From Clostridia bacterium (lineage in GTDB: Bacteria > Bacillota > Clostridia > Christensenellales > CAG-314), in NCBI GenBank assembly GCA_036654455.1, contig JAVVRZ010000006.1, positions 1-44,310 on the forward strand: DNA of 44,310 nt, in the 5' to 3' direction. Under the pieces are notes generated by a model. That model saw nothing but the letters and a program-made list of their open reading frames with translations. It did no database searches and was not told the DNA's origin. Made by a program: the position numbers and the translations under genes. Within the stretch, counting starts at the first letter, position 1; each line of letters begins with the position of its first letter. Shown one piece after another: positions 1-44,310 of this stretch.

Positions 1-182
1 CTTGAAAAAGCCGAAAGCGAACGCAAGAAACAAGAACGTCAAACTCTACTTGAACAAGCAAGGCTTGAAAAAGAGCAACAGCATAAAAAAGAAATTGAGG
101 AAAGGCGTATTGCTCTTGAAAAAGCTCGTGAAGAAAAACTAGCACTTGAAAAAGCCGAAAGCGAACGCAAGAAACAAGAACG
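1..182 (+). repeat. 38-bp direct repeat inside the coiled-coil gene
   Basis: Bases 1-38 and 145-182 are identical, beginning CTTGAAAAAGCCGAAAGC and spaced by 144 bp, a whole number of codons. The nucleotide identity, including third positions, points to recent in-frame duplication or recombination. Confidence 0.8.
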
Positions 183-543
183 AAAAGAAAAAACGGAATT
201 AGAGAAAAAGACTCAAACTAAGAAAGTTCAAGAAAAAGTTCAAGAAAAAAAGACTCAAACTAAGAAAGTTCAAGAAAAAGTTGAGCCAAGCCAAAAAGAA
301 ATTGCAATCGAGATTGAACAAGAACTTAGTCAAGAAGAAATTTTAGCAAAACAACAAGCCGAACAACAAGCCGAAAGCCAACGCAAGCGTTTAAGCCGTG
401 AGGCTTTGCTAGAAAAGGCAAGACAGCTTAGAGAGGAACAACATCGCCTTCTTGCTCAACAACGAGAAGACGAACAGCAACGTTTGCTTGACCAAATCAA
501 TCAAGATAAAGAGGTAGCCTCAACCGATACCAAAATAGACTAA
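1..543 (+). CDS. 3' end of a charged coiled-coil protein (partial, start outside window)
   Basis: Frame 1 is open from the first base to a TAA at 541-543, giving about 180 C-terminal residues. The product is almost entirely E/K/Q/R/A-rich with heptad-like spacing, as expected for a long soluble alpha-helix or coiled coil, and no hydrophobic segment or catalytic motif is visible. It contains two sets of internal direct repeats: LEKAESERKKQER occurs twice 48 codons apart, and a KTQTKKVQEKV unit occurs twice 14 codons apart. The function is unknown; such tails are found on surface, structural and chromosome-associated proteins alike. It precedes the signal peptidase gene on the same strand by about 90 bases with no clear terminator, so co-transcription is possible but unproven. 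Confidence 0.7.
   Translation, partial: LEKAESERKKQERQTLLEQARLEKEQQHKKEIEERRIALEKAREEKLALEKAESERKKQERKEKTELEKKTQTKKVQEKVQEKKTQTKKVQEKVEPSQKEIAIEIEQELSQEEILAKQQAEQQAESQRKRLSREALLEKARQLREEQHRLLAQQREDEQQRLLDQINQDKEVASTDTKID
206..282 (+). repeat. Two tandem 42-bp units in the coiled-coil gene
   Basis: A block starting AAAAAGACTCAAACTAAG at 206 recurs at 248 with a 42-bp (14-codon) period, ending at 282. It encodes K-T-Q-T-K-K-V-Q-E-K-V twice. The near-perfect identity suggests a length-variable coding minisatellite. Confidence 0.75.
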
Positions 544-634
544 TCGCAAGACAACCATTAACAAAATCGTACAAGCTTTATAAGCTAAACTAAGATAAAA
601 ACCACAAATATCTTGTTACAAAAAAAGGGAAAAA

Positions 635-1345
635 ATGAAAGTCGCAGGCAAAATACTATCTATATTATCATATATACTTCTTGCAGTAGTGCTAGTTATA
701 TTTGTAACCGTACTTGTTGCGAGAATTAGAAATGAAATACCTACGCTGTTTGGCTATTCGTTTCACCTTGTAGTATCGCCCTCAATGGAAACGGAGAACG
801 AAGACAGTATTGAAATCGGCGATATGGTGATAGTTAAGCATTGTGACAGTAAAGATATAGCTATGCACGATATTATTCTTTTTGTAAGTCAAGACCCTTC
901 TCAAACAGTCGATGGCAAACCTATGAAAATATTGCATAGGGTAGTAGGCTACGCTAACGAAGAGCATACTTCGTTTATTACAAAAGGCGATAATAATAGT
1001 CGTAACGACGACTATCCTTCGGGCGAACTTATAGGTAAAATGGCGGGTAAGTCTAGGGCGTTTGGCGCAGTAATGCTGTTTTTTATGAAAGGCACAAATA
1101 TTATATTTTTGCTCTTGATAATAGTTCTTGTAGTTTTTATGGCAGTGTTGATAGCCAAACTTGTAACTTCATTTAAAAAAGCTAAGCCAAATGACGAAGA
1201 GCAAGTTATGCGCCAAGAAATAATGGAAAAAATTAAAAAGGAACAAGAAGAAAGCAATAATGATAAAGTAATCCAAGCTAATCAAGGCGACGCAAACACT
1301 AACCCCGATAACCAAAATGATAAGAGCGGGCAAGATAATCAATAA
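635..1345 (+). CDS. Signal peptidase I, SipW/ER-type (S26B)
   Basis: A 236-residue membrane protease predicted to remove signal peptides from exported proteins. An N-terminal membrane segment (about 7-30) is followed by the catalytic box S-P-S-M with the nucleophile at about Ser50, then I-L-H-R-V-V-G with His101 in the place of the Lys used by ordinary bacterial LepB, and K-G-D-N-N with Asp119. Ser plus His is the hallmark of the S26B (SipW, archaeal and ER) class. A second hydrophobic helix lies at about 152-176, and the last 50 residues are a charged Q/N/D-rich cytosolic tail. SipW-type enzymes often serve a few dedicated substrates, but no obvious substrate such as a TasA-like protein is in the window. 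The start has a weak AAGGG-type ribosome site. It lies upstream of two EAL genes on the same strand. Confidence 0.85.
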   Translation: MKVAGKILSILSYILLAVVLVIFVTVLVARIRNEIPTLFGYSFHLVVSPSMETENEDSIEIGDMVIVKHCDSKDIAMHDIILFVSQDPSQTVDGKPMKILHRVVGYANEEHTSFITKGDNNSRNDDYPSGELIGKMAGKSRAFGAVMLFFMKGTNIIFLLLIIVLVVFMAVLIAKLVTSFKKAKPNDEEQVMRQEIMEKIKKEQEESNNDKVIQANQGDANTNPDNQNDKSGQDNQ

Positions 1346-1455
1346 AAGTAATAATTTAATTTTAAAATAACAAAAAGGCAAATAATCTTTACAATAAATA
1401 GAATTTAAGCAAACGTAAATTGTAAAAAGCGACAAACCAAATAAATTGAGGTAAA

Positions 1456-3009
1456 ATGTTTCAAATTGTAATAGACAATAAAAATATTGTAAAAGTTGAT
1501 AAAACTTTTAAATCTACCTATTGTAGCAGATGGATAGATGGTTTTTTTGACCTTGCCTATTCGTTTGAACTAGAAGCTAACTCGGCAAAGTTTAACGCCG
1601 TTGTCAAACTCGAAGATATAAGCGGAGCTGTCCGCTATGCCTTTTTAGAGTGTGAGAATAAGAAAAACAAAATTTACGCAAATGGCGTTGACGTTACTAG
1701 CGACATTGGTGAAATTTTAACTATGCGTCAAAAGTATGGCATTGTAAGCTCTACTAAGCTTGGCAACGCTTACACGCTTGACGAACATTGTAAACATAAA
1801 TTAAAGAAATATTTTGACAGCCTACTTGTATTTAGAATATCCATTATCAATTTAGAAGAATATTCGTTAATGCTAGGCAAGGCTTTCAAAACTATCATAT
1901 TTAACAAAGTTGCCGAAATGGTAGTAAGCGTTTTTGGCAAAGATACGACATATCAAATAAGCGACTTTGAGTTTATCGTAATGAAAAAAGGCGGAGATTT
2001 ATATCTAGAAGAGATTGCAAAAATGGCTTTATCGCAAATTAAAACCGTATTTACTATCGAAGACAGAAATGTTATGTTAGATATAAGAATAGGCATCGTC
2101 GATTTTAGAAATTATAGCGGAGATATAAATTACCAAATAATCGATACCTCAACTCGTCTTGCAGTAGAAAAGGCTTCAAGGTCAAAATCAGCTCGTAGCT
2201 TTGTGTTAAGTTATTATACCGACCGTATTCCAACCGACTTTTCTAAACAAGGCGTAATAGAGCAAATGATTAAGCGTGACCAGTTTGACGTATATTACCA
2301 GCCCCAAGTCGACTTAAAAACCAATAAGATTATAGGGCTTGAAGCTCTAACTCGTATTATAGGCGAAGATAAAAAAGATATTACAACCGCCGAATTAATA
2401 GCTATTAGCGAAAAGTGTGGCGGAATTTTGCCATTAGGCGAATTTATTTATAAAAAAGCTTTAAGTTTTGCTAAGACATTGCAAACGCAAGGGCAAGACG
2501 TCGAAATAGCCATCAACGTTTCTACTATTCAGTTGTTAGAAAGGGGATTTGTTACGGCGTTTACTAATTATGCTAGGTCTTTAAATTTAGATACTTCAAA
2601 AATTAACATCGAAATAACAGAAACGGCTATGATGTATTCGGTCGACGCTATTTTACCCAAACTTTCTCAGCTAATTCAATTTGGTTTTAATATTCATATC
2701 GATGACTTTGGCACAGGATATTCGTCTTTATCTTATTTAGCAAGTTTGCCTGCAAATTGCATTAAGATTGACAGAGGTTTTGTCGACAAACTAATAGACG
2801 ACTCTTATTCTATTATAGTTAGCGGAGCTATTATGATAGCTAAGAGTTTAAGAAAGAAAGTTATCGCCGAAGGCGTAGAAACGCAAAAACAAGTTGATAT
2901 CCTAAGAAAAATTAATTGTGACATAATACAAGGCTATATTATCGCAAAAGCTATGAGCGAAAAAGAAACTCTATCTTTTTTGCTTGATTATGTCAAAAAG
3001 GAGGCGTAA
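1456..3009 (+). CDS. EAL-domain protein, probable c-di-GMP phosphodiesterase with degenerate GGDEF
   Basis: A 517-residue protein. Residues 1-110 are unassigned, about 115-275 resemble a GGDEF fold that has lost the GGDEF signature, and about 276-510 form an EAL domain. The EAL catalytic set is present: E296-A-L-T-R, N-V-S, the E-I-T-E motif, D416-D417-F-G-T-G, K437 and E472 in A-E-G-V-E. It should therefore hydrolyse cyclic di-GMP to pGpG, unlike its downstream partner. No membrane helix is evident, so it is probably cytosolic. The start follows TTGAGGTAAA, a good ribosome site. The next gene begins immediately after its stop codon and its ribosome site lies inside this gene's last codons, so the two are translationally linked. 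What signal the N-terminus senses cannot be told. Confidence 0.85.
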   Translation: MFQIVIDNKNIVKVDKTFKSTYCSRWIDGFFDLAYSFELEANSAKFNAVVKLEDISGAVRYAFLECENKKNKIYANGVDVTSDIGEILTMRQKYGIVSSTKLGNAYTLDEHCKHKLKKYFDSLLVFRISIINLEEYSLMLGKAFKTIIFNKVAEMVVSVFGKDTTYQISDFEFIVMKKGGDLYLEEIAKMALSQIKTVFTIEDRNVMLDIRIGIVDFRNYSGDINYQIIDTSTRLAVEKASRSKSARSFVLSYYTDRIPTDFSKQGVIEQMIKRDQFDVYYQPQVDLKTNKIIGLEALTRIIGEDKKDITTAELIAISEKCGGILPLGEFIYKKALSFAKTLQTQGQDVEIAINVSTIQLLERGFVTAFTNYARSLNLDTSKINIEITETAMMYSVDAILPKLSQLIQFGFNIHIDDFGTGYSSLSYLASLPANCIKIDRGFVDKLIDDSYSIIVSGAIMIAKSLRKKVIAEGVETQKQVDILRKINCDIIQGYIIAKAMSEKETLSFLLDYVKKEA

Positions 3010-5313
3010 GTGTTAGGATTTTTAAATACAAACACAGTTGGCGGTATCTTTTTAATAATTGCAATCTTGATTGTTTCAGGGCTACTTATATGGTTGCTTG
3101 TTGTTCGAACAAGACACGATAGACTTTATTTTATAGATTTATACAACAAAAAAAGAATTTTTACCAAGCCCGAAATGTTAAAGTCCCTTAACGGCTCTAT
3201 CAGCATAAATAGAGAATTCTACTTATTTATGCTACAAGCCAGAAGTTACAAAGACCTTATCTCTCTATATTCGCAGGATAGCGTAGAATCGGCAATGAAT
3301 TTAATTTTTTCTCGCATCGATACCGAAATGCCCGAAGGAGTAAGGCTTTCTCGCATAGAGCGTGACAGCATCTTAGTATTTGTTAAGCAGGAAAAAAACA
3401 TAGATATAGGCACAATCGCAAAAAAACTTAAAGATATATCAGCAAGAAACGTTTTGCTAGAAAGCAGAAAAAACATACGAATAGATTTTTCGGTAGCTAT
3501 CGTAGGCTACCCAAACGACGGCGACAATCTCAGCACCCTTATGAGTATGCTTCAAATATCTTTAACCGATGGCAAACGTGCAGTTTCGGGCAATCTTACT
3601 GTAAGTAGAAGCGGACAAATCGCCGTAGAAGACTACGAAACCGAACGCAAAGAGATTAAAGAAGCGCTTGATAAAGAACAGTTTGTGCTATTCTACCACC
3701 CCGTATTAGAAACAAGAAATATGAAGATAGCCGGCGCAGAGTGTTTAATTAGATGGAATCACCCAACACGAGGTATGTTACCGCCATCGGCTTTTTTCCC
3801 GGTATTTGAACGACTAGGCGAAATGCATGCGCTTGCGCTATGGGTGTTTGACCATTCGGCAAAACAGCTCGCTTATTGGCGCTCCCAAAAGTCGAACAAC
3901 TTGTGGCTGTCGGTAAATATGTCAATCAACCAACTTAGCAACCCTATAATAGTGCGTGAGTTTACTAAAATTTTGAAAAAATACGACTTAGTAGCCGGCG
4001 ACTTCTATTTTGAAGTATACGATTTAGCTATGTATTCTAAGCTAGAAGGCATACGCACGACCGTTGACCAACTATCCCGTATGGGCTTTAAAATATCGGT
4101 TGATAAATTCGGCAAAGGCAGTTCCTCTATAACCGAGTTAGAACAATTACCATTGTCGCAAATTAAAGTCGATATGAGTTTGCTTGAACGAGCAAGAGAG
4201 AACGTCTTGTACGGCGGAATAATAAACACATTGTCGGACTACGTAAGACAAAAAAATATTATGTTAGTCGCTGACGGCGTTGAAAACAAAGAAGACTTAG
4301 ACTTAGCGCATATATACAAATTGCCGTATTTACAAGGTTTCTACTTTACACGACCGGTATCTACTAACGAATTTGAGAATTTGTTTACCGACGATTCGTG
4401 GAAAATTGCCAAAGGTATCGGCGACAGCTTATCTACAAGCATAAACAAAAAAATTGCGTCGCCTGATATTAAAGTCGGTTTAATCCAAGACGACAACACA
4501 ACAATCGGCGAGAAAATAAATAGTGATAAAATAGATAGTGACAAATCAAACGGAAAGAAAGTACAAATTGACGCTACGACACCCGAATTAAAAGCCAGCG
4601 TTAAGAGTTTTTCGGGCGATACTCAAATTGTTGCGCCTTCAACCGATTCAACGCCCATTGATAAAAATGTACTTAAAGTTGGTAAGTTGCTTGACGAAAT
4701 AGAAATGCCAAACGTAGATAATACTAAACAGGGCGGTTCGGCAAGTGAAATAGCGATCGCTAGCGAGCAAGACGCTTCTTCTAGTCGGTCAAGCCAAACA
4801 GGTGGCAAACAAGTAGCAAAGAAAGCCTCAAATGGCGAGCAAGCTGACAAAAACACCGTAGCTAAGGCAAATTCAACCGTAAAAAAGACTTCAACTGTAA
4901 AAAAGGCGGTTACTTCTTCGGCAACGGCAAGCAAAGACAATAATACTAGCGACGGCGAAATTAAAGCGAAAAAGCCACCAGCTAAGGCAACCCCAAAAAC
5001 TGACGGCGAAATTAAGTCGAAAAAGCCACCAGCTAAGGCAACCCCAAAAACTGACGGTGAAGTTAAAGTTAAAAAGCCACCAGCTAAGGCAAGCCCAAAA
5101 ACTGACGGAAACATTCTCAAAGCAAAAAAGTCTTCAACCAAAGTTATCGAGCCGATAAAAATTGAAGATTCGAGGTTGGGCAAGGGATTAATGCAAGCTA
5201 ATTCTCAACCCAAACCTACAAATAAACAAAGTAAAGCCGACCCGATAAAGATTGAGGCTATTCCCACCCGAGTAGACGGCTTTGATAATAAGGACGACAA
5301 ACCCGATACCTAA
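3010..5313 (+). CDS. Membrane-anchored degenerate EAL protein with K/A/P-rich repeat tail
   Basis: A 767-residue protein starting at GTG, preceded by AAGGAGG at 2998-3004. One transmembrane helix lies at about 12-33, a divergent GGDEF-like region follows (about 50-200), then an EAL domain (about 215-450). Glu244 of the EAL box survives as E-C-L-I-R and Asn in N-M-S is kept, but the metal-binding D-D-F-G-T-G is D365-K-F-G-K-G, and A-E-G-V-E is A-D-G-V-E (Asp422). Loss of the second aspartate argues against phosphodiesterase activity; a c-di-GMP-binding or scaffold role is inferred. Residues about 450-767 are low complexity, rich in K, S, T, A and P, with three 17-residue repeats. Placed directly behind an apparently active EAL gene, it may tether or regulate it at the membrane. 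Confidence 0.8.
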   Translation: MLGFLNTNTVGGIFLIIAILIVSGLLIWLLVVRTRHDRLYFIDLYNKKRIFTKPEMLKSLNGSISINREFYLFMLQARSYKDLISLYSQDSVESAMNLIFSRIDTEMPEGVRLSRIERDSILVFVKQEKNIDIGTIAKKLKDISARNVLLESRKNIRIDFSVAIVGYPNDGDNLSTLMSMLQISLTDGKRAVSGNLTVSRSGQIAVEDYETERKEIKEALDKEQFVLFYHPVLETRNMKIAGAECLIRWNHPTRGMLPPSAFFPVFERLGEMHALALWVFDHSAKQLAYWRSQKSNNLWLSVNMSINQLSNPIIVREFTKILKKYDLVAGDFYFEVYDLAMYSKLEGIRTTVDQLSRMGFKISVDKFGKGSSSITELEQLPLSQIKVDMSLLERARENVLYGGIINTLSDYVRQKNIMLVADGVENKEDLDLAHIYKLPYLQGFYFTRPVSTNEFENLFTDDSWKIAKGIGDSLSTSINKKIASPDIKVGLIQDDNTTIGEKINSDKIDSDKSNGKKVQIDATTPELKASVKSFSGDTQIVAPSTDSTPIDKNVLKVGKLLDEIEMPNVDNTKQGGSASEIAIASEQDASSSRSSQTGGKQVAKKASNGEQADKNTVAKANSTVKKTSTVKKAVTSSATASKDNNTSDGEIKAKKPPAKATPKTDGEIKSKKPPAKATPKTDGEVKVKKPPAKASPKTDGNILKAKKSSTKVIEPIKIEDSRLGKGLMQANSQPKPTNKQSKADPIKIEAIPTRVDGFDNKDDKPDT
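4951..5103 (+). repeat. Three tandem 51-bp coding repeats (K-K-P-P-A-K units)
   Basis: Units begin at 4951, 5002 and 5053, each starting GACGGCGAAATTAAA or a close variant, and a partial fourth begins at 5104. Each encodes 17 residues of the form D-G-E-I-K-x-K-K-P-P-A-K-A-T-P-K-T. The lysine/proline/alanine composition resembles histone-H1-like tails, which are known to bind nucleic acid or polyanions; that role is only an analogy here. Confidence 0.9.
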
Positions 5314-5399
5314 ACAAACAATGCTTTGATAAATGTTGCTTACTATAATATAAACATATTTAAAGAATGTAAGCGTTAAACAAATATTACATTAACTTA

Positions 5400-5430
5400 A
5401 AAAAGACGGAACAATTGTTCCGTCTTTTTT
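5400..5430. terminator. Bidirectional rho-independent terminator
   Basis: AAAAAGACGGAAC and GTTCCGTCTTTTTT form a long perfect stem around AATT with A and T runs on either side. It sits between the convergent EAL operon and the aminotransferase gene and can stop transcription from both sides. Confidence 0.9.
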
Positions 5431-5455
5431 AATTATACTTAATATTTAATAATTA

Positions 5456-6646
5456 CTATTTAAGATTGTAAGATTTTGCAAGTTTTTCAAATGCAGGCAA
5501 GCTGTTGAGTATTTGTTGAGTAGTTTTACAGTAAGATATACGCACAAAACCCGGATAACCAAAACTGTTGCTCGCAACAAGCAGTAATTCAAATTCTTTT
5601 GCCTTTTGGCAGAATTTATTTGCGTCGCTTTCGGGACTCTTGACAAATAAATAGAATGCTCCGTCGGGGTGAACGCAAGAAAAACCGTATTGCGTGAGGG
5701 CGTCATATAATATATTACGATTTTGTTCGTAGACCTTAATATCGCTTGTTGCGCCCATACATAGTGGCATTAACTTTTGGTACATACTCGGGGCGCAAAT
5801 ATAGCCTAAATATCTGCCTGCTCCGCAAATTGCTGCGTAGATATCGTCAATGCTACGCATATTTGGTGTTAAGGCTACGTATCCAATTCTTTCGCCCGGA
5901 AGCGACCAAATTTTGGAGAAAGAGTAGCAAACAATAGTGTCGGTGTAATACGCTGGGATATAAGGAACAACGGTGTTGTCATAGACAAGTTCTCTATATG
6001 GTTCGTCGGATACTATAAATATTTGGCTGTCAAATTCCTTTTCTTTGCGAACAAGAATGTCGGCAAGTTGTTGAATAGTTTTGCTAGGATAAACTACGCC
6101 GGTTGGGTTGTTGGGGGAATTTACTACAACTGCCTTAGTGTGAGCCGTAATTAATTTCTCTAACGCATCAAAGTCAGGCAATAGCGTGTCGCTATGCGAA
6201 GGACAAGAAACAAGCTTTGCGCCTGCCGAATCGATAAATACGCTGTATTCGGCAAAATATGGAGCAAATAGAATAATTTCGTCGTCCGGCACAGAAATTG
6301 CGTGGAAAGTTGCCGATAATGCCGCCGATGCGCCAACGGTTAGGTATATGTAGTTAGGGTCAAGGTAAGCGTGTTGAGTCTTGTCAATAAAGTCCGCAAC
6401 CGCTTTGCGAGATGCAAGGTCGCCTTGCGCCGAAGTATAACCGTGCAGTTCAACCGGATTAGAATTTTTTAATAAGTCAATTAATGTTTGTGTAATGCAA
6501 TCGGGCGCTGGTACGCTAGGGTTGCCAATACTAAAATCGAATACGTTCTCTTTGCCAATTTGTTGTTCACGTATCTTGCTGTACTCGAAGGTTTCTCTTA
6601 TTGCCGAGCGTTTTTTACCCAGTTGCATCATTTTTTTTGATATCAT
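5456..6646 (-). CDS. PLP-dependent class I/II aminotransferase (aspartate aminotransferase-like)
   Basis: A 396-residue fold-type I aminotransferase. Characteristic features are F-D-F-S-I-G-N-P-S near the N-terminus, N-S-P-N-N-P-T-G in the middle, S-D-E-P-Y-R with the PLP-contacting Asp and Tyr, and S-F-S-K-I-W-S-L-P-G-E-R-I-G containing the Schiff-base lysine. The closest match by eye is the clostridial AspC-like group of about 395 residues. The substrate is not fixed by sequence; transfer of amino groups to 2-oxoglutarate or oxaloacetate would fit an amino-acid fermenter. The start is set by AAGGAGAAATATAATG. It is a single-gene unit with its own promoter at 6682-6710 and the shared terminator at 5400-5430. 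Confidence 0.85.
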   Translation of the reverse strand: MISKKMMQLGKKRSAIRETFEYSKIREQQIGKENVFDFSIGNPSVPAPDCITQTLIDLLKNSNPVELHGYTSAQGDLASRKAVADFIDKTQHAYLDPNYIYLTVGASAALSATFHAISVPDDEIILFAPYFAEYSVFIDSAGAKLVSCPSHSDTLLPDFDALEKLITAHTKAVVVNSPNNPTGVVYPSKTIQQLADILVRKEKEFDSQIFIVSDEPYRELVYDNTVVPYIPAYYTDTIVCYSFSKIWSLPGERIGYVALTPNMRSIDDIYAAICGAGRYLGYICAPSMYQKLMPLCMGATSDIKVYEQNRNILYDALTQYGFSCVHPDGAFYLFVKSPESDANKFCQKAKEFELLLVASNSFGYPGFVRISYCKTTQQILNSLPAFEKLAKSYNLK

Positions 6647-6681
6647 TATATTTCTCCTTAATATTATTTTAATTTAAACAA

Positions 6682-6710
6682 AATATATCACACAAATAGA
6701 CAAGTGTCAA
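6682..6710 (-). promoter_or_regulatory. Sigma-A promoter of the aminotransferase gene
   Basis: On the minus strand, TTGACA (6710-6705) and TATATT (6687-6682) are separated by 17 bases, giving a leader of about 30 bases before AAGGAG and the start codon. Confidence 0.75.
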
Positions 6711-7119
6711 GAGCATAAAAACTTAAATATTTTTTGTTAAATATCATAGATATCAAACAGTATTTAAAAAGGCAATTTTTAATAAATTATACAAAAAAAG
6801 ACTTCTCAAAACAAAAATATTCAAATTTTCTTCTTATTATACAAAACACAATGGAATATCATATAATAAAAAGCCTTATGGTTAAGATTATATAATTATA
6901 TTTTAAAGACGGTTAAAGCTATATAAATACAAAATTTAAGTTTTTATTGTCGTCTTTAATGGCAAAAGTTGATTATGTTTATTGCATATTAAATAAAAAT
7001 AGAGTCGCTAATTCAAAAATAGTTGGTAAAATTTAAATATTGATGTAAGCGAATGTTCTTAAAAGTAGCAAAAAGGAAAAGATTTGTTAATTATTTACAA
7101 TCTTTTTTTAAAAAGGGTA

Positions 7120-7147
7120 TTGACAATTATTGTGAGTATGGTAAAAT
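7120..7147 (+). promoter_or_regulatory. Upstream sigma-A promoter, opp operon
   Basis: TTGACA (7120-7125), a 16-base spacer and TAAAAT (7142-7147). It would give a leader of about 280 bases if used for oppA. Confidence 0.6.
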
Positions 7148-7303
7148 TTAAATGTAGTTTGTGATGGAAAATCAAAAAAATATATCTAAGGTGGAATACA
7201 TACGCGCAGAACTTACATAACACTTTATTAAATGATAAAATGGCAAGATGAGCGCATTTTGCTACCTTTATTATTAATTTTTATTAATATTAGCGTCACA
7301 AGT

Positions 7304-7332
7304 TTGACAAACCTGCCTTGATGGGGTAAAAT
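7304..7332 (+). promoter_or_regulatory. Proximal sigma-A promoter, opp operon
   Basis: TTGACA (7304-7309), a 17-base spacer and TAAAAT (7327-7332). The predicted transcript starts near 7339 and has a leader of about 95 bases ending in the strong GGAGG ribosome site. Confidence 0.75.
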
Positions 7333-7432
7333 TAACAAAATATATTTCTTGAAGGTGCTCCGCTTGCTAAGGTAAGCCAAAAACCTTACAGGTTAATATA
7401 ATTAAACACAACATAAAAATGGAGGTAAAACT

Positions 7433-10393
7433 ATGAAAAAAAGCAAAATTTTAGCATTATTACTTGCTGTAATTATGCTATTGACTGCTGGTCTTGCTGC
7501 CTGTGCTCCTTCCGCTGACGAAATTGCAAAAGCAAAGGGCGAATTAGACGCTTTCGCAACCGAGTTAAAAGGAAAGACAGATTACTCAACAGAGCAACTA
7601 GCTCAGTTAGACGAAGCTTTGGCAGCTGCTAAGACAGCGCTTGACAACGCCAAAGACTCTGACGCCCTAGCTGCTGCCGTTACCGCTGGTAAGGCTGCTC
7701 TATCCGCAGTTGACGCAGCTACCGAGATTGCTAAGGCAAGAGCGGACGCTATTAAGGCGATTGAGGCAGAAGTAGCTCAGCTTGACGAAAAGTACGATTA
7801 CACTGCGGCAAACTTAACCAAACGTAACGACGAAGTTGCTAAGGTTAAAGCTGCAATTAATGCCGGACTTAATCAAGACGCTATCGACGCAGCGTCTGCT
7901 AATGGCAAAGCTGCAATCAATGGAATTGCTCACACAGTTAAGGAATTCACATACCAAGATACATTTGTGACCGCTCCTTCTACTTGGAATCCTCATACAT
8001 ATCGTACAACTGATGACTCATACCTAATTGGTTACATCACAAACGGTTTGTATAGTTTCTATTTCAATGATACGTTTAATGGATACAGTATTAAACCTGA
8101 AATGGCAGAAGCTGAACCCGTTGACATCACTGAAGAAGCAAAGAAAGAAGCAAAATGGGGTATCCCAGCTGACGCTACTAAGGGTTACGCTTATAAAATA
8201 GCTCTTAACAGAAACGCTGTTTGGGAAGATGGCACACCTATCAATGCTGAAACTTATATGTATTCTTTAAAAGAACTACTTAATCCCGCTGCGCAAAACT
8301 ACCGTGCGCAAGACGCAATCAACGGACAATTAGTTTATAAGAATGCTGAAAAGTATTTTAGATCAGACTCTCCTATTTATGAAGCTGTTGTTAAATACGT
8401 AGACGATAAGCCAGTTATCACAGATCCTGATTGGGCAACCAAAGATTTGTGGGTATCAATGACTAAGTATCCTACGTTTGGCTCTTATACATTCTTTGAC
8501 CTAGAAGATTATGGCGCATCATACGTTAAAGATGGCGTTAATATTCGTGAGAAATTAACCAAACTTGAAAATATGTATGGCTATTTCAAACTTGACGATA
8601 CAAACAGAGCTGACTTTGAGTATTGCGTAGGTCAATATGGTTCTCCGTTTGGAATGAGCCCAGAACAAATGCTACAACCCGGTAACCTTCGTGAATTCTA
8701 CTCGTTATACAAAGGAATGACCGAAAAATTTGACTTTGCTAACGTTGGTATGTATCAAGGCAAAGACGAATACGAACTTGTAATTGTACTTGAAAAAGCT
8801 CTAAGCGGTTTCTATCTACTTTACAATTTATCTTCAAATAACATTGTTCACAAAGGCTTATACGAAGCTAATAAGGTTGTTGTTGGTAGCACATTCTCTT
8901 CAACATACAACACATCCACAGACACAACGCTAAGCTATGGTCCTTACAAACTTCAAAGATACCAGAACAGCAAAGAAATGTACCTAGTTAAGAATGAAAA
9001 ATGGTACGGCTGGACCGATGGCAAACACACGTTTATAGACCCTAAGGGCGTAGAGCACGAAATGTATCAAGCTACCGCTGTTCACGCAAAATTAGTAGCT
9101 GAGGCTTCAACCAGAAAAGAAATGTTCTTAAAAGGACAACTTGACGGTTACGGTCTACAAAAAGCTGACTTTGCAGAATATCGTACAAGCACTCGTATTT
9201 ACTTTACTCCTAGCGAAACAATATTCTTCTTAATCTTAAACGGCTATACCAAGGCTCTTGAAGCTAGACAAAATGCAACGCCCGGCGTTTGCAGAAAGAT
9301 TATTGCTTACAAAGATTTCAAGATGGCTATGTCACTAGCTTATGATAAAGAAGCATTTGCAGCTTCGATTTCTCCCGCTCGTTCAGGTGGTTATGCTCTA
9401 ATAGGCGACCCATACATTTACGAACCGGAAACCGGCGCTCAATATCGTAGCACCAAACAAGCTATGCAAGTACTTTGTGACTTCTACGGTATGGAATATG
9501 GCGATGGCGAAGCTTATGCTACAATTGAAGAAGCCGTTGCAGCTATTACCGGTTACAACCCAACTCTTTCAAAAGAGTATTTCTTAAAAGCAATCAACGA
9601 AGCTATTAAGAATGGCGATATGGTTGCCGGCGATAGAGTTGAAATTGTTTATGCAATTTCATCAGACTCAGACTTTATGACACAAACAATCAATTACCTT
9701 AACGCAGGAATTAAAGCCGTACTTGCAGGCACAGAGTACGAAGATAAGATTACCGTAGTTAAGAGCGCTCCTTGTGGTGGCCAATGGTCAGAAAAGATTA
9801 GAAGTGGCGAACTTGACACCGTTCTTGGCGGTTGGTCTGGCGGACTACTTGACCCGTTTGGAATGATGGACTGCTATGTAAACCCTGCAAAACAATATGA
9901 TGGCAAGTGGTTCAATGCAAACGAAGTTAAGTTAACTCTAACTCTTGCTGGTTACACCAAAGATGCTGACGGTAAAGATTTACCTGCTGGCGAGACAATT
10001 AGTTATAACGAAGGCAAACCAATAACCCTAACCTTAAAACAATGGTCTGACTGTATTAGTGGTACAGCTATTGAAGTAACAGTTGGTGGCACAGTAGAAG
10101 CTCCCATTAAGATTACTTTAAACTTTGGTTATGGTATGGCTCCCGCTGATGCAAGACTTGATATTTTGGCTGCTATTGAAGGTACTGTTCTACAAACTTA
10201 CAACTACATCCCAATGTTACAAGACGCTGGCGCATCATTACTATCATTCAAGCTTGAATGGATCAAACAAGACTATGACGCCGTTATGGGTCGTGGTGGT
10301 CTAACATACGCTAGATTTAACTACTCTGATAAGGCTTGGACAGCATTTGTAGCTGCGCAAGGCGGAGAACTTAACTACAAGTCAAGTACATAA
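7433..10393 (+). CDS. oppA: Oligopeptide ABC transporter substrate-binding lipoprotein with N-terminal helical repeats
   Basis: A 986-residue extracytoplasmic lipoprotein that should capture peptides for the permease encoded downstream. Residues 1-24 form a signal peptide with lipobox L-A-A-C, Cys25 being the lipidated residue. Residues about 30-165 are two tandem helical repeats of about 65 residues (compare D-Y-S-T-E-Q-L and D-Y-T-A-A-N-L), resembling FIVAR-type cell-wall-associated modules. The SBP family 5 domain occupies most of the rest, with the W-E-D-G-T-P-I-N-A-E segment typical of OppA/DppA. At nearly 1,000 residues it is far longer than the usual 530-600. The start is preceded by GGAGGTAAAACT. 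A strong hairpin after the gene probably lets it be expressed above the permease genes. The peptide specificity is unknown. Confidence 0.88.
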   Translation: MKKSKILALLLAVIMLLTAGLAACAPSADEIAKAKGELDAFATELKGKTDYSTEQLAQLDEALAAAKTALDNAKDSDALAAAVTAGKAALSAVDAATEIAKARADAIKAIEAEVAQLDEKYDYTAANLTKRNDEVAKVKAAINAGLNQDAIDAASANGKAAINGIAHTVKEFTYQDTFVTAPSTWNPHTYRTTDDSYLIGYITNGLYSFYFNDTFNGYSIKPEMAEAEPVDITEEAKKEAKWGIPADATKGYAYKIALNRNAVWEDGTPINAETYMYSLKELLNPAAQNYRAQDAINGQLVYKNAEKYFRSDSPIYEAVVKYVDDKPVITDPDWATKDLWVSMTKYPTFGSYTFFDLEDYGASYVKDGVNIREKLTKLENMYGYFKLDDTNRADFEYCVGQYGSPFGMSPEQMLQPGNLREFYSLYKGMTEKFDFANVGMYQGKDEYELVIVLEKALSGFYLLYNLSSNNIVHKGLYEANKVVVGSTFSSTYNTSTDTTLSYGPYKLQRYQNSKEMYLVKNEKWYGWTDGKHTFIDPKGVEHEMYQATAVHAKLVAEASTRKEMFLKGQLDGYGLQKADFAEYRTSTRIYFTPSETIFFLILNGYTKALEARQNATPGVCRKIIAYKDFKMAMSLAYDKEAFAASISPARSGGYALIGDPYIYEPETGAQYRSTKQAMQVLCDFYGMEYGDGEAYATIEEAVAAITGYNPTLSKEYFLKAINEAIKNGDMVAGDRVEIVYAISSDSDFMTQTINYLNAGIKAVLAGTEYEDKITVVKSAPCGGQWSEKIRSGELDTVLGGWSGGLLDPFGMMDCYVNPAKQYDGKWFNANEVKLTLTLAGYTKDADGKDLPAGETISYNEGKPITLTLKQWSDCISGTAIEVTVGGTVEAPIKITLNFGYGMAPADARLDILAAIEGTVLQTYNYIPMLQDAGASLLSFKLEWIKQDYDAVMGRGGLTYARFNYSDKAWTAFVAAQGGELNYKSST

Positions 10394-10442
10394 TAGTACT
10401 TAACTAGCTAAGATTTTACACTTATTCTAGCATAGAAACTAA

Positions 10443-10480
10443 GTTAATACTGGGGCATTTAATATGCCCCAGTACTTAAC
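10443..10480 (+). terminator. Intercistronic hairpin between oppA and oppB
   Basis: GTTAATACTGGGGCAT (10443-10458) pairs with ATGCCCCAGTA plus TTAAC (10464-10480, one bulged C), leaving a five-base loop. There is no T-run behind it, so it is more likely an mRNA-stabilising or processing element than a full terminator. Confidence 0.75.
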
Positions 10481-10484
10481 CGAA

Positions 10485-10554
10485 AAGCTATATTTGTTTT
10501 ACTTATGTCGCTAGAAATTTAAGCTATATTTGCATTACCTATGTCGCTAGAAAT
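10485..10554 (+). repeat. Two tandem copies of a 34-bp element before oppB
   Basis: Copies at 10485-10518 and 10521-10554 share AAGCTATATTTG and ATGTCGCTAGAAAT and differ at three bases between these blocks, with a 36-bp period. They lie between the hairpin and the oppB ribosome site and do not encode anything. Their function is unknown; they could be a duplicated operator or simply a local duplication. Confidence 0.75.
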
Positions 10555-10603
10555 AACGTTATAGGCAATGTAAATAAATTAAAATAACTATAGGAGAAAT
10601 ACG

Positions 10604-11629
10604 ATGTTTAAGTATGCAATTAAAAGAATACTCCTCATGTTGTTGACATTCAGCATTATAATGCTAATTTGTTTCGTACTTGTTAAGTTATTGCCTCTGC
10701 CAGAGGTACTAGACGAAAGATACAGAGAAGCAATACTTGCAAGAAGAGAGATGCTAGGATACAACAAACCAATCTTAGTACAATTTGGCTTACTGGCTAA
10801 ATATGTAATTACAGACTGGAATTGGGGACTGGGTGAAACTTATATGACAGGCCTTGAAGTAGCCGATGTTTTTGCCGAGAAGCTACCTGCGACTATGATA
10901 GTCAACTTATGGTCTATTATACTAAGTATCCCGATTGGCATAGCGCTTGGTGTGTGGGCTGCTCTTAAAAAGAATTCTATTACCGACCACACAATTTCTA
11001 CGGTTGTTATGTTATCTATTTCCGTCCCGTCCTTTGTTTACGCCTTCCTGGTTCAATATTTATTCTGCTTTAAACTAGGTTGGTTTGATATGCAAATGCT
11101 AGCCTTAGGCGAGTGTATGAAAAAGATGGGGTATGATTTAAACTTAGTTGGATACGATGATTTGTCTTGGATTAAACAAGCTGGGGTATATTTTTCGCTA
11201 CCAATGTTTTTGAGCATTATGCCTGCGATTATGTCGTTGTCCTTTGGTACGATTGCCGGCTTTACAAGGGTAACAAGAGCCGAACTTACCGAGGTATTGA
11301 CGAGCGAATTTATGTTGCTTGCCAGAACAAAAGGTTTAACTAAGGCTCAGGCTACATATAGACACGCTATGAGAAACTGTATGGTAGTTATATTGCCCGC
11401 TATATTTGGTCAATTTATTGGAATTTTAGGAGGCTCGCTGGTCATTGAGAAGATATTTGGTATTCCCGGCGTTGGCGAGCTATACTTAGGTTCTATTACT
11501 GCAAGAGACTATAACTTCTTTATGATGTTAACTGCGTTCTATACCTTTATTGGTCTAGCCGCTGGTATTGTTGTCGACATCAGTTACGGATTCATTGATC
11601 CGAGGATTAGAATGGGGGCGAAGAAATAA
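10604..11629 (+). CDS. oppB: Peptide ABC transporter permease OppB/DppB
   Basis: A 341-residue inner-membrane permease subunit. Its N-terminal helix starts at the first residues (F-K-Y-A-I-K-R-I-L-L-M-L-L-T), and about five further helices follow from residue 95 on. The EAA-type cytoplasmic loop is readable as L-A-R-T-K-G-L-T-K-A-Q-A-T-Y-R-H-A, the docking site for the ATPases, followed by the conserved E-x-I-F-G-I-P-G-V-G-E-L segment. It is the only Opp subunit here of ordinary length. ATAGGAGAAATACG precedes the start codon. Its stop overlaps the oppC start by one base (TAATG), indicating coupled translation. Confidence 0.93.
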   Translation: MFKYAIKRILLMLLTFSIIMLICFVLVKLLPLPEVLDERYREAILARREMLGYNKPILVQFGLLAKYVITDWNWGLGETYMTGLEVADVFAEKLPATMIVNLWSIILSIPIGIALGVWAALKKNSITDHTISTVVMLSISVPSFVYAFLVQYLFCFKLGWFDMQMLALGECMKKMGYDLNLVGYDDLSWIKQAGVYFSLPMFLSIMPAIMSLSFGTIAGFTRVTRAELTEVLTSEFMLLARTKGLTKAQATYRHAMRNCMVVILPAIFGQFIGILGGSLVIEKIFGIPGVGELYLGSITARDYNFFMMLTAFYTFIGLAAGIVVDISYGFIDPRIRMGAKK

Positions 11630-13188
11630 TGAACTCACAAGATATGAAGACAACTGTAATCGCCAAAGAGAAGTTTCAATTTGCTCAACTTGGCGATAGA
11701 TTAAGCGACAAAAAGTTAGAAACTAAGCCGGTAGGGTATCTTAAAGATGCTCTTATAAGATTTAGAAAGAATAAATCTTCGGTTATAGCCGCATTTATAA
11801 TTGCCTTTTTGGTATTGTTTGCAATCGTTGCGCCTATGATATCGCAATACACCTTGCAAGATAAAGACTTAGTTTATCAAACAAAGCGTCCTTATGCGGC
11901 AATTTTTGCACCCCTTGGTTTTTGGGACGGTGGCTATAATAATATGAAGAACGAAAGCGACTATTTATTTGAACACGCTAAGTTTATAGAAACCGGACAC
12001 AACCCAATAATTGCGCTACACAAAGAGATTACCGAAGAAGTTGAGGTGATAGTTAACGGCGTTCCTCAAAAAATTACGAGAAAGAATTACGATGTAAGAA
12101 TTGACTCGTATCACGAGGTTGGCATAATAATGAAGAACTTGTCAGCCGCCGAATACGAGCAAGTACAGGCTTATCAAGATGCGACAGGCAGACAAATAAT
12201 TTATCCTTTGGTTAACAAGACTCTACTTAATGGTAGAGACGAGACCGTTGGCGGACCAAACTATTGGTATTGCGTTGATAAATTAGGCAAACCCGAACTT
12301 GACAAAGATGGCAACTTTATCCCTGCGTATTTGGACAAGACTAAGCCCGGACAAAGCAGAACTGATAATTATACTAGTCAACGTATCAAAGGCGACGTAG
12401 GCAATTATGTTTATGCAGAGCTAAACCAATCCGGTTACAGTACTCGTATATGCTATTATGAATATTACATCTATATTAATGGCTACGCTCCAACTTACTT
12501 ATTTGGCACGACTAGCTTAGGACAAGATTTATTCTGCGCAATAGGTCAAGGCGCAAGATTTTCACTTATGCTCGCTATTGTAGTATCGGCGCTTAACTTA
12601 ACAATCGGCGCAATTTATGGCGCAATTGAAGGTTATTACGGTGGCGCTATCGATATGATATTAGAAAGGGTTTCGGACGTCTTGTCGGGTGTGCCGTTTA
12701 TGGTCGTAGCGACCTTATTCCAGATGCACTTGGCTGAAAAGGTAGGCGTAGTCGTCAGCTTCCTGTTTGCTTTCGTAATGACGGGGTGGATAGGTATGGC
12801 GTCGTTAGTACGTAAGCAATTTTATAGGTTTAAAGGACAAGAATATATCTTAGCCGCTAAATCATTAGGAGCGGGAGATTTTAGAATAATGTTTAAGCAC
12901 ATTTTCCCCAACTCGCTAGGCACTATTATAACAAGTTGCGTACTTGTAATACCGGGTGTAATTAGTAGTGAAACGATGATGACTTATTTAGGCATAGTAG
13001 ACCTAAGCGGTACAAACAATACCAGTATTGGCACATTACTTGCGCAAGGTAACACTTATTTAACATCTGCGCCACACGTATTGTTCTGGCCTTCGCTATT
13101 CCTAGCTTTACTGTTAATAACATTTAACTTGTTTGGTAACGGTCTAAGAGATGCGTTCAACCCATCATTAAGAGGAGCGGAGGACTAA
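11629..13188 (+). CDS. oppC: Peptide ABC transporter permease OppC/DppC with large extracytoplasmic insertion
   Basis: A 519-residue permease, against about 300 normally. The OppC N-terminal domain and first helix (about 48-72) are followed by an extra stretch of about 165 residues before the usual G-T-T-S-L-G-Q-D-L motif (from about residue 293; H-x-L-G-T-D-x-x-G-R-D in most family members). The insertion is hydrophilic and rich in Y, N, D and K, and by topology lies outside the membrane. The five C-terminal helices and the EAA loop L-A-A-K-S-L-G-A-G-D-F-R-I-M-F-K-H are intact, so the protein should be functional. An outer-face insertion could contact the enlarged OppA. Confidence 0.9.
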   Translation: MNSQDMKTTVIAKEKFQFAQLGDRLSDKKLETKPVGYLKDALIRFRKNKSSVIAAFIIAFLVLFAIVAPMISQYTLQDKDLVYQTKRPYAAIFAPLGFWDGGYNNMKNESDYLFEHAKFIETGHNPIIALHKEITEEVEVIVNGVPQKITRKNYDVRIDSYHEVGIIMKNLSAAEYEQVQAYQDATGRQIIYPLVNKTLLNGRDETVGGPNYWYCVDKLGKPELDKDGNFIPAYLDKTKPGQSRTDNYTSQRIKGDVGNYVYAELNQSGYSTRICYYEYYIYINGYAPTYLFGTTSLGQDLFCAIGQGARFSLMLAIVVSALNLTIGAIYGAIEGYYGGAIDMILERVSDVLSGVPFMVVATLFQMHLAEKVGVVVSFLFAFVMTGWIGMASLVRKQFYRFKGQEYILAAKSLGAGDFRIMFKHIFPNSLGTIITSCVLVIPGVISSETMMTYLGIVDLSGTNNTSIGTLLAQGNTYLTSAPHVLFWPSLFLALLLITFNLFGNGLRDAFNPSLRGAED

Positions 13189-13191
13189 ACA

Positions 13192-15360
13192 ATGGAAAAG
13201 AAATTACAAGTAAAGAATTTAAAAATATCGTTTAGAACAAGCAATGGCAAAGTGCAAGCTGTTCGTGACGTTAGTTTTGACCTCAACAAAGGCGAAACAC
13301 TCGCCATAGTTGGCGAGAGTGGTAGCGGTAAATCTGTTACCAGTAGAGCAATCTTAGGCATACTTGCAAACAACTCTATTATTGAAGATGGCGAGATATT
13401 CTACGACGGTCAAGACTTACTTAAAATAACCGAAGACGACTTCCATAAGATAAGAGGCGACAAGATAGCTATGATTTTCCAAGACCCTATGTCGAGTCTT
13501 AACCCGGTTGTGCGTATCGGCAAACAACTAACTGAGGCAATGTTACTCAAAAACAAGGCAAGCAGAAGAAACAGCCGTAGAGATTTCCACGAGAAAATGA
13601 ATTTACTGTTGAAATGCACTAACCTTGCTATGGGCGCTCAAACTAATAAAGAAGTATCAGCGGCAAACAGCGCAAAAGTTAAAAAGTTTAACAAATTTGA
13701 ACTTAAACATATCCAATTAGAGGCGTCGTACAATATTGCTCACGAAGCTGCAAAAGAAGGGTTAGAAGACGTAGAAGAGTTAATCCTTCAAATACCCAAG
13801 CTTGCAGTAGTTAATATTGTAAAAGAAGTTCAAAGCATAGTCAAAAAGTCAGTTCTTGCAATTAACCCCTTTGTGGTAATCAATGGCGAGGAAATGAACG
13901 CTTTGTCAACTCAGCTAACCGAGCTTGCCGAGTTACACAAAAAAGACAAACTATTTGACGATATTATGCCAATCGCAAAGCAAATTAAAACTTTGCTAGA
14001 TAACGCTTTGGCGTTAGAACAACCAAACTTTTTTGCGCTAGGTTACTATTTAACTTTTGTAGACGGCGTAGTTCCTGAAAAAGCAAGCATAGCTCAACTC
14101 AATGCAGAAATGAGAAAAGTTCTTGACGACGAGTTTATGATTGACTTTATCGCTACAATGGAGAATGGTATTAAATACTCTTTCCAAAAATCACTAGAAG
14201 AAAAGAAAAACGTAGTTAAATTACTTAGCGAACAAATTGCGATATTTGACAAATCTGGTTTTACCAAAAAAGACGCAAACGATGCTTTCAAACTTATGTT
14301 TAAAGCAGTTAGCTTATCGCTAGATAGATTGCAAATTATTAAAGACAGCCTTGCTTATACCTTTAAGTCGTCTTTAAAAAGCGCAATCGACAACTACTTT
14401 GTAGCTATTAAGAAGAACGCTACCGAAGTTGTTAGATTTAATAAACAAACTGCAAAGAAGAACAAGGCTGAGGCAAGGGGCAAGGAAGTTAGCTGGACGG
14501 TAGTTCCAGCCGACGTAAAAGACCTTGACGTAATGAAAGACCATATTAAACGCATTATCAACAACCTTATCGCTCACTATTCTAAGGCAGAAGATAACGC
14601 CGAACATTATGACGCTAACGCAACGGCAATCGACCTAATAGACTTCTTTAAGACTATGTCGTCGGCAATGGTTTATAAAGTAACGCCCACAATGGCAAAT
14701 AATACTGCCCTTAAACTAATGGAAGAAGTTGGTATACCCGAAGCTCGCAAGAGATTTAGACAATATTCTTTCCAATTCTCAGGCGGTATGAGACAGCGTA
14801 TTGTTATCGCTATCGCTTTGTCGGCTAACCCCGATATCTTGATTTGCGACGAACCTACAACTGCGCTAGACGTTACAATCCAAGCTCAAATTCTTGAATT
14901 AATCAATGACCTTAAACGTGAAAGGCATTTGTCGGTTATCTTTATTACCCACGACTTAGGCGTCGTAGCTAATATGGCAGACCGCATAGCCGTTATGTAT
15001 GCAGGCAAAATTGTAGAATATGGCACAGCAGAAGACGTTTTCTACAACCCCAGACACCCTTATACTTGGGCTTTGTTGTCTTCAATGCCCGACCTTGACA
15101 CAAATGAAAAGTTGGACGCTATACCCGGCACGCCTCCAAATATGATTTACCCGCCACTTGGCGACGCATTTGCAGAAAGGAATAAATACGCTATGCAAAT
15201 TGACTTTGAGGAGCAACCTCCAATGTTCCAAATCAACGAAACGCACTATGCCGCTACGTGGCTATTGCATCCGGACGCTCCAAAAGTTGACCCGCCTAAG
15301 GCTGTTACAGACAGAATTGCCCGTATGAAGAAGTTAGGAGGCGCTAGTGATGGAAAATAA
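13192..15360 (+). CDS. oppD: Peptide ABC transporter ATPase OppD split by a 370-residue insertion
   Basis: A 722-residue ATPase, about twice the usual 330. Walker A G-E-S-G-S-G-K-S is at 41-48 and the Q-loop M-I-F-Q-D-P-M-S-S-L at 94-103. The signature F-S-G-G-M-R-Q-R starts only at 529, followed by Walker B I-L-I-C-D-E-P and the H-loop I-T-H-D. The Q-loop-to-signature distance is about 430 residues instead of about 65, so about 370 residues are inserted in the helical subdomain. The insert is K/E/A/L-rich and predicted helical, with no recognised domain. The C-terminal oligopeptide region is present, but the cysteines of the usual C-P-F-x-x-R-C-P motif are replaced (D-A-F-A-E-R-N-K-Y-A-M), so the Fe-S cluster known in some Dpp ATPases is not expected. 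It begins three bases after oppC ends, with AGGAGCGGAGG ahead of the start. Confidence 0.92.
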   Translation: MEKKLQVKNLKISFRTSNGKVQAVRDVSFDLNKGETLAIVGESGSGKSVTSRAILGILANNSIIEDGEIFYDGQDLLKITEDDFHKIRGDKIAMIFQDPMSSLNPVVRIGKQLTEAMLLKNKASRRNSRRDFHEKMNLLLKCTNLAMGAQTNKEVSAANSAKVKKFNKFELKHIQLEASYNIAHEAAKEGLEDVEELILQIPKLAVVNIVKEVQSIVKKSVLAINPFVVINGEEMNALSTQLTELAELHKKDKLFDDIMPIAKQIKTLLDNALALEQPNFFALGYYLTFVDGVVPEKASIAQLNAEMRKVLDDEFMIDFIATMENGIKYSFQKSLEEKKNVVKLLSEQIAIFDKSGFTKKDANDAFKLMFKAVSLSLDRLQIIKDSLAYTFKSSLKSAIDNYFVAIKKNATEVVRFNKQTAKKNKAEARGKEVSWTVVPADVKDLDVMKDHIKRIINNLIAHYSKAEDNAEHYDANATAIDLIDFFKTMSSAMVYKVTPTMANNTALKLMEEVGIPEARKRFRQYSFQFSGGMRQRIVIAIALSANPDILICDEPTTALDVTIQAQILELINDLKRERHLSVIFITHDLGVVANMADRIAVMYAGKIVEYGTAEDVFYNPRHPYTWALLSSMPDLDTNEKLDAIPGTPPNMIYPPLGDAFAERNKYAMQIDFEEQPPMFQINETHYAATWLLHPDAPKVDPPKAVTDRIARMKKLGGASDGK

Positions 15361-16573
15361 TAATGAAATTTTACTCAAAGTAGAACATTTATGTCAATAC
15401 TTTAAGATGGGACCAGGATTTGAACTTAAAGCTGTAAATGACATTAGCTTTAACATCAAAAAAGGCGAAGTTTTCGGGCTAGTTGGCGAGTCTGGTTGCG
15501 GTAAAACAACTACGGGTCGTTCAATTATGAAGTTATACGACGCTACGTCGGGTAACGTTTATTTCAAGGGCGAAAGAATTGTAGCAGGGACACGTTCTTA
15601 TCAAAACGCTATCAAAACGGCAAAAAATGACTTTAAGGCTTTTTGCAAAACTTCTACCGATAAACTTGAAATAGAGAAAAAGAGAGCCGAAACCGAAAAA
15701 ATAGTTTTAGCCCAAAGACAACTTATCAAAGAGGCTAGATTTGACCATCTAAATTGCGATAAAGTTTATTCTCGCAAATTAGTTGACAAATTAAACGACG
15801 AATACCTACCTCAAATTGATGCCGCTCAATCTGATGCCGAAAAAGCTAAGCTAACCACCGAATATAAAGAAAAAGTTAGACTAGCTAAGAAAGAAAGATT
15901 GATTAACGAAATTCAAATGATTTTCCAAGACCCAATAGCTTCTCTTGACCCTCGTATGACGGTTAGAGATATTATATCCGAAGGTTTAATTATCAAAGGC
16001 GTTAAGGACAAAAAGTATATAAACGACCAAGTCAACACAGCGCTTGAACAAGTTGGCCTTGTGCGTGAACACGCCGATAGATATCCCCACGAATTTAGTG
16101 GCGGTCAACGACAAAGAATAGGCGTAGCTCGTTCAATCATTATGCGCCCCGAGCTAATCGTCGCCGACGAACCTGTTTCTGCGCTAGACGTTTCTATACA
16201 AGCGCAAGTTATCAACCTTTTAAACGACCTAAGGAAAGAATTAGGGCTAACAATTATGTTTATTGCCCACGACTTGTCGGTTGTTAAGTACTTCTCAAAT
16301 AGAATTGCAGTTATGTACTATGGCAATTTGGTTGAGTTAACTACTTCAAACGAGTTATTCTTAAATCCTTTACACCCATACACTCGTTCCTTGTTATCGG
16401 CAATACCTCTTCCAGACCCAATCTATGAGAAGACTAGAAAGAGAATTGTCTATAATCCTATCGCAGACCACGATTACACAAAAGAAAAACCAATTTTAAG
16501 AGAAATCAAAGAAGGGCATTTTATCTTGTGTAACACTGAGGAGTTTGAAAGATACAAGAAGGAATTAAAGTAA
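15350..16573 (+). CDS. oppF: Peptide ABC transporter ATPase OppF with a 90-residue insertion
   Basis: The second ATPase of the transporter. Walker A G-E-S-G-C-G-K-T is at about 46-53, the Q-loop M-I-F-Q-D-P at about 190, F-S-G-G-Q-R-Q-R at about 249 and Walker B I-V-A-D-E-P at about 270, so all catalytic motifs are present. The distance from Walker A to the Q-loop is about 140 residues instead of about 55 because of a K/E-rich helical insertion (about 80-184). This is a different site from the OppD insertion. The C-terminal tail lacks the usual cysteine motif. I place the start at ATG 15350, eight bases after AGGAGG (15336-15341); an in-frame GTG at 15347 is the alternative. It overlaps oppD by 11 bases. 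Confidence 0.92.
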   Translation: MENNNEILLKVEHLCQYFKMGPGFELKAVNDISFNIKKGEVFGLVGESGCGKTTTGRSIMKLYDATSGNVYFKGERIVAGTRSYQNAIKTAKNDFKAFCKTSTDKLEIEKKRAETEKIVLAQRQLIKEARFDHLNCDKVYSRKLVDKLNDEYLPQIDAAQSDAEKAKLTTEYKEKVRLAKKERLINEIQMIFQDPIASLDPRMTVRDIISEGLIIKGVKDKKYINDQVNTALEQVGLVREHADRYPHEFSGGQRQRIGVARSIIMRPELIVADEPVSALDVSIQAQVINLLNDLRKELGLTIMFIAHDLSVVKYFSNRIAVMYYGNLVELTTSNELFLNPLHPYTRSLLSAIPLPDPIYEKTRKRIVYNPIADHDYTKEKPILREIKEGHFILCNTEEFERYKKELK

Positions 16574-16590
16574 TTTAACGTATTTAGTTT

Positions 16591-16621
16591 ATAAAAGCCT
16601 TGTATATAACAAGGCTTTTAT
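16591..16621 (+). terminator. Hairpin terminator after the opp operon
   Basis: ATAAAAGCCTTG (16591-16602) pairs perfectly with CAAGGCTTTTAT (16610-16621) around TATATAA. The 3' arm supplies a short T-run. Read-through into the next gene, whose ribosome site follows directly, is possible. Confidence 0.75.
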
Positions 16622-16636
16622 AAATAGAGGAGTAAT

Positions 16637-17107
16637 ATGCCATTTGACGAGAGCAAACAATTAATACCAAAAGACGACGTAGATAAAGAGAGAGAAAGGC
16701 AAGCGCTTAAACGGTATAAACTGAAAAACTATCTTATTACAGCCGCAATTTCGGTAATTTTTCTTTTTTTATGTATGTTTGCCGTTGGACTTTTTAAATC
16801 AACAGAAACAGCCGACATATTAATGGCTCTATGCGATTCTTTTTTTATTGTAGCGGTTATTATTACGGGTTTAGGTCTTTTAATTTTTACAGGCAACAAA
16901 GGTACTTTTGATATGATTGTTTACGGCATTAAGTTTACGGTTTCGTCCATTTTTGTAGCTCCCGAAAAAAGAAAAATACGTAATTTTGCCGAATACAAAG
17001 AAAAGAAACACGTAGAAGACGTTCCGTTTATGCACATGATTTTTATCGGTCTAGGATATTTAGTAGTAAGTTTGGCTTTTTTAATCGCCTATTACTGTGT
17101 TGTTTAA
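16637..17107 (+). CDS. Small membrane protein, DUF3899-like
   Basis: A 156-residue protein with a charged N-terminus (about 1-30) and four hydrophobic helices, at about 32-50, 58-80, 85-105 and 133-155. The middle region, with D-x-x-F-I-V-A-V-I-I-T-G-L-G-L-L-I-F-T and then a G-T-F-D-M-I-V-Y-G motif, resembles the DUF3899 family of Firmicute membrane proteins. The biochemical role of that family is not established. AGAGGAGTAAT precedes the start. The next gene follows after 15 bases, so the two are probably co-transcribed. Confidence 0.75.
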   Translation: MPFDESKQLIPKDDVDKERERQALKRYKLKNYLITAAISVIFLFLCMFAVGLFKSTETADILMALCDSFFIVAVIITGLGLLIFTGNKGTFDMIVYGIKFTVSSIFVAPEKRKIRNFAEYKEKKHVEDVPFMHMIFIGLGYLVVSLAFLIAYYCVV

Positions 17108-17122
17108 CAAGAGGCTATAAAT

Positions 17123-17311
17123 ATGCCACAATGTATTAAATGCGGTAGGGAAATTAGTAGCTACGGACTATGCGCTAATTGCTCAAATGCAAGTTCTAAT
17201 AGATTAAACAGTAAGGCGCTCGTTTGCCCTAAATGCGGAAGTAGATATTGTCGCAAGAATAAAGACGGCGTAGGTTATTATTGTTCAATGTGTAAAACTA
17301 AATTTAATTAA
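17123..17311 (+). CDS. Zinc-ribbon protein
   Basis: A 62-residue protein with two treble-clef or zinc-ribbon pairs: C-I-K-C-G and C-A-N-C near the N-terminus, and C-P-K-C-G and C-S-M-C near the C-terminus, eight cysteines in all. It should bind two zinc ions, and no catalytic residue or membrane segment is present. Small stand-alone zinc ribbons of this kind are of unknown function; some assist transcription or translation complexes. AAGAGGCTATAAAT lies before the start. It shares a transcript with the DUF3899-like gene and is followed by a clear terminator. Confidence 0.8.
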   Translation: MPQCIKCGREISSYGLCANCSNASSNRLNSKALVCPKCGSRYCRKNKDGVGYYCSMCKTKFN

Positions 17312-17316
17312 CTATT

Positions 17317-17340
17317 TGCTCTCTTTATGAGAGCATTTTT
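17317..17340 (+). terminator. Rho-independent terminator after the zinc-ribbon gene
   Basis: TGCTCTC (17317-17323) and GAGAGCA (17329-17335) form a 7-bp stem with loop TTTAT, followed by TTTTT. Confidence 0.88.
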
Positions 17341-17687
17341 ATTTCACAAACATTTGTAATGAGAATAGTTTTAGTTTCCAGTTCGTAGCAAAGTAGTTCT
17401 TAAATTGTATGGCAGGGTTACTTTTACCAAAAGCATTTACCTTTGTTAATTTTTCTAGCAAGAGCGTTTGTTTTTTAGTCATTTAAATTACATTAGCGTA
17501 GCAAATTTAATACCCGGGTATTATTTAGTTTAATTTAGTGGCATAACAAATTCGTTTTATTTTTTTAAAAAAACATTCTAACTTATTTAATTTATATGTC
17601 ATTTTTGTAATAACTTGGGCTAAAATATTTGCAAAACGCAAGATATATTGAATTATATTTTATCTTATGCTATAATTAATTTTAGAG
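17341..17687. other. A/T-rich intergenic region
   Basis: About 350 bases between the zinc-ribbon terminator and the TraX-like gene. A 47-codon minus-strand frame (17482-17339) is open but has no ribosome site and is not called. The only feature supported is the promoter at 17648-17676. Confidence 0.5.
17648..17676 (+). promoter_or_regulatory. Promoter ahead of the TraX-like gene
   Basis: TTGAAT (17648-17653), a 17-base spacer and a perfect TATAAT (17671-17676). Transcription would begin near 17683, almost at the start codon, so the message may have a very short leader. Confidence 0.65.
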
Positions 17688-18428
17688 GTGATTGTGCTTA
17701 AAGAAAGAGAGAATGTGGGCGTTTTGTCAAGCAATGCGCTAAAATTAATTGCGATTATTAGTATGACAATAGACCATTTCGGTATGTTGTTTTATCCGCA
17801 AGCAACTTGGCTTAGAGCAATCGGTAGAATTTCTTACCCAATATTTGCCTTTATGCTTGCGCAAGGTTCGATGTTTACACGCCATAAGCTAAAATATTTT
17901 ATGCAAATATTTCTACTCGGCATACTTTGTCAAACTGTATCCGTGCTTGCTCTAAACGACTATCACCAGAATGTTTTAATAACGCTGTCGCTTGCCTTAC
18001 TTTTTTGCTACATTTCGCTTTGGCTAAAAAATAGTGTAAAAACTCAAAATACTCGGCAAATTATTCTAGCTAGTTGCGTTGCAATAATTTATCTGTCTTT
18101 GATGTATTACCTATGCTACTATTTGGGAAAAACTATTAACAACCCGCAATTTGCGATTGACTATGGCTTAATCGGCATAGTTTTGCCCTCAACGCTGTTA
18201 TTTGCCGACAACAAATGGCTTAACTTTGCAAGTTTTAGCTTGGGTTTGATTCTTTTATCGCTAAGTAGCGTCGCCGTACAATGGTTTTGCCTACTAGCTT
18301 TGCCTCTACTACTGTGTTACAGCGGAAAGAGGGGACAAGCCCAACTTAAATATTTGTTTTACATATATTACCCCTTGCATTTAGCTGTCTTGTACGCCTT
18401 ACTCTACCTAAAATTATTTATTTGGTAG
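17688..18428 (+). CDS. TraX-like integral membrane protein
   Basis: A 246-residue polytopic membrane protein with about seven or eight hydrophobic helices. The N-terminal pattern L-S-S-N-A-L-K-L-I-A-I-I-S-M-T-I-D-H-F-G, then R-A-I-G-R-I-S-Y-P-I-F-A-F-M-L-A-Q-G, matches the TraX family. TraX acetylates F-pilin in Enterobacteria, and chromosomal TraX proteins in Clostridia are assumed to be membrane acyltransferases without known targets. There are no conjugation genes nearby, so a pilus role is not suggested. The start is uncertain: GTG at 17688 or GTG at 17694, the latter five bases after AGAGG (17684-17688). It ends 290 bases before kamB, with an unusual repeat region between. Confidence 0.85.
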   Translation: MIVLKERENVGVLSSNALKLIAIISMTIDHFGMLFYPQATWLRAIGRISYPIFAFMLAQGSMFTRHKLKYFMQIFLLGILCQTVSVLALNDYHQNVLITLSLALLFCYISLWLKNSVKTQNTRQIILASCVAIIYLSLMYYLCYYLGKTINNPQFAIDYGLIGIVLPSTLLFADNKWLNFASFSLGLILLSLSSVAVQWFCLLALPLLLCYSGKRGQAQLKYLFYIYYPLHLAVLYALLYLKLFIW

Positions 18429-18455
18429 AGTTAGACGCAAAATTAACAAGCGTAA

Positions 18456-18676
18456 CGTTTGCTTGTCAAGATATATTTTGTAATTTACAAGCTTCGACCT
18501 AGAAACAAAAATGAAAATTACAGCGTTTGCTTGCCAAGATATATTTTGTAATTTATCGACAAAACGCTATGAAAATACTGTAAATTCTTGTAAAATAGAT
18601 ATGTAAGCGCAAGAAAAATATTCTATCGCAATTTACGCTTAAAACATAAGCAAAAATATATTTATCGCAATTTACA
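18456..18676 (+). repeat. Direct repeats and reiterated AATTTAC motifs ahead of kamB
   Basis: A 32-bp element beginning CGTTTGCTTG and ending TTTTGTAATTTA occurs at 18456-18487 and 18524-18555 with one mismatch. The motif TGTAATTTACA, a near-perfect palindrome around one base, is at 18479-18489. Variants follow at 18547-18557, 18579-18589, 18627-18637 and 18666-18676. This 270-base gap contains no gene. The arrangement looks like a multi-site operator, but the factor is unknown. Confidence 0.65.
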
Positions 18677-18718
18677 TTAGTTAAGATAATATAACGGCGC
18701 TTGGAGATTTTTAAAAAA

Positions 18719-19687
18719 ATGATAATTGATTATATAGAAAATGATTATGTGGTATCGGTAGTTGGAATGTGTAAAAATGCCGGCAAAACTACCGTACTTA
18801 ATAAATTAATAGAGCAATATAGAGGCGAAAGGCTTGCGCTTACTTCGGTTGGGCGTGACGGAGAATCGCAAGACGTTGTTACTAATACTATAAAACCTAA
18901 GATTTATGTAAATAAAGGCGTTATGTTTGCAACCGCAAGCGAGCTGTTGCCATTTTGCCATATTACAAAAGAGATTATTTATACAACAAATATAAACACT
19001 CCGTTAGGCAAAGTTGTAATTGTTCGGGCGCTTTCTTGCGGTTTTGTTCAACTTGCTGGGCCGTCTATGGTCGACCAACTGCAAACGCTTAAAGACTTGT
19101 TTATAGGGCTTGGCGCAACCAAAATTTTAATCGATGGCGCAATTTCTCGGCGTAGTATTGGAAACCCCGACTTGTCTAACTCTATAATTTTATCAACCGG
19201 CGCATCGCTTAGCCACAGTATCGACGAACTTGTAGAGCAAACCGCTTATATGGTAAAATTGCTTTCGGTTGAAAAAATGGACGAGAAACTTTACCAAACG
19301 ATAAAAGAGCATAAAGGCACGTTGTTTTTATCTAGCAAAAATGACTTGCTTGCAAAAGATTTGTCCTTAAAAGAAACGCCTGAAAATACTAAATTTATCT
19401 ATGTCGATACGGCGTTGACCGACAGCTTAGTAGCTCCGTTACTGAGTTTAAATATTAATGATTTGACAATTTACGCTTATGACAGTAGCAAAATTATGCT
19501 TAGCAAAAAAATCTATGATAATCTTGTCGTAAGAAAAATTGGTCTTGGCGTCGTTAAAAATGCAAATTTAAGAGTCGTTACTATTAATCCATTGTCATAT
19601 AGGGGAATTATGCTAGACAAAAATATATTATTAAAGAGAATGCAACAAGAAATACAAATACCTGTTGTAAATGTCGAGGAAGAATGA
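18719..19687 (+). CDS. kamB: Lysine 5,6-aminomutase reactivase subunit KamB (putative)
   Basis: A protein of about 322 residues with an N-terminal P-loop, V-V-G-M-C-K-N-A-G-K-T-T (about 14-25), in a G3E/MobB-like nucleotide-binding context. It is identified mainly by position and family. In known lysine fermenters a P-loop protein KamB sits directly beside the MutS-like KamC, and the pair is assigned as the reactivase that removes damaged cobalamin from lysine 5,6-aminomutase. ATG 18719 is preferred (GGAG at 18703-18706, slightly far away); a TTG at 18701 would add six residues. The stop overlaps the kamC start as ATGA, indicating a tight pair. No clear promoter was found upstream. Confidence 0.78.
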   Translation: MIIDYIENDYVVSVVGMCKNAGKTTVLNKLIEQYRGERLALTSVGRDGESQDVVTNTIKPKIYVNKGVMFATASELLPFCHITKEIIYTTNINTPLGKVVIVRALSCGFVQLAGPSMVDQLQTLKDLFIGLGATKILIDGAISRRSIGNPDLSNSIILSTGASLSHSIDELVEQTAYMVKLLSVEKMDEKLYQTIKEHKGTLFLSSKNDLLAKDLSLKETPENTKFIYVDTALTDSLVAPLLSLNINDLTIYAYDSSKIMLSKKIYDNLVVRKIGLGVVKNANLRVVTINPLSYRGIMLDKNILLKRMQQEIQIPVVNVEEE

Positions 19688-21111
19688 AAACTTTTACCGC
19701 CGAACAAAAACGTTTAATCGGGCTTAAATTTGTTATTGAGAATATTTGTCCAACATCGCCCTATGGAATAGAGAGGCTTAAAAGGCTAAGTGTTTTTTCA
19801 CGTAGCCAAATTGGCGAATTGAATTGCGAACTTGATAATCTTAAATTAGTAGTTGATAATTATCGTAAATTTCAAGCAGAATTTGAGATGCTCGCTCATT
19901 TGTTTAGTCAAAGTAAGTATATTTTGCGTTCTATCAAAAGGTGCGCTAGCCTTCAACTCGACGAAGTAGAGCTGTTTGAGTTTAAGGAATTTCTATTGCT
20001 TTGCAAAAAAATTATCACTCAATTTAATATAATAAATCAAGAAATAAAGTTAAATTTAAGTTTTGCCGACACTACAAAACCGCTTGAAATTCTCGACAAA
20101 GACGGTAGCGGTATACCCACTTTTTATATAGAAGACACTTCTTCGCCCGAACTCGAAGCGGTTAGAAAACAAAAAAGGGCGATAGAAAAACTGATAAAAC
20201 AAAATTTAAAAACACCCTCAAATATGCAAGAACTTATTAATTTGTCGGTAAAAGAAATGCAAATAGAAAATGTTATTAAAGCATCGTTATGCCAAAAATT
20301 AATTCCTTATCTTGGCGACATAGAATATAATTGCAATCAAATAGCTAGGCTTGATTTATTGATAGCTAAGGCTGTTTTTGCCTTAAAATATCCTTCGTCT
20401 AGACCTCAAATAGACTGCGAAAATTTAAAAGTTGTAGATATGACAAATCCGCAAATAAGCGATTTGTTGCAACAACGTGGGCAGAGCTTTACGCCCCTTG
20501 CTATTTGTATAGGTTCGGGGGTAACGGTCGTCACAGGGGCTAATATGGGCGGTAAAAGCGTGTTTATTCAAACTATAACGCTTAACGTTATTTTGGCGCA
20601 CCTTGGTTGCTATGTTTTTGCTAAAAAATTTGAAACGCCATTTTTTGATTTTTTCTCCTTTATTTCGTGCGAACAGGAACAAATTAGCAAGGGGTTGTCG
20701 GGATTTGGGACAGAAATAGTCAACTTAAATTTCGTCTATCGTCAGGCAAAAAAAGAAGTTGGTTTTATTGTTTTTGACGAGTTTGCCCGTAGCACTAACG
20801 CAGGCGAAGCGCAAACAATTTTTTCTGCCGTTGTCAAAACTTTCAATCAAAATAGTAGTTTTGTCTTAATGACAACGCACCTAGATAACGTTGCCGACGA
20901 GGCAAAATATCACTATCAAGTAATCGGGTTAGATAAGGATAAAATTAAAAAAATGCGTTTGTTCGACCAAGAACAAGGCATAGAGCAAATCGCCGGTTGT
21001 ATGAATTACGGTCTTGTAAAAGTCGACAATATTCCTTTGCCAAAAGACGCTATTACAATTTGCAAATTACTCGGGCTTGATAGCGATATTTTAAGTAAAA
21101 TAGAGCCTTAA
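19684..21111 (+). CDS. kamC: Lysine 5,6-aminomutase reactivase ATPase KamC (MutS-like, putative)
   Basis: A 475-residue protein. Residues about 1-250 form a helical region like the MutS core, followed by a MutS domain V ATPase. Walker A is T-G-A-N-M-G-G-K-S (about 284-292), Walker B F-I-V-F-D-E-F (about 361-367) with A-R-S-T-N-A-G-E just behind, and T-T-H-L-D the switch histidine. It lacks the MutS mismatch-recognition domain I, so it is not a DNA repair MutS. In lysine-fermentation clusters this MutS-like ATPase is KamC, partner of KamB. It precedes the riboswitch-controlled kal operon by 25 bases up to that operon's own promoter, and so is not itself behind the riboswitch. GAGGAAGA precedes its ATG. 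Confidence 0.82.
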   Translation: MKTFTAEQKRLIGLKFVIENICPTSPYGIERLKRLSVFSRSQIGELNCELDNLKLVVDNYRKFQAEFEMLAHLFSQSKYILRSIKRCASLQLDEVELFEFKEFLLLCKKIITQFNIINQEIKLNLSFADTTKPLEILDKDGSGIPTFYIEDTSSPELEAVRKQKRAIEKLIKQNLKTPSNMQELINLSVKEMQIENVIKASLCQKLIPYLGDIEYNCNQIARLDLLIAKAVFALKYPSSRPQIDCENLKVVDMTNPQISDLLQQRGQSFTPLAICIGSGVTVVTGANMGGKSVFIQTITLNVILAHLGCYVFAKKFETPFFDFFSFISCEQEQISKGLSGFGTEIVNLNFVYRQAKKEVGFIVFDEFARSTNAGEAQTIFSAVVKTFNQNSSFVLMTTHLDNVADEAKYHYQVIGLDKDKIKKMRLFDQEQGIEQIAGCMNYGLVKVDNIPLPKDAITICKLLGLDSDILSKIEP

Positions 21112-21136
21112 ACCAAAAAAATTTGTGTAAACTCTG

Positions 21137-21166
21137 TTGACAAAATAAGTTACAATATAGTATAAT
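21137..21166 (+). promoter_or_regulatory. Sigma-A promoter of the kal-kam operon
   Basis: A perfect TTGACA (21137-21142), an 18-base spacer and a perfect TATAAT (21161-21166). Transcription should begin near 21173, shortly before the riboswitch P1 helix. Confidence 0.85.
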
Positions 21167-21180
21167 ATAAATATAATTAA

Positions 21181-21352
21181 ATACATAGAGGAGCGAGTAA
21201 CAAGGTATAACTTAACTTGGGCTGCAACCCCCGATAGTTAGTTAGAATATGCTGCTTGCCGAAGGCTAGCAGTTTGTTGCGACTGTTCGTCTGGTAACAA
21301 TACTTAGGGTGTTGTTACTGTCAATTTAACAGATAGTTAGTTGAAGCGCTAT
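21181..21352 (+). promoter_or_regulatory. Lysine riboswitch (L box) in ON geometry
   Basis: The five-way junction can be drawn by hand. P1 is 21185-21188 with 21349-21352; P2 base 21193-21201 with 21251-21259; P3 21263-21273 with 21282-21292; P4 21294-21303 with 21309-21318 (10 pairs); P5 21321-21330 with 21336-21344. Conserved L-box blocks are visible: AGAGGAGCG, GCCGAAG after P2, CTGG after P3 and ACTGTCA after P4. The P2 interior is shorter than in classical members. The 3' arm of P1 (CTAT) is also part of the following terminator, so ligand-stabilised P1 and the terminator exclude each other and lysine should allow read-through. This fits control of lysine breakdown rather than synthesis. 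Confidence 0.87.
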
Positions 21353-21392
21353 TAGAGAATTTTACATTCTTTAATAGCTTTTTGTATTTTTT
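21348..21392 (+). terminator. Riboswitch expression platform: intrinsic terminator
   Basis: GCTATTAGAGAAT (21348-21360) and ATTCTTTAATAGC (21366-21378) form 13 pairs (one G-U) around TTTAC, followed by TTTTTGTATTTTTT. It overlaps the P1 3' strand at 21349-21352. The kal ribosome site AGGAGGAG starts directly behind at 21393. Confidence 0.9.
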
Positions 21393-21407
21393 AGGAGGAG
21401 TTTTAAT

Positions 21408-21791
21408 ATGAAATGTACAATCAGGCTAAGAATGAGCGCTCATGATGCGCATTATGGCGGTAATCTAGTTGACGGAGCAAGAATGCTTGCTTTGTTCGGC
21501 GACGTTGCTACCGAACTACTCATTAGACAAGACGGCGACGAAGGTTTGTTCTGCGCTTATGACAACGTAGAATTTAAAGCCCCAGTTCACGCCGGCGACT
21601 TTATTGAGGCGGAAGGCGAAATTGTCAATGTCGGCAGAACAAGCCGTAAAATGACATTTGCCGCTTATAAAATAATCACTCCAAGAAACGACATCAACGA
21701 TTCGGCTTGCGACGTGTTAGAAACGCCTATTCTTGTTTGCAAAGCCTCAGGTACTTGCGTAGTTCCGCTCGACAAACAAAGAAACAAATAG
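21408..21791 (+). CDS. kal: 3-aminobutyryl-CoA ammonia-lyase
   Basis: A 127-residue hotdog-fold protein with the length and start typical of Kal ([21 protein letters not shown]). It removes ammonia from L-3-aminobutyryl-CoA to give crotonyl-CoA, the last step specific to lysine fermentation. The family is a thioesterase-like hotdog turned lyase; the H-x-x-Y-G-G segment and the central hotdog helix with D-G-A-x-M-L-x-L-F-G-D-V-A-T are clear. It is the first gene after the lysine riboswitch, with a strong AGGAGGAG eight bases upstream of ATG. A 138-base gap with only a weak 6-bp hairpin (21812-21827) separates it from kce. Confidence 0.92.
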
Positions 21792-21929
21792 TCTCGTCTA
21801 ACTTAATAAGTTTGTCGCTACCGACAACATAACCAAGGTAGAATTAGAATATTTAAATATAGTTTTAAGGCTTATTTAAATTATTATAACTTATTACTCA
21901 ACAAGAAATATATTAAAGAGGTACTAGAT

Positions 21930-22748
21930 ATGGATAAATTAATTATTACAGCCGCAATTTGTGGCGCAGAAGTAACTAAGGAACAAAATTCCGCAGTTCC
22001 CTATACCGTAGCAGAAATTGCCGAGCAGGCTTATGGCGCATACCAAGCCGGCGCAAGCATAATTCACCTACACGTAAGAGAAGACGACGGTTCTCCAACG
22101 CAATCGGCTAAGCGTTTCGACGCTTGCATCAAGGCTATTAAGGCAAAGTGTCCCGACGTTATCATTCAACCTAGCACAGGCGGAGCAGTTGGTATGAGCA
22201 ATGACGAAAGATTAGAGCCTATTACCCTTATGCCCGAGATGGCAACTCTTGATTGTGGCACTTGCAACTTTGGCGGAGACGATATATTTGTCAACACCGA
22301 AAACACTATTATTGAATTTGCCGAAAAAATACAAGCAAGACATATTAAACCCGAAATTGAAGTTTTTGACAAAGGTATGGTTGATATTGCTTTAAGACTC
22401 AACAAAAAAGGCATTATCGCTTCTCCTATGCACTTTAACTTTGTTATGGGCGTAAACGGCGGTATCGGCGCAACTCCTCGTGACCTAGTATTTATGGCTG
22501 GCAGTATTCCGCAAGGCAGTACTTTTACAGTGTCGGGCGTAGGCAAAGGACAATTTCCAATGGCTACAATGTCAATACTACTCGGCGGTAACGTAAGAGT
22601 TGGCTTTGAAGATAACGTATATTTAGAAAAAGGCGTTAAAGCAAAGAGCAATGGCGAATTAGTAGCAAAAGTAGTAGCTATCGCTAAATTACTCGGCAGA
22701 GAAATTGCAAATCCAGCCGAAGCAAGAGCGATATTAAATTTAAAATAA
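21930..22748 (+). CDS. kce: 3-keto-5-aminohexanoate cleavage enzyme
   Basis: A 272-residue TIM-barrel enzyme of the BKACE (DUF849) family. It condenses 3-keto-5-aminohexanoate with acetyl-CoA and splits it into acetoacetate and L-3-aminobutyryl-CoA. The zinc ligands His46 and His48 are seen in I-I-H-L-H-V-R, and the substrate-binding segment Q-P-S-T-G-G follows at about 80. The C-terminal V-G-F-E-D-N region carries the conserved Glu. Length and motifs match Kce of Fusobacterium and Acetoanaerobium rather than other BKACE members, and the neighbours settle the substrate. AAGAGGT precedes ATG. Confidence 0.93.
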   Translation: MDKLIITAAICGAEVTKEQNSAVPYTVAEIAEQAYGAYQAGASIIHLHVREDDGSPTQSAKRFDACIKAIKAKCPDVIIQPSTGGAVGMSNDERLEPITLMPEMATLDCGTCNFGGDDIFVNTENTIIEFAEKIQARHIKPEIEVFDKGMVDIALRLNKKGIIASPMHFNFVMGVNGGIGATPRDLVFMAGSIPQGSTFTVSGVGKGQFPMATMSILLGGNVRVGFEDNVYLEKGVKAKSNGELVAKVVAIAKLLGREIANPAEARAILNLK

Positions 22749-22797
22749 GATATATATATCTTAACAATAATTAAAAAATTAAAGGAGATTTACAAAA

Positions 22798-23835
22798 ATG
22801 AGAGGAAACAAGTATGGCGCGCACAGAGTTATTGAACCCGTAGGAATTCTACCACAGGCTGCGAAAAAACTCGATAACGATATGACAAAATTATACAGCA
22901 ATGAGATTATTTGCGACGTTATTTCGTTAAATATTGACTCGGCTAGTTTTACCCAAATTAAGAATGAGGCAAACGGCGACGAGCAAAAAATAGCTGACAA
23001 GGTTTGTGAAATTGTTGGCGGTATTGGCAAAATGCAAAACCCCGTTACAGGCAGTGGCGGTATGTTTATAGGTAAGGTCGCTTATATAGGTCAAGACCTA
23101 GTAGAAAAGAGCGGACTAAAAGTTGGCGATAAGATTGCTTCCTTAGTATCTTTGTCAACTACTCCCTTAAAAATTGAAAAAGTTCTCGCAGTACATACGG
23201 CGATAGAAAGAGTTGACGTTATAGCTAAGGCAGTTTTATTCGAAAGCGCAATTTATGCAAAACTTCCTAGCGATATGAGCGAAAACCTAGCTCTTGCAGC
23301 TCTTGACGTAGCAGGCGCTCCCGCTCAAACAAGAAACCTTGTTAAAAAAGGCGACAGCGTATTAGTACTTGGCGCAGGCGGAAAGAGTGGCGTTCTTGTT
23401 TGCTATGAAGCAAAAAAGAAAGCCGGAAAGAACGGCAAAGTAGTAGCTGTTGTTCGCAAACAAGAGTATGTAGACACCCTTAAAGAACTCGGCGTAATCG
23501 ACGACGCAGTACTTGCAAGCGCAACTATGCCTACCGAAGTGCTTGAAAAAGCCTTAGCAGTTAACGATGGCAAAGAATATGATATTTCTATCAACTGCGT
23601 AAATATTCCTAACACCGAAATGTCAACAATTCTACCCGTAAGAGATGGCGGTATTGTTTACTTCTTCTCAATGGCTACAAGCTTTACAAGAGCAGCGCTT
23701 GGCGCAGAGGGTATTGGCAAAGACGTTACTATGATTATTGGTAACGGTTACACCAAAAACCACGCCGACATCACTCTCGACGTATTAAGAGAGAGTCCTA
23801 AGATTCGTGAGTTATTCGAGAAAAAATATATCTAA
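22798..23835 (+). CDS. kdd: L-erythro-3,5-diaminohexanoate dehydrogenase
   Basis: A 345-residue NAD(P)-dependent oxidative deaminase converting 3,5-diaminohexanoate into 3-keto-5-aminohexanoate with release of ammonia. The N-terminus (G-A-H-R-V-I-E-P-x-G-x-L-P-Q-A-A) is distinctive of Kdd. The nucleotide-binding loop V-L-V-L-G-A-G-G-K-S-G-V is at about 182-194, in an MDR-like Rossmann domain. The order kal-kce-kdd is the reverse of the chemical order, as in other lysine fermenters. AAAGGAG lies upstream of the start. No truncation or altered motif was seen. Confidence 0.93.
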   Translation: MRGNKYGAHRVIEPVGILPQAAKKLDNDMTKLYSNEIICDVISLNIDSASFTQIKNEANGDEQKIADKVCEIVGGIGKMQNPVTGSGGMFIGKVAYIGQDLVEKSGLKVGDKIASLVSLSTTPLKIEKVLAVHTAIERVDVIAKAVLFESAIYAKLPSDMSENLALAALDVAGAPAQTRNLVKKGDSVLVLGAGGKSGVLVCYEAKKKAGKNGKVVAVVRKQEYVDTLKELGVIDDAVLASATMPTEVLEKALAVNDGKEYDISINCVNIPNTEMSTILPVRDGGIVYFFSMATSFTRAALGAEGIGKDVTMIIGNGYTKNHADITLDVLRESPKIRELFEKKYI

Positions 23836-23862
23836 TAAATTAAAAACAGAGAGAGGGGAAAA

Positions 23863-25113
23863 ATGAATATAAGTAGAGCTAACGGTTTGTTTGCTTCTGT
23901 GAAAGACGAGCTTTGGAACGACTGGCATTGGCAAATACAACACCGTGTTGAGACTCTTGATGAGCTAAATAAATACATCACTCTTACAAAAGAGGAACAA
24001 GTTGGGGTTAGTAAGTGCCTTTCTACGCTTAGAATGGCAATTACGCCATATTATCTGTCCTTAATAGATTTAAAGAATTCGTTTGACCCTATTAGACGTC
24101 AGGCAATACCCACAGTTGACGAATTACATCGTAGCGAAAGCGACTTGCTCGACCCTTTGCACGAAGACGTAGATTCGCCGGTTAAAGGGTTAACTCATAG
24201 GTATCCCGATAGAGTGCTATTTTTGCTTACAGACCAATGTTCTATGTATTGCAGGCATTGTACTCGCAGGCGTTTTGCAGGTCAAACCGACAGTCCTTGC
24301 TTAGACAATCAAATAGATAACTGTATAGAGTATATTGCCACTCATAAAGAAGTTCGTGACGTATTGCTTTCTGGCGGTGACCCATTAACGCTAAGCGACG
24401 ACAAATTAGAAAGCGTTATTAAGCGTTTGCGGGCTATTCCTCACGTAGAAATTATTAGAATAGGTTCTCGTGTTCCCGTAGTTTTGCCACAAAGAATTAC
24501 GCCCGAATTATGCGCTATGCTTGCAAAGTATCACCCGATATGGCTTAACACTCACTTTAATCACCCTAACGAGATTACTGCCGAGTCAAGCAAGGCTTGC
24601 GCTATGCTCGCTAATGCCGGTATTCCGCTAGGTAACCAAAGCGTTCTACTTGCAGGCGTAAACGATTGCGTGTTTGTTATGAAGGAACTTGTACAGCAAC
24701 TTGTAAGAATTCGTGTTCGCCCGTACTACATCTATCAATGCGACTTGTCAATGGGGCTTGAACACTTCCGCACCTCAGTTTCTAAGGGAATTGAGATAAT
24801 TGAAGCGTTAAGAGGGCATACTTCGGGCTTTGCCGTACCAACATTTGTTGTAGACGCCCCCGGTGGCGGTGGTAAAATTCCGGTTATGCCAGACTATGTT
24901 ATTTCAAGTTCGGCAAATAAAGTTATACTTAGAAACTTCGAAGGCGTTATTACAACTTATGCCGAACCGACAAACTATCACCAAGATTGTCACTGTAAAG
25001 TATGTCAAAGCGGTAACAAACCTAAACTGGTAGGCGTCGCCGGACTAGAACAAGGACAAACGCTATCTATTGCTCCGTCAAATCTTGCAAGAGAGCAACG
25101 ACACAAAAAATAG
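23863..25113 (+). CDS. kamA: Lysine 2,3-aminomutase (radical SAM, PLP)
   Basis: A 416-residue enzyme that turns L-lysine into L-beta-lysine, the entry step. The radical SAM motif is C126-S-M-Y-C130-R-H-C133. The PLP lysine is K338 in G-G-G-G-K-I-P-V-M-P. The C-terminal C-H-C-K-V-C supplies the zinc ligands known from the clostridial enzyme. The N-terminus W-N-D-W-H-W-Q-I-Q-H-R-V is the usual KamA signature, distinguishing it from EpmB and from the glutamate and arginine mutases. Both cofactor sites are intact. AGAGAGGGG precedes the start. Confidence 0.96.
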   Translation: MNISRANGLFASVKDELWNDWHWQIQHRVETLDELNKYITLTKEEQVGVSKCLSTLRMAITPYYLSLIDLKNSFDPIRRQAIPTVDELHRSESDLLDPLHEDVDSPVKGLTHRYPDRVLFLLTDQCSMYCRHCTRRRFAGQTDSPCLDNQIDNCIEYIATHKEVRDVLLSGGDPLTLSDDKLESVIKRLRAIPHVEIIRIGSRVPVVLPQRITPELCAMLAKYHPIWLNTHFNHPNEITAESSKACAMLANAGIPLGNQSVLLAGVNDCVFVMKELVQQLVRIRVRPYYIYQCDLSMGLEHFRTSVSKGIEIIEALRGHTSGFAVPTFVVDAPGGGGKIPVMPDYVISSSANKVILRNFEGVITTYAEPTNYHQDCHCKVCQSGNKPKLVGVAGLEQGQTLSIAPSNLAREQRHKK

Positions 25114-25145
25114 TATTTAGGTCGCAAGACCACACAAAAAGAGAT

Positions 25146-26708
25146 ATGAAAAGTAAACTTAATTTAAATCAAAATTTGGTAAATCAAGCTCGGCAATCTG
25201 CTATGCGGGTTGCCGAACACACCCAACAGTATATCGACTTGCACTCTACCCAAACGGTAGAGCGCGCGGTATGCCGTTTGCTTGGCATTGACGGAGTTAA
25301 CGAAGTAGGCGTTCCTATGCCTAACATCGTCGTCGACCACCTTGCAAACAACAATCACTTAGCTATGGGCGTAGCGTACTACTTAGGCTGTTCGTTACTC
25401 GAAAATGGCCTTAGTCCGCAACAAACCGCCGAAGCAATTAACAAGGGTAAACTCGATTTGTCGAGAGTTAAACCTCGTGAGATAGGCGAAGTTAGAAAGG
25501 CAATCTTTGATATTGCCCGACAGACAATGAAGCGTATTGACGCTAACGTTGCTAAACGCAAAGAATATTTAACAAAATTTGGCGAAAAAGACGGTCCTTA
25601 CATCTATTTGATTGTAGCGACAGGTAATATTTACGAAGACATTACGCAGGCAAAAGCCGCCGCAAAGCAGGGAGCTGACATTATTGCAGTTATCCGCACG
25701 ACGGGGCAAAGCTTGCTTGACTATGTTCCTTATGGAGCGACTATCGAAGGTTTCGGCGGTACTTATGCAACGCAAGAGAACTTCCGCTTAATGCGTTCGG
25801 CATTAGACGAAGTCGGCGAGGAGCAAAAGAGATATATTAGACTATGCAACTATTGTTCGGGACTATGTATGCCCGAAATTGCCTCAATGGGCGCATTAGA
25901 AAGGCTTGACGTTATGCTTAACGATGCGCTATATGGTATTTTATTTAGAGATATCAATATGAAGCGTACTATTGTCGACCAATATTTTTCTAGGGTAATC
26001 AATGGCTACGCAGGCGTGATAATAAATACAGGCGAGGACAACTACTTAACCACAGCCGACGCCGTAGAAGAAGCGCATACTGTGCTTGCCTCGCAATTTT
26101 TAAACGAACAATTCGCTCTTAAAGCCGGGCTACCCGAAGAACAAATGGGCTTAGGTCACGCTTTTGAGATTGACCCAGAGGTAAAAAATGGCTTTGTATA
26201 CGAATTAGCCCAAGCTCAAATGGCTAGGGAAATATTTCCCAAAGCGCCCCTTAAATATATGCCACCAACAAAGTTTATGACGGGCAATATTTTTAGAGGA
26301 CATATTCAAGACGCTTTATTTAATATGGTTACAATTCTTACCGGACAAAAAATACATTTGCTAGGTATGATGACTGAGGCTATTCATACTCCATTTATGG
26401 CAGACCGAGCCTTAGCTATTGAAAACGCTCAATATATTTTCAACACTATGAGCGATTTAGGCAACGAGATTACTTTTGCTAAGGGCGGATTAGTCGAACA
26501 GAGGGCTAACGAAGTTCTAACTAAGGCAACCGACCTACTTCAAGAGATTGAGAAGCTTAAATTGTTTGGCACGCTAGAAAAAGGTATATTTGCCTCAATA
26601 AAGCGGTCGCAAGACGGCGGAAAAGGGCTTAACGGCGTATTTAGCAAGGGAGAGAAATATTTCAACCCCTTTATCGAGCTTATGCTTACAAATAAGGAGG
26701 GCAAATAA
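25146..26708 (+). CDS. kamD: Lysine 5,6-aminomutase alpha subunit
   Basis: A 520-residue TIM-barrel subunit of the adenosylcobalamin- and PLP-dependent mutase that moves the 6-amino group of beta-lysine to carbon 5, giving 3,5-diaminohexanoate. The N-terminus (Q-A-R-x-x-A-x-R-V-A-x-H-T-Q-Q-Y-I), the R-T-T-G-Q-S-L-L-D-Y-V-P segment and the long barrel match KamD in length and order. The ribosome site (AAGAG) is weaker than in the neighbours. The kamE start directly abuts its stop (TAAATG), which suggests coupled synthesis of the two subunits. Confidence 0.95.
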   Translation: MKSKLNLNQNLVNQARQSAMRVAEHTQQYIDLHSTQTVERAVCRLLGIDGVNEVGVPMPNIVVDHLANNNHLAMGVAYYLGCSLLENGLSPQQTAEAINKGKLDLSRVKPREIGEVRKAIFDIARQTMKRIDANVAKRKEYLTKFGEKDGPYIYLIVATGNIYEDITQAKAAAKQGADIIAVIRTTGQSLLDYVPYGATIEGFGGTYATQENFRLMRSALDEVGEEQKRYIRLCNYCSGLCMPEIASMGALERLDVMLNDALYGILFRDINMKRTIVDQYFSRVINGYAGVIINTGEDNYLTTADAVEEAHTVLASQFLNEQFALKAGLPEEQMGLGHAFEIDPEVKNGFVYELAQAQMAREIFPKAPLKYMPPTKFMTGNIFRGHIQDALFNMVTILTGQKIHLLGMMTEAIHTPFMADRALAIENAQYIFNTMSDLGNEITFAKGGLVEQRANEVLTKATDLLQEIEKLKLFGTLEKGIFASIKRSQDGGKGLNGVFSKGEKYFNPFIELMLTNKEGK

Positions 26709-27494
26709 ATGTCAGGTTTATACGACTTATCTAAAAAAAGTACTAATACCACGCTTGACACTAAGCAACTATGCCCTTATGGCGACACAATTAACGACTC
26801 AAAAGTGCAGATTAGCTTTACTTTGCCTATTCCAAACAATGCAAAGGGCAACGAGGCAGCGGCTCTCTACGCAAAGAAGATGGGTATTGCCGAGCCAAAC
26901 GTAGCTTATGCAAGGGCGCTTGACGATAATTTTACCTTTTATGTAGTTTATGGCAGTTGCGTTCATACAATTAATTATGACGAGATAGTAGCGCTAGACG
27001 TTACAAGCGACGTTATGGATATGCGTCAAGTCGACGAATATATCGAGCGTAATATCGGCAGGAAAGTTGTAGTTTTAGGCGCTTCAACAGGTACGGACGC
27101 TCATACCGTAGGTATAGACGCTATTATGAACCGCAAAGGTTTTGCCGGTCACTATGGTCTAGAAAGATATAATATGATTGAGGCTATCAATATGGGTAGC
27201 CAAGTTGCAAACGAAGACTTTATCAAAAAAGCAAGGGAAGTTAAAGCCGATATTTTGCTTGTTTCTCAAACAGTTACGCAAAAAAATATTCATATTGCAA
27301 ATTTAACCGAATTAGTCGAGCTACTAGAAGCCGACAATTTACGCAAAGACGTTGTTTTAATTTGTGGCGGAGCAAGAATTAACCACGAATTAGCCAAAGA
27401 GCTTGGCTATGACGCCGGTTTTGGTTCGGGCAAATTTGCCGAAGACGTTATTTCCTTTGCCGTACAAGAAATGGTCTCACGCAAACTTTTTTAA
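26709..27494 (+). CDS. kamE: Lysine 5,6-aminomutase beta subunit (B12- and PLP-binding)
   Basis: A 261-residue partner of KamD. The cobalamin motif T-D-A-H132-T-V-G supplies the lower axial histidine. The lysine in N-R-K143-G-F-A-G-H-Y-G corresponds to Lys144 of the Acetoanaerobium sticklandii enzyme, which binds PLP. The C-terminal G-G-A-R-I-N-H-E-L-A and G-F-G-S-G segments complete the Rossmann-like B12 domain. AAGGAGG (26694-26700), inside the end of kamD, drives its translation. This enzyme is the presumed client of KamB/KamC encoded upstream. Confidence 0.95.
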   Translation: MSGLYDLSKKSTNTTLDTKQLCPYGDTINDSKVQISFTLPIPNNAKGNEAAALYAKKMGIAEPNVAYARALDDNFTFYVVYGSCVHTINYDEIVALDVTSDVMDMRQVDEYIERNIGRKVVVLGASTGTDAHTVGIDAIMNRKGFAGHYGLERYNMIEAINMGSQVANEDFIKKAREVKADILLVSQTVTQKNIHIANLTELVELLEADNLRKDVVLICGGARINHELAKELGYDAGFGSGKFAEDVISFAVQEMVSRKLF

Positions 27495-27504
27495 GGAGAA
27501 AAAT

Positions 27505-28899
27505 TTGACCAACAAAATTGACCAGCAACTAATCGAAGGACAAGAAGTTAACAATGTCGACCGACAAAATCAAACAAATCAAGACGACGTCGGCAATTCA
27601 AACAGTCCAAAACTGCCTAACGTACTGAGAAATAAAAATTTCTTATTGCTTTTTTTAGGCACGCTTGTTTCTAACGTAGGCAATACATTTTATAGTTTTG
27701 TAGTAAGTTTTTACATTTTAGCTATCACTAATAACAACGCCATTATTCAAGGAGCCTTTCTTGCGACTTGTGGCGTTGTCTTTTTATTGTTTTCGACAGT
27801 AGGCGGAGTGCTTGCCGATAGATACAACAAAGCTAAAATAATTTATATTTGTGATTTTATAAAGGGCGGAATTATTATTATTTCGGCAGTTGTAATTTAT
27901 TTTTGTATTGCAAACGATATGGTTATTCTGCAAATAGTAGTTTTATTTATAATGGGCATAGTCAGTAACATTATTGGCGCAATTTTTTCGCCTGCGACTT
28001 CAAGTTTGACGCCTTATATTGTAAAACCTATGCAACTTCAACAGGCTAACAGTTATTTTAGCGTTTTAAATTCCTTGCAAGGCATAGTAGGTATTTTAAT
28101 TGCCGGCATAATTTATTCCATATTACCGATAATGTGGTTATTTGTTTTAATAGGTATCCTATACGTTTTAAGCGGAATTTCGGAAATATTTATAAGATAC
28201 GACTTTGTTAAGAAAGAAGGGACGATTACTATTAAAAATGTATTTGCCGACTTTGTTCAAGGGATAAGATATCTTAAACCTGAAAAAGCCCTTGTTGGCT
28301 TAATAATGGGCATACTCTTTGTAAATTTCTTTTTAACGCCTTATATGTCTAACGGAGCGCCGTATTTTATTAAGACTTATTTAAACGGCGAATATTTATT
28401 AAGTAGCGTAGTCAAGCCTGAAATGTGGCAGTCAATTTGGTCAGTTTGTGTTGGAGCAGGTTCGCTTATTATGGGTTTGATTGTATCGCATAAAGCGCAA
28501 AAGGCAAAATATGGCAAATCTATTAAGCTGTGGATGTTGCTTATGGCTGTTGCAATGACGATAGCGCCGATTAGTTTTTACATATTTGTATATACAAAGT
28601 TAAGCGTTTCGGCTTATCTAATAATAACCAGTTGTTTGCTATTTTTCTTTGGATTGTCGGTAGTTAATATTAATATTCCCGTCGCTACGATTATACAATC
28701 TAGGGTAGATAAAGATATGCTAGCTAAGGTTTCTAGCGTGCTTAATATTGGCTCAATGGGGTTGACTCCAATAGCCTCAATGTTAGGCGGAGTTATTATA
28801 GGACTATTAGGACTAGGCGCAGTATTAATTTTTTGTTCGGTAGGGTTTTTATTTACGGCGATATTGATTTCGTCAAATAAGTCGATAAATTCCTTATAA
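27505..28899 (+). CDS. MFS transporter at the end of the lysine operon
   Basis: A 464-residue major facilitator with about 12 membrane helices, starting after a hydrophilic N-terminus of about 40 residues rich in Q, N and D. Helix 2-3 loop G-G-V-L-A-D-R-Y-N-K is the MFS motif A, and the overall pattern resembles the MFS_3 (macrolide/enterobactin exporter-like) group. The start is TTG 27505, six bases after AAGGAG (27493-27498); the frame is open further upstream into kamE but that extension has no ribosome site. It is the last gene before the shared terminator, so it is probably lysine-induced. Import of lysine or export of a fermentation amine or acid are both possible; the substrate is not determined. 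Confidence 0.8.
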   Translation: MTNKIDQQLIEGQEVNNVDRQNQTNQDDVGNSNSPKLPNVLRNKNFLLLFLGTLVSNVGNTFYSFVVSFYILAITNNNAIIQGAFLATCGVVFLLFSTVGGVLADRYNKAKIIYICDFIKGGIIIISAVVIYFCIANDMVILQIVVLFIMGIVSNIIGAIFSPATSSLTPYIVKPMQLQQANSYFSVLNSLQGIVGILIAGIIYSILPIMWLFVLIGILYVLSGISEIFIRYDFVKKEGTITIKNVFADFVQGIRYLKPEKALVGLIMGILFVNFFLTPYMSNGAPYFIKTYLNGEYLLSSVVKPEMWQSIWSVCVGAGSLIMGLIVSHKAQKAKYGKSIKLWMLLMAVAMTIAPISFYIFVYTKLSVSAYLIITSCLLFFFGLSVVNINIPVATIIQSRVDKDMLAKVSSVLNIGSMGLTPIASMLGGVIIGLLGLGAVLIFCSVGFLFTAILISSNKSINSL

Positions 28900-28939
28900 A
28901 ATTATCCAGTTTATCTTTTAAAAGCAAATTTTGCGACTA

Positions 28940-28970
28940 AAAAACCTAAAACAATATGTTTTAGGTTTTT
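28940..28970. terminator. Bidirectional terminator between the lysine and ornithine operons
   Basis: AAAAACCTAAAAC and GTTTTAGGTTTTT (28940-28952 and 28958-28970) pair around AATAT, with A and T runs on both sides. It ends the lysine operon on the plus strand and the ornithine operon on the minus strand. Confidence 0.92.
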
Positions 28971-28995
28971 ATTTGTATTTAAATTATTAATAAAT

Positions 28996-30060
28996 TTAAC
29001 CGTTTATATATTTGCGTTTAATATACTTACTTGTAAATAGGTGTAGAATTGCTCCATAGTTTGCGGTGAATGTCAATTTGTCGCCTACCGCATAAGATTT
29101 AGCGCTGTTTGTAATGTCTACGATTAGATGGTCGGAGCTACTGCCTACTATGCTTATATTCTTGTCGTCGGGAGTTAGCCCGTCGCAAATTGTATCTTGT
29201 CTACCTATGGCAAGTATGGCTCGTTTCATTATGCCTTTATCGATATAGGTCATTTTCTCGCCAAAAGCGTTAATCGATGTTTCCCCGATAGGGTAGCTAG
29301 GTTTTTCGAAAACTTCGATAATCTCGCTTTCAAGTCGTACGCAGTCGTGGAACATATTTGGTATTTGCGTAGAATAGGCAGTTTCGAGTCCCAGTATAAG
29401 CGATTCGCCAAGTCTAAGATTGTTAATTTTGCTAGGCATATTTTTTTCAAGAAGTAGTAGCGAGCTAGAATTGCCACCGCTTACGATTTGCAATTTTTTA
29501 TGATATTTTTCTTCGTAACGATTAGCAAGGTTTGCAAGTACGTTCATATTGTCGTTACTTGGTAACACCGAACCATAGCACGTAAGGTTTGCGCCAATTC
29601 CCGCAAGAAATAAGTTGCTACATAGCTCTACTTGCTGGTAATATGCGTCTATATATTCTAAATTGTCGTACATTACGCCTTCTCTAAGGTCGCCTAAATC
29701 AATCATAAGTAATACGCCGTGCTTTTTATCTTGTTTTTTTGCTTCGTTGTTTAGCAAACTAAGCATTTCTATACAAGAATTACAGCTGATGTCGGCATAT
29801 TTTACCGTCTCTTTAATTTGACTTTTTTGAGGCAACCTAAGCAATATTTTGGTCTTAGAGCTTTTAGCGTAGCTTGCAAGGTTTTCAATTCGTGAGTCGG
29901 CAAAGTACTTACAGTCGGTATTTTCAAGTACGTTTACCATCTTTTTGTCGGCGCAGAACACCTTAGTTACAAATGCAGGATAGCAGTTGTGTTTTTTCAA
30001 TTTTTCAATTAAAAAGTCGGCGTTATGTTTAAATTTTGCTAAATCAATAATAATCGGCAT
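28996..30060 (-). CDS. orr: Ornithine racemase
   Basis: A 354-residue PLP enzyme with the alanine-racemase-type TIM barrel. Lys33 in A-F-V-T-K-V-F-C-A-D is the Schiff-base lysine. The start M-P-I-I-I-D-L-A-K-F-K-H-N-A and the D-S-R-I-E-N-L motif match Orr rather than canonical Alr. It supplies D-ornithine, the substrate of OraSE. It closes the ornithine operon, 60 bases after the reactivase gene, with a hairpin between. AAAGAGGTAAAAAC is its ribosome site. A true alanine racemase of different sequence heads the same operon. Confidence 0.9.
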   Translation of the reverse strand: MPIIIDLAKFKHNADFLIEKLKKHNCYPAFVTKVFCADKKMVNVLENTDCKYFADSRIENLASYAKSSKTKILLRLPQKSQIKETVKYADISCNSCIEMLSLLNNEAKKQDKKHGVLLMIDLGDLREGVMYDNLEYIDAYYQQVELCSNLFLAGIGANLTCYGSVLPSNDNMNVLANLANRYEEKYHKKLQIVSGGNSSSLLLLEKNMPSKINNLRLGESLILGLETAYSTQIPNMFHDCVRLESEIIEVFEKPSYPIGETSINAFGEKMTYIDKGIMKRAILAIGRQDTICDGLTPDDKNISIVGSSSDHLIVDITNSAKSYAVGDKLTFTANYGAILHLFTSKYIKRKYING

Positions 30061-30082
30061 TGTTTTTACCTCTTTTTATAAA

Positions 30083-30110
30083 TTAAACAATCTAAATTAG
30101 GATTGTTTAA
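30083..30110 (-). terminator. Intercistronic hairpin between reactivase and orr
   Basis: TTAAACAATC (30083-30092) and GATTGTTTAA (30101-30110) form a perfect 10-bp A/T-rich stem with an eight-base loop. On the minus strand it is followed by TTTATAAAAA, so it could act as a weak attenuator that lowers orr expression. Confidence 0.6.
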
Positions 30111-30120
30111 AAATTAAAAT

Positions 30121-31476
30121 TTATTTAATTGACAGCGTTTGTTTAAGTAGCTCAATCGCCTCGTCTTTGTGCGTTTTTGCCAGTACTCCTAAACTTGCCA
30201 TAATATAATCGTTGTCAAATAGAATTTGTAATTTGTCCACCTTGGGGAAAAGCATAGTTTTATTTGCGTTGATGTTTGCAAGGTTACGCATAATTTGCTC
30301 TCGGTGGGGTAAACGAGTTAACGCTCCGCCCGAAGCGATTAAATATTTAAGGTCGGTCAAATCTTTACCCTGCGTAAGGGTTTGCCTACCGTTGTTTCCA
30401 AAGATATATCTAATTGAGCCTGCGTGACGAGTCAAAGCAATTTTGCCTGCTTGAAGGGTAAGTTCTTCGACAAGTTCGATTTGTTTGTCGCCTACGGGAA
30501 TTGCTTTATATTCGGCTAGCGTAGTAACGATGTCGAAACCAAGTTTTGCCGATAATTCTTGTTCGCCAAGTAAATCAATTAAGTGTCTAGCGTTGATATA
30601 CACGCCTAAGTCGCCCTCGACCGTTCGCTTGCAGTGAGGTTCTGCCTCGATTGCAAGGCTTGCCATTTCGGCGTTGTCGTCGCAAACAGAGTGAATATCC
30701 GTTGTTGCTCCGCCTATATCGATTACGGCTATATTGCCAAGCAGTTCGCTTGCAAGCATTGCGCATTCCATAACTGCGCCCGGAGTAGGTATGATGTTAC
30801 CGCTTACAAGTTTGCGAATATGCTCCATACCTTGCGCCTTAACTATATTTTGTTCAAAAGTCGAGTGAATAACTTTGCGAGTCGGCTCGATGCAAAGGTT
30901 GTCAAGCTGAGGATAAACATTGTCTACAATTTTGCAAGATTTGCCTGCGTCCTCAAAAATTTGGGCTATTTGACCGTCTAAGGCTTTGTTTCCGGCATAA
31001 ACAATAGGGCAGGGCAAATCTGCCTTAGCGAGCAATTCGGCGTTATAGAGCGGTACTTCGGTTGCGCCGTAGTCCGTTCCGCCTGCTAGAAGAATTAGGT
31101 TTGGCTTAGTTTTAATAATTTGCCCTAAGTCGTACTGACTTAATTTGCCTGCGGTTAGCAGTTTAATTATTCCGCCTGCGCCAAGAGCGGCTTCTTTTGC
31201 CGCCCTAACCGTCATTTCGTAAACAAGTCCATGCACCGTCATTTTTAGTCCGCCTGCGGCAGAACTCGTGGCGAGCATTTCTTTGTAGGTGACTTTTTCG
31301 CCTAGCGTCTTTGCAAGGCTATCGATTGCATTGTTTAAGCCAATACAAACGTCGCCTTGCTCGACAGTAGTAGGGGCAAAGCCCTGACCAATAAATTTGG
31401 GCTTTGCTCCTAACATAAAAGCGTTGATTAAAGTTGTGGTTGAGCCGATTTCGGCTACAAGACAATCTATTTTCAT
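30121..31476 (-). CDS. GlmL/MutL-type aminomutase reactivase, ASKHA ATPase
   Basis: A 451-residue protein of the GlmL/MutL family, related to actin/Hsp70-fold reactivases. The phosphate-1 loop is A-E-I-G-S-T-T-T near the start, with L-L-A-G-G-T-D-Y-G in the centre and V-I-D-I-G-G-A-T-T-D as phosphate-2. Such proteins associate with cobalamin-dependent glutamate mutase and ornithine aminomutase and are thought to exchange inactivated cofactor. Its start overlaps the oraE stop as ATGA, so it is made with its presumed client. The family differs completely from KamB/KamC, which would serve the lysine mutase in this genome. A proven symbol is not available. Confidence 0.87.
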   Translation of the reverse strand: MKIDCLVAEIGSTTTLINAFMLGAKPKFIGQGFAPTTVEQGDVCIGLNNAIDSLAKTLGEKVTYKEMLATSSAAGGLKMTVHGLVYEMTVRAAKEAALGAGGIIKLLTAGKLSQYDLGQIIKTKPNLILLAGGTDYGATEVPLYNAELLAKADLPCPIVYAGNKALDGQIAQIFEDAGKSCKIVDNVYPQLDNLCIEPTRKVIHSTFEQNIVKAQGMEHIRKLVSGNIIPTPGAVMECAMLASELLGNIAVIDIGGATTDIHSVCDDNAEMASLAIEAEPHCKRTVEGDLGVYINARHLIDLLGEQELSAKLGFDIVTTLAEYKAIPVGDKQIELVEELTLQAGKIALTRHAGSIRYIFGNNGRQTLTQGKDLTDLKYLIASGGALTRLPHREQIMRNLANINANKTMLFPKVDKLQILFDNDYIMASLGVLAKTHKDEAIELLKQTLSIK

Positions 31477-33689
31477 TTAATATTGTTTAATTTTCTTCTT
31501 TGTTTTACAAGGAAGGTTGCAACGTGAACGCCGTGACTGCCTCTGCCGAAGCCTACGTCAGCGCCGTGTTTAATAGCTAGCTCGTTAGTAACTTGCGTAC
31601 CGCCGGCAACAAACATAAGCTTATCTCTTACGCCCTTCTCTCTTGCGATTCTATCGATGTTAGCAATATTTTTGTAGTGAATGTCGTCGTGACTAATAAT
31701 TGTGCTTGCAAGGATAGCGTCGCAGTTAAGTTCTATTGCGGCGTTGACAATTTTTTCAACAGGAACAGAAGTGCCAAGATAGTGTACTTTGATACCGTAT
31801 TTTTCAATTCCGCCGTGTTTAATGTCAATAATTTCTCTTAGTCCAACCGAGTGTTCGTCTTCGCCGATTGTGCCTGCGACTACGGTCATTGGGTGCTGCT
31901 CGATATCGGCTCTAATTTCTTCGTCGCTCATAATGTCGGGTTCGACAGGTAGAGTTAGCTTGTCTATTTCGATATCGAAGTTTACTTTACCTTTAAGTTC
32001 TATTCTTGTGCCTTCTTGTTCGTGCATAACTTCTCTATTGATTACTTCGGGTTCTAGTAGATTGAGTCGCTTTGCAAGTTCAAGAGCGGCGGCTTCGGCA
32101 ATAAGTTTGTTAGCCGGGAAGAACATTGTAAGAAGTATTGTGCCGTCGGCAAGCCATTCCATCTCGGGTTTGATTAAGTTTTTATCTCTATACTTGTCAT
32201 TTTCCGCCATACGAACGTTGCAGTTGTCGACTTCGTCAAGCTCGTCGATATAGACAATTTTACTGCGGTCTTCTAGCGTGCAACCATTGATTAAGGAAGA
32301 AGGATTATTTACTGCATTTTTATCGTACTGCGCTACGTTATTGTAGCCAAAGTGAGCCGTAACAGGGGCAAAATAATTCTTTTTGCGAGCAAATACTGCG
32401 CCTGCGCCTACGCCACCATTAATTTCCCTAGCAATACCGTCGCCGTTACGCTCGGGATAGAAACCGCTGTCTACAAACATTCCGGCTTCAACAGCTTTGT
32501 AGTAACCGCCTAGACTTATCATTTCTTCTAGGAATAATACCGCTCTTTCTTTAAGTTCTCTTGACTTTTCGCCGATATAACCGTCTTTTTTAAGGGTTAC
32601 AAGGTCTTGTAGTCCGTCAAGCCCTAGCAAGGTTTGTTTTGCCGTGTCGCAAGCCTCAACGTTGTAGATATGCCACGGAACGTTACGACCTTCGTCTGGG
32701 GTGATAGTAGATTGAATGTCTGCGCTAGTCAGTTTGCTTATAAGCATATTGAGAACGTGGGTGACTGTTGCGTCCCTTGTACTTGCCTCAATATATTTTG
32801 TGTTCATTTGAGCCCGCATACGATATTCGTGGAATAAATCTCTTAGCGCTACCGCATAAGGTAGGTCCATATATACGCAGGGCGCAGGGGTTGCTGTTGG
32901 AGGAACGGTTGAGAGACAAATATTGCGTTTGCTTATGCCGACTTTTGCCGAAAATAATGCGTTTATGCCGTGTTGAACCATAAGCTCGGGCGTAACTTTC
33001 CAGGCTTCTCTTGCCGTAGCGTTTGCATTATGCGCTCCGTCAATTTGCGCCATATTTGCGTAAGCGATTAATTTTTTGCTTTCGCAAGCGTCTACAAAAG
33101 AACGAACCATATTAATATTGCGGTAGATTACGTTATATTGCGGGTCTTGGTGACAGCCGTTTACGCCTTCTTCGGCAAATAGAACGGCAATATCAGGGCC
33201 GGCTACGCCTGAAACGTAAGAGTGGTAGTTAATTGGTCTACCGACTTCGTCTTCAATTAAATCAAGGGCTTTGCGTTGCGCGCGAATTTGTTTGCGAGAT
33301 ATTGGAACACCGCCTATTCCTTGCGGAGTACCCTCTATAAGGCTGTCAAAGTGACTCTGTCCAGCCGTACGAATTACCATTATATGGTCTGCGCCGTGAT
33401 GGGCTGCCATACGCATACGGCGAATATCGTCTTCAAAACGACCGCTTGCAATTTCGGTAGTGATTACCGGCATTGGTTGAGGGTCAATATTATTGAAGTA
33501 GTGCGCAGTAGGTAGACCTACGCTGTTTTTTAAATCTTTACTAATTTCTTTGTAAGTAAAAGGCGGTTCGACTTGGTTAGGATTAGGTTCTCTCCACGTC
33601 CAACCGAAGCGACGAGGAACATAATGCTCTAAGTCTTTTAATATTTCTTTTACGTCAAGTTTTTTATTGGGAGGTAGTTGGTAATCCAT
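31473..33689 (-). CDS. oraE: D-ornithine 4,5-aminomutase subunit E (B12/PLP)
   Basis: A 738-residue catalytic subunit that moves the terminal amino group of D-ornithine to carbon 4, giving 2,4-diaminopentanoate. The N-terminal TIM barrel includes R-T-A-G-Q-S-H-F-D-S and the E-G-V-N-G-C-H-Q-D-P segment. The C-terminal B12 domain has D-E-H613-S-V-G with the axial histidine. K624 in D-I-K-H-G-G corresponds to the PLP-binding Lys629 of the Acetoanaerobium sticklandii enzyme. It is a fusion-type relative of KamD plus KamE. Start two bases after oraS, with AAGGAGGAC upstream. Confidence 0.95.
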   Translation of the reverse strand: MDYQLPPNKKLDVKEILKDLEHYVPRRFGWTWREPNPNQVEPPFTYKEISKDLKNSVGLPTAHYFNNIDPQPMPVITTEIASGRFEDDIRRMRMAAHHGADHIMVIRTAGQSHFDSLIEGTPQGIGGVPISRKQIRAQRKALDLIEDEVGRPINYHSYVSGVAGPDIAVLFAEEGVNGCHQDPQYNVIYRNINMVRSFVDACESKKLIAYANMAQIDGAHNANATAREAWKVTPELMVQHGINALFSAKVGISKRNICLSTVPPTATPAPCVYMDLPYAVALRDLFHEYRMRAQMNTKYIEASTRDATVTHVLNMLISKLTSADIQSTITPDEGRNVPWHIYNVEACDTAKQTLLGLDGLQDLVTLKKDGYIGEKSRELKERAVLFLEEMISLGGYYKAVEAGMFVDSGFYPERNGDGIAREINGGVGAGAVFARKKNYFAPVTAHFGYNNVAQYDKNAVNNPSSLINGCTLEDRSKIVYIDELDEVDNCNVRMAENDKYRDKNLIKPEMEWLADGTILLTMFFPANKLIAEAAALELAKRLNLLEPEVINREVMHEQEGTRIELKGKVNFDIEIDKLTLPVEPDIMSDEEIRADIEQHPMTVVAGTIGEDEHSVGLREIIDIKHGGIEKYGIKVHYLGTSVPVEKIVNAAIELNCDAILASTIISHDDIHYKNIANIDRIAREKGVRDKLMFVAGGTQVTNELAIKHGADVGFGRGSHGVHVATFLVKQRRKLNNIK

Positions 33690-33691
33690 TA

Positions 33692-34054
33692 TTATTTGTC
33701 CTCCTTAAATAATTCTTCGGCTACTTGCCAGTATTTACCGGTAAGAAGTTCTAGCCCTGCCTCTCTAACATTTTTGTTGAGGTGCTTTGCCAAGCGGTAA
33801 ATAACATTGCCTACGCCAAAGCCGATTAAGTTGTGTTCGATAGCGCTATTTACAAGAGGTTTAGCTTCTAGGGAAGAAAAACCCATACGTAGTAGAACTG
33901 AACGCTCAATCGACGGCGTTGTATTTTCATAGCCAAGTTTGATAAGCGGGTCGACAAGGTCGCCGGTTAGCTTCCAAAAATAGTCTTCCAACTGCTTATC
34001 GGTTAAATCTGCAAGATGAGCTCGTCTTGTAGCGTAATCGTCGGCTCTTTTCAT
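33692..34054 (-). CDS. oraS: D-ornithine 4,5-aminomutase subunit S
   Basis: A 120-residue small subunit required for OraE activity. The sequence K-R-A-D-D-Y-x-x-R-R-A-H-L-A-x-L-T-D-x-Q-L at the start and the R-M-G-F-S-S-L-E-A segment are characteristic of OraS, and the length matches. It has no cofactor motif, as expected. Its ATG overlaps the ortB stop (ATGA) and is preceded by AAGGAG. The tight order ortB-oraS-oraE suggests stoichiometric production. Confidence 0.94.
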   Translation of the reverse strand: MKRADDYATRRAHLADLTDKQLEDYFWKLTGDLVDPLIKLGYENTTPSIERSVLLRMGFSSLEAKPLVNSAIEHNLIGFGVGNVIYRLAKHLNKNVREAGLELLTGKYWQVAEELFKEDK

Positions 34055-35457
34055 AATAACTCCTTGTTAATCTCTAATATTGTATCAATTACAAATTGAC
34101 GTGAAGAATTTGTCTCTTCAATTAGGTAATCAATATCTATCTTGGTTAGTTTTTCGTGAGCATTTTTGATAGCGTTTTTAATGTTGCTCTTGCGTAGGTT
34201 GGTTAAATCAACGTCAACTGCTTTAATTAAACTCGGGTGAGAGGGCAGAATAATGTTTTTGCCTGCAATTTCGTCTTTGGGAGAACCAAAGTGAATATCT
34301 ATGCCATTGTCACGAGCAAAGCTAAGTTGAGGTTGAAGGTGTTTGCCTGCGCCGGTATATTCGGTTTCTTGCACAAGCACGATTGCGTCTTCGGGTAGTT
34401 CTTGCGCTATTGAGAATGCCGCCGCCAAAGCAACGTTGCCGGCAGGCCCTTTTTCTAGTCCTTCGACATTTGCAAGGGCTTCTGTCATATAGAAAACTTC
34501 GCCTTGCGTAACTGTTAGATATCTATCCATATATCTAAGCGGTCTTGCGGCGCTTCTTGGAACGTCGCTTCTGTCGGGCATAGTTGTAAAGGGGATACCA
34601 AAGCCGGTATGACCGGTTGTGAAAGATTTTTTATTAAATTGAGTATCGCTTGCCATGTGTAGCCCCGAAAGGTCTACTGACGCTGCGCAAATTTTGCTGT
34701 TGCAATTAGCCTTTTTAAGTCCTCGTGCCGTGCCTGTCAAGTTGCCTCCGCCTGCGTTAGTGCAAACGACTACGTCGGGGTGTTTGCCAAACTTAGCCAT
34801 TGTTTGACTTGCTATTTCTGCGCCTAAGGTTTCAATGCCGGCGATAGAGAATGGGGTATAGAGCGAAGCGTTAAAGTAGCCTGTTTCTTCTAGCATTTGT
34901 AAGAACTCGAAGAATAGCTCTGGTCCAACCGTAAGTTGAATTACTTCTGCGCCGAGAGCTTCGCACTTTCTAGCTTTCTCAATAATTTCGGGTTGACCTA
35001 TCTTCTTGCTGTCGTAGCACTCTTGAACTATGATACAGTCAAGGTTATGCATTGCCGCTTGTGAAGCTACGGCTGCGCCATAGTTACCGCTTGTAGCCGA
35101 TATAACGCCCTTGTAGCCTAGTTTTTCGGCTTGATAAACCGATAATGATGCACGACGAGCCTTGAAACTGCCCGAAGCGTTGCTAGCTTCGTCTTTAATT
35201 ACTATTCTAGCGCCGTAACCTTTTTTGGAGCATTGACGAGCAAGTCTAGTAATATTTCTTAGTTCGATTAATGGTGTATTGCCAACGGCGTATTCTTGTT
35301 GAATTTTTGCAATTTCTTCAAGCGTATAGGGGACTGCGTCCATCAATGCGTTGTAATCGAATGCGATTACGCCCTTTTCGAATTTGGAATAGTCGATTGA
35401 AACGGCTTTTTTCATTATGTCGTTCTTTCTATCCATTACTTGTTGATAAGTGTTCAT
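34051..35457 (-). CDS. ortB: 2-amino-4-ketopentanoate thiolase beta subunit
   Basis: A 468-residue fold-type II PLP enzyme (threonine synthase/cysteine synthase-like). With OrtA it cleaves 2-amino-4-ketopentanoate with CoA to D-alanine and acetyl-CoA. The PLP lysine lies in E-A-S-N-A-S-G-S-F-K-A-R-R-A, and the phosphate-binding loop is T-N-A-G-G-G-N-L. The N-terminus Y-Q-Q-V-M-x-R-K-x-x-I-M-K is the usual OrtB start. Its start overlaps the ortA stop as ATGA, and GAGGAG lies just upstream inside ortA. Confidence 0.94.
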   Translation of the reverse strand: MNTYQQVMDRKNDIMKKAVSIDYSKFEKGVIAFDYNALMDAVPYTLEEIAKIQQEYAVGNTPLIELRNITRLARQCSKKGYGARIVIKDEASNASGSFKARRASLSVYQAEKLGYKGVISATSGNYGAAVASQAAMHNLDCIIVQECYDSKKIGQPEIIEKARKCEALGAEVIQLTVGPELFFEFLQMLEETGYFNASLYTPFSIAGIETLGAEIASQTMAKFGKHPDVVVCTNAGGGNLTGTARGLKKANCNSKICAASVDLSGLHMASDTQFNKKSFTTGHTGFGIPFTTMPDRSDVPRSAARPLRYMDRYLTVTQGEVFYMTEALANVEGLEKGPAGNVALAAAFSIAQELPEDAIVLVQETEYTGAGKHLQPQLSFARDNGIDIHFGSPKDEIAGKNIILPSHPSLIKAVDVDLTNLRKSNIKNAIKNAHEKLTKIDIDYLIEETNSSRQFVIDTILEINKELL

Positions 35458-35753
35458 TTCTCCTCCTTTTTGAGAAGCTCTCTCAGTTGGTCGTCAATTT
35501 GTAGGAGTTCGGGAACAAAGTTACCAAAGTTGTGTTTGTAACTAGGATTAACTTCGCAAAGTTCGCCACGTTGGCGTCTATTTGTGCGTGTAATAACGCT
35601 ACATTGTTGTCCCATTTCGGCGTCTTCTACTAAGCGCCCTTTAACCCACATTTCAAGTGGAACTTTTTTTGTGTCGTCGGGTACTTGCGGGGCACGTTGA
35701 CCTACGTCAAGTACGACCGAACGAATAGTCACATATTCGCCTTTTTTAATCAT
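35454..35753 (-). CDS. ortA: 2-amino-4-ketopentanoate thiolase alpha subunit
   Basis: A 99-residue small subunit. Recognisable segments are K-K-G-D/E-Y-V at the start, L-x-x-G-x-R-A-P-Q-V-P-D-D-T, the W-V-K-G family motif, and N-P-S-Y-x-H-x-F-G near the end. It has no cofactor site of its own and works with OrtB. The start follows AAGGCGG, about nine bases away. It lies 12 bases after ord and overlaps ortB by four bases. Confidence 0.93.
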   Translation of the reverse strand: MIKKGEYVTIRSVVLDVGQRAPQVPDDTKKVPLEMWVKGRLVEDAEMGQQCSVITRTNRRQRGELCEVNPSYKHNFGNFVPELLQIDDQLRELLKKEEK

Positions 35754-35765
35754 ATCTATACCGCC

Positions 35766-36836
35766 TTATTTTATAATACGTTTATAATCTTTAACTGCGT
35801 TGCGATAGTCGCCCATAATTGCGCGTGGAACAGGTAGGTCTATCATTGTTACAAGTCCGCTATCTGCGTTAATACAAGCGGGTATCATATTTACTACCAT
35901 AGCTATTGTGCCAATACCGCCGTTTACTTCGGGCTTAATGCTCATAGATACGGGAGGGTTGCCTGCAAGGGTAATATAGTCGCCCGTAAACGTGCCTTCC
36001 ATTTCGGGTTCGATTTGTTGAGGGTGTATCATATTAATCTTTACTTCGCCGTCAACATAGGCTTGTCCGGTCATATTTACGCCTGCTACGTCGCCTGCGT
36101 CGGCTTTTCCGTATGGAGATTTACGGTCAACTGTGGTTACGATAGGTTTCATTTGTTGAGTAAATTTATCAATTTTCCAGCTAAGAGCGTCGGCAATCAT
36201 ATTTACAGATTCTGCAAAGCCAACGTGACCGGCAAGTTTTCCGCTAGTTACGCCGTCTTCAAATTCTTTTACGCTAATGCCTACACCTTGTTCTTCCATA
36301 ACTGCTGGTCCAAAGGGGGATAGGCTGTTTACACGTTTTGCTTCAATGCCTGTAACGTCGGTCATACAACCCGTTAAGCATACTACAAGTAAGTCCATAA
36401 TCAGTCCGGGATTAATGCCTGTGCCGAGTACGGATACGTTGTGTTCTTTTGCAAGTAAGTCAATCTTTTGGGCTAACTTAGGTTGTTGAGCCTTAGGATA
36501 AGACATTTCTTCTGCGGTTGAGATTACGTTTACGCCTTGTTCGACAATATATTTAATTTTATCAAAGGCTTTTGCTGTGTAAGAGTCGGTCGCTAGTACG
36601 GCGATATCGCAATTTTTGTTAAATACTACCTTACTTATATCGCTTTGAACAAGCACATCTGCTCTGTCGCCTCGTTCAACTTTAAGCATTTCAAATATGC
36701 TTTTGCCAACACGTAGAGGGTGTATATCGCATACGCCTACTATGTCTACGCCTTTTTTGCCAAGTAGCGTTTTGCAAATACCGCTACCCATTGCGCCGAA
36801 GCCCCAAATGGCTACTTTAATGTTTTGTTGTGTCAT
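35766..36836 (-). CDS. ord: 2,4-diaminopentanoate dehydrogenase
   Basis: A 356-residue NAD(P)-dependent oxidative deaminase converting 2,4-diaminopentanoate into 2-amino-4-ketopentanoate plus ammonia. The N-terminal Rossmann loop I-W-G-F-G-A-M-G-S-G is followed by the dihydrodipicolinate-reductase-like core with G-T-G-I-N-P-G. The length and the order ord-ortA-ortB match characterised ornithine fermenters. AAAGGAG is eight bases ahead of ATG. The reaction parallels Kdd of the lysine route, but the proteins are unrelated. Confidence 0.94.
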   Translation of the reverse strand: MTQQNIKVAIWGFGAMGSGICKTLLGKKGVDIVGVCDIHPLRVGKSIFEMLKVERGDRADVLVQSDISKVVFNKNCDIAVLATDSYTAKAFDKIKYIVEQGVNVISTAEEMSYPKAQQPKLAQKIDLLAKEHNVSVLGTGINPGLIMDLLVVCLTGCMTDVTGIEAKRVNSLSPFGPAVMEEQGVGISVKEFEDGVTSGKLAGHVGFAESVNMIADALSWKIDKFTQQMKPIVTTVDRKSPYGKADAGDVAGVNMTGQAYVDGEVKINMIHPQQIEPEMEGTFTGDYITLAGNPPVSMSIKPEVNGGIGTIAMVVNMIPACINADSGLVTMIDLPVPRAIMGDYRNAVKDYKRIIK

Positions 36837-36868
36837 ATCAATAACTCCTTTGTCTATAATATTTTTTA

Positions 36869-38104
36869 TTAATTGCGTTTGATAGGCATACTCATACAGC
36901 GAGGACCGCCTCTGCCACGAGATAATTCGCTACACGGTATTTGATGTATGATAACTCCATTTTGTTCAAGTAATTTGTTAGTGACATTGTTTCGGGCGTA
37001 TACTATTACTTCGCCCGGCGCAATAGCAAGTGTGTTAGCTCCGTCGCTCCATTGTTCCCTAGCCGAATCTATACTGTTGTTTCCGCCACATTTTATTAGA
37101 GTAATATTGTTAAGTCCAAGAACTTCTTTAAGAATATTTTCTATTTTATCGAGTTTTTGATTGATTAACAATTCGCCGTCCTTTGCAGTAAGGATAAATG
37201 CGTTAAATTGTCCCATTGTGTTAGGGTGAATTGTAAATTTATCTTTGTCAAGCATTGTAAATACTGTGTCAAGGTGCATAAAGCTACGATTTTTTGGAAT
37301 GTCGATTGCAAGTACGGTAGTTATGCCACTGTTGCCAAATAGTAAATTTTTAGCTAATTTTTCAACGGCGCTTGGGTGAGTACGCTGAGAAATGCCTACG
37401 GCAAGAGTTGAGCTGTTGAGCATTAAAATATCTCCGCCTTCTATTGAAAACATTGCGTCTCTGCTATAATATTGTGGAACTTTACTAAATTCTTTGTGAT
37501 AATTAAATATATATTCGGCAAATAGCGTTTCTCTTTGTCTTTGGTTGGTATACATTTTGCTAATTATTACGCCATTTCCAACAAAGCTAAACGGGTCACG
37601 GCTAAAATATAAGTTGGGCATAGGAGCGCAAACGAAAGGATAATCGTTAGAAAGATAGTCCGCCAAGTGCTGTTTTTGGTTTGTTATTTCGCTTTTGCGA
37701 ATACCGCCAAACATATACTCAATCATTTGTTTATTTGATACGGAATATAGAAAATCTTTAACGCTTTTTCTTGCGCCGTCGGTATAGACGCTTGATTCGG
37801 CTATATACTGCATTACAAATTGTTCTTTAACTTGTTCGCTTACAATAGATTGCTCTACCAAATCTTCTAAATAAGTGACCTTTGTTCCATTCTTTGTTAG
37901 TTCTTGACTAAAATAGTCGTGTTCTTCTTGCGCTTTTTCAAGCCAAGGAATATCGTCGAAAAGCATTTCGGGCAAATACTCCGGCACAAGGTTAAGCAGT
38001 TCTCTACCCGGTCGGTGAAGTAGAACTTCTTTTAGAGGGCTAATTTCGTTAGGAACGCTGGAAACGCTACCTAATAAGTCGCTGGTGATAATTTTTTTGT
38101 ACAT
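36869..38104 (-). CDS. arcA: Arginine deiminase
   Basis: A 411-residue guanidino-modifying enzyme hydrolysing L-arginine to citrulline and ammonia. The family pattern is complete: L-L-H-R-P-G-x-E-L, F-S-R-D-P, E-G-G-D, M-H-L-D-T-V-F with the catalytic His-Asp, and the nucleophile Cys403 in R-G-G-P-R-C-M-S-M-P. I place the start at 38104, eight bases after AGGAGA; the open frame extends 10 codons further but overlaps alr without a ribosome site. Ornithine carbamoyltransferase and carbamate kinase, needed to reach ornithine and ATP, are not in the window, so they must lie elsewhere if the route is complete. Confidence 0.93.
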   Translation of the reverse strand: MYKKIITSDLLGSVSSVPNEISPLKEVLLHRPGRELLNLVPEYLPEMLFDDIPWLEKAQEEHDYFSQELTKNGTKVTYLEDLVEQSIVSEQVKEQFVMQYIAESSVYTDGARKSVKDFLYSVSNKQMIEYMFGGIRKSEITNQKQHLADYLSNDYPFVCAPMPNLYFSRDPFSFVGNGVIISKMYTNQRQRETLFAEYIFNYHKEFSKVPQYYSRDAMFSIEGGDILMLNSSTLAVGISQRTHPSAVEKLAKNLLFGNSGITTVLAIDIPKNRSFMHLDTVFTMLDKDKFTIHPNTMGQFNAFILTAKDGELLINQKLDKIENILKEVLGLNNITLIKCGGNNSIDSAREQWSDGANTLAIAPGEVIVYARNNVTNKLLEQNGVIIHQIPCSELSRGRGGPRCMSMPIKRN

Positions 38105-38114
38105 TTGTCTTCTC

Positions 38115-39278
38115 CTAATAAGTATGGTCGACAACTTCGATAATTTTGTTGTCTTTGATGTAAATTCTAGGTACTCTTGCAGATATATTACAAGTTATTT
38201 CGTAGTTTATGGTATTTATTGAATTAGCAAGTTGAGTACAAGTTAAGCCTTGTCCGCCAAAAACGGTTACTTCGTCGCCTATTGAAGCGTTTACGCCGGT
38301 GATATCTAACATTACTTGGTCCATTGTGACAGTGCCGATTACATTGACTAGTTTGCCGTTAAGGTACATTTGCCCTTTATTAGTAAGTTGTCTAGAATAG
38401 CCGTCGGCGTAACCCATAGTAACGGTAGCTACTACGGTATCTTTGCTAGCGATAAATCTTCTGCCGTAGCTTACGCTTTGCCCCGAGTGAATAGTCTTAA
38501 TATTAGAAATAGCTGTTTTGAGCGTCATTGCCGGACGAAGTGGCAAACCTTCGATGTCGCCGTCGCTAAATGTTAGTCCGTATAGGCTTATGCCCAGTCT
38601 AATTGCCGACTTATGTTTTGTCGATAGATAGTGTCCGCCTGCGCTATTACAGCAGTGCAACAAGGGAAGAGGGACTTCTAATTCTTTTAATTTATCTATT
38701 GTTTGTTCAAATGCGCTAATTTGATTACGAGTGTATAGTTTGTCCTCGTCTTTTTGACTGTCGGCTACGCAAAGGTGAGTAAACGCTCCTTGTAAGGTTA
38801 GATTAGACAATTTACTAATTGCGTAAATTTCGTCAACAGTGTTTTTTTCACCGCAGATAAAACCGATTCTGCCCATACCGCTGTCAAGCTTGACATAAGC
38901 GGGAATAACCTTGTTAAGTCGTATGGCTAGGTCGTTTAAAGCAAGCGCATAAGCAGTTGAGGTTATAGTTACTATAATGTTGTATTTGATAAGTTCGCTA
39001 ATGCTGTCAAGTGGGGTAAAGCCAAGTAACATAATATTACCGCAAATACCGCTTTTTCTTAGGTTGATTGCCTCGGTAGCGTTAGAAACTGCAAAATAGT
39101 CACAGCCGTTGTCTTGCAACAACTTTGCAACTTGATTTGCGCCGTGACCATAAGCGTTTGCCTTTACCACTGCAATTATGCGTGATTGTTCGTTCTTAAT
39201 TTTGTCACGATATAAGTTGTAATTGTACAGTACGTTGTCTAGGTTAATTTCTGCCCAACATCTTCTTAAATAATGCAT
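38115..39278 (-). CDS. alr: Alanine racemase (canonical Alr)
   Basis: A 387-residue PLP enzyme with the N-terminal TIM barrel (PLP lysine 39 in A-V-V-K-A-N-A-Y-G-H-G-A) and the C-terminal beta domain carrying M-G-Y-A-D-G-Y. It interconverts L- and D-alanine, and some members also act on lysine, arginine or serine. Heading the arginine/ornithine operon it may convert D-alanine released by OrtAB to L-alanine, or racemise a basic amino acid; peptidoglycan supply is the default role. GAGGAC lies ahead of ATG, and the transcript starts only about 50 bases upstream. Confidence 0.92.
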   Translation of the reverse strand: MHYLRRCWAEINLDNVLYNYNLYRDKIKNEQSRIIAVVKANAYGHGANQVAKLLQDNGCDYFAVSNATEAINLRKSGICGNIMLLGFTPLDSISELIKYNIIVTITSTAYALALNDLAIRLNKVIPAYVKLDSGMGRIGFICGEKNTVDEIYAISKLSNLTLQGAFTHLCVADSQKDEDKLYTRNQISAFEQTIDKLKELEVPLPLLHCCNSAGGHYLSTKHKSAIRLGISLYGLTFSDGDIEGLPLRPAMTLKTAISNIKTIHSGQSVSYGRRFIASKDTVVATVTMGYADGYSRQLTNKGQMYLNGKLVNVIGTVTMDQVMLDITGVNASIGDEVTVFGGQGLTCTQLANSINTINYEITCNISARVPRIYIKDNKIIEVVDHTY

Positions 39279-39335
39279 TTTGTCCTCGTAAAATATATAA
39301 ATTAATGATAATTTTAGCTTTATTTATATATTATA

Positions 39336-39364
39336 ATTATAGTTTACTAGACATTCTTTGTCAA
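39336..39364 (-). promoter_or_regulatory. Consensus promoter of the alr-arcA-ord-ort-ora operon
   Basis: On the minus strand TTGACA (39364-39359), a 17-base spacer and TATAAT (39341-39336), a perfect consensus match. No riboswitch, T-box or attenuator is seen in the roughly 50-base leader. Confidence 0.88.
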
Positions 39365-39445
39365 TACATATTCAATCAAGAAATCAAGGTATAGCATACC
39401 GTTAAGTACTTTTTTAGCACTATTTTTTACATATTGACTACATAA

Positions 39446-39474
39446 AAAAAGTCGTTAACTTTTAACGACTTTTT
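39446..39474 (-). terminator. Terminator after the P-type ATPase gene
   Basis: AAAAAGTCGTTAA (39446-39458) and TTAACGACTTTTT (39462-39474) form a perfect 13-bp stem with a three-base loop and T-runs in both directions. Confidence 0.9.
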
Positions 39475-39497
39475 AAATATATTTAGATATTTGCTAA

Positions 39498-42170
39498 TTA
39501 TTTTGCCTTGTTTTTGCCTAAAATACTGTGTTTATAGTATATTCTTTGACCTAGCTTGACTAACTCGGTAATCGGTATTACGCATAGGGCAAGCGACATA
39601 GCTACGACATATTCGATTAAACTTATCGAAGTAAAGCTAAACGCTCTTGCAAGGAAAGGAATGTAAATTACAGCCGTTGTGCAAAGTAGGGAAATTCCTG
39701 CCGCTCCCCACAAATACCAATTTTGGTGAGGCATAGCAAACAAGCTCTTACGACGGCTACGCATATTTAGCGAGTGGAATATTTCCGCCATAGACAGCGT
39801 TAAGAATGCCATTGTTGTTCCGTCTAAGCTGTCGGCGATTTGCCAAACTCCATTCTCCATACGCTCGCCTATAAAGAAGGCAAGTATAGTAAGCGCAGTG
39901 ACCATAACGCCCTGCCAAATTACGTCAACGCCAAGACCGTTACTAAATATTCCGTCGGTAGCGCTACGAGGCTCACGTTTCATAATATCTTTTTCGGGTT
40001 GTTCTAGTCCAAGCGCAAGCGCCGGGAAACAGTCGGTAATTAGATTAATCCATAGCAAATGGACGGGTTTAAGTATTGTAAAGCCCAGTATGGTAGCTAC
40101 AAATATTGACATAACTTCGGACAAATTGCTAGCCAGTAAGAATTGTATCGCCTTGCGAATATTGTCATAAATTCTTCTTCCCTCGCCAACAGCCGTTACT
40201 ATGGTTGCAAAGTTATCGTCCGCAAGCACCATATCGGCTACGTTTTTGGTAACGTCTGTGCCGGTAATACCCATACCTACGCCAATGTCGGCGCTCTTTA
40301 TCGATGGGGCGTCATTTACGCCGTCGCCCGTCATAGCTACAATCTTGTTTTGAGATTTCCAAGCGTTAACTATTCTAACCTTGTGTTCGGGTTGAACTCG
40401 GGCGTAAACCGAATATTTTATAATGTCGGTTTTTAGTTGTTCATCGCTAATTTCGTCTAGTTCTGCGCCTGTAATGCTTTGCGCTTCGTCGGTAATTATT
40501 CCTAATTGAAGGGCTATTGCCACTGCGGTATCGTGATGGTCGCCGGTAATCATAATAGGTCTAATACCTGCGTATCTACATTCTTCTATTGCGCCGATTA
40601 CTTCGGGACGAACAGGGTCAATCATTCCGGTTAGTCCAATATAGCACAAGCCTTTTTCAAGCGTGCTAGGTTGAACGTCTTGTGGCAAAGTCGGGTAGTT
40701 ACGGTATGCCGAACAAAGAACTCTTAGGGCCTTGTCAGCCATCTTTTTATTTTGCGTTAAGATATCATTTTTAATTTTGGGGCTAAGTTCTACTATTTGA
40801 TTATCGATAAGGGCGTGAGTACAATATTTAATTACTTCGTCGGGCGCTCCCTTAGTATATTGAACATAACCGCTTTCAGTTTTGTGGATAGTCGACATCA
40901 TTTTACGCATAGAGTCAAACGGAGCTTCGGCTACTCGGGGTTTATCTTCCTCGATTGTTTCTTTGTTAAGTCCTAACGAATATGCGTAGTTTACTAGGGC
41001 GCATTCGGTAGGCTCGCCTACTGCGTTAAAGTCGTCGTCAAGCGTTGCGTCGCAACAAAGCGCCATTGATTCTGCGAGTAATTTTTGGTTAGAGGACGAA
41101 TATTCTACAACCGTCATTTTGTTTTGCGTAAGTGTGCCGGTCTTATCCGAACAAATTATTTGGGCGCAACCTAGCGTTTCTACCGCTGTAAGTTTGCGAA
41201 TAATTGCATTTCGCTTAGACATATTTGTAACGCCTATTGACAGCACTATTGTAACTACGGTAGCAAGACCTTCTGGAATTGCCGCAACCGCAAGACTTAC
41301 GGCTATCATAAACGTGTCAAGCACAAACTTACCGTTGATTGTGCCGGTATTTATTAAATTTCGCACTATATCAAGGGCAAAGATAAATACGCATATACCA
41401 ATTACCATATAGCTTAAAACTTTGCTTAACTGCCCAAGTTTGCGTTGCAAAGGGGTTTTGCCGTCTTTTGTTTGAGTAATAGCGTCGGCGATTTTGCCCA
41501 TTTCGGTTTGCATACCAATAGCTACGATTACAGCTTTGCCTCTACCGTATACTAATGTCGAACCCATATAGACCATATTTTTGCGGTCGCCTAGCGAGAT
41601 ATCTTTGAGTTGACCTAGCTTAATCGATTCGACTTGCTTATTTACAGGCACAGATTCGCCTGTAAGGGCGGCTTCTTCGACTTTCATACTAGCGCATTCG
41701 ATTATTCTTGCGTCGGCAGGAATAGCGTCGCCTGCCTCTAATATAATTACGTCGCCTACGACTAAGTCCTCGCTCTTTATTACGTTTATTTTACCGTCAC
41801 GCAAAACTTTGCTTGTAGTAGCCGATATAGTTTGCAACGCCTCAATAGCTTTTTCAGCCTTTGACTCTTGCAATACTCCCAAAATTGCGTTAATTAGCAC
41901 TACAATCATAATGATAATTACGTCGGCAAAACCTTCGTTAGAAAAAATTGCGGTGACTGCGCTTATTATAGCCGCAACTATCAATATAATTGTCATAGGG
42001 TCGGCAAACTGTTTGAGGAAACGCAAAATAAAGGGTGTTTTCTTACCTTCTTTAAGTTTATTTTTGCCTTGCGACAGTTGTCTTTCTTCGGCTTGACCAG
42101 CCGATAAACCCTTGTTTGTAGTTTGATTTTGTTTCAAAACGTCTTCGACGCTTTGCAAATATTCTTTCAT
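39498..42170 (-). CDS. P2-type Ca2+/Mn2+-transporting ATPase
   Basis: An 890-residue cation pump. The actuator motif T-G-E-S is at 170-173, the phosphorylated Asp342 in C-S-D-K-T-G-T-L-T-Q-N, and the hinge T-G-D-G-V-N-D-A-P follows. The M4 motif A-A-I-P-E-G-L, M5 S-N-L-S-E and M6 N-L-I-T-D keep the residues that bind calcium in SERCA/PMR1-like pumps. The eukaryotic C-terminal regulatory tail is absent. It is controlled by a Mn2+ riboswitch, so removal of excess manganese (with or without calcium) from the cytosol is the likely job, as for other ATPases behind this RNA. AAGGAG precedes ATG. Confidence 0.92.
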   Translation of the reverse strand: MKEYLQSVEDVLKQNQTTNKGLSAGQAEERQLSQGKNKLKEGKKTPFILRFLKQFADPMTIILIVAAIISAVTAIFSNEGFADVIIIMIVVLINAILGVLQESKAEKAIEALQTISATTSKVLRDGKINVIKSEDLVVGDVIILEAGDAIPADARIIECASMKVEEAALTGESVPVNKQVESIKLGQLKDISLGDRKNMVYMGSTLVYGRGKAVIVAIGMQTEMGKIADAITQTKDGKTPLQRKLGQLSKVLSYMVIGICVFIFALDIVRNLINTGTINGKFVLDTFMIAVSLAVAAIPEGLATVVTIVLSIGVTNMSKRNAIIRKLTAVETLGCAQIICSDKTGTLTQNKMTVVEYSSSNQKLLAESMALCCDATLDDDFNAVGEPTECALVNYAYSLGLNKETIEEDKPRVAEAPFDSMRKMMSTIHKTESGYVQYTKGAPDEVIKYCTHALIDNQIVELSPKIKNDILTQNKKMADKALRVLCSAYRNYPTLPQDVQPSTLEKGLCYIGLTGMIDPVRPEVIGAIEECRYAGIRPIMITGDHHDTAVAIALQLGIITDEAQSITGAELDEISDEQLKTDIIKYSVYARVQPEHKVRIVNAWKSQNKIVAMTGDGVNDAPSIKSADIGVGMGITGTDVTKNVADMVLADDNFATIVTAVGEGRRIYDNIRKAIQFLLASNLSEVMSIFVATILGFTILKPVHLLWINLITDCFPALALGLEQPEKDIMKREPRSATDGIFSNGLGVDVIWQGVMVTALTILAFFIGERMENGVWQIADSLDGTTMAFLTLSMAEIFHSLNMRSRRKSLFAMPHQNWYLWGAAGISLLCTTAVIYIPFLARAFSFTSISLIEYVVAMSLALCVIPITELVKLGQRIYYKHSILGKNKAK

Positions 42171-42192
42171 AATTTCTCCTTGTTTTATTTAT

Positions 42193-42225
42193 AAAAAAAG
42201 ACTCATATACTTAGTATATGAGTCT
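42193..42225 (-). terminator. Expression-platform terminator of the Mn2+ riboswitch
   Basis: On the minus strand AGACTCATATAC (42225-42214) and GTATATGAGTCT (42210-42199) form 12 pairs around TAA, followed by seven T. The first arm contains the 3' strand of riboswitch helix P1. Confidence 0.9.
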
Positions 42226-42320
42226 CACTCATCAGGACAAACCAATCGAACTAATCGATGAAATGTTGACTTGTCTCGCATTTGACCAAAAAACTAAATG
42301 CGGAGTTACTCCCTCAGCGA
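42219..42320 (-). promoter_or_regulatory. yybP-ykoY (Mn2+) riboswitch
   Basis: Read on the minus strand: P1 TGAG (42316-42313) with CTCA (42222-42219), loop 1 GGAGTA next to P1, a hairpin CGCATTT/AAATGCG, then ACAAGTCAACATTTC followed by ATCGA/TCGAT, TTGTC, and GTGAGA before P1 closes. The GGAGTA loop and the AAGTC...TCA...TTC stretch match the family. Because the P1 3' strand lies in the terminator's first arm, metal binding should prevent termination: an ON switch, which is usual for this class. It is followed by a P-type ATPase gene, a typical target. Confidence 0.88.
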
Positions 42321-42321
42321 T

Positions 42322-42350
42322 ATTATAGCAAATTGCATATATTTTAGCAA
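42322..42350 (-). promoter_or_regulatory. Promoter of the riboswitch-ATPase transcript
   Basis: TTGCTA (42350-42345), a 17-base spacer and TATAAT (42327-42322) on the minus strand. Transcription would begin at about 42315, at the 5' edge of the riboswitch. Confidence 0.75.
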
Positions 42351-42417
42351 GCGTTTATATATTAATACGCAGTTATCTAATAGAAAAACCATAAAATCGC
42401 ATATTTTAGCAATATAG

Positions 42418-42446
42418 TTGACTAGGTGGCGTATTAGTTATATTAT
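42418..42446 (+). promoter_or_regulatory. Promoter of the short-chain dehydrogenase gene
   Basis: TTGACT (42418-42423), a 17-base spacer and TATTAT (42441-42446). It places the transcript start near 42453, which rules out upstream in-frame start codons and supports ATG 42484. Confidence 0.75.
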
Positions 42447-42483
42447 TTATTTAACTATGCTAATTAATAATACAGGGTGGGGT

Positions 42484-43482
42484 ATGAGAAAACTTAATTG
42501 GATTAATAACTCTAATATTGTTTTGAGCGGAGCTAGCTCGGGTATTGGGCGTGAGCTAGCTATTCTTTTTTGTCAAAAGTATAATTGCAAAGTGTTTGGG
42601 CTTGCTCGCAATACCGACAAATTGAAATCACTCAAAGCAGAAATCGGCGACAACTTCGACTATCTTGCAACAGATATTTCAATTCAACAGAGTTGGCAAC
42701 AAGTGTATGACAAGCTTGTCGAGATTAACTTTTGTCCCGATATTTTAATCAATAACGCCGGAGTAATACACCGTTTTGCTAAGTTTAGAATGCTTAACGA
42801 CGAAATAGTAAATAACACAATCAACACCAACTTTCTTTCGGTTGTCAATTCTACAAGAATATTACTGCCTTTGCTTGACAAGAGTCCTAAGAGAGCGATT
42901 ATCAACGTCTCTTCCGCTTCCGCTTATCTTGCCTGCCCCGGAGTTAGTCTTTACGCCGCTACTAAGAGCGCAACTCTTGCGTTTAGCGAAGTTTTGCACG
43001 AAGAACTCTCGGGCGAAGGATATTATGTCGGCGCAGTTATGCCCGGCCCTGTCAAGACCGACCTTTACAAACCTCGCAACAAAAAGACCGTAGATAAGTT
43101 GGTCAAAGATAATTTCATAACTAACTTCGGTATATCTGCGCAAAAAGCCTCCAAACAAATTATTAGTAAAATGCGTCGCTGTCGCAAACGTATGACGATA
43201 GGGCTTCCCGCCCATATTATGAGTTTCTTTTATCGGCTTTTTCCTTCTTTTTCAATCGCCGTTGTGGGCAAAGTTTTTCGAGCCGTTCCGCTTGCAACCT
43301 ATAAAGAGATGTTTGTTGACGAAAAAAGCAAACGCAAACACTCGCCTCGTGGCAAAAAGTCTAAAAAAACACCCGTAATTATTACAGAACAACCCAGCCA
43401 AGAACTTTCGACCGACAATCAAGTTGCGGTAGCGCCTTCTAAAATTACCGATAGCCAAACTACAAATACGCCAGCTAAGTAG
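42484..43482 (+). CDS. Short-chain dehydrogenase/reductase with hydrophobic segment and basic tail
   Basis: A classical SDR of about 332 residues from ATG 42484, with the dinucleotide-binding S-G-A-S-S-G-I-G, the N-N-A-G motif, the catalytic serine in I-I-N-V-S-S-A-S-A and Y-A-A-T-K as the Y-x-x-x-K pair. After the Rossmann domain (about 1-230) come a hydrophobic stretch I-M-S-F-F-Y-R-L-F-P that may associate with the membrane, and a K/R-rich then Q/T/S-rich tail (about 275-332). Substrate unknown; many SDRs of this type act on ketoacyl or lipid substrates. An earlier in-frame start at 42418 would lie upstream of the predicted transcript start. G-rich AGGGTGGGG serves as ribosome site. Confidence 0.82.
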   Translation: MRKLNWINNSNIVLSGASSGIGRELAILFCQKYNCKVFGLARNTDKLKSLKAEIGDNFDYLATDISIQQSWQQVYDKLVEINFCPDILINNAGVIHRFAKFRMLNDEIVNNTINTNFLSVVNSTRILLPLLDKSPKRAIINVSSASAYLACPGVSLYAATKSATLAFSEVLHEELSGEGYYVGAVMPGPVKTDLYKPRNKKTVDKLVKDNFITNFGISAQKASKQIISKMRRCRKRMTIGLPAHIMSFFYRLFPSFSIAVVGKVFRAVPLATYKEMFVDEKSKRKHSPRGKKSKKTPVIITEQPSQELSTDNQVAVAPSKITDSQTTNTPAK

Positions 43483-43602
43483 CTTTGTGTTAAGCAAAGA
43501 TTAACGTAGCTATAAATATATCTAGTTAGCGTTTAAATTGTAATTGACAAATAAAATAAACTAATTATTGGGTTTATAAATATCGCATAAAAAGTTATTA
43601 AA

Positions 43603-43634
43603 TTAAGCTAGCAACATTAATGTTGCTAGCTTAA
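43603..43634. repeat. Perfect 32-bp palindrome
   Basis: Bases 43603-43618 (TTAAGCTAGCAACATT) are the exact inverted complement of 43619-43634. There is no spacer and no T-run. It lies downstream of the SDR gene, 35 bases before the terminator. A dyad operator, a cruciform or an RNA hairpin are possible; no protein can be assigned. Confidence 0.7.
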
Positions 43635-43668
43635 AACATCTATTAGCGTACTTTACCGCAAAATATAC

Positions 43669-43713
43669 AAAACCACGCTTAGTAAGTTATTATATCTTAA
43701 AAAGCGTGGTTTT
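43669..43713 (+). terminator. Terminator after the SDR gene
   Basis: AAAACCACGCTT (43669-43680) and AAGCGTGGTTTT (43702-43713) form a 12-bp stem with a 21-base A/T-rich loop, followed by ATTG. The T-run is within the second arm. Confidence 0.7.
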
Positions 43714-43840
43714 ATTGTCTTTATAGAACGAAAAGACCGCATACATAATCTTTAAATTTACGGGCAAAATTATACCGTCAACATAAACGAAGAAAATAAC
43801 CGTCCTTTTCTTCGTTCACATACAAAAAAACTACAACGCT
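43714..43840. other. Short intergenic stretch without recognised features
   Basis: About 130 bases between the SDR terminator and the last minus-strand gene. No gene, promoter or strong hairpin was seen. Confidence 0.5.
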
Positions 43841-44254
43841 CTACAATTGTCCCTTGTATTCCTTTAAGTCATCCCGTAGAATTTCCACTTTTAAAGTTTT
43901 GTTCGAATTACTGTCGATAAATTCTATCATAATCGCTCCTTTTTTGCTGTTTTCTTCCCACAAAACCTTTCCGTACATTCCTTTGTGTACGCCAAGTCTT
44001 GCATATTTCTCTCTGTCTGTCACTACAATGGCATACGTATTATATGGTTCATCACTTATTAAAACTTCCAAATCTTCTTCGTTCACGGAAAGGCAAGCGA
44101 TTTCCGGCAATTCTCCGTATTGGTCAAAACTCACCAACCGTTTACCGTCAATTTTACGCGGGTCACAAATCCATCCGTCCATTCCTTTGTGAACGCCTTC
44201 TGTTGCATATTTTTCTTTTTCTACCGTAAGAATTACCCTATCAAATTCTTTCAT
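43841..44254 (-). CDS. Two-repeat small protein, possible immunity protein
   Basis: A 137-residue soluble acidic protein built of two related halves: E-K-Y-A-x-x-G-V-H-K-G-M-D-G-W in the first and E-K-Y-A-R-L-G-V-H-K-G-M-Y-G-K in the second. No membrane segment or catalytic motif is evident. Its ATG overlaps the stop of an upstream open frame as ATGA, preceded by GGAGGT. Such small proteins directly after a large exported gene are often polymorphic-toxin immunity proteins; here this is inference, because the upstream gene is cut by the window edge. I do not recognise the family with confidence. Codon use looks richer in C and T than in the neighbouring genes. Confidence 0.75.
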   Translation of the reverse strand: MKEFDRVILTVEKEKYATEGVHKGMDGWICDPRKIDGKRLVSFDQYGELPEIACLSVNEEDLEVLISDEPYNTYAIVVTDREKYARLGVHKGMYGKVLWEENSKKGAIMIEFIDSNSNKTLKVEILRDDLKEYKGQL

Positions 44255-44310
44255 ATTTTACCTCCATAAGGCGTCGTATTTTGTATTACTCCGTCGGGAT
44301 ACACAATCCA
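44251..44310 (-). CDS. 3' end of an upstream gene at the window edge (partial)
   Basis: On the minus strand the frame W-I-V-Y-P-D-G-V-I-Q-N-T-T-P-Y-G-G-K-I ends in TGA at 44253-44251 and is open to the window edge, though only 19 residues are visible. The stop overlaps the following gene's start by four bases and the GGAGGT ribosome site lies in the last codons, an arrangement typical of real co-translated pairs. The product cannot be named. Confidence 0.5.
   Translation of the reverse strand, partial: WIVYPDGVIQNTTPYGGKI

Follow-up and report, generated by a model that had tools for sequence, protein, structure and literature searches.

In the solved Dpp importer of E. coli, as described in PMC12136057, a scoop motif that follows TM1 of the DppB permease touches the binding protein DppA, the TM1-TM2 regions of both DppB and DppC are periplasmic, and DppD has the four cysteines of a C-terminal [4Fe-4S] site. 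In the maltose importer MalFGK2E, the P2 region of the MalF permease (residues 91-271) touches the binding protein MalE, according to PMC3150292.

Here we describe a peptide importer with unusually large subunits from a Clostridia bacterium. It is encoded in a 44,310-nucleotide stretch of contig JAVVRZ010000006.1 (assembly GCA_036654455.1, positions 1 to 44,310), the whole of which we call the window. Our leading interpretation, to which we give an even chance of being right, is that this OppABCDF type I importer belongs to a Clostridia subfamily with enlarged subunits, that its OppC permease carries an OppA-docking ectodomain resembling MalF P2, and that the outer and motor modules of the importer evolve separately.

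An opp operon with four enlarged subunits

Positions 7433-16573 of the window are identified by Pfam and NCBIfam as an OppABCDF peptide importer, a single operon on the + strand that combines a family 5 substrate-binding protein (SBP) with a pair of BPD_transp_1 permeases and a pair of ABC ATPases, each of the latter ending in an oligo_HPY tail. The first gene, oppA (7433..10393), encodes a lipid-anchored peptide-binding protein of 986 aa (SBP_bac_5, E 3.2e-25; fold match to OppA/DppE chains, Z 26), and is followed by the permease genes oppB (10604..11629; BPD_transp_1, E 6.8e-33) and oppC (11629..13188, 519 aa), the latter with an ectodomain insert. The ATPase gene oppD (13192..15360, 722 aa) has an insert between the Q-loop and the signature (13552..14682, residues 121-497), and oppF (15347..16573, 408 aa) has an insert region upstream of the Q-loop (15554..15874, residues 70-176) that ranges from 15 to 222 aa across the 86 operons measured. 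The initial annotation had described four of the five subunits as enlarged and OppB as normal, and both statements hold: OppA, OppC, OppD and OppF are all enlarged, and OppB, at 341 aa, is a permease of ordinary size.

OppD and OppF both retain a Walker A motif (GESGSGKS and GESGCGKT, respectively), the Q-loop IFQDP and the signature FSGG, with a single Walker A and a single signature motif in OppD. The cysteines of the C-terminal [4Fe-4S] site are missing from OppD, whose sole cysteines are C142 and C552; we take the site to be lineage-specific, so the importer assignment rests on the remaining features. The gap between oppA and oppB has an RNA folding z of -4.93 and contains a strong stem-loop (10446..10476), with 13 pairs in the stem and, on the - strand, a T-rich tail; this stem-loop perhaps sets the dosage of oppA.

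The OppA lipobox (LAAC24) is followed by a stalk of two helical units, the first at 7514..7723 (residues 28-97) and the second at 7718..7930 (residues 96-166). Tandem helical repeats between the lipid anchor and the binding domain had been proposed from the sequence, and two approaches agree with that proposal: the units align to each other with a score of 96, compared to 37.7 +/- 6.5 for shuffled sequences (0 of 1000 shuffles equal), and AF2 places helices at residues 28-46, 53-71, 76-120, 125-145, 148-157 and 159-164. Such a stalk would lift the OppA binding domain off the membrane. FIVAR and DUF1542 are helical repeats of Gram-positive surface proteins and are like the stalk in being short helical repeats, but we rejected membership in either family since the stalk scores far below the cut-offs (for FIVAR, 15.4 bits for unit 1 against a Pfam gathering threshold of 29.2, with unit 2 unlisted; for DUF1542, 14.9 against 24.3 bits).

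The body of OppA is also enlarged, a feature absent from the initial annotation. The best solved SBP aligns 495 of its 510 residues across residues 169-968 of the model, a span of 800, and the body is about 290 residues larger than its solved relatives. One extra segment (8318..8710, residues 296-426) lies in the gap between two SBP_bac_5 stretches; it is absent from the Pfam profile and, in alignment, mostly absent from the OppA of L171, the closest relative with a short OppC loop.

The OppC ectodomain lies between TM1 and TM2 (11854..12492, residues 76-288). OppC residues 28-88 and 290-513 align to residues 16-76 and 82-300 of E. coli OppC (phmmer), and residues 89-289 have no counterpart there, giving an insert of about 200 residues; measured against L171, the TM1-TM2 loop has 216 residues rather than 80. 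The previously reported OppC insertion is therefore real, and its reported size of about 165 residues falls between the E. coli-based and L171-based differences. In an AF2 model made with 80 sequences (mean pLDDT 90.3), the insert is a mixed alpha/beta domain, with pLDDT mostly above 90 and block means falling to 71 at residues 201-210 and 78 at 241-250. Because the whole E. coli OppC chain (8z21_B, 278 of 278 residues) fits residues 34-514 of this model (VIA; Z 28.3, rmsd 1.8), the insert is a clean addition within the TM1-TM2 loop, and by homology with the periplasmic TM1-TM2 regions of DppB and DppC it should lie outside. Some residues of the insert are invariant across the 80 sequences, for example G101, Y161, P193 and R273. 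PDB sequences gave no match to the insert above noise (best E 0.17), and no paper on an OppC ectodomain appeared among the matches listed by a search of the open-access literature. The NCBIfam model Opp3C (NF045475) scores 260.6 bits, below its curated cut-off of 450.

Distribution and origin of the enlargements

Among named genome contigs we found at least 575 relatives and kept the best 80, ranked by likeness to the window OppC, a ranking that favors long OppC. All 79 uncut oppC genes among these best 80 of at least 575 relatives have an insert of 195-230 aa in the region of window residues 76-288; L086 was excluded from the insert lengths because its oppC is cut by a contig end, and all genes cut in this way were dropped from the length tables. 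By depositors' titles, the 80 are mostly metagenome-assembled genomes (MAGs) of gut and rumen Clostridia, with one named strain, Anaerocaecibacter muris (L125), and with a few labels of other groups: Sphaerochaetaceae (L124), Mollicutes (L122) and Bacillales (L131).

In an even sample of the class, the OppC insert profile matched 8 of 391 genomes, reduced to 7 after we rejected G191, a weak match to a 1024-aa protein that is not a permease. The OppD insert profile matched the same seven genomes, with the two genes adjacent. Among 61 relatives, the OppC profile was found in 18, the OppD profile in 19 and both in 16; the two genomes with only the OppC match (G021 and G023) have contigs that stop at oppD, and the three with only the OppD match (G016, G025 and G032) carry a second type of OppC insert, described below as type 2. 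In a phylum sample of 348 genomes, the OppC profile matched two, the window's own genome and the short-loop operon L171 (a weak match in G673, E 8.9e-4), and the OppD profile matched one. Within the class and phylum samples, the insert pair is thus a Clostridia feature scattered over several families.

The window also contains a lysine-fermentation cluster, with a lysine riboswitch, BKACE, and lysine 2,3- and 5,6-aminomutase, and the initial annotation had suggested a possible link of the importer to amino-acid fermentation. Lysine 5,6-aminomutase occurs in 4 of the 61 relatives, as against 18 with the type-1 (window-like) insert; all four carry the OppC insert, and 14 of the 18 insert-bearing genomes are without the enzyme. 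A link between the importer and lysine fermentation therefore does not hold in general. A role in feeding on peptides is a plausible prediction.

A FastTree phylogeny of OppB, OppC core and OppD core groups all long-OppC operons in a single clade (support 0.98), and L171 is its sister (1.0). Of the 109 tips in this clade one is redundant, since L168 and L084 are a single operon that enters both the tree and the OppC/OppD size count below twice. L171 has subunits of 602 (OppA), 410 (OppC), 352 (OppD) and 321 aa (OppF), and already has the stretch that precedes the insert (LGIADGT, compared to LGFWDGG in the window). With one clade enlarged and L171 ordinary, the OppA body, the OppC loop, OppD and OppF would have grown on one stem, and all enlargements except the stalk seem to have arisen there; no intermediate operon was seen, and the other outgroup operons in the set number just 12. 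The coordinated remodeling put forward in the initial annotation survives to this extent, in that one clade combines the larger OppA body with larger OppC, OppD and OppF, and the OppC and OppD inserts recur in the same seven class genomes. It does not extend to the stalk.

A genome search with the stalk (E 0.001) matched 1 of 61 genomes, the window's own, and none of the 60 relatives. The corresponding site is 6-241 aa long among relatives with a type-1 OppC insert of 195-250 aa, and has length 0 in two operons whose OppA is in two pieces (L132/L137). It is nearly empty in L037, L046, L047 and L110, and is occupied by a Big_2 domain in L039 (E 4.7e-9), by Cys-rich repeats in L050, L131 and L143, and by low-complexity linkers in L068 and L128. 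Two type-2 operons (L054 and L055) have a stalk unit resembling that of the window (the unit 2 score was reached by 0 of 500 shuffles), so this type of stalk is not wholly private to the window, and the genome search, which missed the type-2 helical unit in G021, is too insensitive to call it so. The length of the stalk correlates with that of the OppC insert in the raw data (rho 0.48). Phylogenetic correction leaves a weak correlation (r 0.45, rank rho 0.22, p 0.04), which is no longer clear once the five type-2 operons are left out (r 0.30, rho 0.17, p 0.13). Given the single matching genome, the variable modules at the site and the weak length correlation, we rejected the stalk as the partner of the OppC insert, a pairing that the initial annotation had suggested. 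We infer that the stalk is a variable, lineage-specific spacer that other modules can replace.

The OppC ectodomain and the OppA body

Evolutionary distances of the OppC insert follow those of the OppA body across 60 operons (partial r 0.33, exceeded in 0 of 2000 permutations, in a test that leaves some phylogenetic signal), after controlling for OppB and for the cores of OppC, OppD and OppF. This set comprised operons with five complete genes, without L112, L132/L137 and the five type-2 operons, and was thinned of near-identical rows from 64 to 60. The corresponding values are 0.15 for the OppC insert and the OppD insert (70 of 2000 permutations) and 0.06 for the OppD insert and the OppA body (404 of 2000). 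OppB and the OppA body, with one control fewer, give a partial r of 0.60, which exceeds the value for the insert; contact of the OppB-OppA type is known in Dpp (PMC12136057). Because OppB co-diverges more strongly with the OppA body, part of the insert signal may reflect shared outside exposure. When OppA was scanned in segments of 80 residues, the peaks were weak (0.19 at residues 173-252 and 0.20 at 613-692) and no clear contact patch emerged.

The OppC insert is under purifying selection, with a median dN/dS of 0.19 (13 of 22 pairs, the others being dS-saturated) compared to 0.07 for the OppC core. Medians are 0.34 in the OppA stalk and 0.35 in the OppD insert, with a value of 0.21 in the OppA body; each region has 12-19 usable pairs of 22 with the rest saturated or undefined, many dS values are above 1, and some stalks are shorter than 15 codons. 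A correlation between the lengths of the insert and the OppA body was set aside as not firm, since after phylogenetic correction the result depends on the rows used: r -0.01, rho 0.13 and p 0.24 with all rows, rho 0.23 and p 0.04 without type 2, and rho 0.18 and p 0.13 when L112 and the split-OppA rows are also removed.

The insert is a conserved TM1-TM2 domain that co-diverges with the OppA body, and this co-divergence, together with dN/dS, fits an outside domain that touches OppA, as MalF P2 does MalE. On our leading interpretation, the insert would dock or clamp the enlarged OppA above the OppB/OppC pore, much as MalF P2 does with the maltose-binding protein. The OppD and OppF inserts would form a cytoplasmic motor module, gained on the same stem and then inherited, lost and exchanged apart from the outer module.

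Other operons carry different domains in the same loop. The OppC insert of five operons (L051-L055), our type 2, is 327-348 aa long and shares with type 1 only a 15-residue entry motif; their OppA is far diverged, scoring 52-69 bits compared to at least 238 for complete type-1 OppA genes, which is in line with our leading interpretation. In permease cores, type 2 branches outside every type-1 operon in the set (SH-aLRT 96), and a grouping with L038 and L044, members of the same family, was rejected (p-AU 0.0005). In L064 and L066, which represent another opp operon in the same bacterial family, the TM1-TM2 loop of OppC holds an RCC1-like domain (RCC1_2, E 3.7e-25 and 1.4e-24), and OppD has 338 and 340 aa.

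Three loop domains without detectable kinship (type 1, type 2 and RCC1-like) in one bacterial family would suit variable partners, and some OppF proteins have an apparent membrane hairpin and an outside stretch. The ectodomain might bind something other than OppA on the outside, such as the cell wall or a protease, or act as a second receptor site for peptides, with the link to OppA reflecting shared substrate ecology. We consider this possible but rather unlikely: the co-divergence of insert and OppA body exceeds what the permeases account for, OppA too has diverged far where the insert differs, and no Pfam family rises above noise in 34 inserts (best E 0.013). Neutral, functionless growth of a loop in a fast-evolving operon would account for the varied length of the OppC TM1-TM2 loop across Opp operons and for an insert that evolves faster than the core, but is improbable for a domain with a compact high-confidence fold, invariant residues, a narrow length range and the dN/dS given above.

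Inheritance of the ATPase inserts and comparison with known importers

Among complete operons with an OppC of at least 480 aa, OppD reaches at least 600 aa in 92 of 95 (91 of 94 without the duplicate L168); the exceptions are L112, L064 and L066, and leaving the two RCC1 operons aside, the count is 92 of 93. Here L049 was counted as having a short OppC solely because its oppC is split between two overlapping reading frames, and L067 as having a long OppD because of two tandem ATPase domains.

L112 has a 203-aa OppC insert and a 761-aa OppA body, but its OppD is 351 aa long, with only 2 residues where the insert would be; the operon is tidy, with overlapping genes. A mixture-model tree groups the OppD core of L112 with L129, L134 and L120 at modest support (SH-aLRT 79-81; long branch), and FastTree puts it at the base of the clade. 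As the two trees disagree on the OppD core, we read L112 only tentatively as having lost the OppD insert in place. In type-2 genomes with an assembled oppD (G016, G025 and G032), the OppD insert profile matches with E 2e-135 to 2e-138. In L051 and L053, the OppD core shares 95% and 93% identity, respectively, with type-1 OppD from the same bacterial family; the two cores nest among type-1 OppD in two different places (SH-aLRT 96 and 99), and an AU test on the type-2 OppD cores rejected neither alternative tried (p 0.096 and 0.10).

These operons bear on the model of the initial annotation, in which the stalk, the OppC insert and the OppD/OppF inserts form one interdependent, coordinated machine. 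That model draws on the shared stem of all enlargements but the stalk, on the co-occurrence of the OppC and OppD inserts in the class sample, and on the rule that nearly every long OppC has a long OppD. Nevertheless, we regard it as very doubtful: L112 keeps its OppC insert without an OppD insert in a tidy operon, type-2 operons swap the OppC insert and keep the OppD insert where oppD is assembled, and the stalk is unmatched in the 60 relatives. Co-occurrence across genomes, the check that the initial annotation itself had named, went against it, as the inserts separate in L112, in the type-2 operons and in the RCC1 operons L064 and L066. Also against it, the OppC and OppD inserts are on opposite sides of the membrane, and in E. 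coli Dpp the C permease is paired with F and not D (PMC12136057).

Both operon types occur together in G021 and G023. In each of these genomes, two contigs end at or shortly past the start of oppD with exactly 77 identical end bases in common, and we infer that this overlap is of the kind that assemblers leave at repeats, as if the motor genes were identical. A full oppD with the insert was found in neither assembly. Between the two oppD starts of G021, 375 of 419 positions agree, while the final 300 nt of oppC match at 182 of 311 aligned columns. This pattern suggests that gene conversion holds the oppDF copies identical as the outer genes diverge. We tentatively propose, with slightly less than even confidence, that the TM1-TM2 loop of OppC is a socket for unrelated ectodomains, each with its own OppA, and that some species have two opp operons with diverged outer parts (OppA, OppB and OppC with its insert) and with oppD and oppF copies that gene conversion keeps the same; two different peptide-capture heads would then share interchangeable ATPases.

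Two kinds of enlargement can be told apart in this peptide importer, which is common in gut Clostridia: the outer module (OppA body and OppC domain) behaves as one evolving unit, and the inner motor is inherited or exchanged apart from it. L112 and the two-operon genomes are natural variants that make the roles of both modules directly testable. The presence of unrelated domains in the OppC loop suggests that importers may remodel their outer face through a permease as well as through the binding protein.

The subunit folds are like those of E. coli OppBCDF and DppABCDF and M. tuberculosis OppABCD and DppABCD (8z21, 8z1v, 8j5q and 8wd9). Set against these importers, the window has as its own features the roughly 200-residue OppC ectodomain, an OppA body larger by about 290 aa, inserts in both ATPases and an OppD without the iron-sulphur cysteines. 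The best NCBIfam match for OppD and OppF is Mycoplasma Opp (MMSYN1_0165 to 0168), whose ATPase profiles, 561 and 649 long, imply inserts. The window proteins score below the cut-offs of these profiles (461.8 against 740 for OppD with MMSYN1_0167, NF043079, and 389.8 against 800 for OppF), and the Mycoplasma OppC profile, at 307 aa, has no space for a long loop.

MalF belongs to another permease family than OppC. For whole OppC, VIA lists MalF chains whose alignments start no earlier than chain residue 267, so that they lie outside P2 (91-271). P2 lies between TM3 and TM4, and the OppC insert between TM1 and TM2. Both are outside permease regions of about 180-200 residues, for which contact with the binding protein is known in MalF (PMC3150292) and proposed here in OppC.

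Enlarged OppF and OppC subunits in related operons

Among the 95 opp operons compared, 10 carry OppF reading frames of 667-844 aa (L087, L092, L095, L102, L103, L109, L121, L123, L132 and L135, of which L121 is cut). In the three of these that were read, from L087, L092 and L102, a stretch of about 330 residues flanked by two apparent membrane helices lies ahead of the ATPase, an arrangement that would anchor OppF to the membrane and give it a domain on the outside. OppC varies as well: the TM1-TM2 loop, the site of the outside-facing insert in the OppC of the window, holds an RCC1-like domain in an 822-aa OppC (L064:8656-11124) and a 707-aa OppC (L066:9580-11703), both part of a different opp operon in the same bacterial family.

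Repeats, RNA folding and lysine fermentation in the window

The gap between oppA and oppB (10394-10603) shows strong folding (z -4.93). Within it lie a GC-rich stem (10446-10476) and, at 10485-10554, a direct repeat of 36 bases. A coding repeat, 3.1 tandem copies of a 51-base unit at 4951-5108, lies near the end of a 767-aa frame (3010-5313) and encodes a KKPPAKATPKTDG repeat.

The region 21178-28899 is a lysine-fermentation cluster, in which a lysine riboswitch is followed by genes for a thioesterase, BKACE, lysine 2,3-aminomutase, the lysine 5,6-aminomutase subunits and an MFS transporter. On the reverse strand, a 738-aa frame (31473-33689) also matches the lysine 5,6-aminomutase family, though less strongly (145.9 bits), and is possibly another B12 aminomutase.

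ATPases of the two importers

A second peptide-importer operon in the window's own genome (L067, contig C2) encodes a 762-aa ATPase (6292-8580, reverse strand) that has two Walker A motifs and two signature motifs and is apparently an OppD-OppF fusion. The OppD of the window (13192-15360) has only two cysteines, C142 and C552, and lacks those that in E. coli DppD serve as ligands of a C-terminal iron-sulphur cluster.

What the first reader, a model, noticed from the sequence alone, without database searches (positions are those of the whole stretch)
21181..21392. Lysine riboswitch in ON geometry driving a lysine-fermentation operon
The L-box aptamer can be folded by hand and its P1 3' strand is shared with the terminator's first arm, so ligand binding should block termination. 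Most characterised lysine riboswitches turn biosynthesis or import genes OFF. Here the regulated genes degrade lysine, so the reversed logic makes sense. ON-type L boxes ahead of catabolic genes have been suggested before; the concept may not be new, but this instance is detailed and the P2 interior looks shortened.
Basis: partly seen in the sequence, partly recalled or inferred. Interest (0 to 1): 0.72.

Follow-up and report, generated by a model that had tools for sequence, protein, structure and literature searches.

The report
Lysine-activated riboswitch before lysine-fermentation genes
Upstream of the genes this anaerobe uses to ferment lysine lies a lysine-sensing RNA switch built to turn them on when lysine is plentiful; this use of the switch was already known, but it belongs to a recognisable branch of lysine riboswitches whose tertiary contact differs from that of the usual OFF type.

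Summary
RF00168 matches window 21178-21359 with 65.2 bits, E 6.5e-15. A consensus promoter lies upstream (21137-21166). The terminator 21348-21378 has the P1 3' strand as its first arm. It precedes kal-kce-kdd-kamA-kamD-kamE, the lysine-fermentation operon. It is the genome's only L box, and lysA was not found.

ON logic is strongly supported by comparison. The P1 3' strand lies in the terminator's first arm in 28/37 L boxes ahead of kal, against 0/59 ahead of asd, lysA, dapA or transporter genes in the same order. ON-type lysine riboswitches before kal/kce are already in the literature (PMC5584792, PMC2258182), so the principle is not new.

What I did not find described: kal L boxes form one aptamer branch (37/38 in an exclusive clade, modest support 0.63). 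Their P2 bulge is one base shorter (GGUA, not AGUA) and their L4 loop is not NAANA (3/38 kal against 111/118 others). These are the two partners of the L4-P2 tertiary contact, while the ligand-binding core is unchanged. No lysine binding or regulation has been measured.

The parts
21137..21166 (+). promoter: TTGACA, 18-nt spacer, TATAAT; transcript start inferred near 21173
   Evidence: 12 of 12 consensus matches; start point inferred
21178..21359 (+). lysine riboswitch aptamer (L box)
   Evidence: RF00168, 65.2 bits, E 6.5e-15, full model length
21185..21188 (+). P1 5' strand (AUAG)
   Evidence: Rfam alignment and pair list
21203..21207 (+). P2 asymmetric bulge, 5' side AGGUA (kal-type)
   Evidence: ordinary L boxes have AUNAGUA
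21245..21249 (+). P2 asymmetric bulge, 3' side GAAUA (kal-type)
   Evidence: ordinary L boxes have GAAAGG
21224..21228 (+). L2 half of a possible kissing loop, GCAAC
   Evidence: complementary to 21276-21280, read by eye; inferred
21276..21280 (+). L3 half of a possible kissing loop, GUUGC
   Evidence: complementary to 21224-21228, read by eye; inferred
21304..21308 (+). L4 loop UUAGG, not the NAANA pentaloop of ordinary L boxes
21349..21352 (+). P1 3' strand (CUAU), shared with the terminator's first arm
21348..21392 (+). intrinsic terminator: 13-bp hairpin 21348-21378 plus U tract to 21392
21393..21399 (+). ribosome-binding site of kal (AGGAGGA), outside the terminator hairpin
   Evidence: sequence
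21408..21791 (+). kal, 3-aminobutyryl-CoA ammonia lyase
   Evidence: NF052388, 199.2 bits, cutoff 160
21930..22748 (+). kce, 3-keto-5-aminohexanoate cleavage enzyme
   Evidence: NF052387, 442.5 bits, cutoff 382
22798..23835 (+). kdd, L-erythro-3,5-diaminohexanoate dehydrogenase
   Evidence: NF052381, 254 bits, cutoff 200
23863..25113 (+). kamA, lysine 2,3-aminomutase
   Evidence: TIGR03820, 617.8 bits, cutoff 525.4
25146..26708 (+). kamD, lysine 5,6-aminomutase alpha subunit
   Evidence: NF052384, 907.1 bits, cutoff 600
26709..27494 (+). kamE, lysine 5,6-aminomutase beta subunit
   Evidence: NF052385, 378.6 bits, cutoff 280
27403..28899 (+). MFS transporter (mechanical ORF; true start probably after the end of kamE)
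   Evidence: PF07690
28940..28970 (+). probable terminator at the end of the operon

Best explanation
This is a transcriptional ON lysine riboswitch. RNA polymerase starts near 21173 and makes the aptamer. Without lysine, the weak P1 does not hold, and the CUAUUA strand becomes the first arm of a 13-bp hairpin that stops transcription at the U tract (21379-21392). With lysine, the five-way junction closes and P1 locks that strand away as the aptamer emerges. Only a short A/U-rich hairpin then remains, about six nucleotides from the U tract, so polymerase reads through into kal-kce-kdd-kamA-kamD-kamE. Shown here: aptamer homology, shared strand, gene content, and specificity of this geometry to kal leaders. 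Inferred: lysine as the ligand, the direction of regulation in the cell, and the timing. The large energy gap in favour of the terminator means that the switch must act during transcription. The aptamer belongs to a kal-associated branch with altered P2 bulge and L4 loop but an unchanged binding core.
For: Rfam hit. Shared strand. Ligand-free leader predicted to form the terminator at probability at least 0.97, with P1 at 0.00; before the terminator's second arm is made, P1 is at 0.01-0.02. Terminator form is 12.6 kcal/mol below the P1 form with the aptamer helices kept, and 15.5 below it unconstrained. Overlap of the P1 3' strand with the terminator's first arm: 28/37 kal against 0/59 non-kal. 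A further 59 non-kal L boxes across the phylum gave two hits at the threshold, before dapB and lysA; by inspection the compact terminators of both lie further downstream. P1 partners fit their own strand better than swapped ones (7 of 5000 permutations reach the observed value; not corrected for relatedness). Four genomes hold a kal L box and an ordinary L box, and only the kal one has the overlap; in two of the four the other box has a separate terminator, and in two none was found. The binding-core columns GAGGNGC, GCCGAA, UGG and CUGNC are at least 90% the same in both groups. The genome has no lysA match and no other L box.
Against: No binding, probing or expression data. P1 in the window is only four contiguous pairs, among the weakest of the set. 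9 of 37 kal leaders do not show the direct shared-arm terminator in this scan; six related leaders suggest a two-hairpin route. Energies come from a secondary-structure model without tertiary contacts or kinetics. The start site is inferred from a consensus promoter. lysA absence is by one profile in a genome estimated 95% complete.
Confidence: 0.87

Rival explanations
1. It is an ordinary OFF lysine riboswitch: lysine promotes termination, as ahead of asd, lysA or lysC.
For: That is the rule for non-kal L boxes of the same order, whose terminators lie 3' of the P1 strand.
Against: The terminator's first arm contains the P1 3' strand, so P1 and terminator exclude each other. No downstream element was seen that could invert this. 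The genes degrade lysine.
Confidence: 0.04
2. The switch is ON, but the aptamer of this branch has changed ligand, for example to beta-lysine or another intermediate of the pathway.
For: The branch is distinct, with four otherwise conserved positions changed and a different L4. The regulated pathway makes beta-lysine and 3,5-diaminohexanoate.
Against: All four changed positions lie in the P2 bulge and L4; the junction motifs that make the binding pocket are unchanged.
Confidence: 0.05
3. A constitutive or decayed leader: the aptamer no longer binds, and the terminator only attenuates the operon.
For: 65 bits is at the low end of L boxes in the order; P1 is weak.
Against: Core motifs are intact, and the shared arm is retained together with its partners in relatives. 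Other kal L boxes score 44-113 bits.
Confidence: 0.04

Closest known systems
ON-type lysine riboswitches ahead of kal/kce (Clostridium sticklandii, Fusobacterium nucleatum, Thermoanaerobacter; PMC5584792 section 13)
   Same: Same aptamer family, same target genes, same proposed direction of regulation
   Different: New organism and a full kal-kce-kdd-kamADE operon. That paper's section gives neither the shared-arm geometry nor an aptamer subtype
[quoted passage not shown] subtilis lysC, own knowledge; asd and lysA in this order)
   Same: Five-helix aptamer and binding-core motifs
   Different: Terminator lies beyond the P1 3' strand; P2 bulge AUNAGUA/GAAAGG; L4 NAANA pentaloop
Adenine and glycine ON riboswitches (PMC2258182; C. 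difficile gcv glycine switch, PMC11477304)
   Same: Ligand binding buries part of a terminator stem
   Different: Different ligand and aptamer

Membership tests
Lysine riboswitch (RF00168) | Covariance-model score above the gathering cutoff over the full model | tested here: met
   65.2 bits against 30, positions 1-182
Lysine riboswitch (RF00168) | Conserved five-way junction motifs that form the binding pocket | tested here: met
   GAGGAGC, GCCGAA, UGG, CUGUC and J5/1 GAAGCGC present
Lysine riboswitch (RF00168) | L2-L3 kissing interaction | tested here: inconclusive
   GCAAC 21224-21228 and GUUGC 21276-21280 are complementary by eye; across L boxes matched L2/L3 complementarity only moderately exceeds swapped pairs, and the script did not score the window
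Lysine riboswitch (RF00168) | Canonical L4-P2 loop-helix contact: L4 NAANA with A and G of the P2 bulge (PMC3764141) | tested here: not met
   L4 UUAGG and bulge AGGUA/GAAUA. A peripheral feature that nearly all kal members lack, so it marks a variant and does not exclude membership
Lysine riboswitch (RF00168) | Specific binding of L-lysine | not testable with these tools
   Needs in-line probing or calorimetry
Transcriptional ON riboswitch | Aptamer helix and terminator share a strand and exclude each other | tested here: met
   P1 3' strand 21349-21352 lies inside terminator arm 21348-21360
Transcriptional ON riboswitch | More read-through with ligand | not testable with these tools
   Needs single-round transcription or RNA-seq with and without lysine
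kal-type L-box branch (proposed here) | G before GUA in the P2 bulge, no NAANA L4, grouping with kal aptamers in the tree | tested here: met

The most novel reading that the evidence does not exclude
Lysine riboswitches that activate lysine fermentation are a distinct aptamer subclass of largely single origin. They replaced the canonical L4-P2 tertiary contact while keeping the lysine pocket, plausibly tuning affinity or folding speed to the high lysine levels at which degradation should start. The subclass travelled with kal instead of arising repeatedly from local OFF switches.
Probability: 0.45. Interest if true: 0.6.

Novelty: new variant of a known kind. Interest (0 to 1): 0.45.

Why it matters
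The ON logic itself was already proposed. What is added is a test showing that platform geometry follows gene function almost without exception, and that the aptamer changed along with the logic, in a tertiary contact remote from the ligand. Genomes holding both types would let one ask directly how the same pocket is tuned for repression in biosynthesis and for activation in degradation.

Tried and rejected
A kal scan of viral contigs found nothing. The first protein and DNA alignments used the wrong strand for minus-strand loci and were discarded. A first terminator scan merged antiterminator and terminator folds in non-kal leaders and was replaced by a compact-hairpin scan. Two apparent non-kal overlaps, L209 (lysA) and L241 (dapB), were rejected by inspection: compact terminators lie downstream. 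Regular-expression counts of core motifs without alignment were replaced by column comparison. MAFFT shifted the window by about two bases within the P2 bulge, so its bulge bases were read from the sequence and instead. Rodionov 2003, the likely first description, is not held and could not be read. Translational control was considered and set aside: the AGGAGGA site lies outside the terminator hairpin.

Full report
What is there. The window holds one Rfam match, the lysine riboswitch RF00168 at 21178-21359 on the plus strand, 65.2 bits, E 6.5e-15, over the full model. A perfect TTGACA-18-TATAAT promoter lies at 21137-21166. The leader ends in a 13-bp hairpin at 21348-21378 followed by a U tract, then AGGAGGA and the kal start codon at 21408. 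The genes downstream are kal, kce, kdd, kamA, kamD and kamE, each above the NCBIfam equivalog cutoff, then an MFS transporter and a probable terminator at 28940-28970. The genes kamB and kamC lie just upstream. In the whole genome (1.37 Mb, about 95% complete) this is the only L box; dapA is present and lysA was not found. A cell that ferments lysine and may not make it has no need for the OFF type.

Geometry. P1 is AUAG 21185-21188 with CUAU 21349-21352. Those same 3' bases lie in the first arm of the terminator. In the free leader the terminator pairs have probability 0.97 or more and P1 is at 0.00; before the second arm is made, P1 is at 0.01-0.02. The terminator form is 12.6 kcal/mol below the form with P1 when the aptamer helices are kept in both, and 15.5 below it unconstrained. 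Lysine must therefore act before the second arm (ending at 21378) is made. With P1 formed, only an A/U-rich 8-bp hairpin is left, about six bases from the U tract. These are model energies without tertiary contacts.

Comparison within the order. Of 151 genomes, 95 have RF00168 and 10 have a genuine kal; in 8 of those 10 an L box lies ahead of it. A named collection gave 80 kal loci, of which 29 have an L box directly upstream, mostly Clostridia plus one Anaerolineaceae. I compared 37 kal L boxes with 59 others from the window's order: 35 before asd, 11 before a Na+/H+ antiporter-family gene, 7 before an amino-acid binding protein, and 6 others including lysA and dapA. The P1 3' strand lies in the terminator's first arm in 28/37 kal and in 0/59 others. 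A phylum-wide sample added 59 non-kal leaders and one kal leader; the kal one overlaps, and the two non-kal hits at the threshold are scan artefacts by inspection. P1 5' strands fit their own P1 3' strand better than those of other species (7 of 5000 permutations reach the observed value). The matching statistic for the terminator arm is partly built in, because the terminators were found by folding.

The exceptions. Six kal leaders of Clostridium type (L055, L068, L075, L078, L102, L116) put the P1 3' strand in a hairpin with no clear U tract, followed by a separate terminator; the scan scored L055 as overlapping and the other five as not. The freed 3' arm of the first hairpin is complementary to the terminator's first arm in all six (-7.3 to -11.3 kcal/mol, shuffled means -3.0 to -4.2). 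That suggests a two-step route to the same ON logic. It is an inference from six related sequences. The other four exceptions (L069, L072, L096, L111) were not resolved.

A branch of aptamers. In a tree of aptamers with P1 removed, 36 of 37 kal boxes form one exclusive clade against 59 others (support 0.84), and 37 of 38 against 118 others (support 0.63; two label changes against about 34 in shuffles). Without P1 and P2, 33 kal and one other group together (support 0.90). The alignments are short and support is modest, so single origin is likely, not proven. Of 34 positions at least 90% conserved in ordinary L boxes, the kal majority differs at four: two in the P2 bulge and two in L4. The base before GUA in the bulge is G in 35/38 kal and A in 72/73 others that have GUA. 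The usual bulge is AUNAGUA/GAAAGG; kal boxes have AGGGUA/GAAGGG or AGGUA/GAAUG, and the window AGGUA/GAAUA. L4 has NAANA in 111/118 others and in 3/38 kal. In the T. maritima crystal structure, A127 of L4 contacts A23 and G69 of P2 and joins the two (PMC3764141); by my numbering these are the first A and the last G of the bulge strands. Both sides of one tertiary contact have thus changed together, while the binding-core columns have not. Four genomes carry both types, and each type keeps its own bulge and loop.

What is known. Barrick and Breaker (PMC2258182) write that certain lysine riboswitches have ON logic and bury parts of terminator stems, citing Rodionov 2003. Mukherjee and colleagues (PMC5584792) list lysine riboswitches ahead of kal and kce and call them positively regulated. 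The principle is therefore known, and I found no experimental test of a natural case in the papers searched. Barrick and Breaker also note variants lacking the kink-turn. I found no description of the kal-associated bulge and L4, but Rodionov 2003 could not be read.

Verdict. A real lysine riboswitch in ON geometry, of a known kind, belonging to an apparently undescribed structural branch. Ligand, direction and any tuning remain to be measured.

Noticed in passing
L179, L180, L059, L079, L053, L062, L056, L071, L086, L088 (kal leaders of relatives): In 10 of 37 kal leaders (1 of 59 non-kal) the end of the aptamer ([UC]G[GA][AU]GNRCUAU) is repeated downstream, each copy starting its own terminator; L086 has three. 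P1 could move from copy to copy, giving serial checkpoints. Several of the ten are close relatives. The window has a single copy.
   Followed up: partly
L055, L068, L075, L078, L102, L116: Clostridium-type kal leaders have an anti-P1 hairpin and a separate terminator whose first arm is complementary to the hairpin's 3' arm: a possible two-step ON switch.
   Followed up: partly
window 28996-39278, minus strand: Ornithine and arginine degradation genes next to the lysine operon: Orr-like ornithine racemase, GlmL-like protein, oraE, oraS, ortB, 2,4-diaminopentanoate dehydrogenase, arginine deiminase, alanine racemase. No Rfam RNA lies ahead of them.
   Followed up: no
window 7433-16573, plus strand: Oligopeptide ABC transporter genes, fitting an amino-acid fermenter.
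   Followed up: no
window 1456-5313, plus strand: Two adjacent EAL-domain proteins with weak GGDEF matches.
   Followed up: no
L183 (G129) 39 nt after the L box: A 145-aa protein lies between the L box and kal in this genome; its family was not searched.
   Followed up: no
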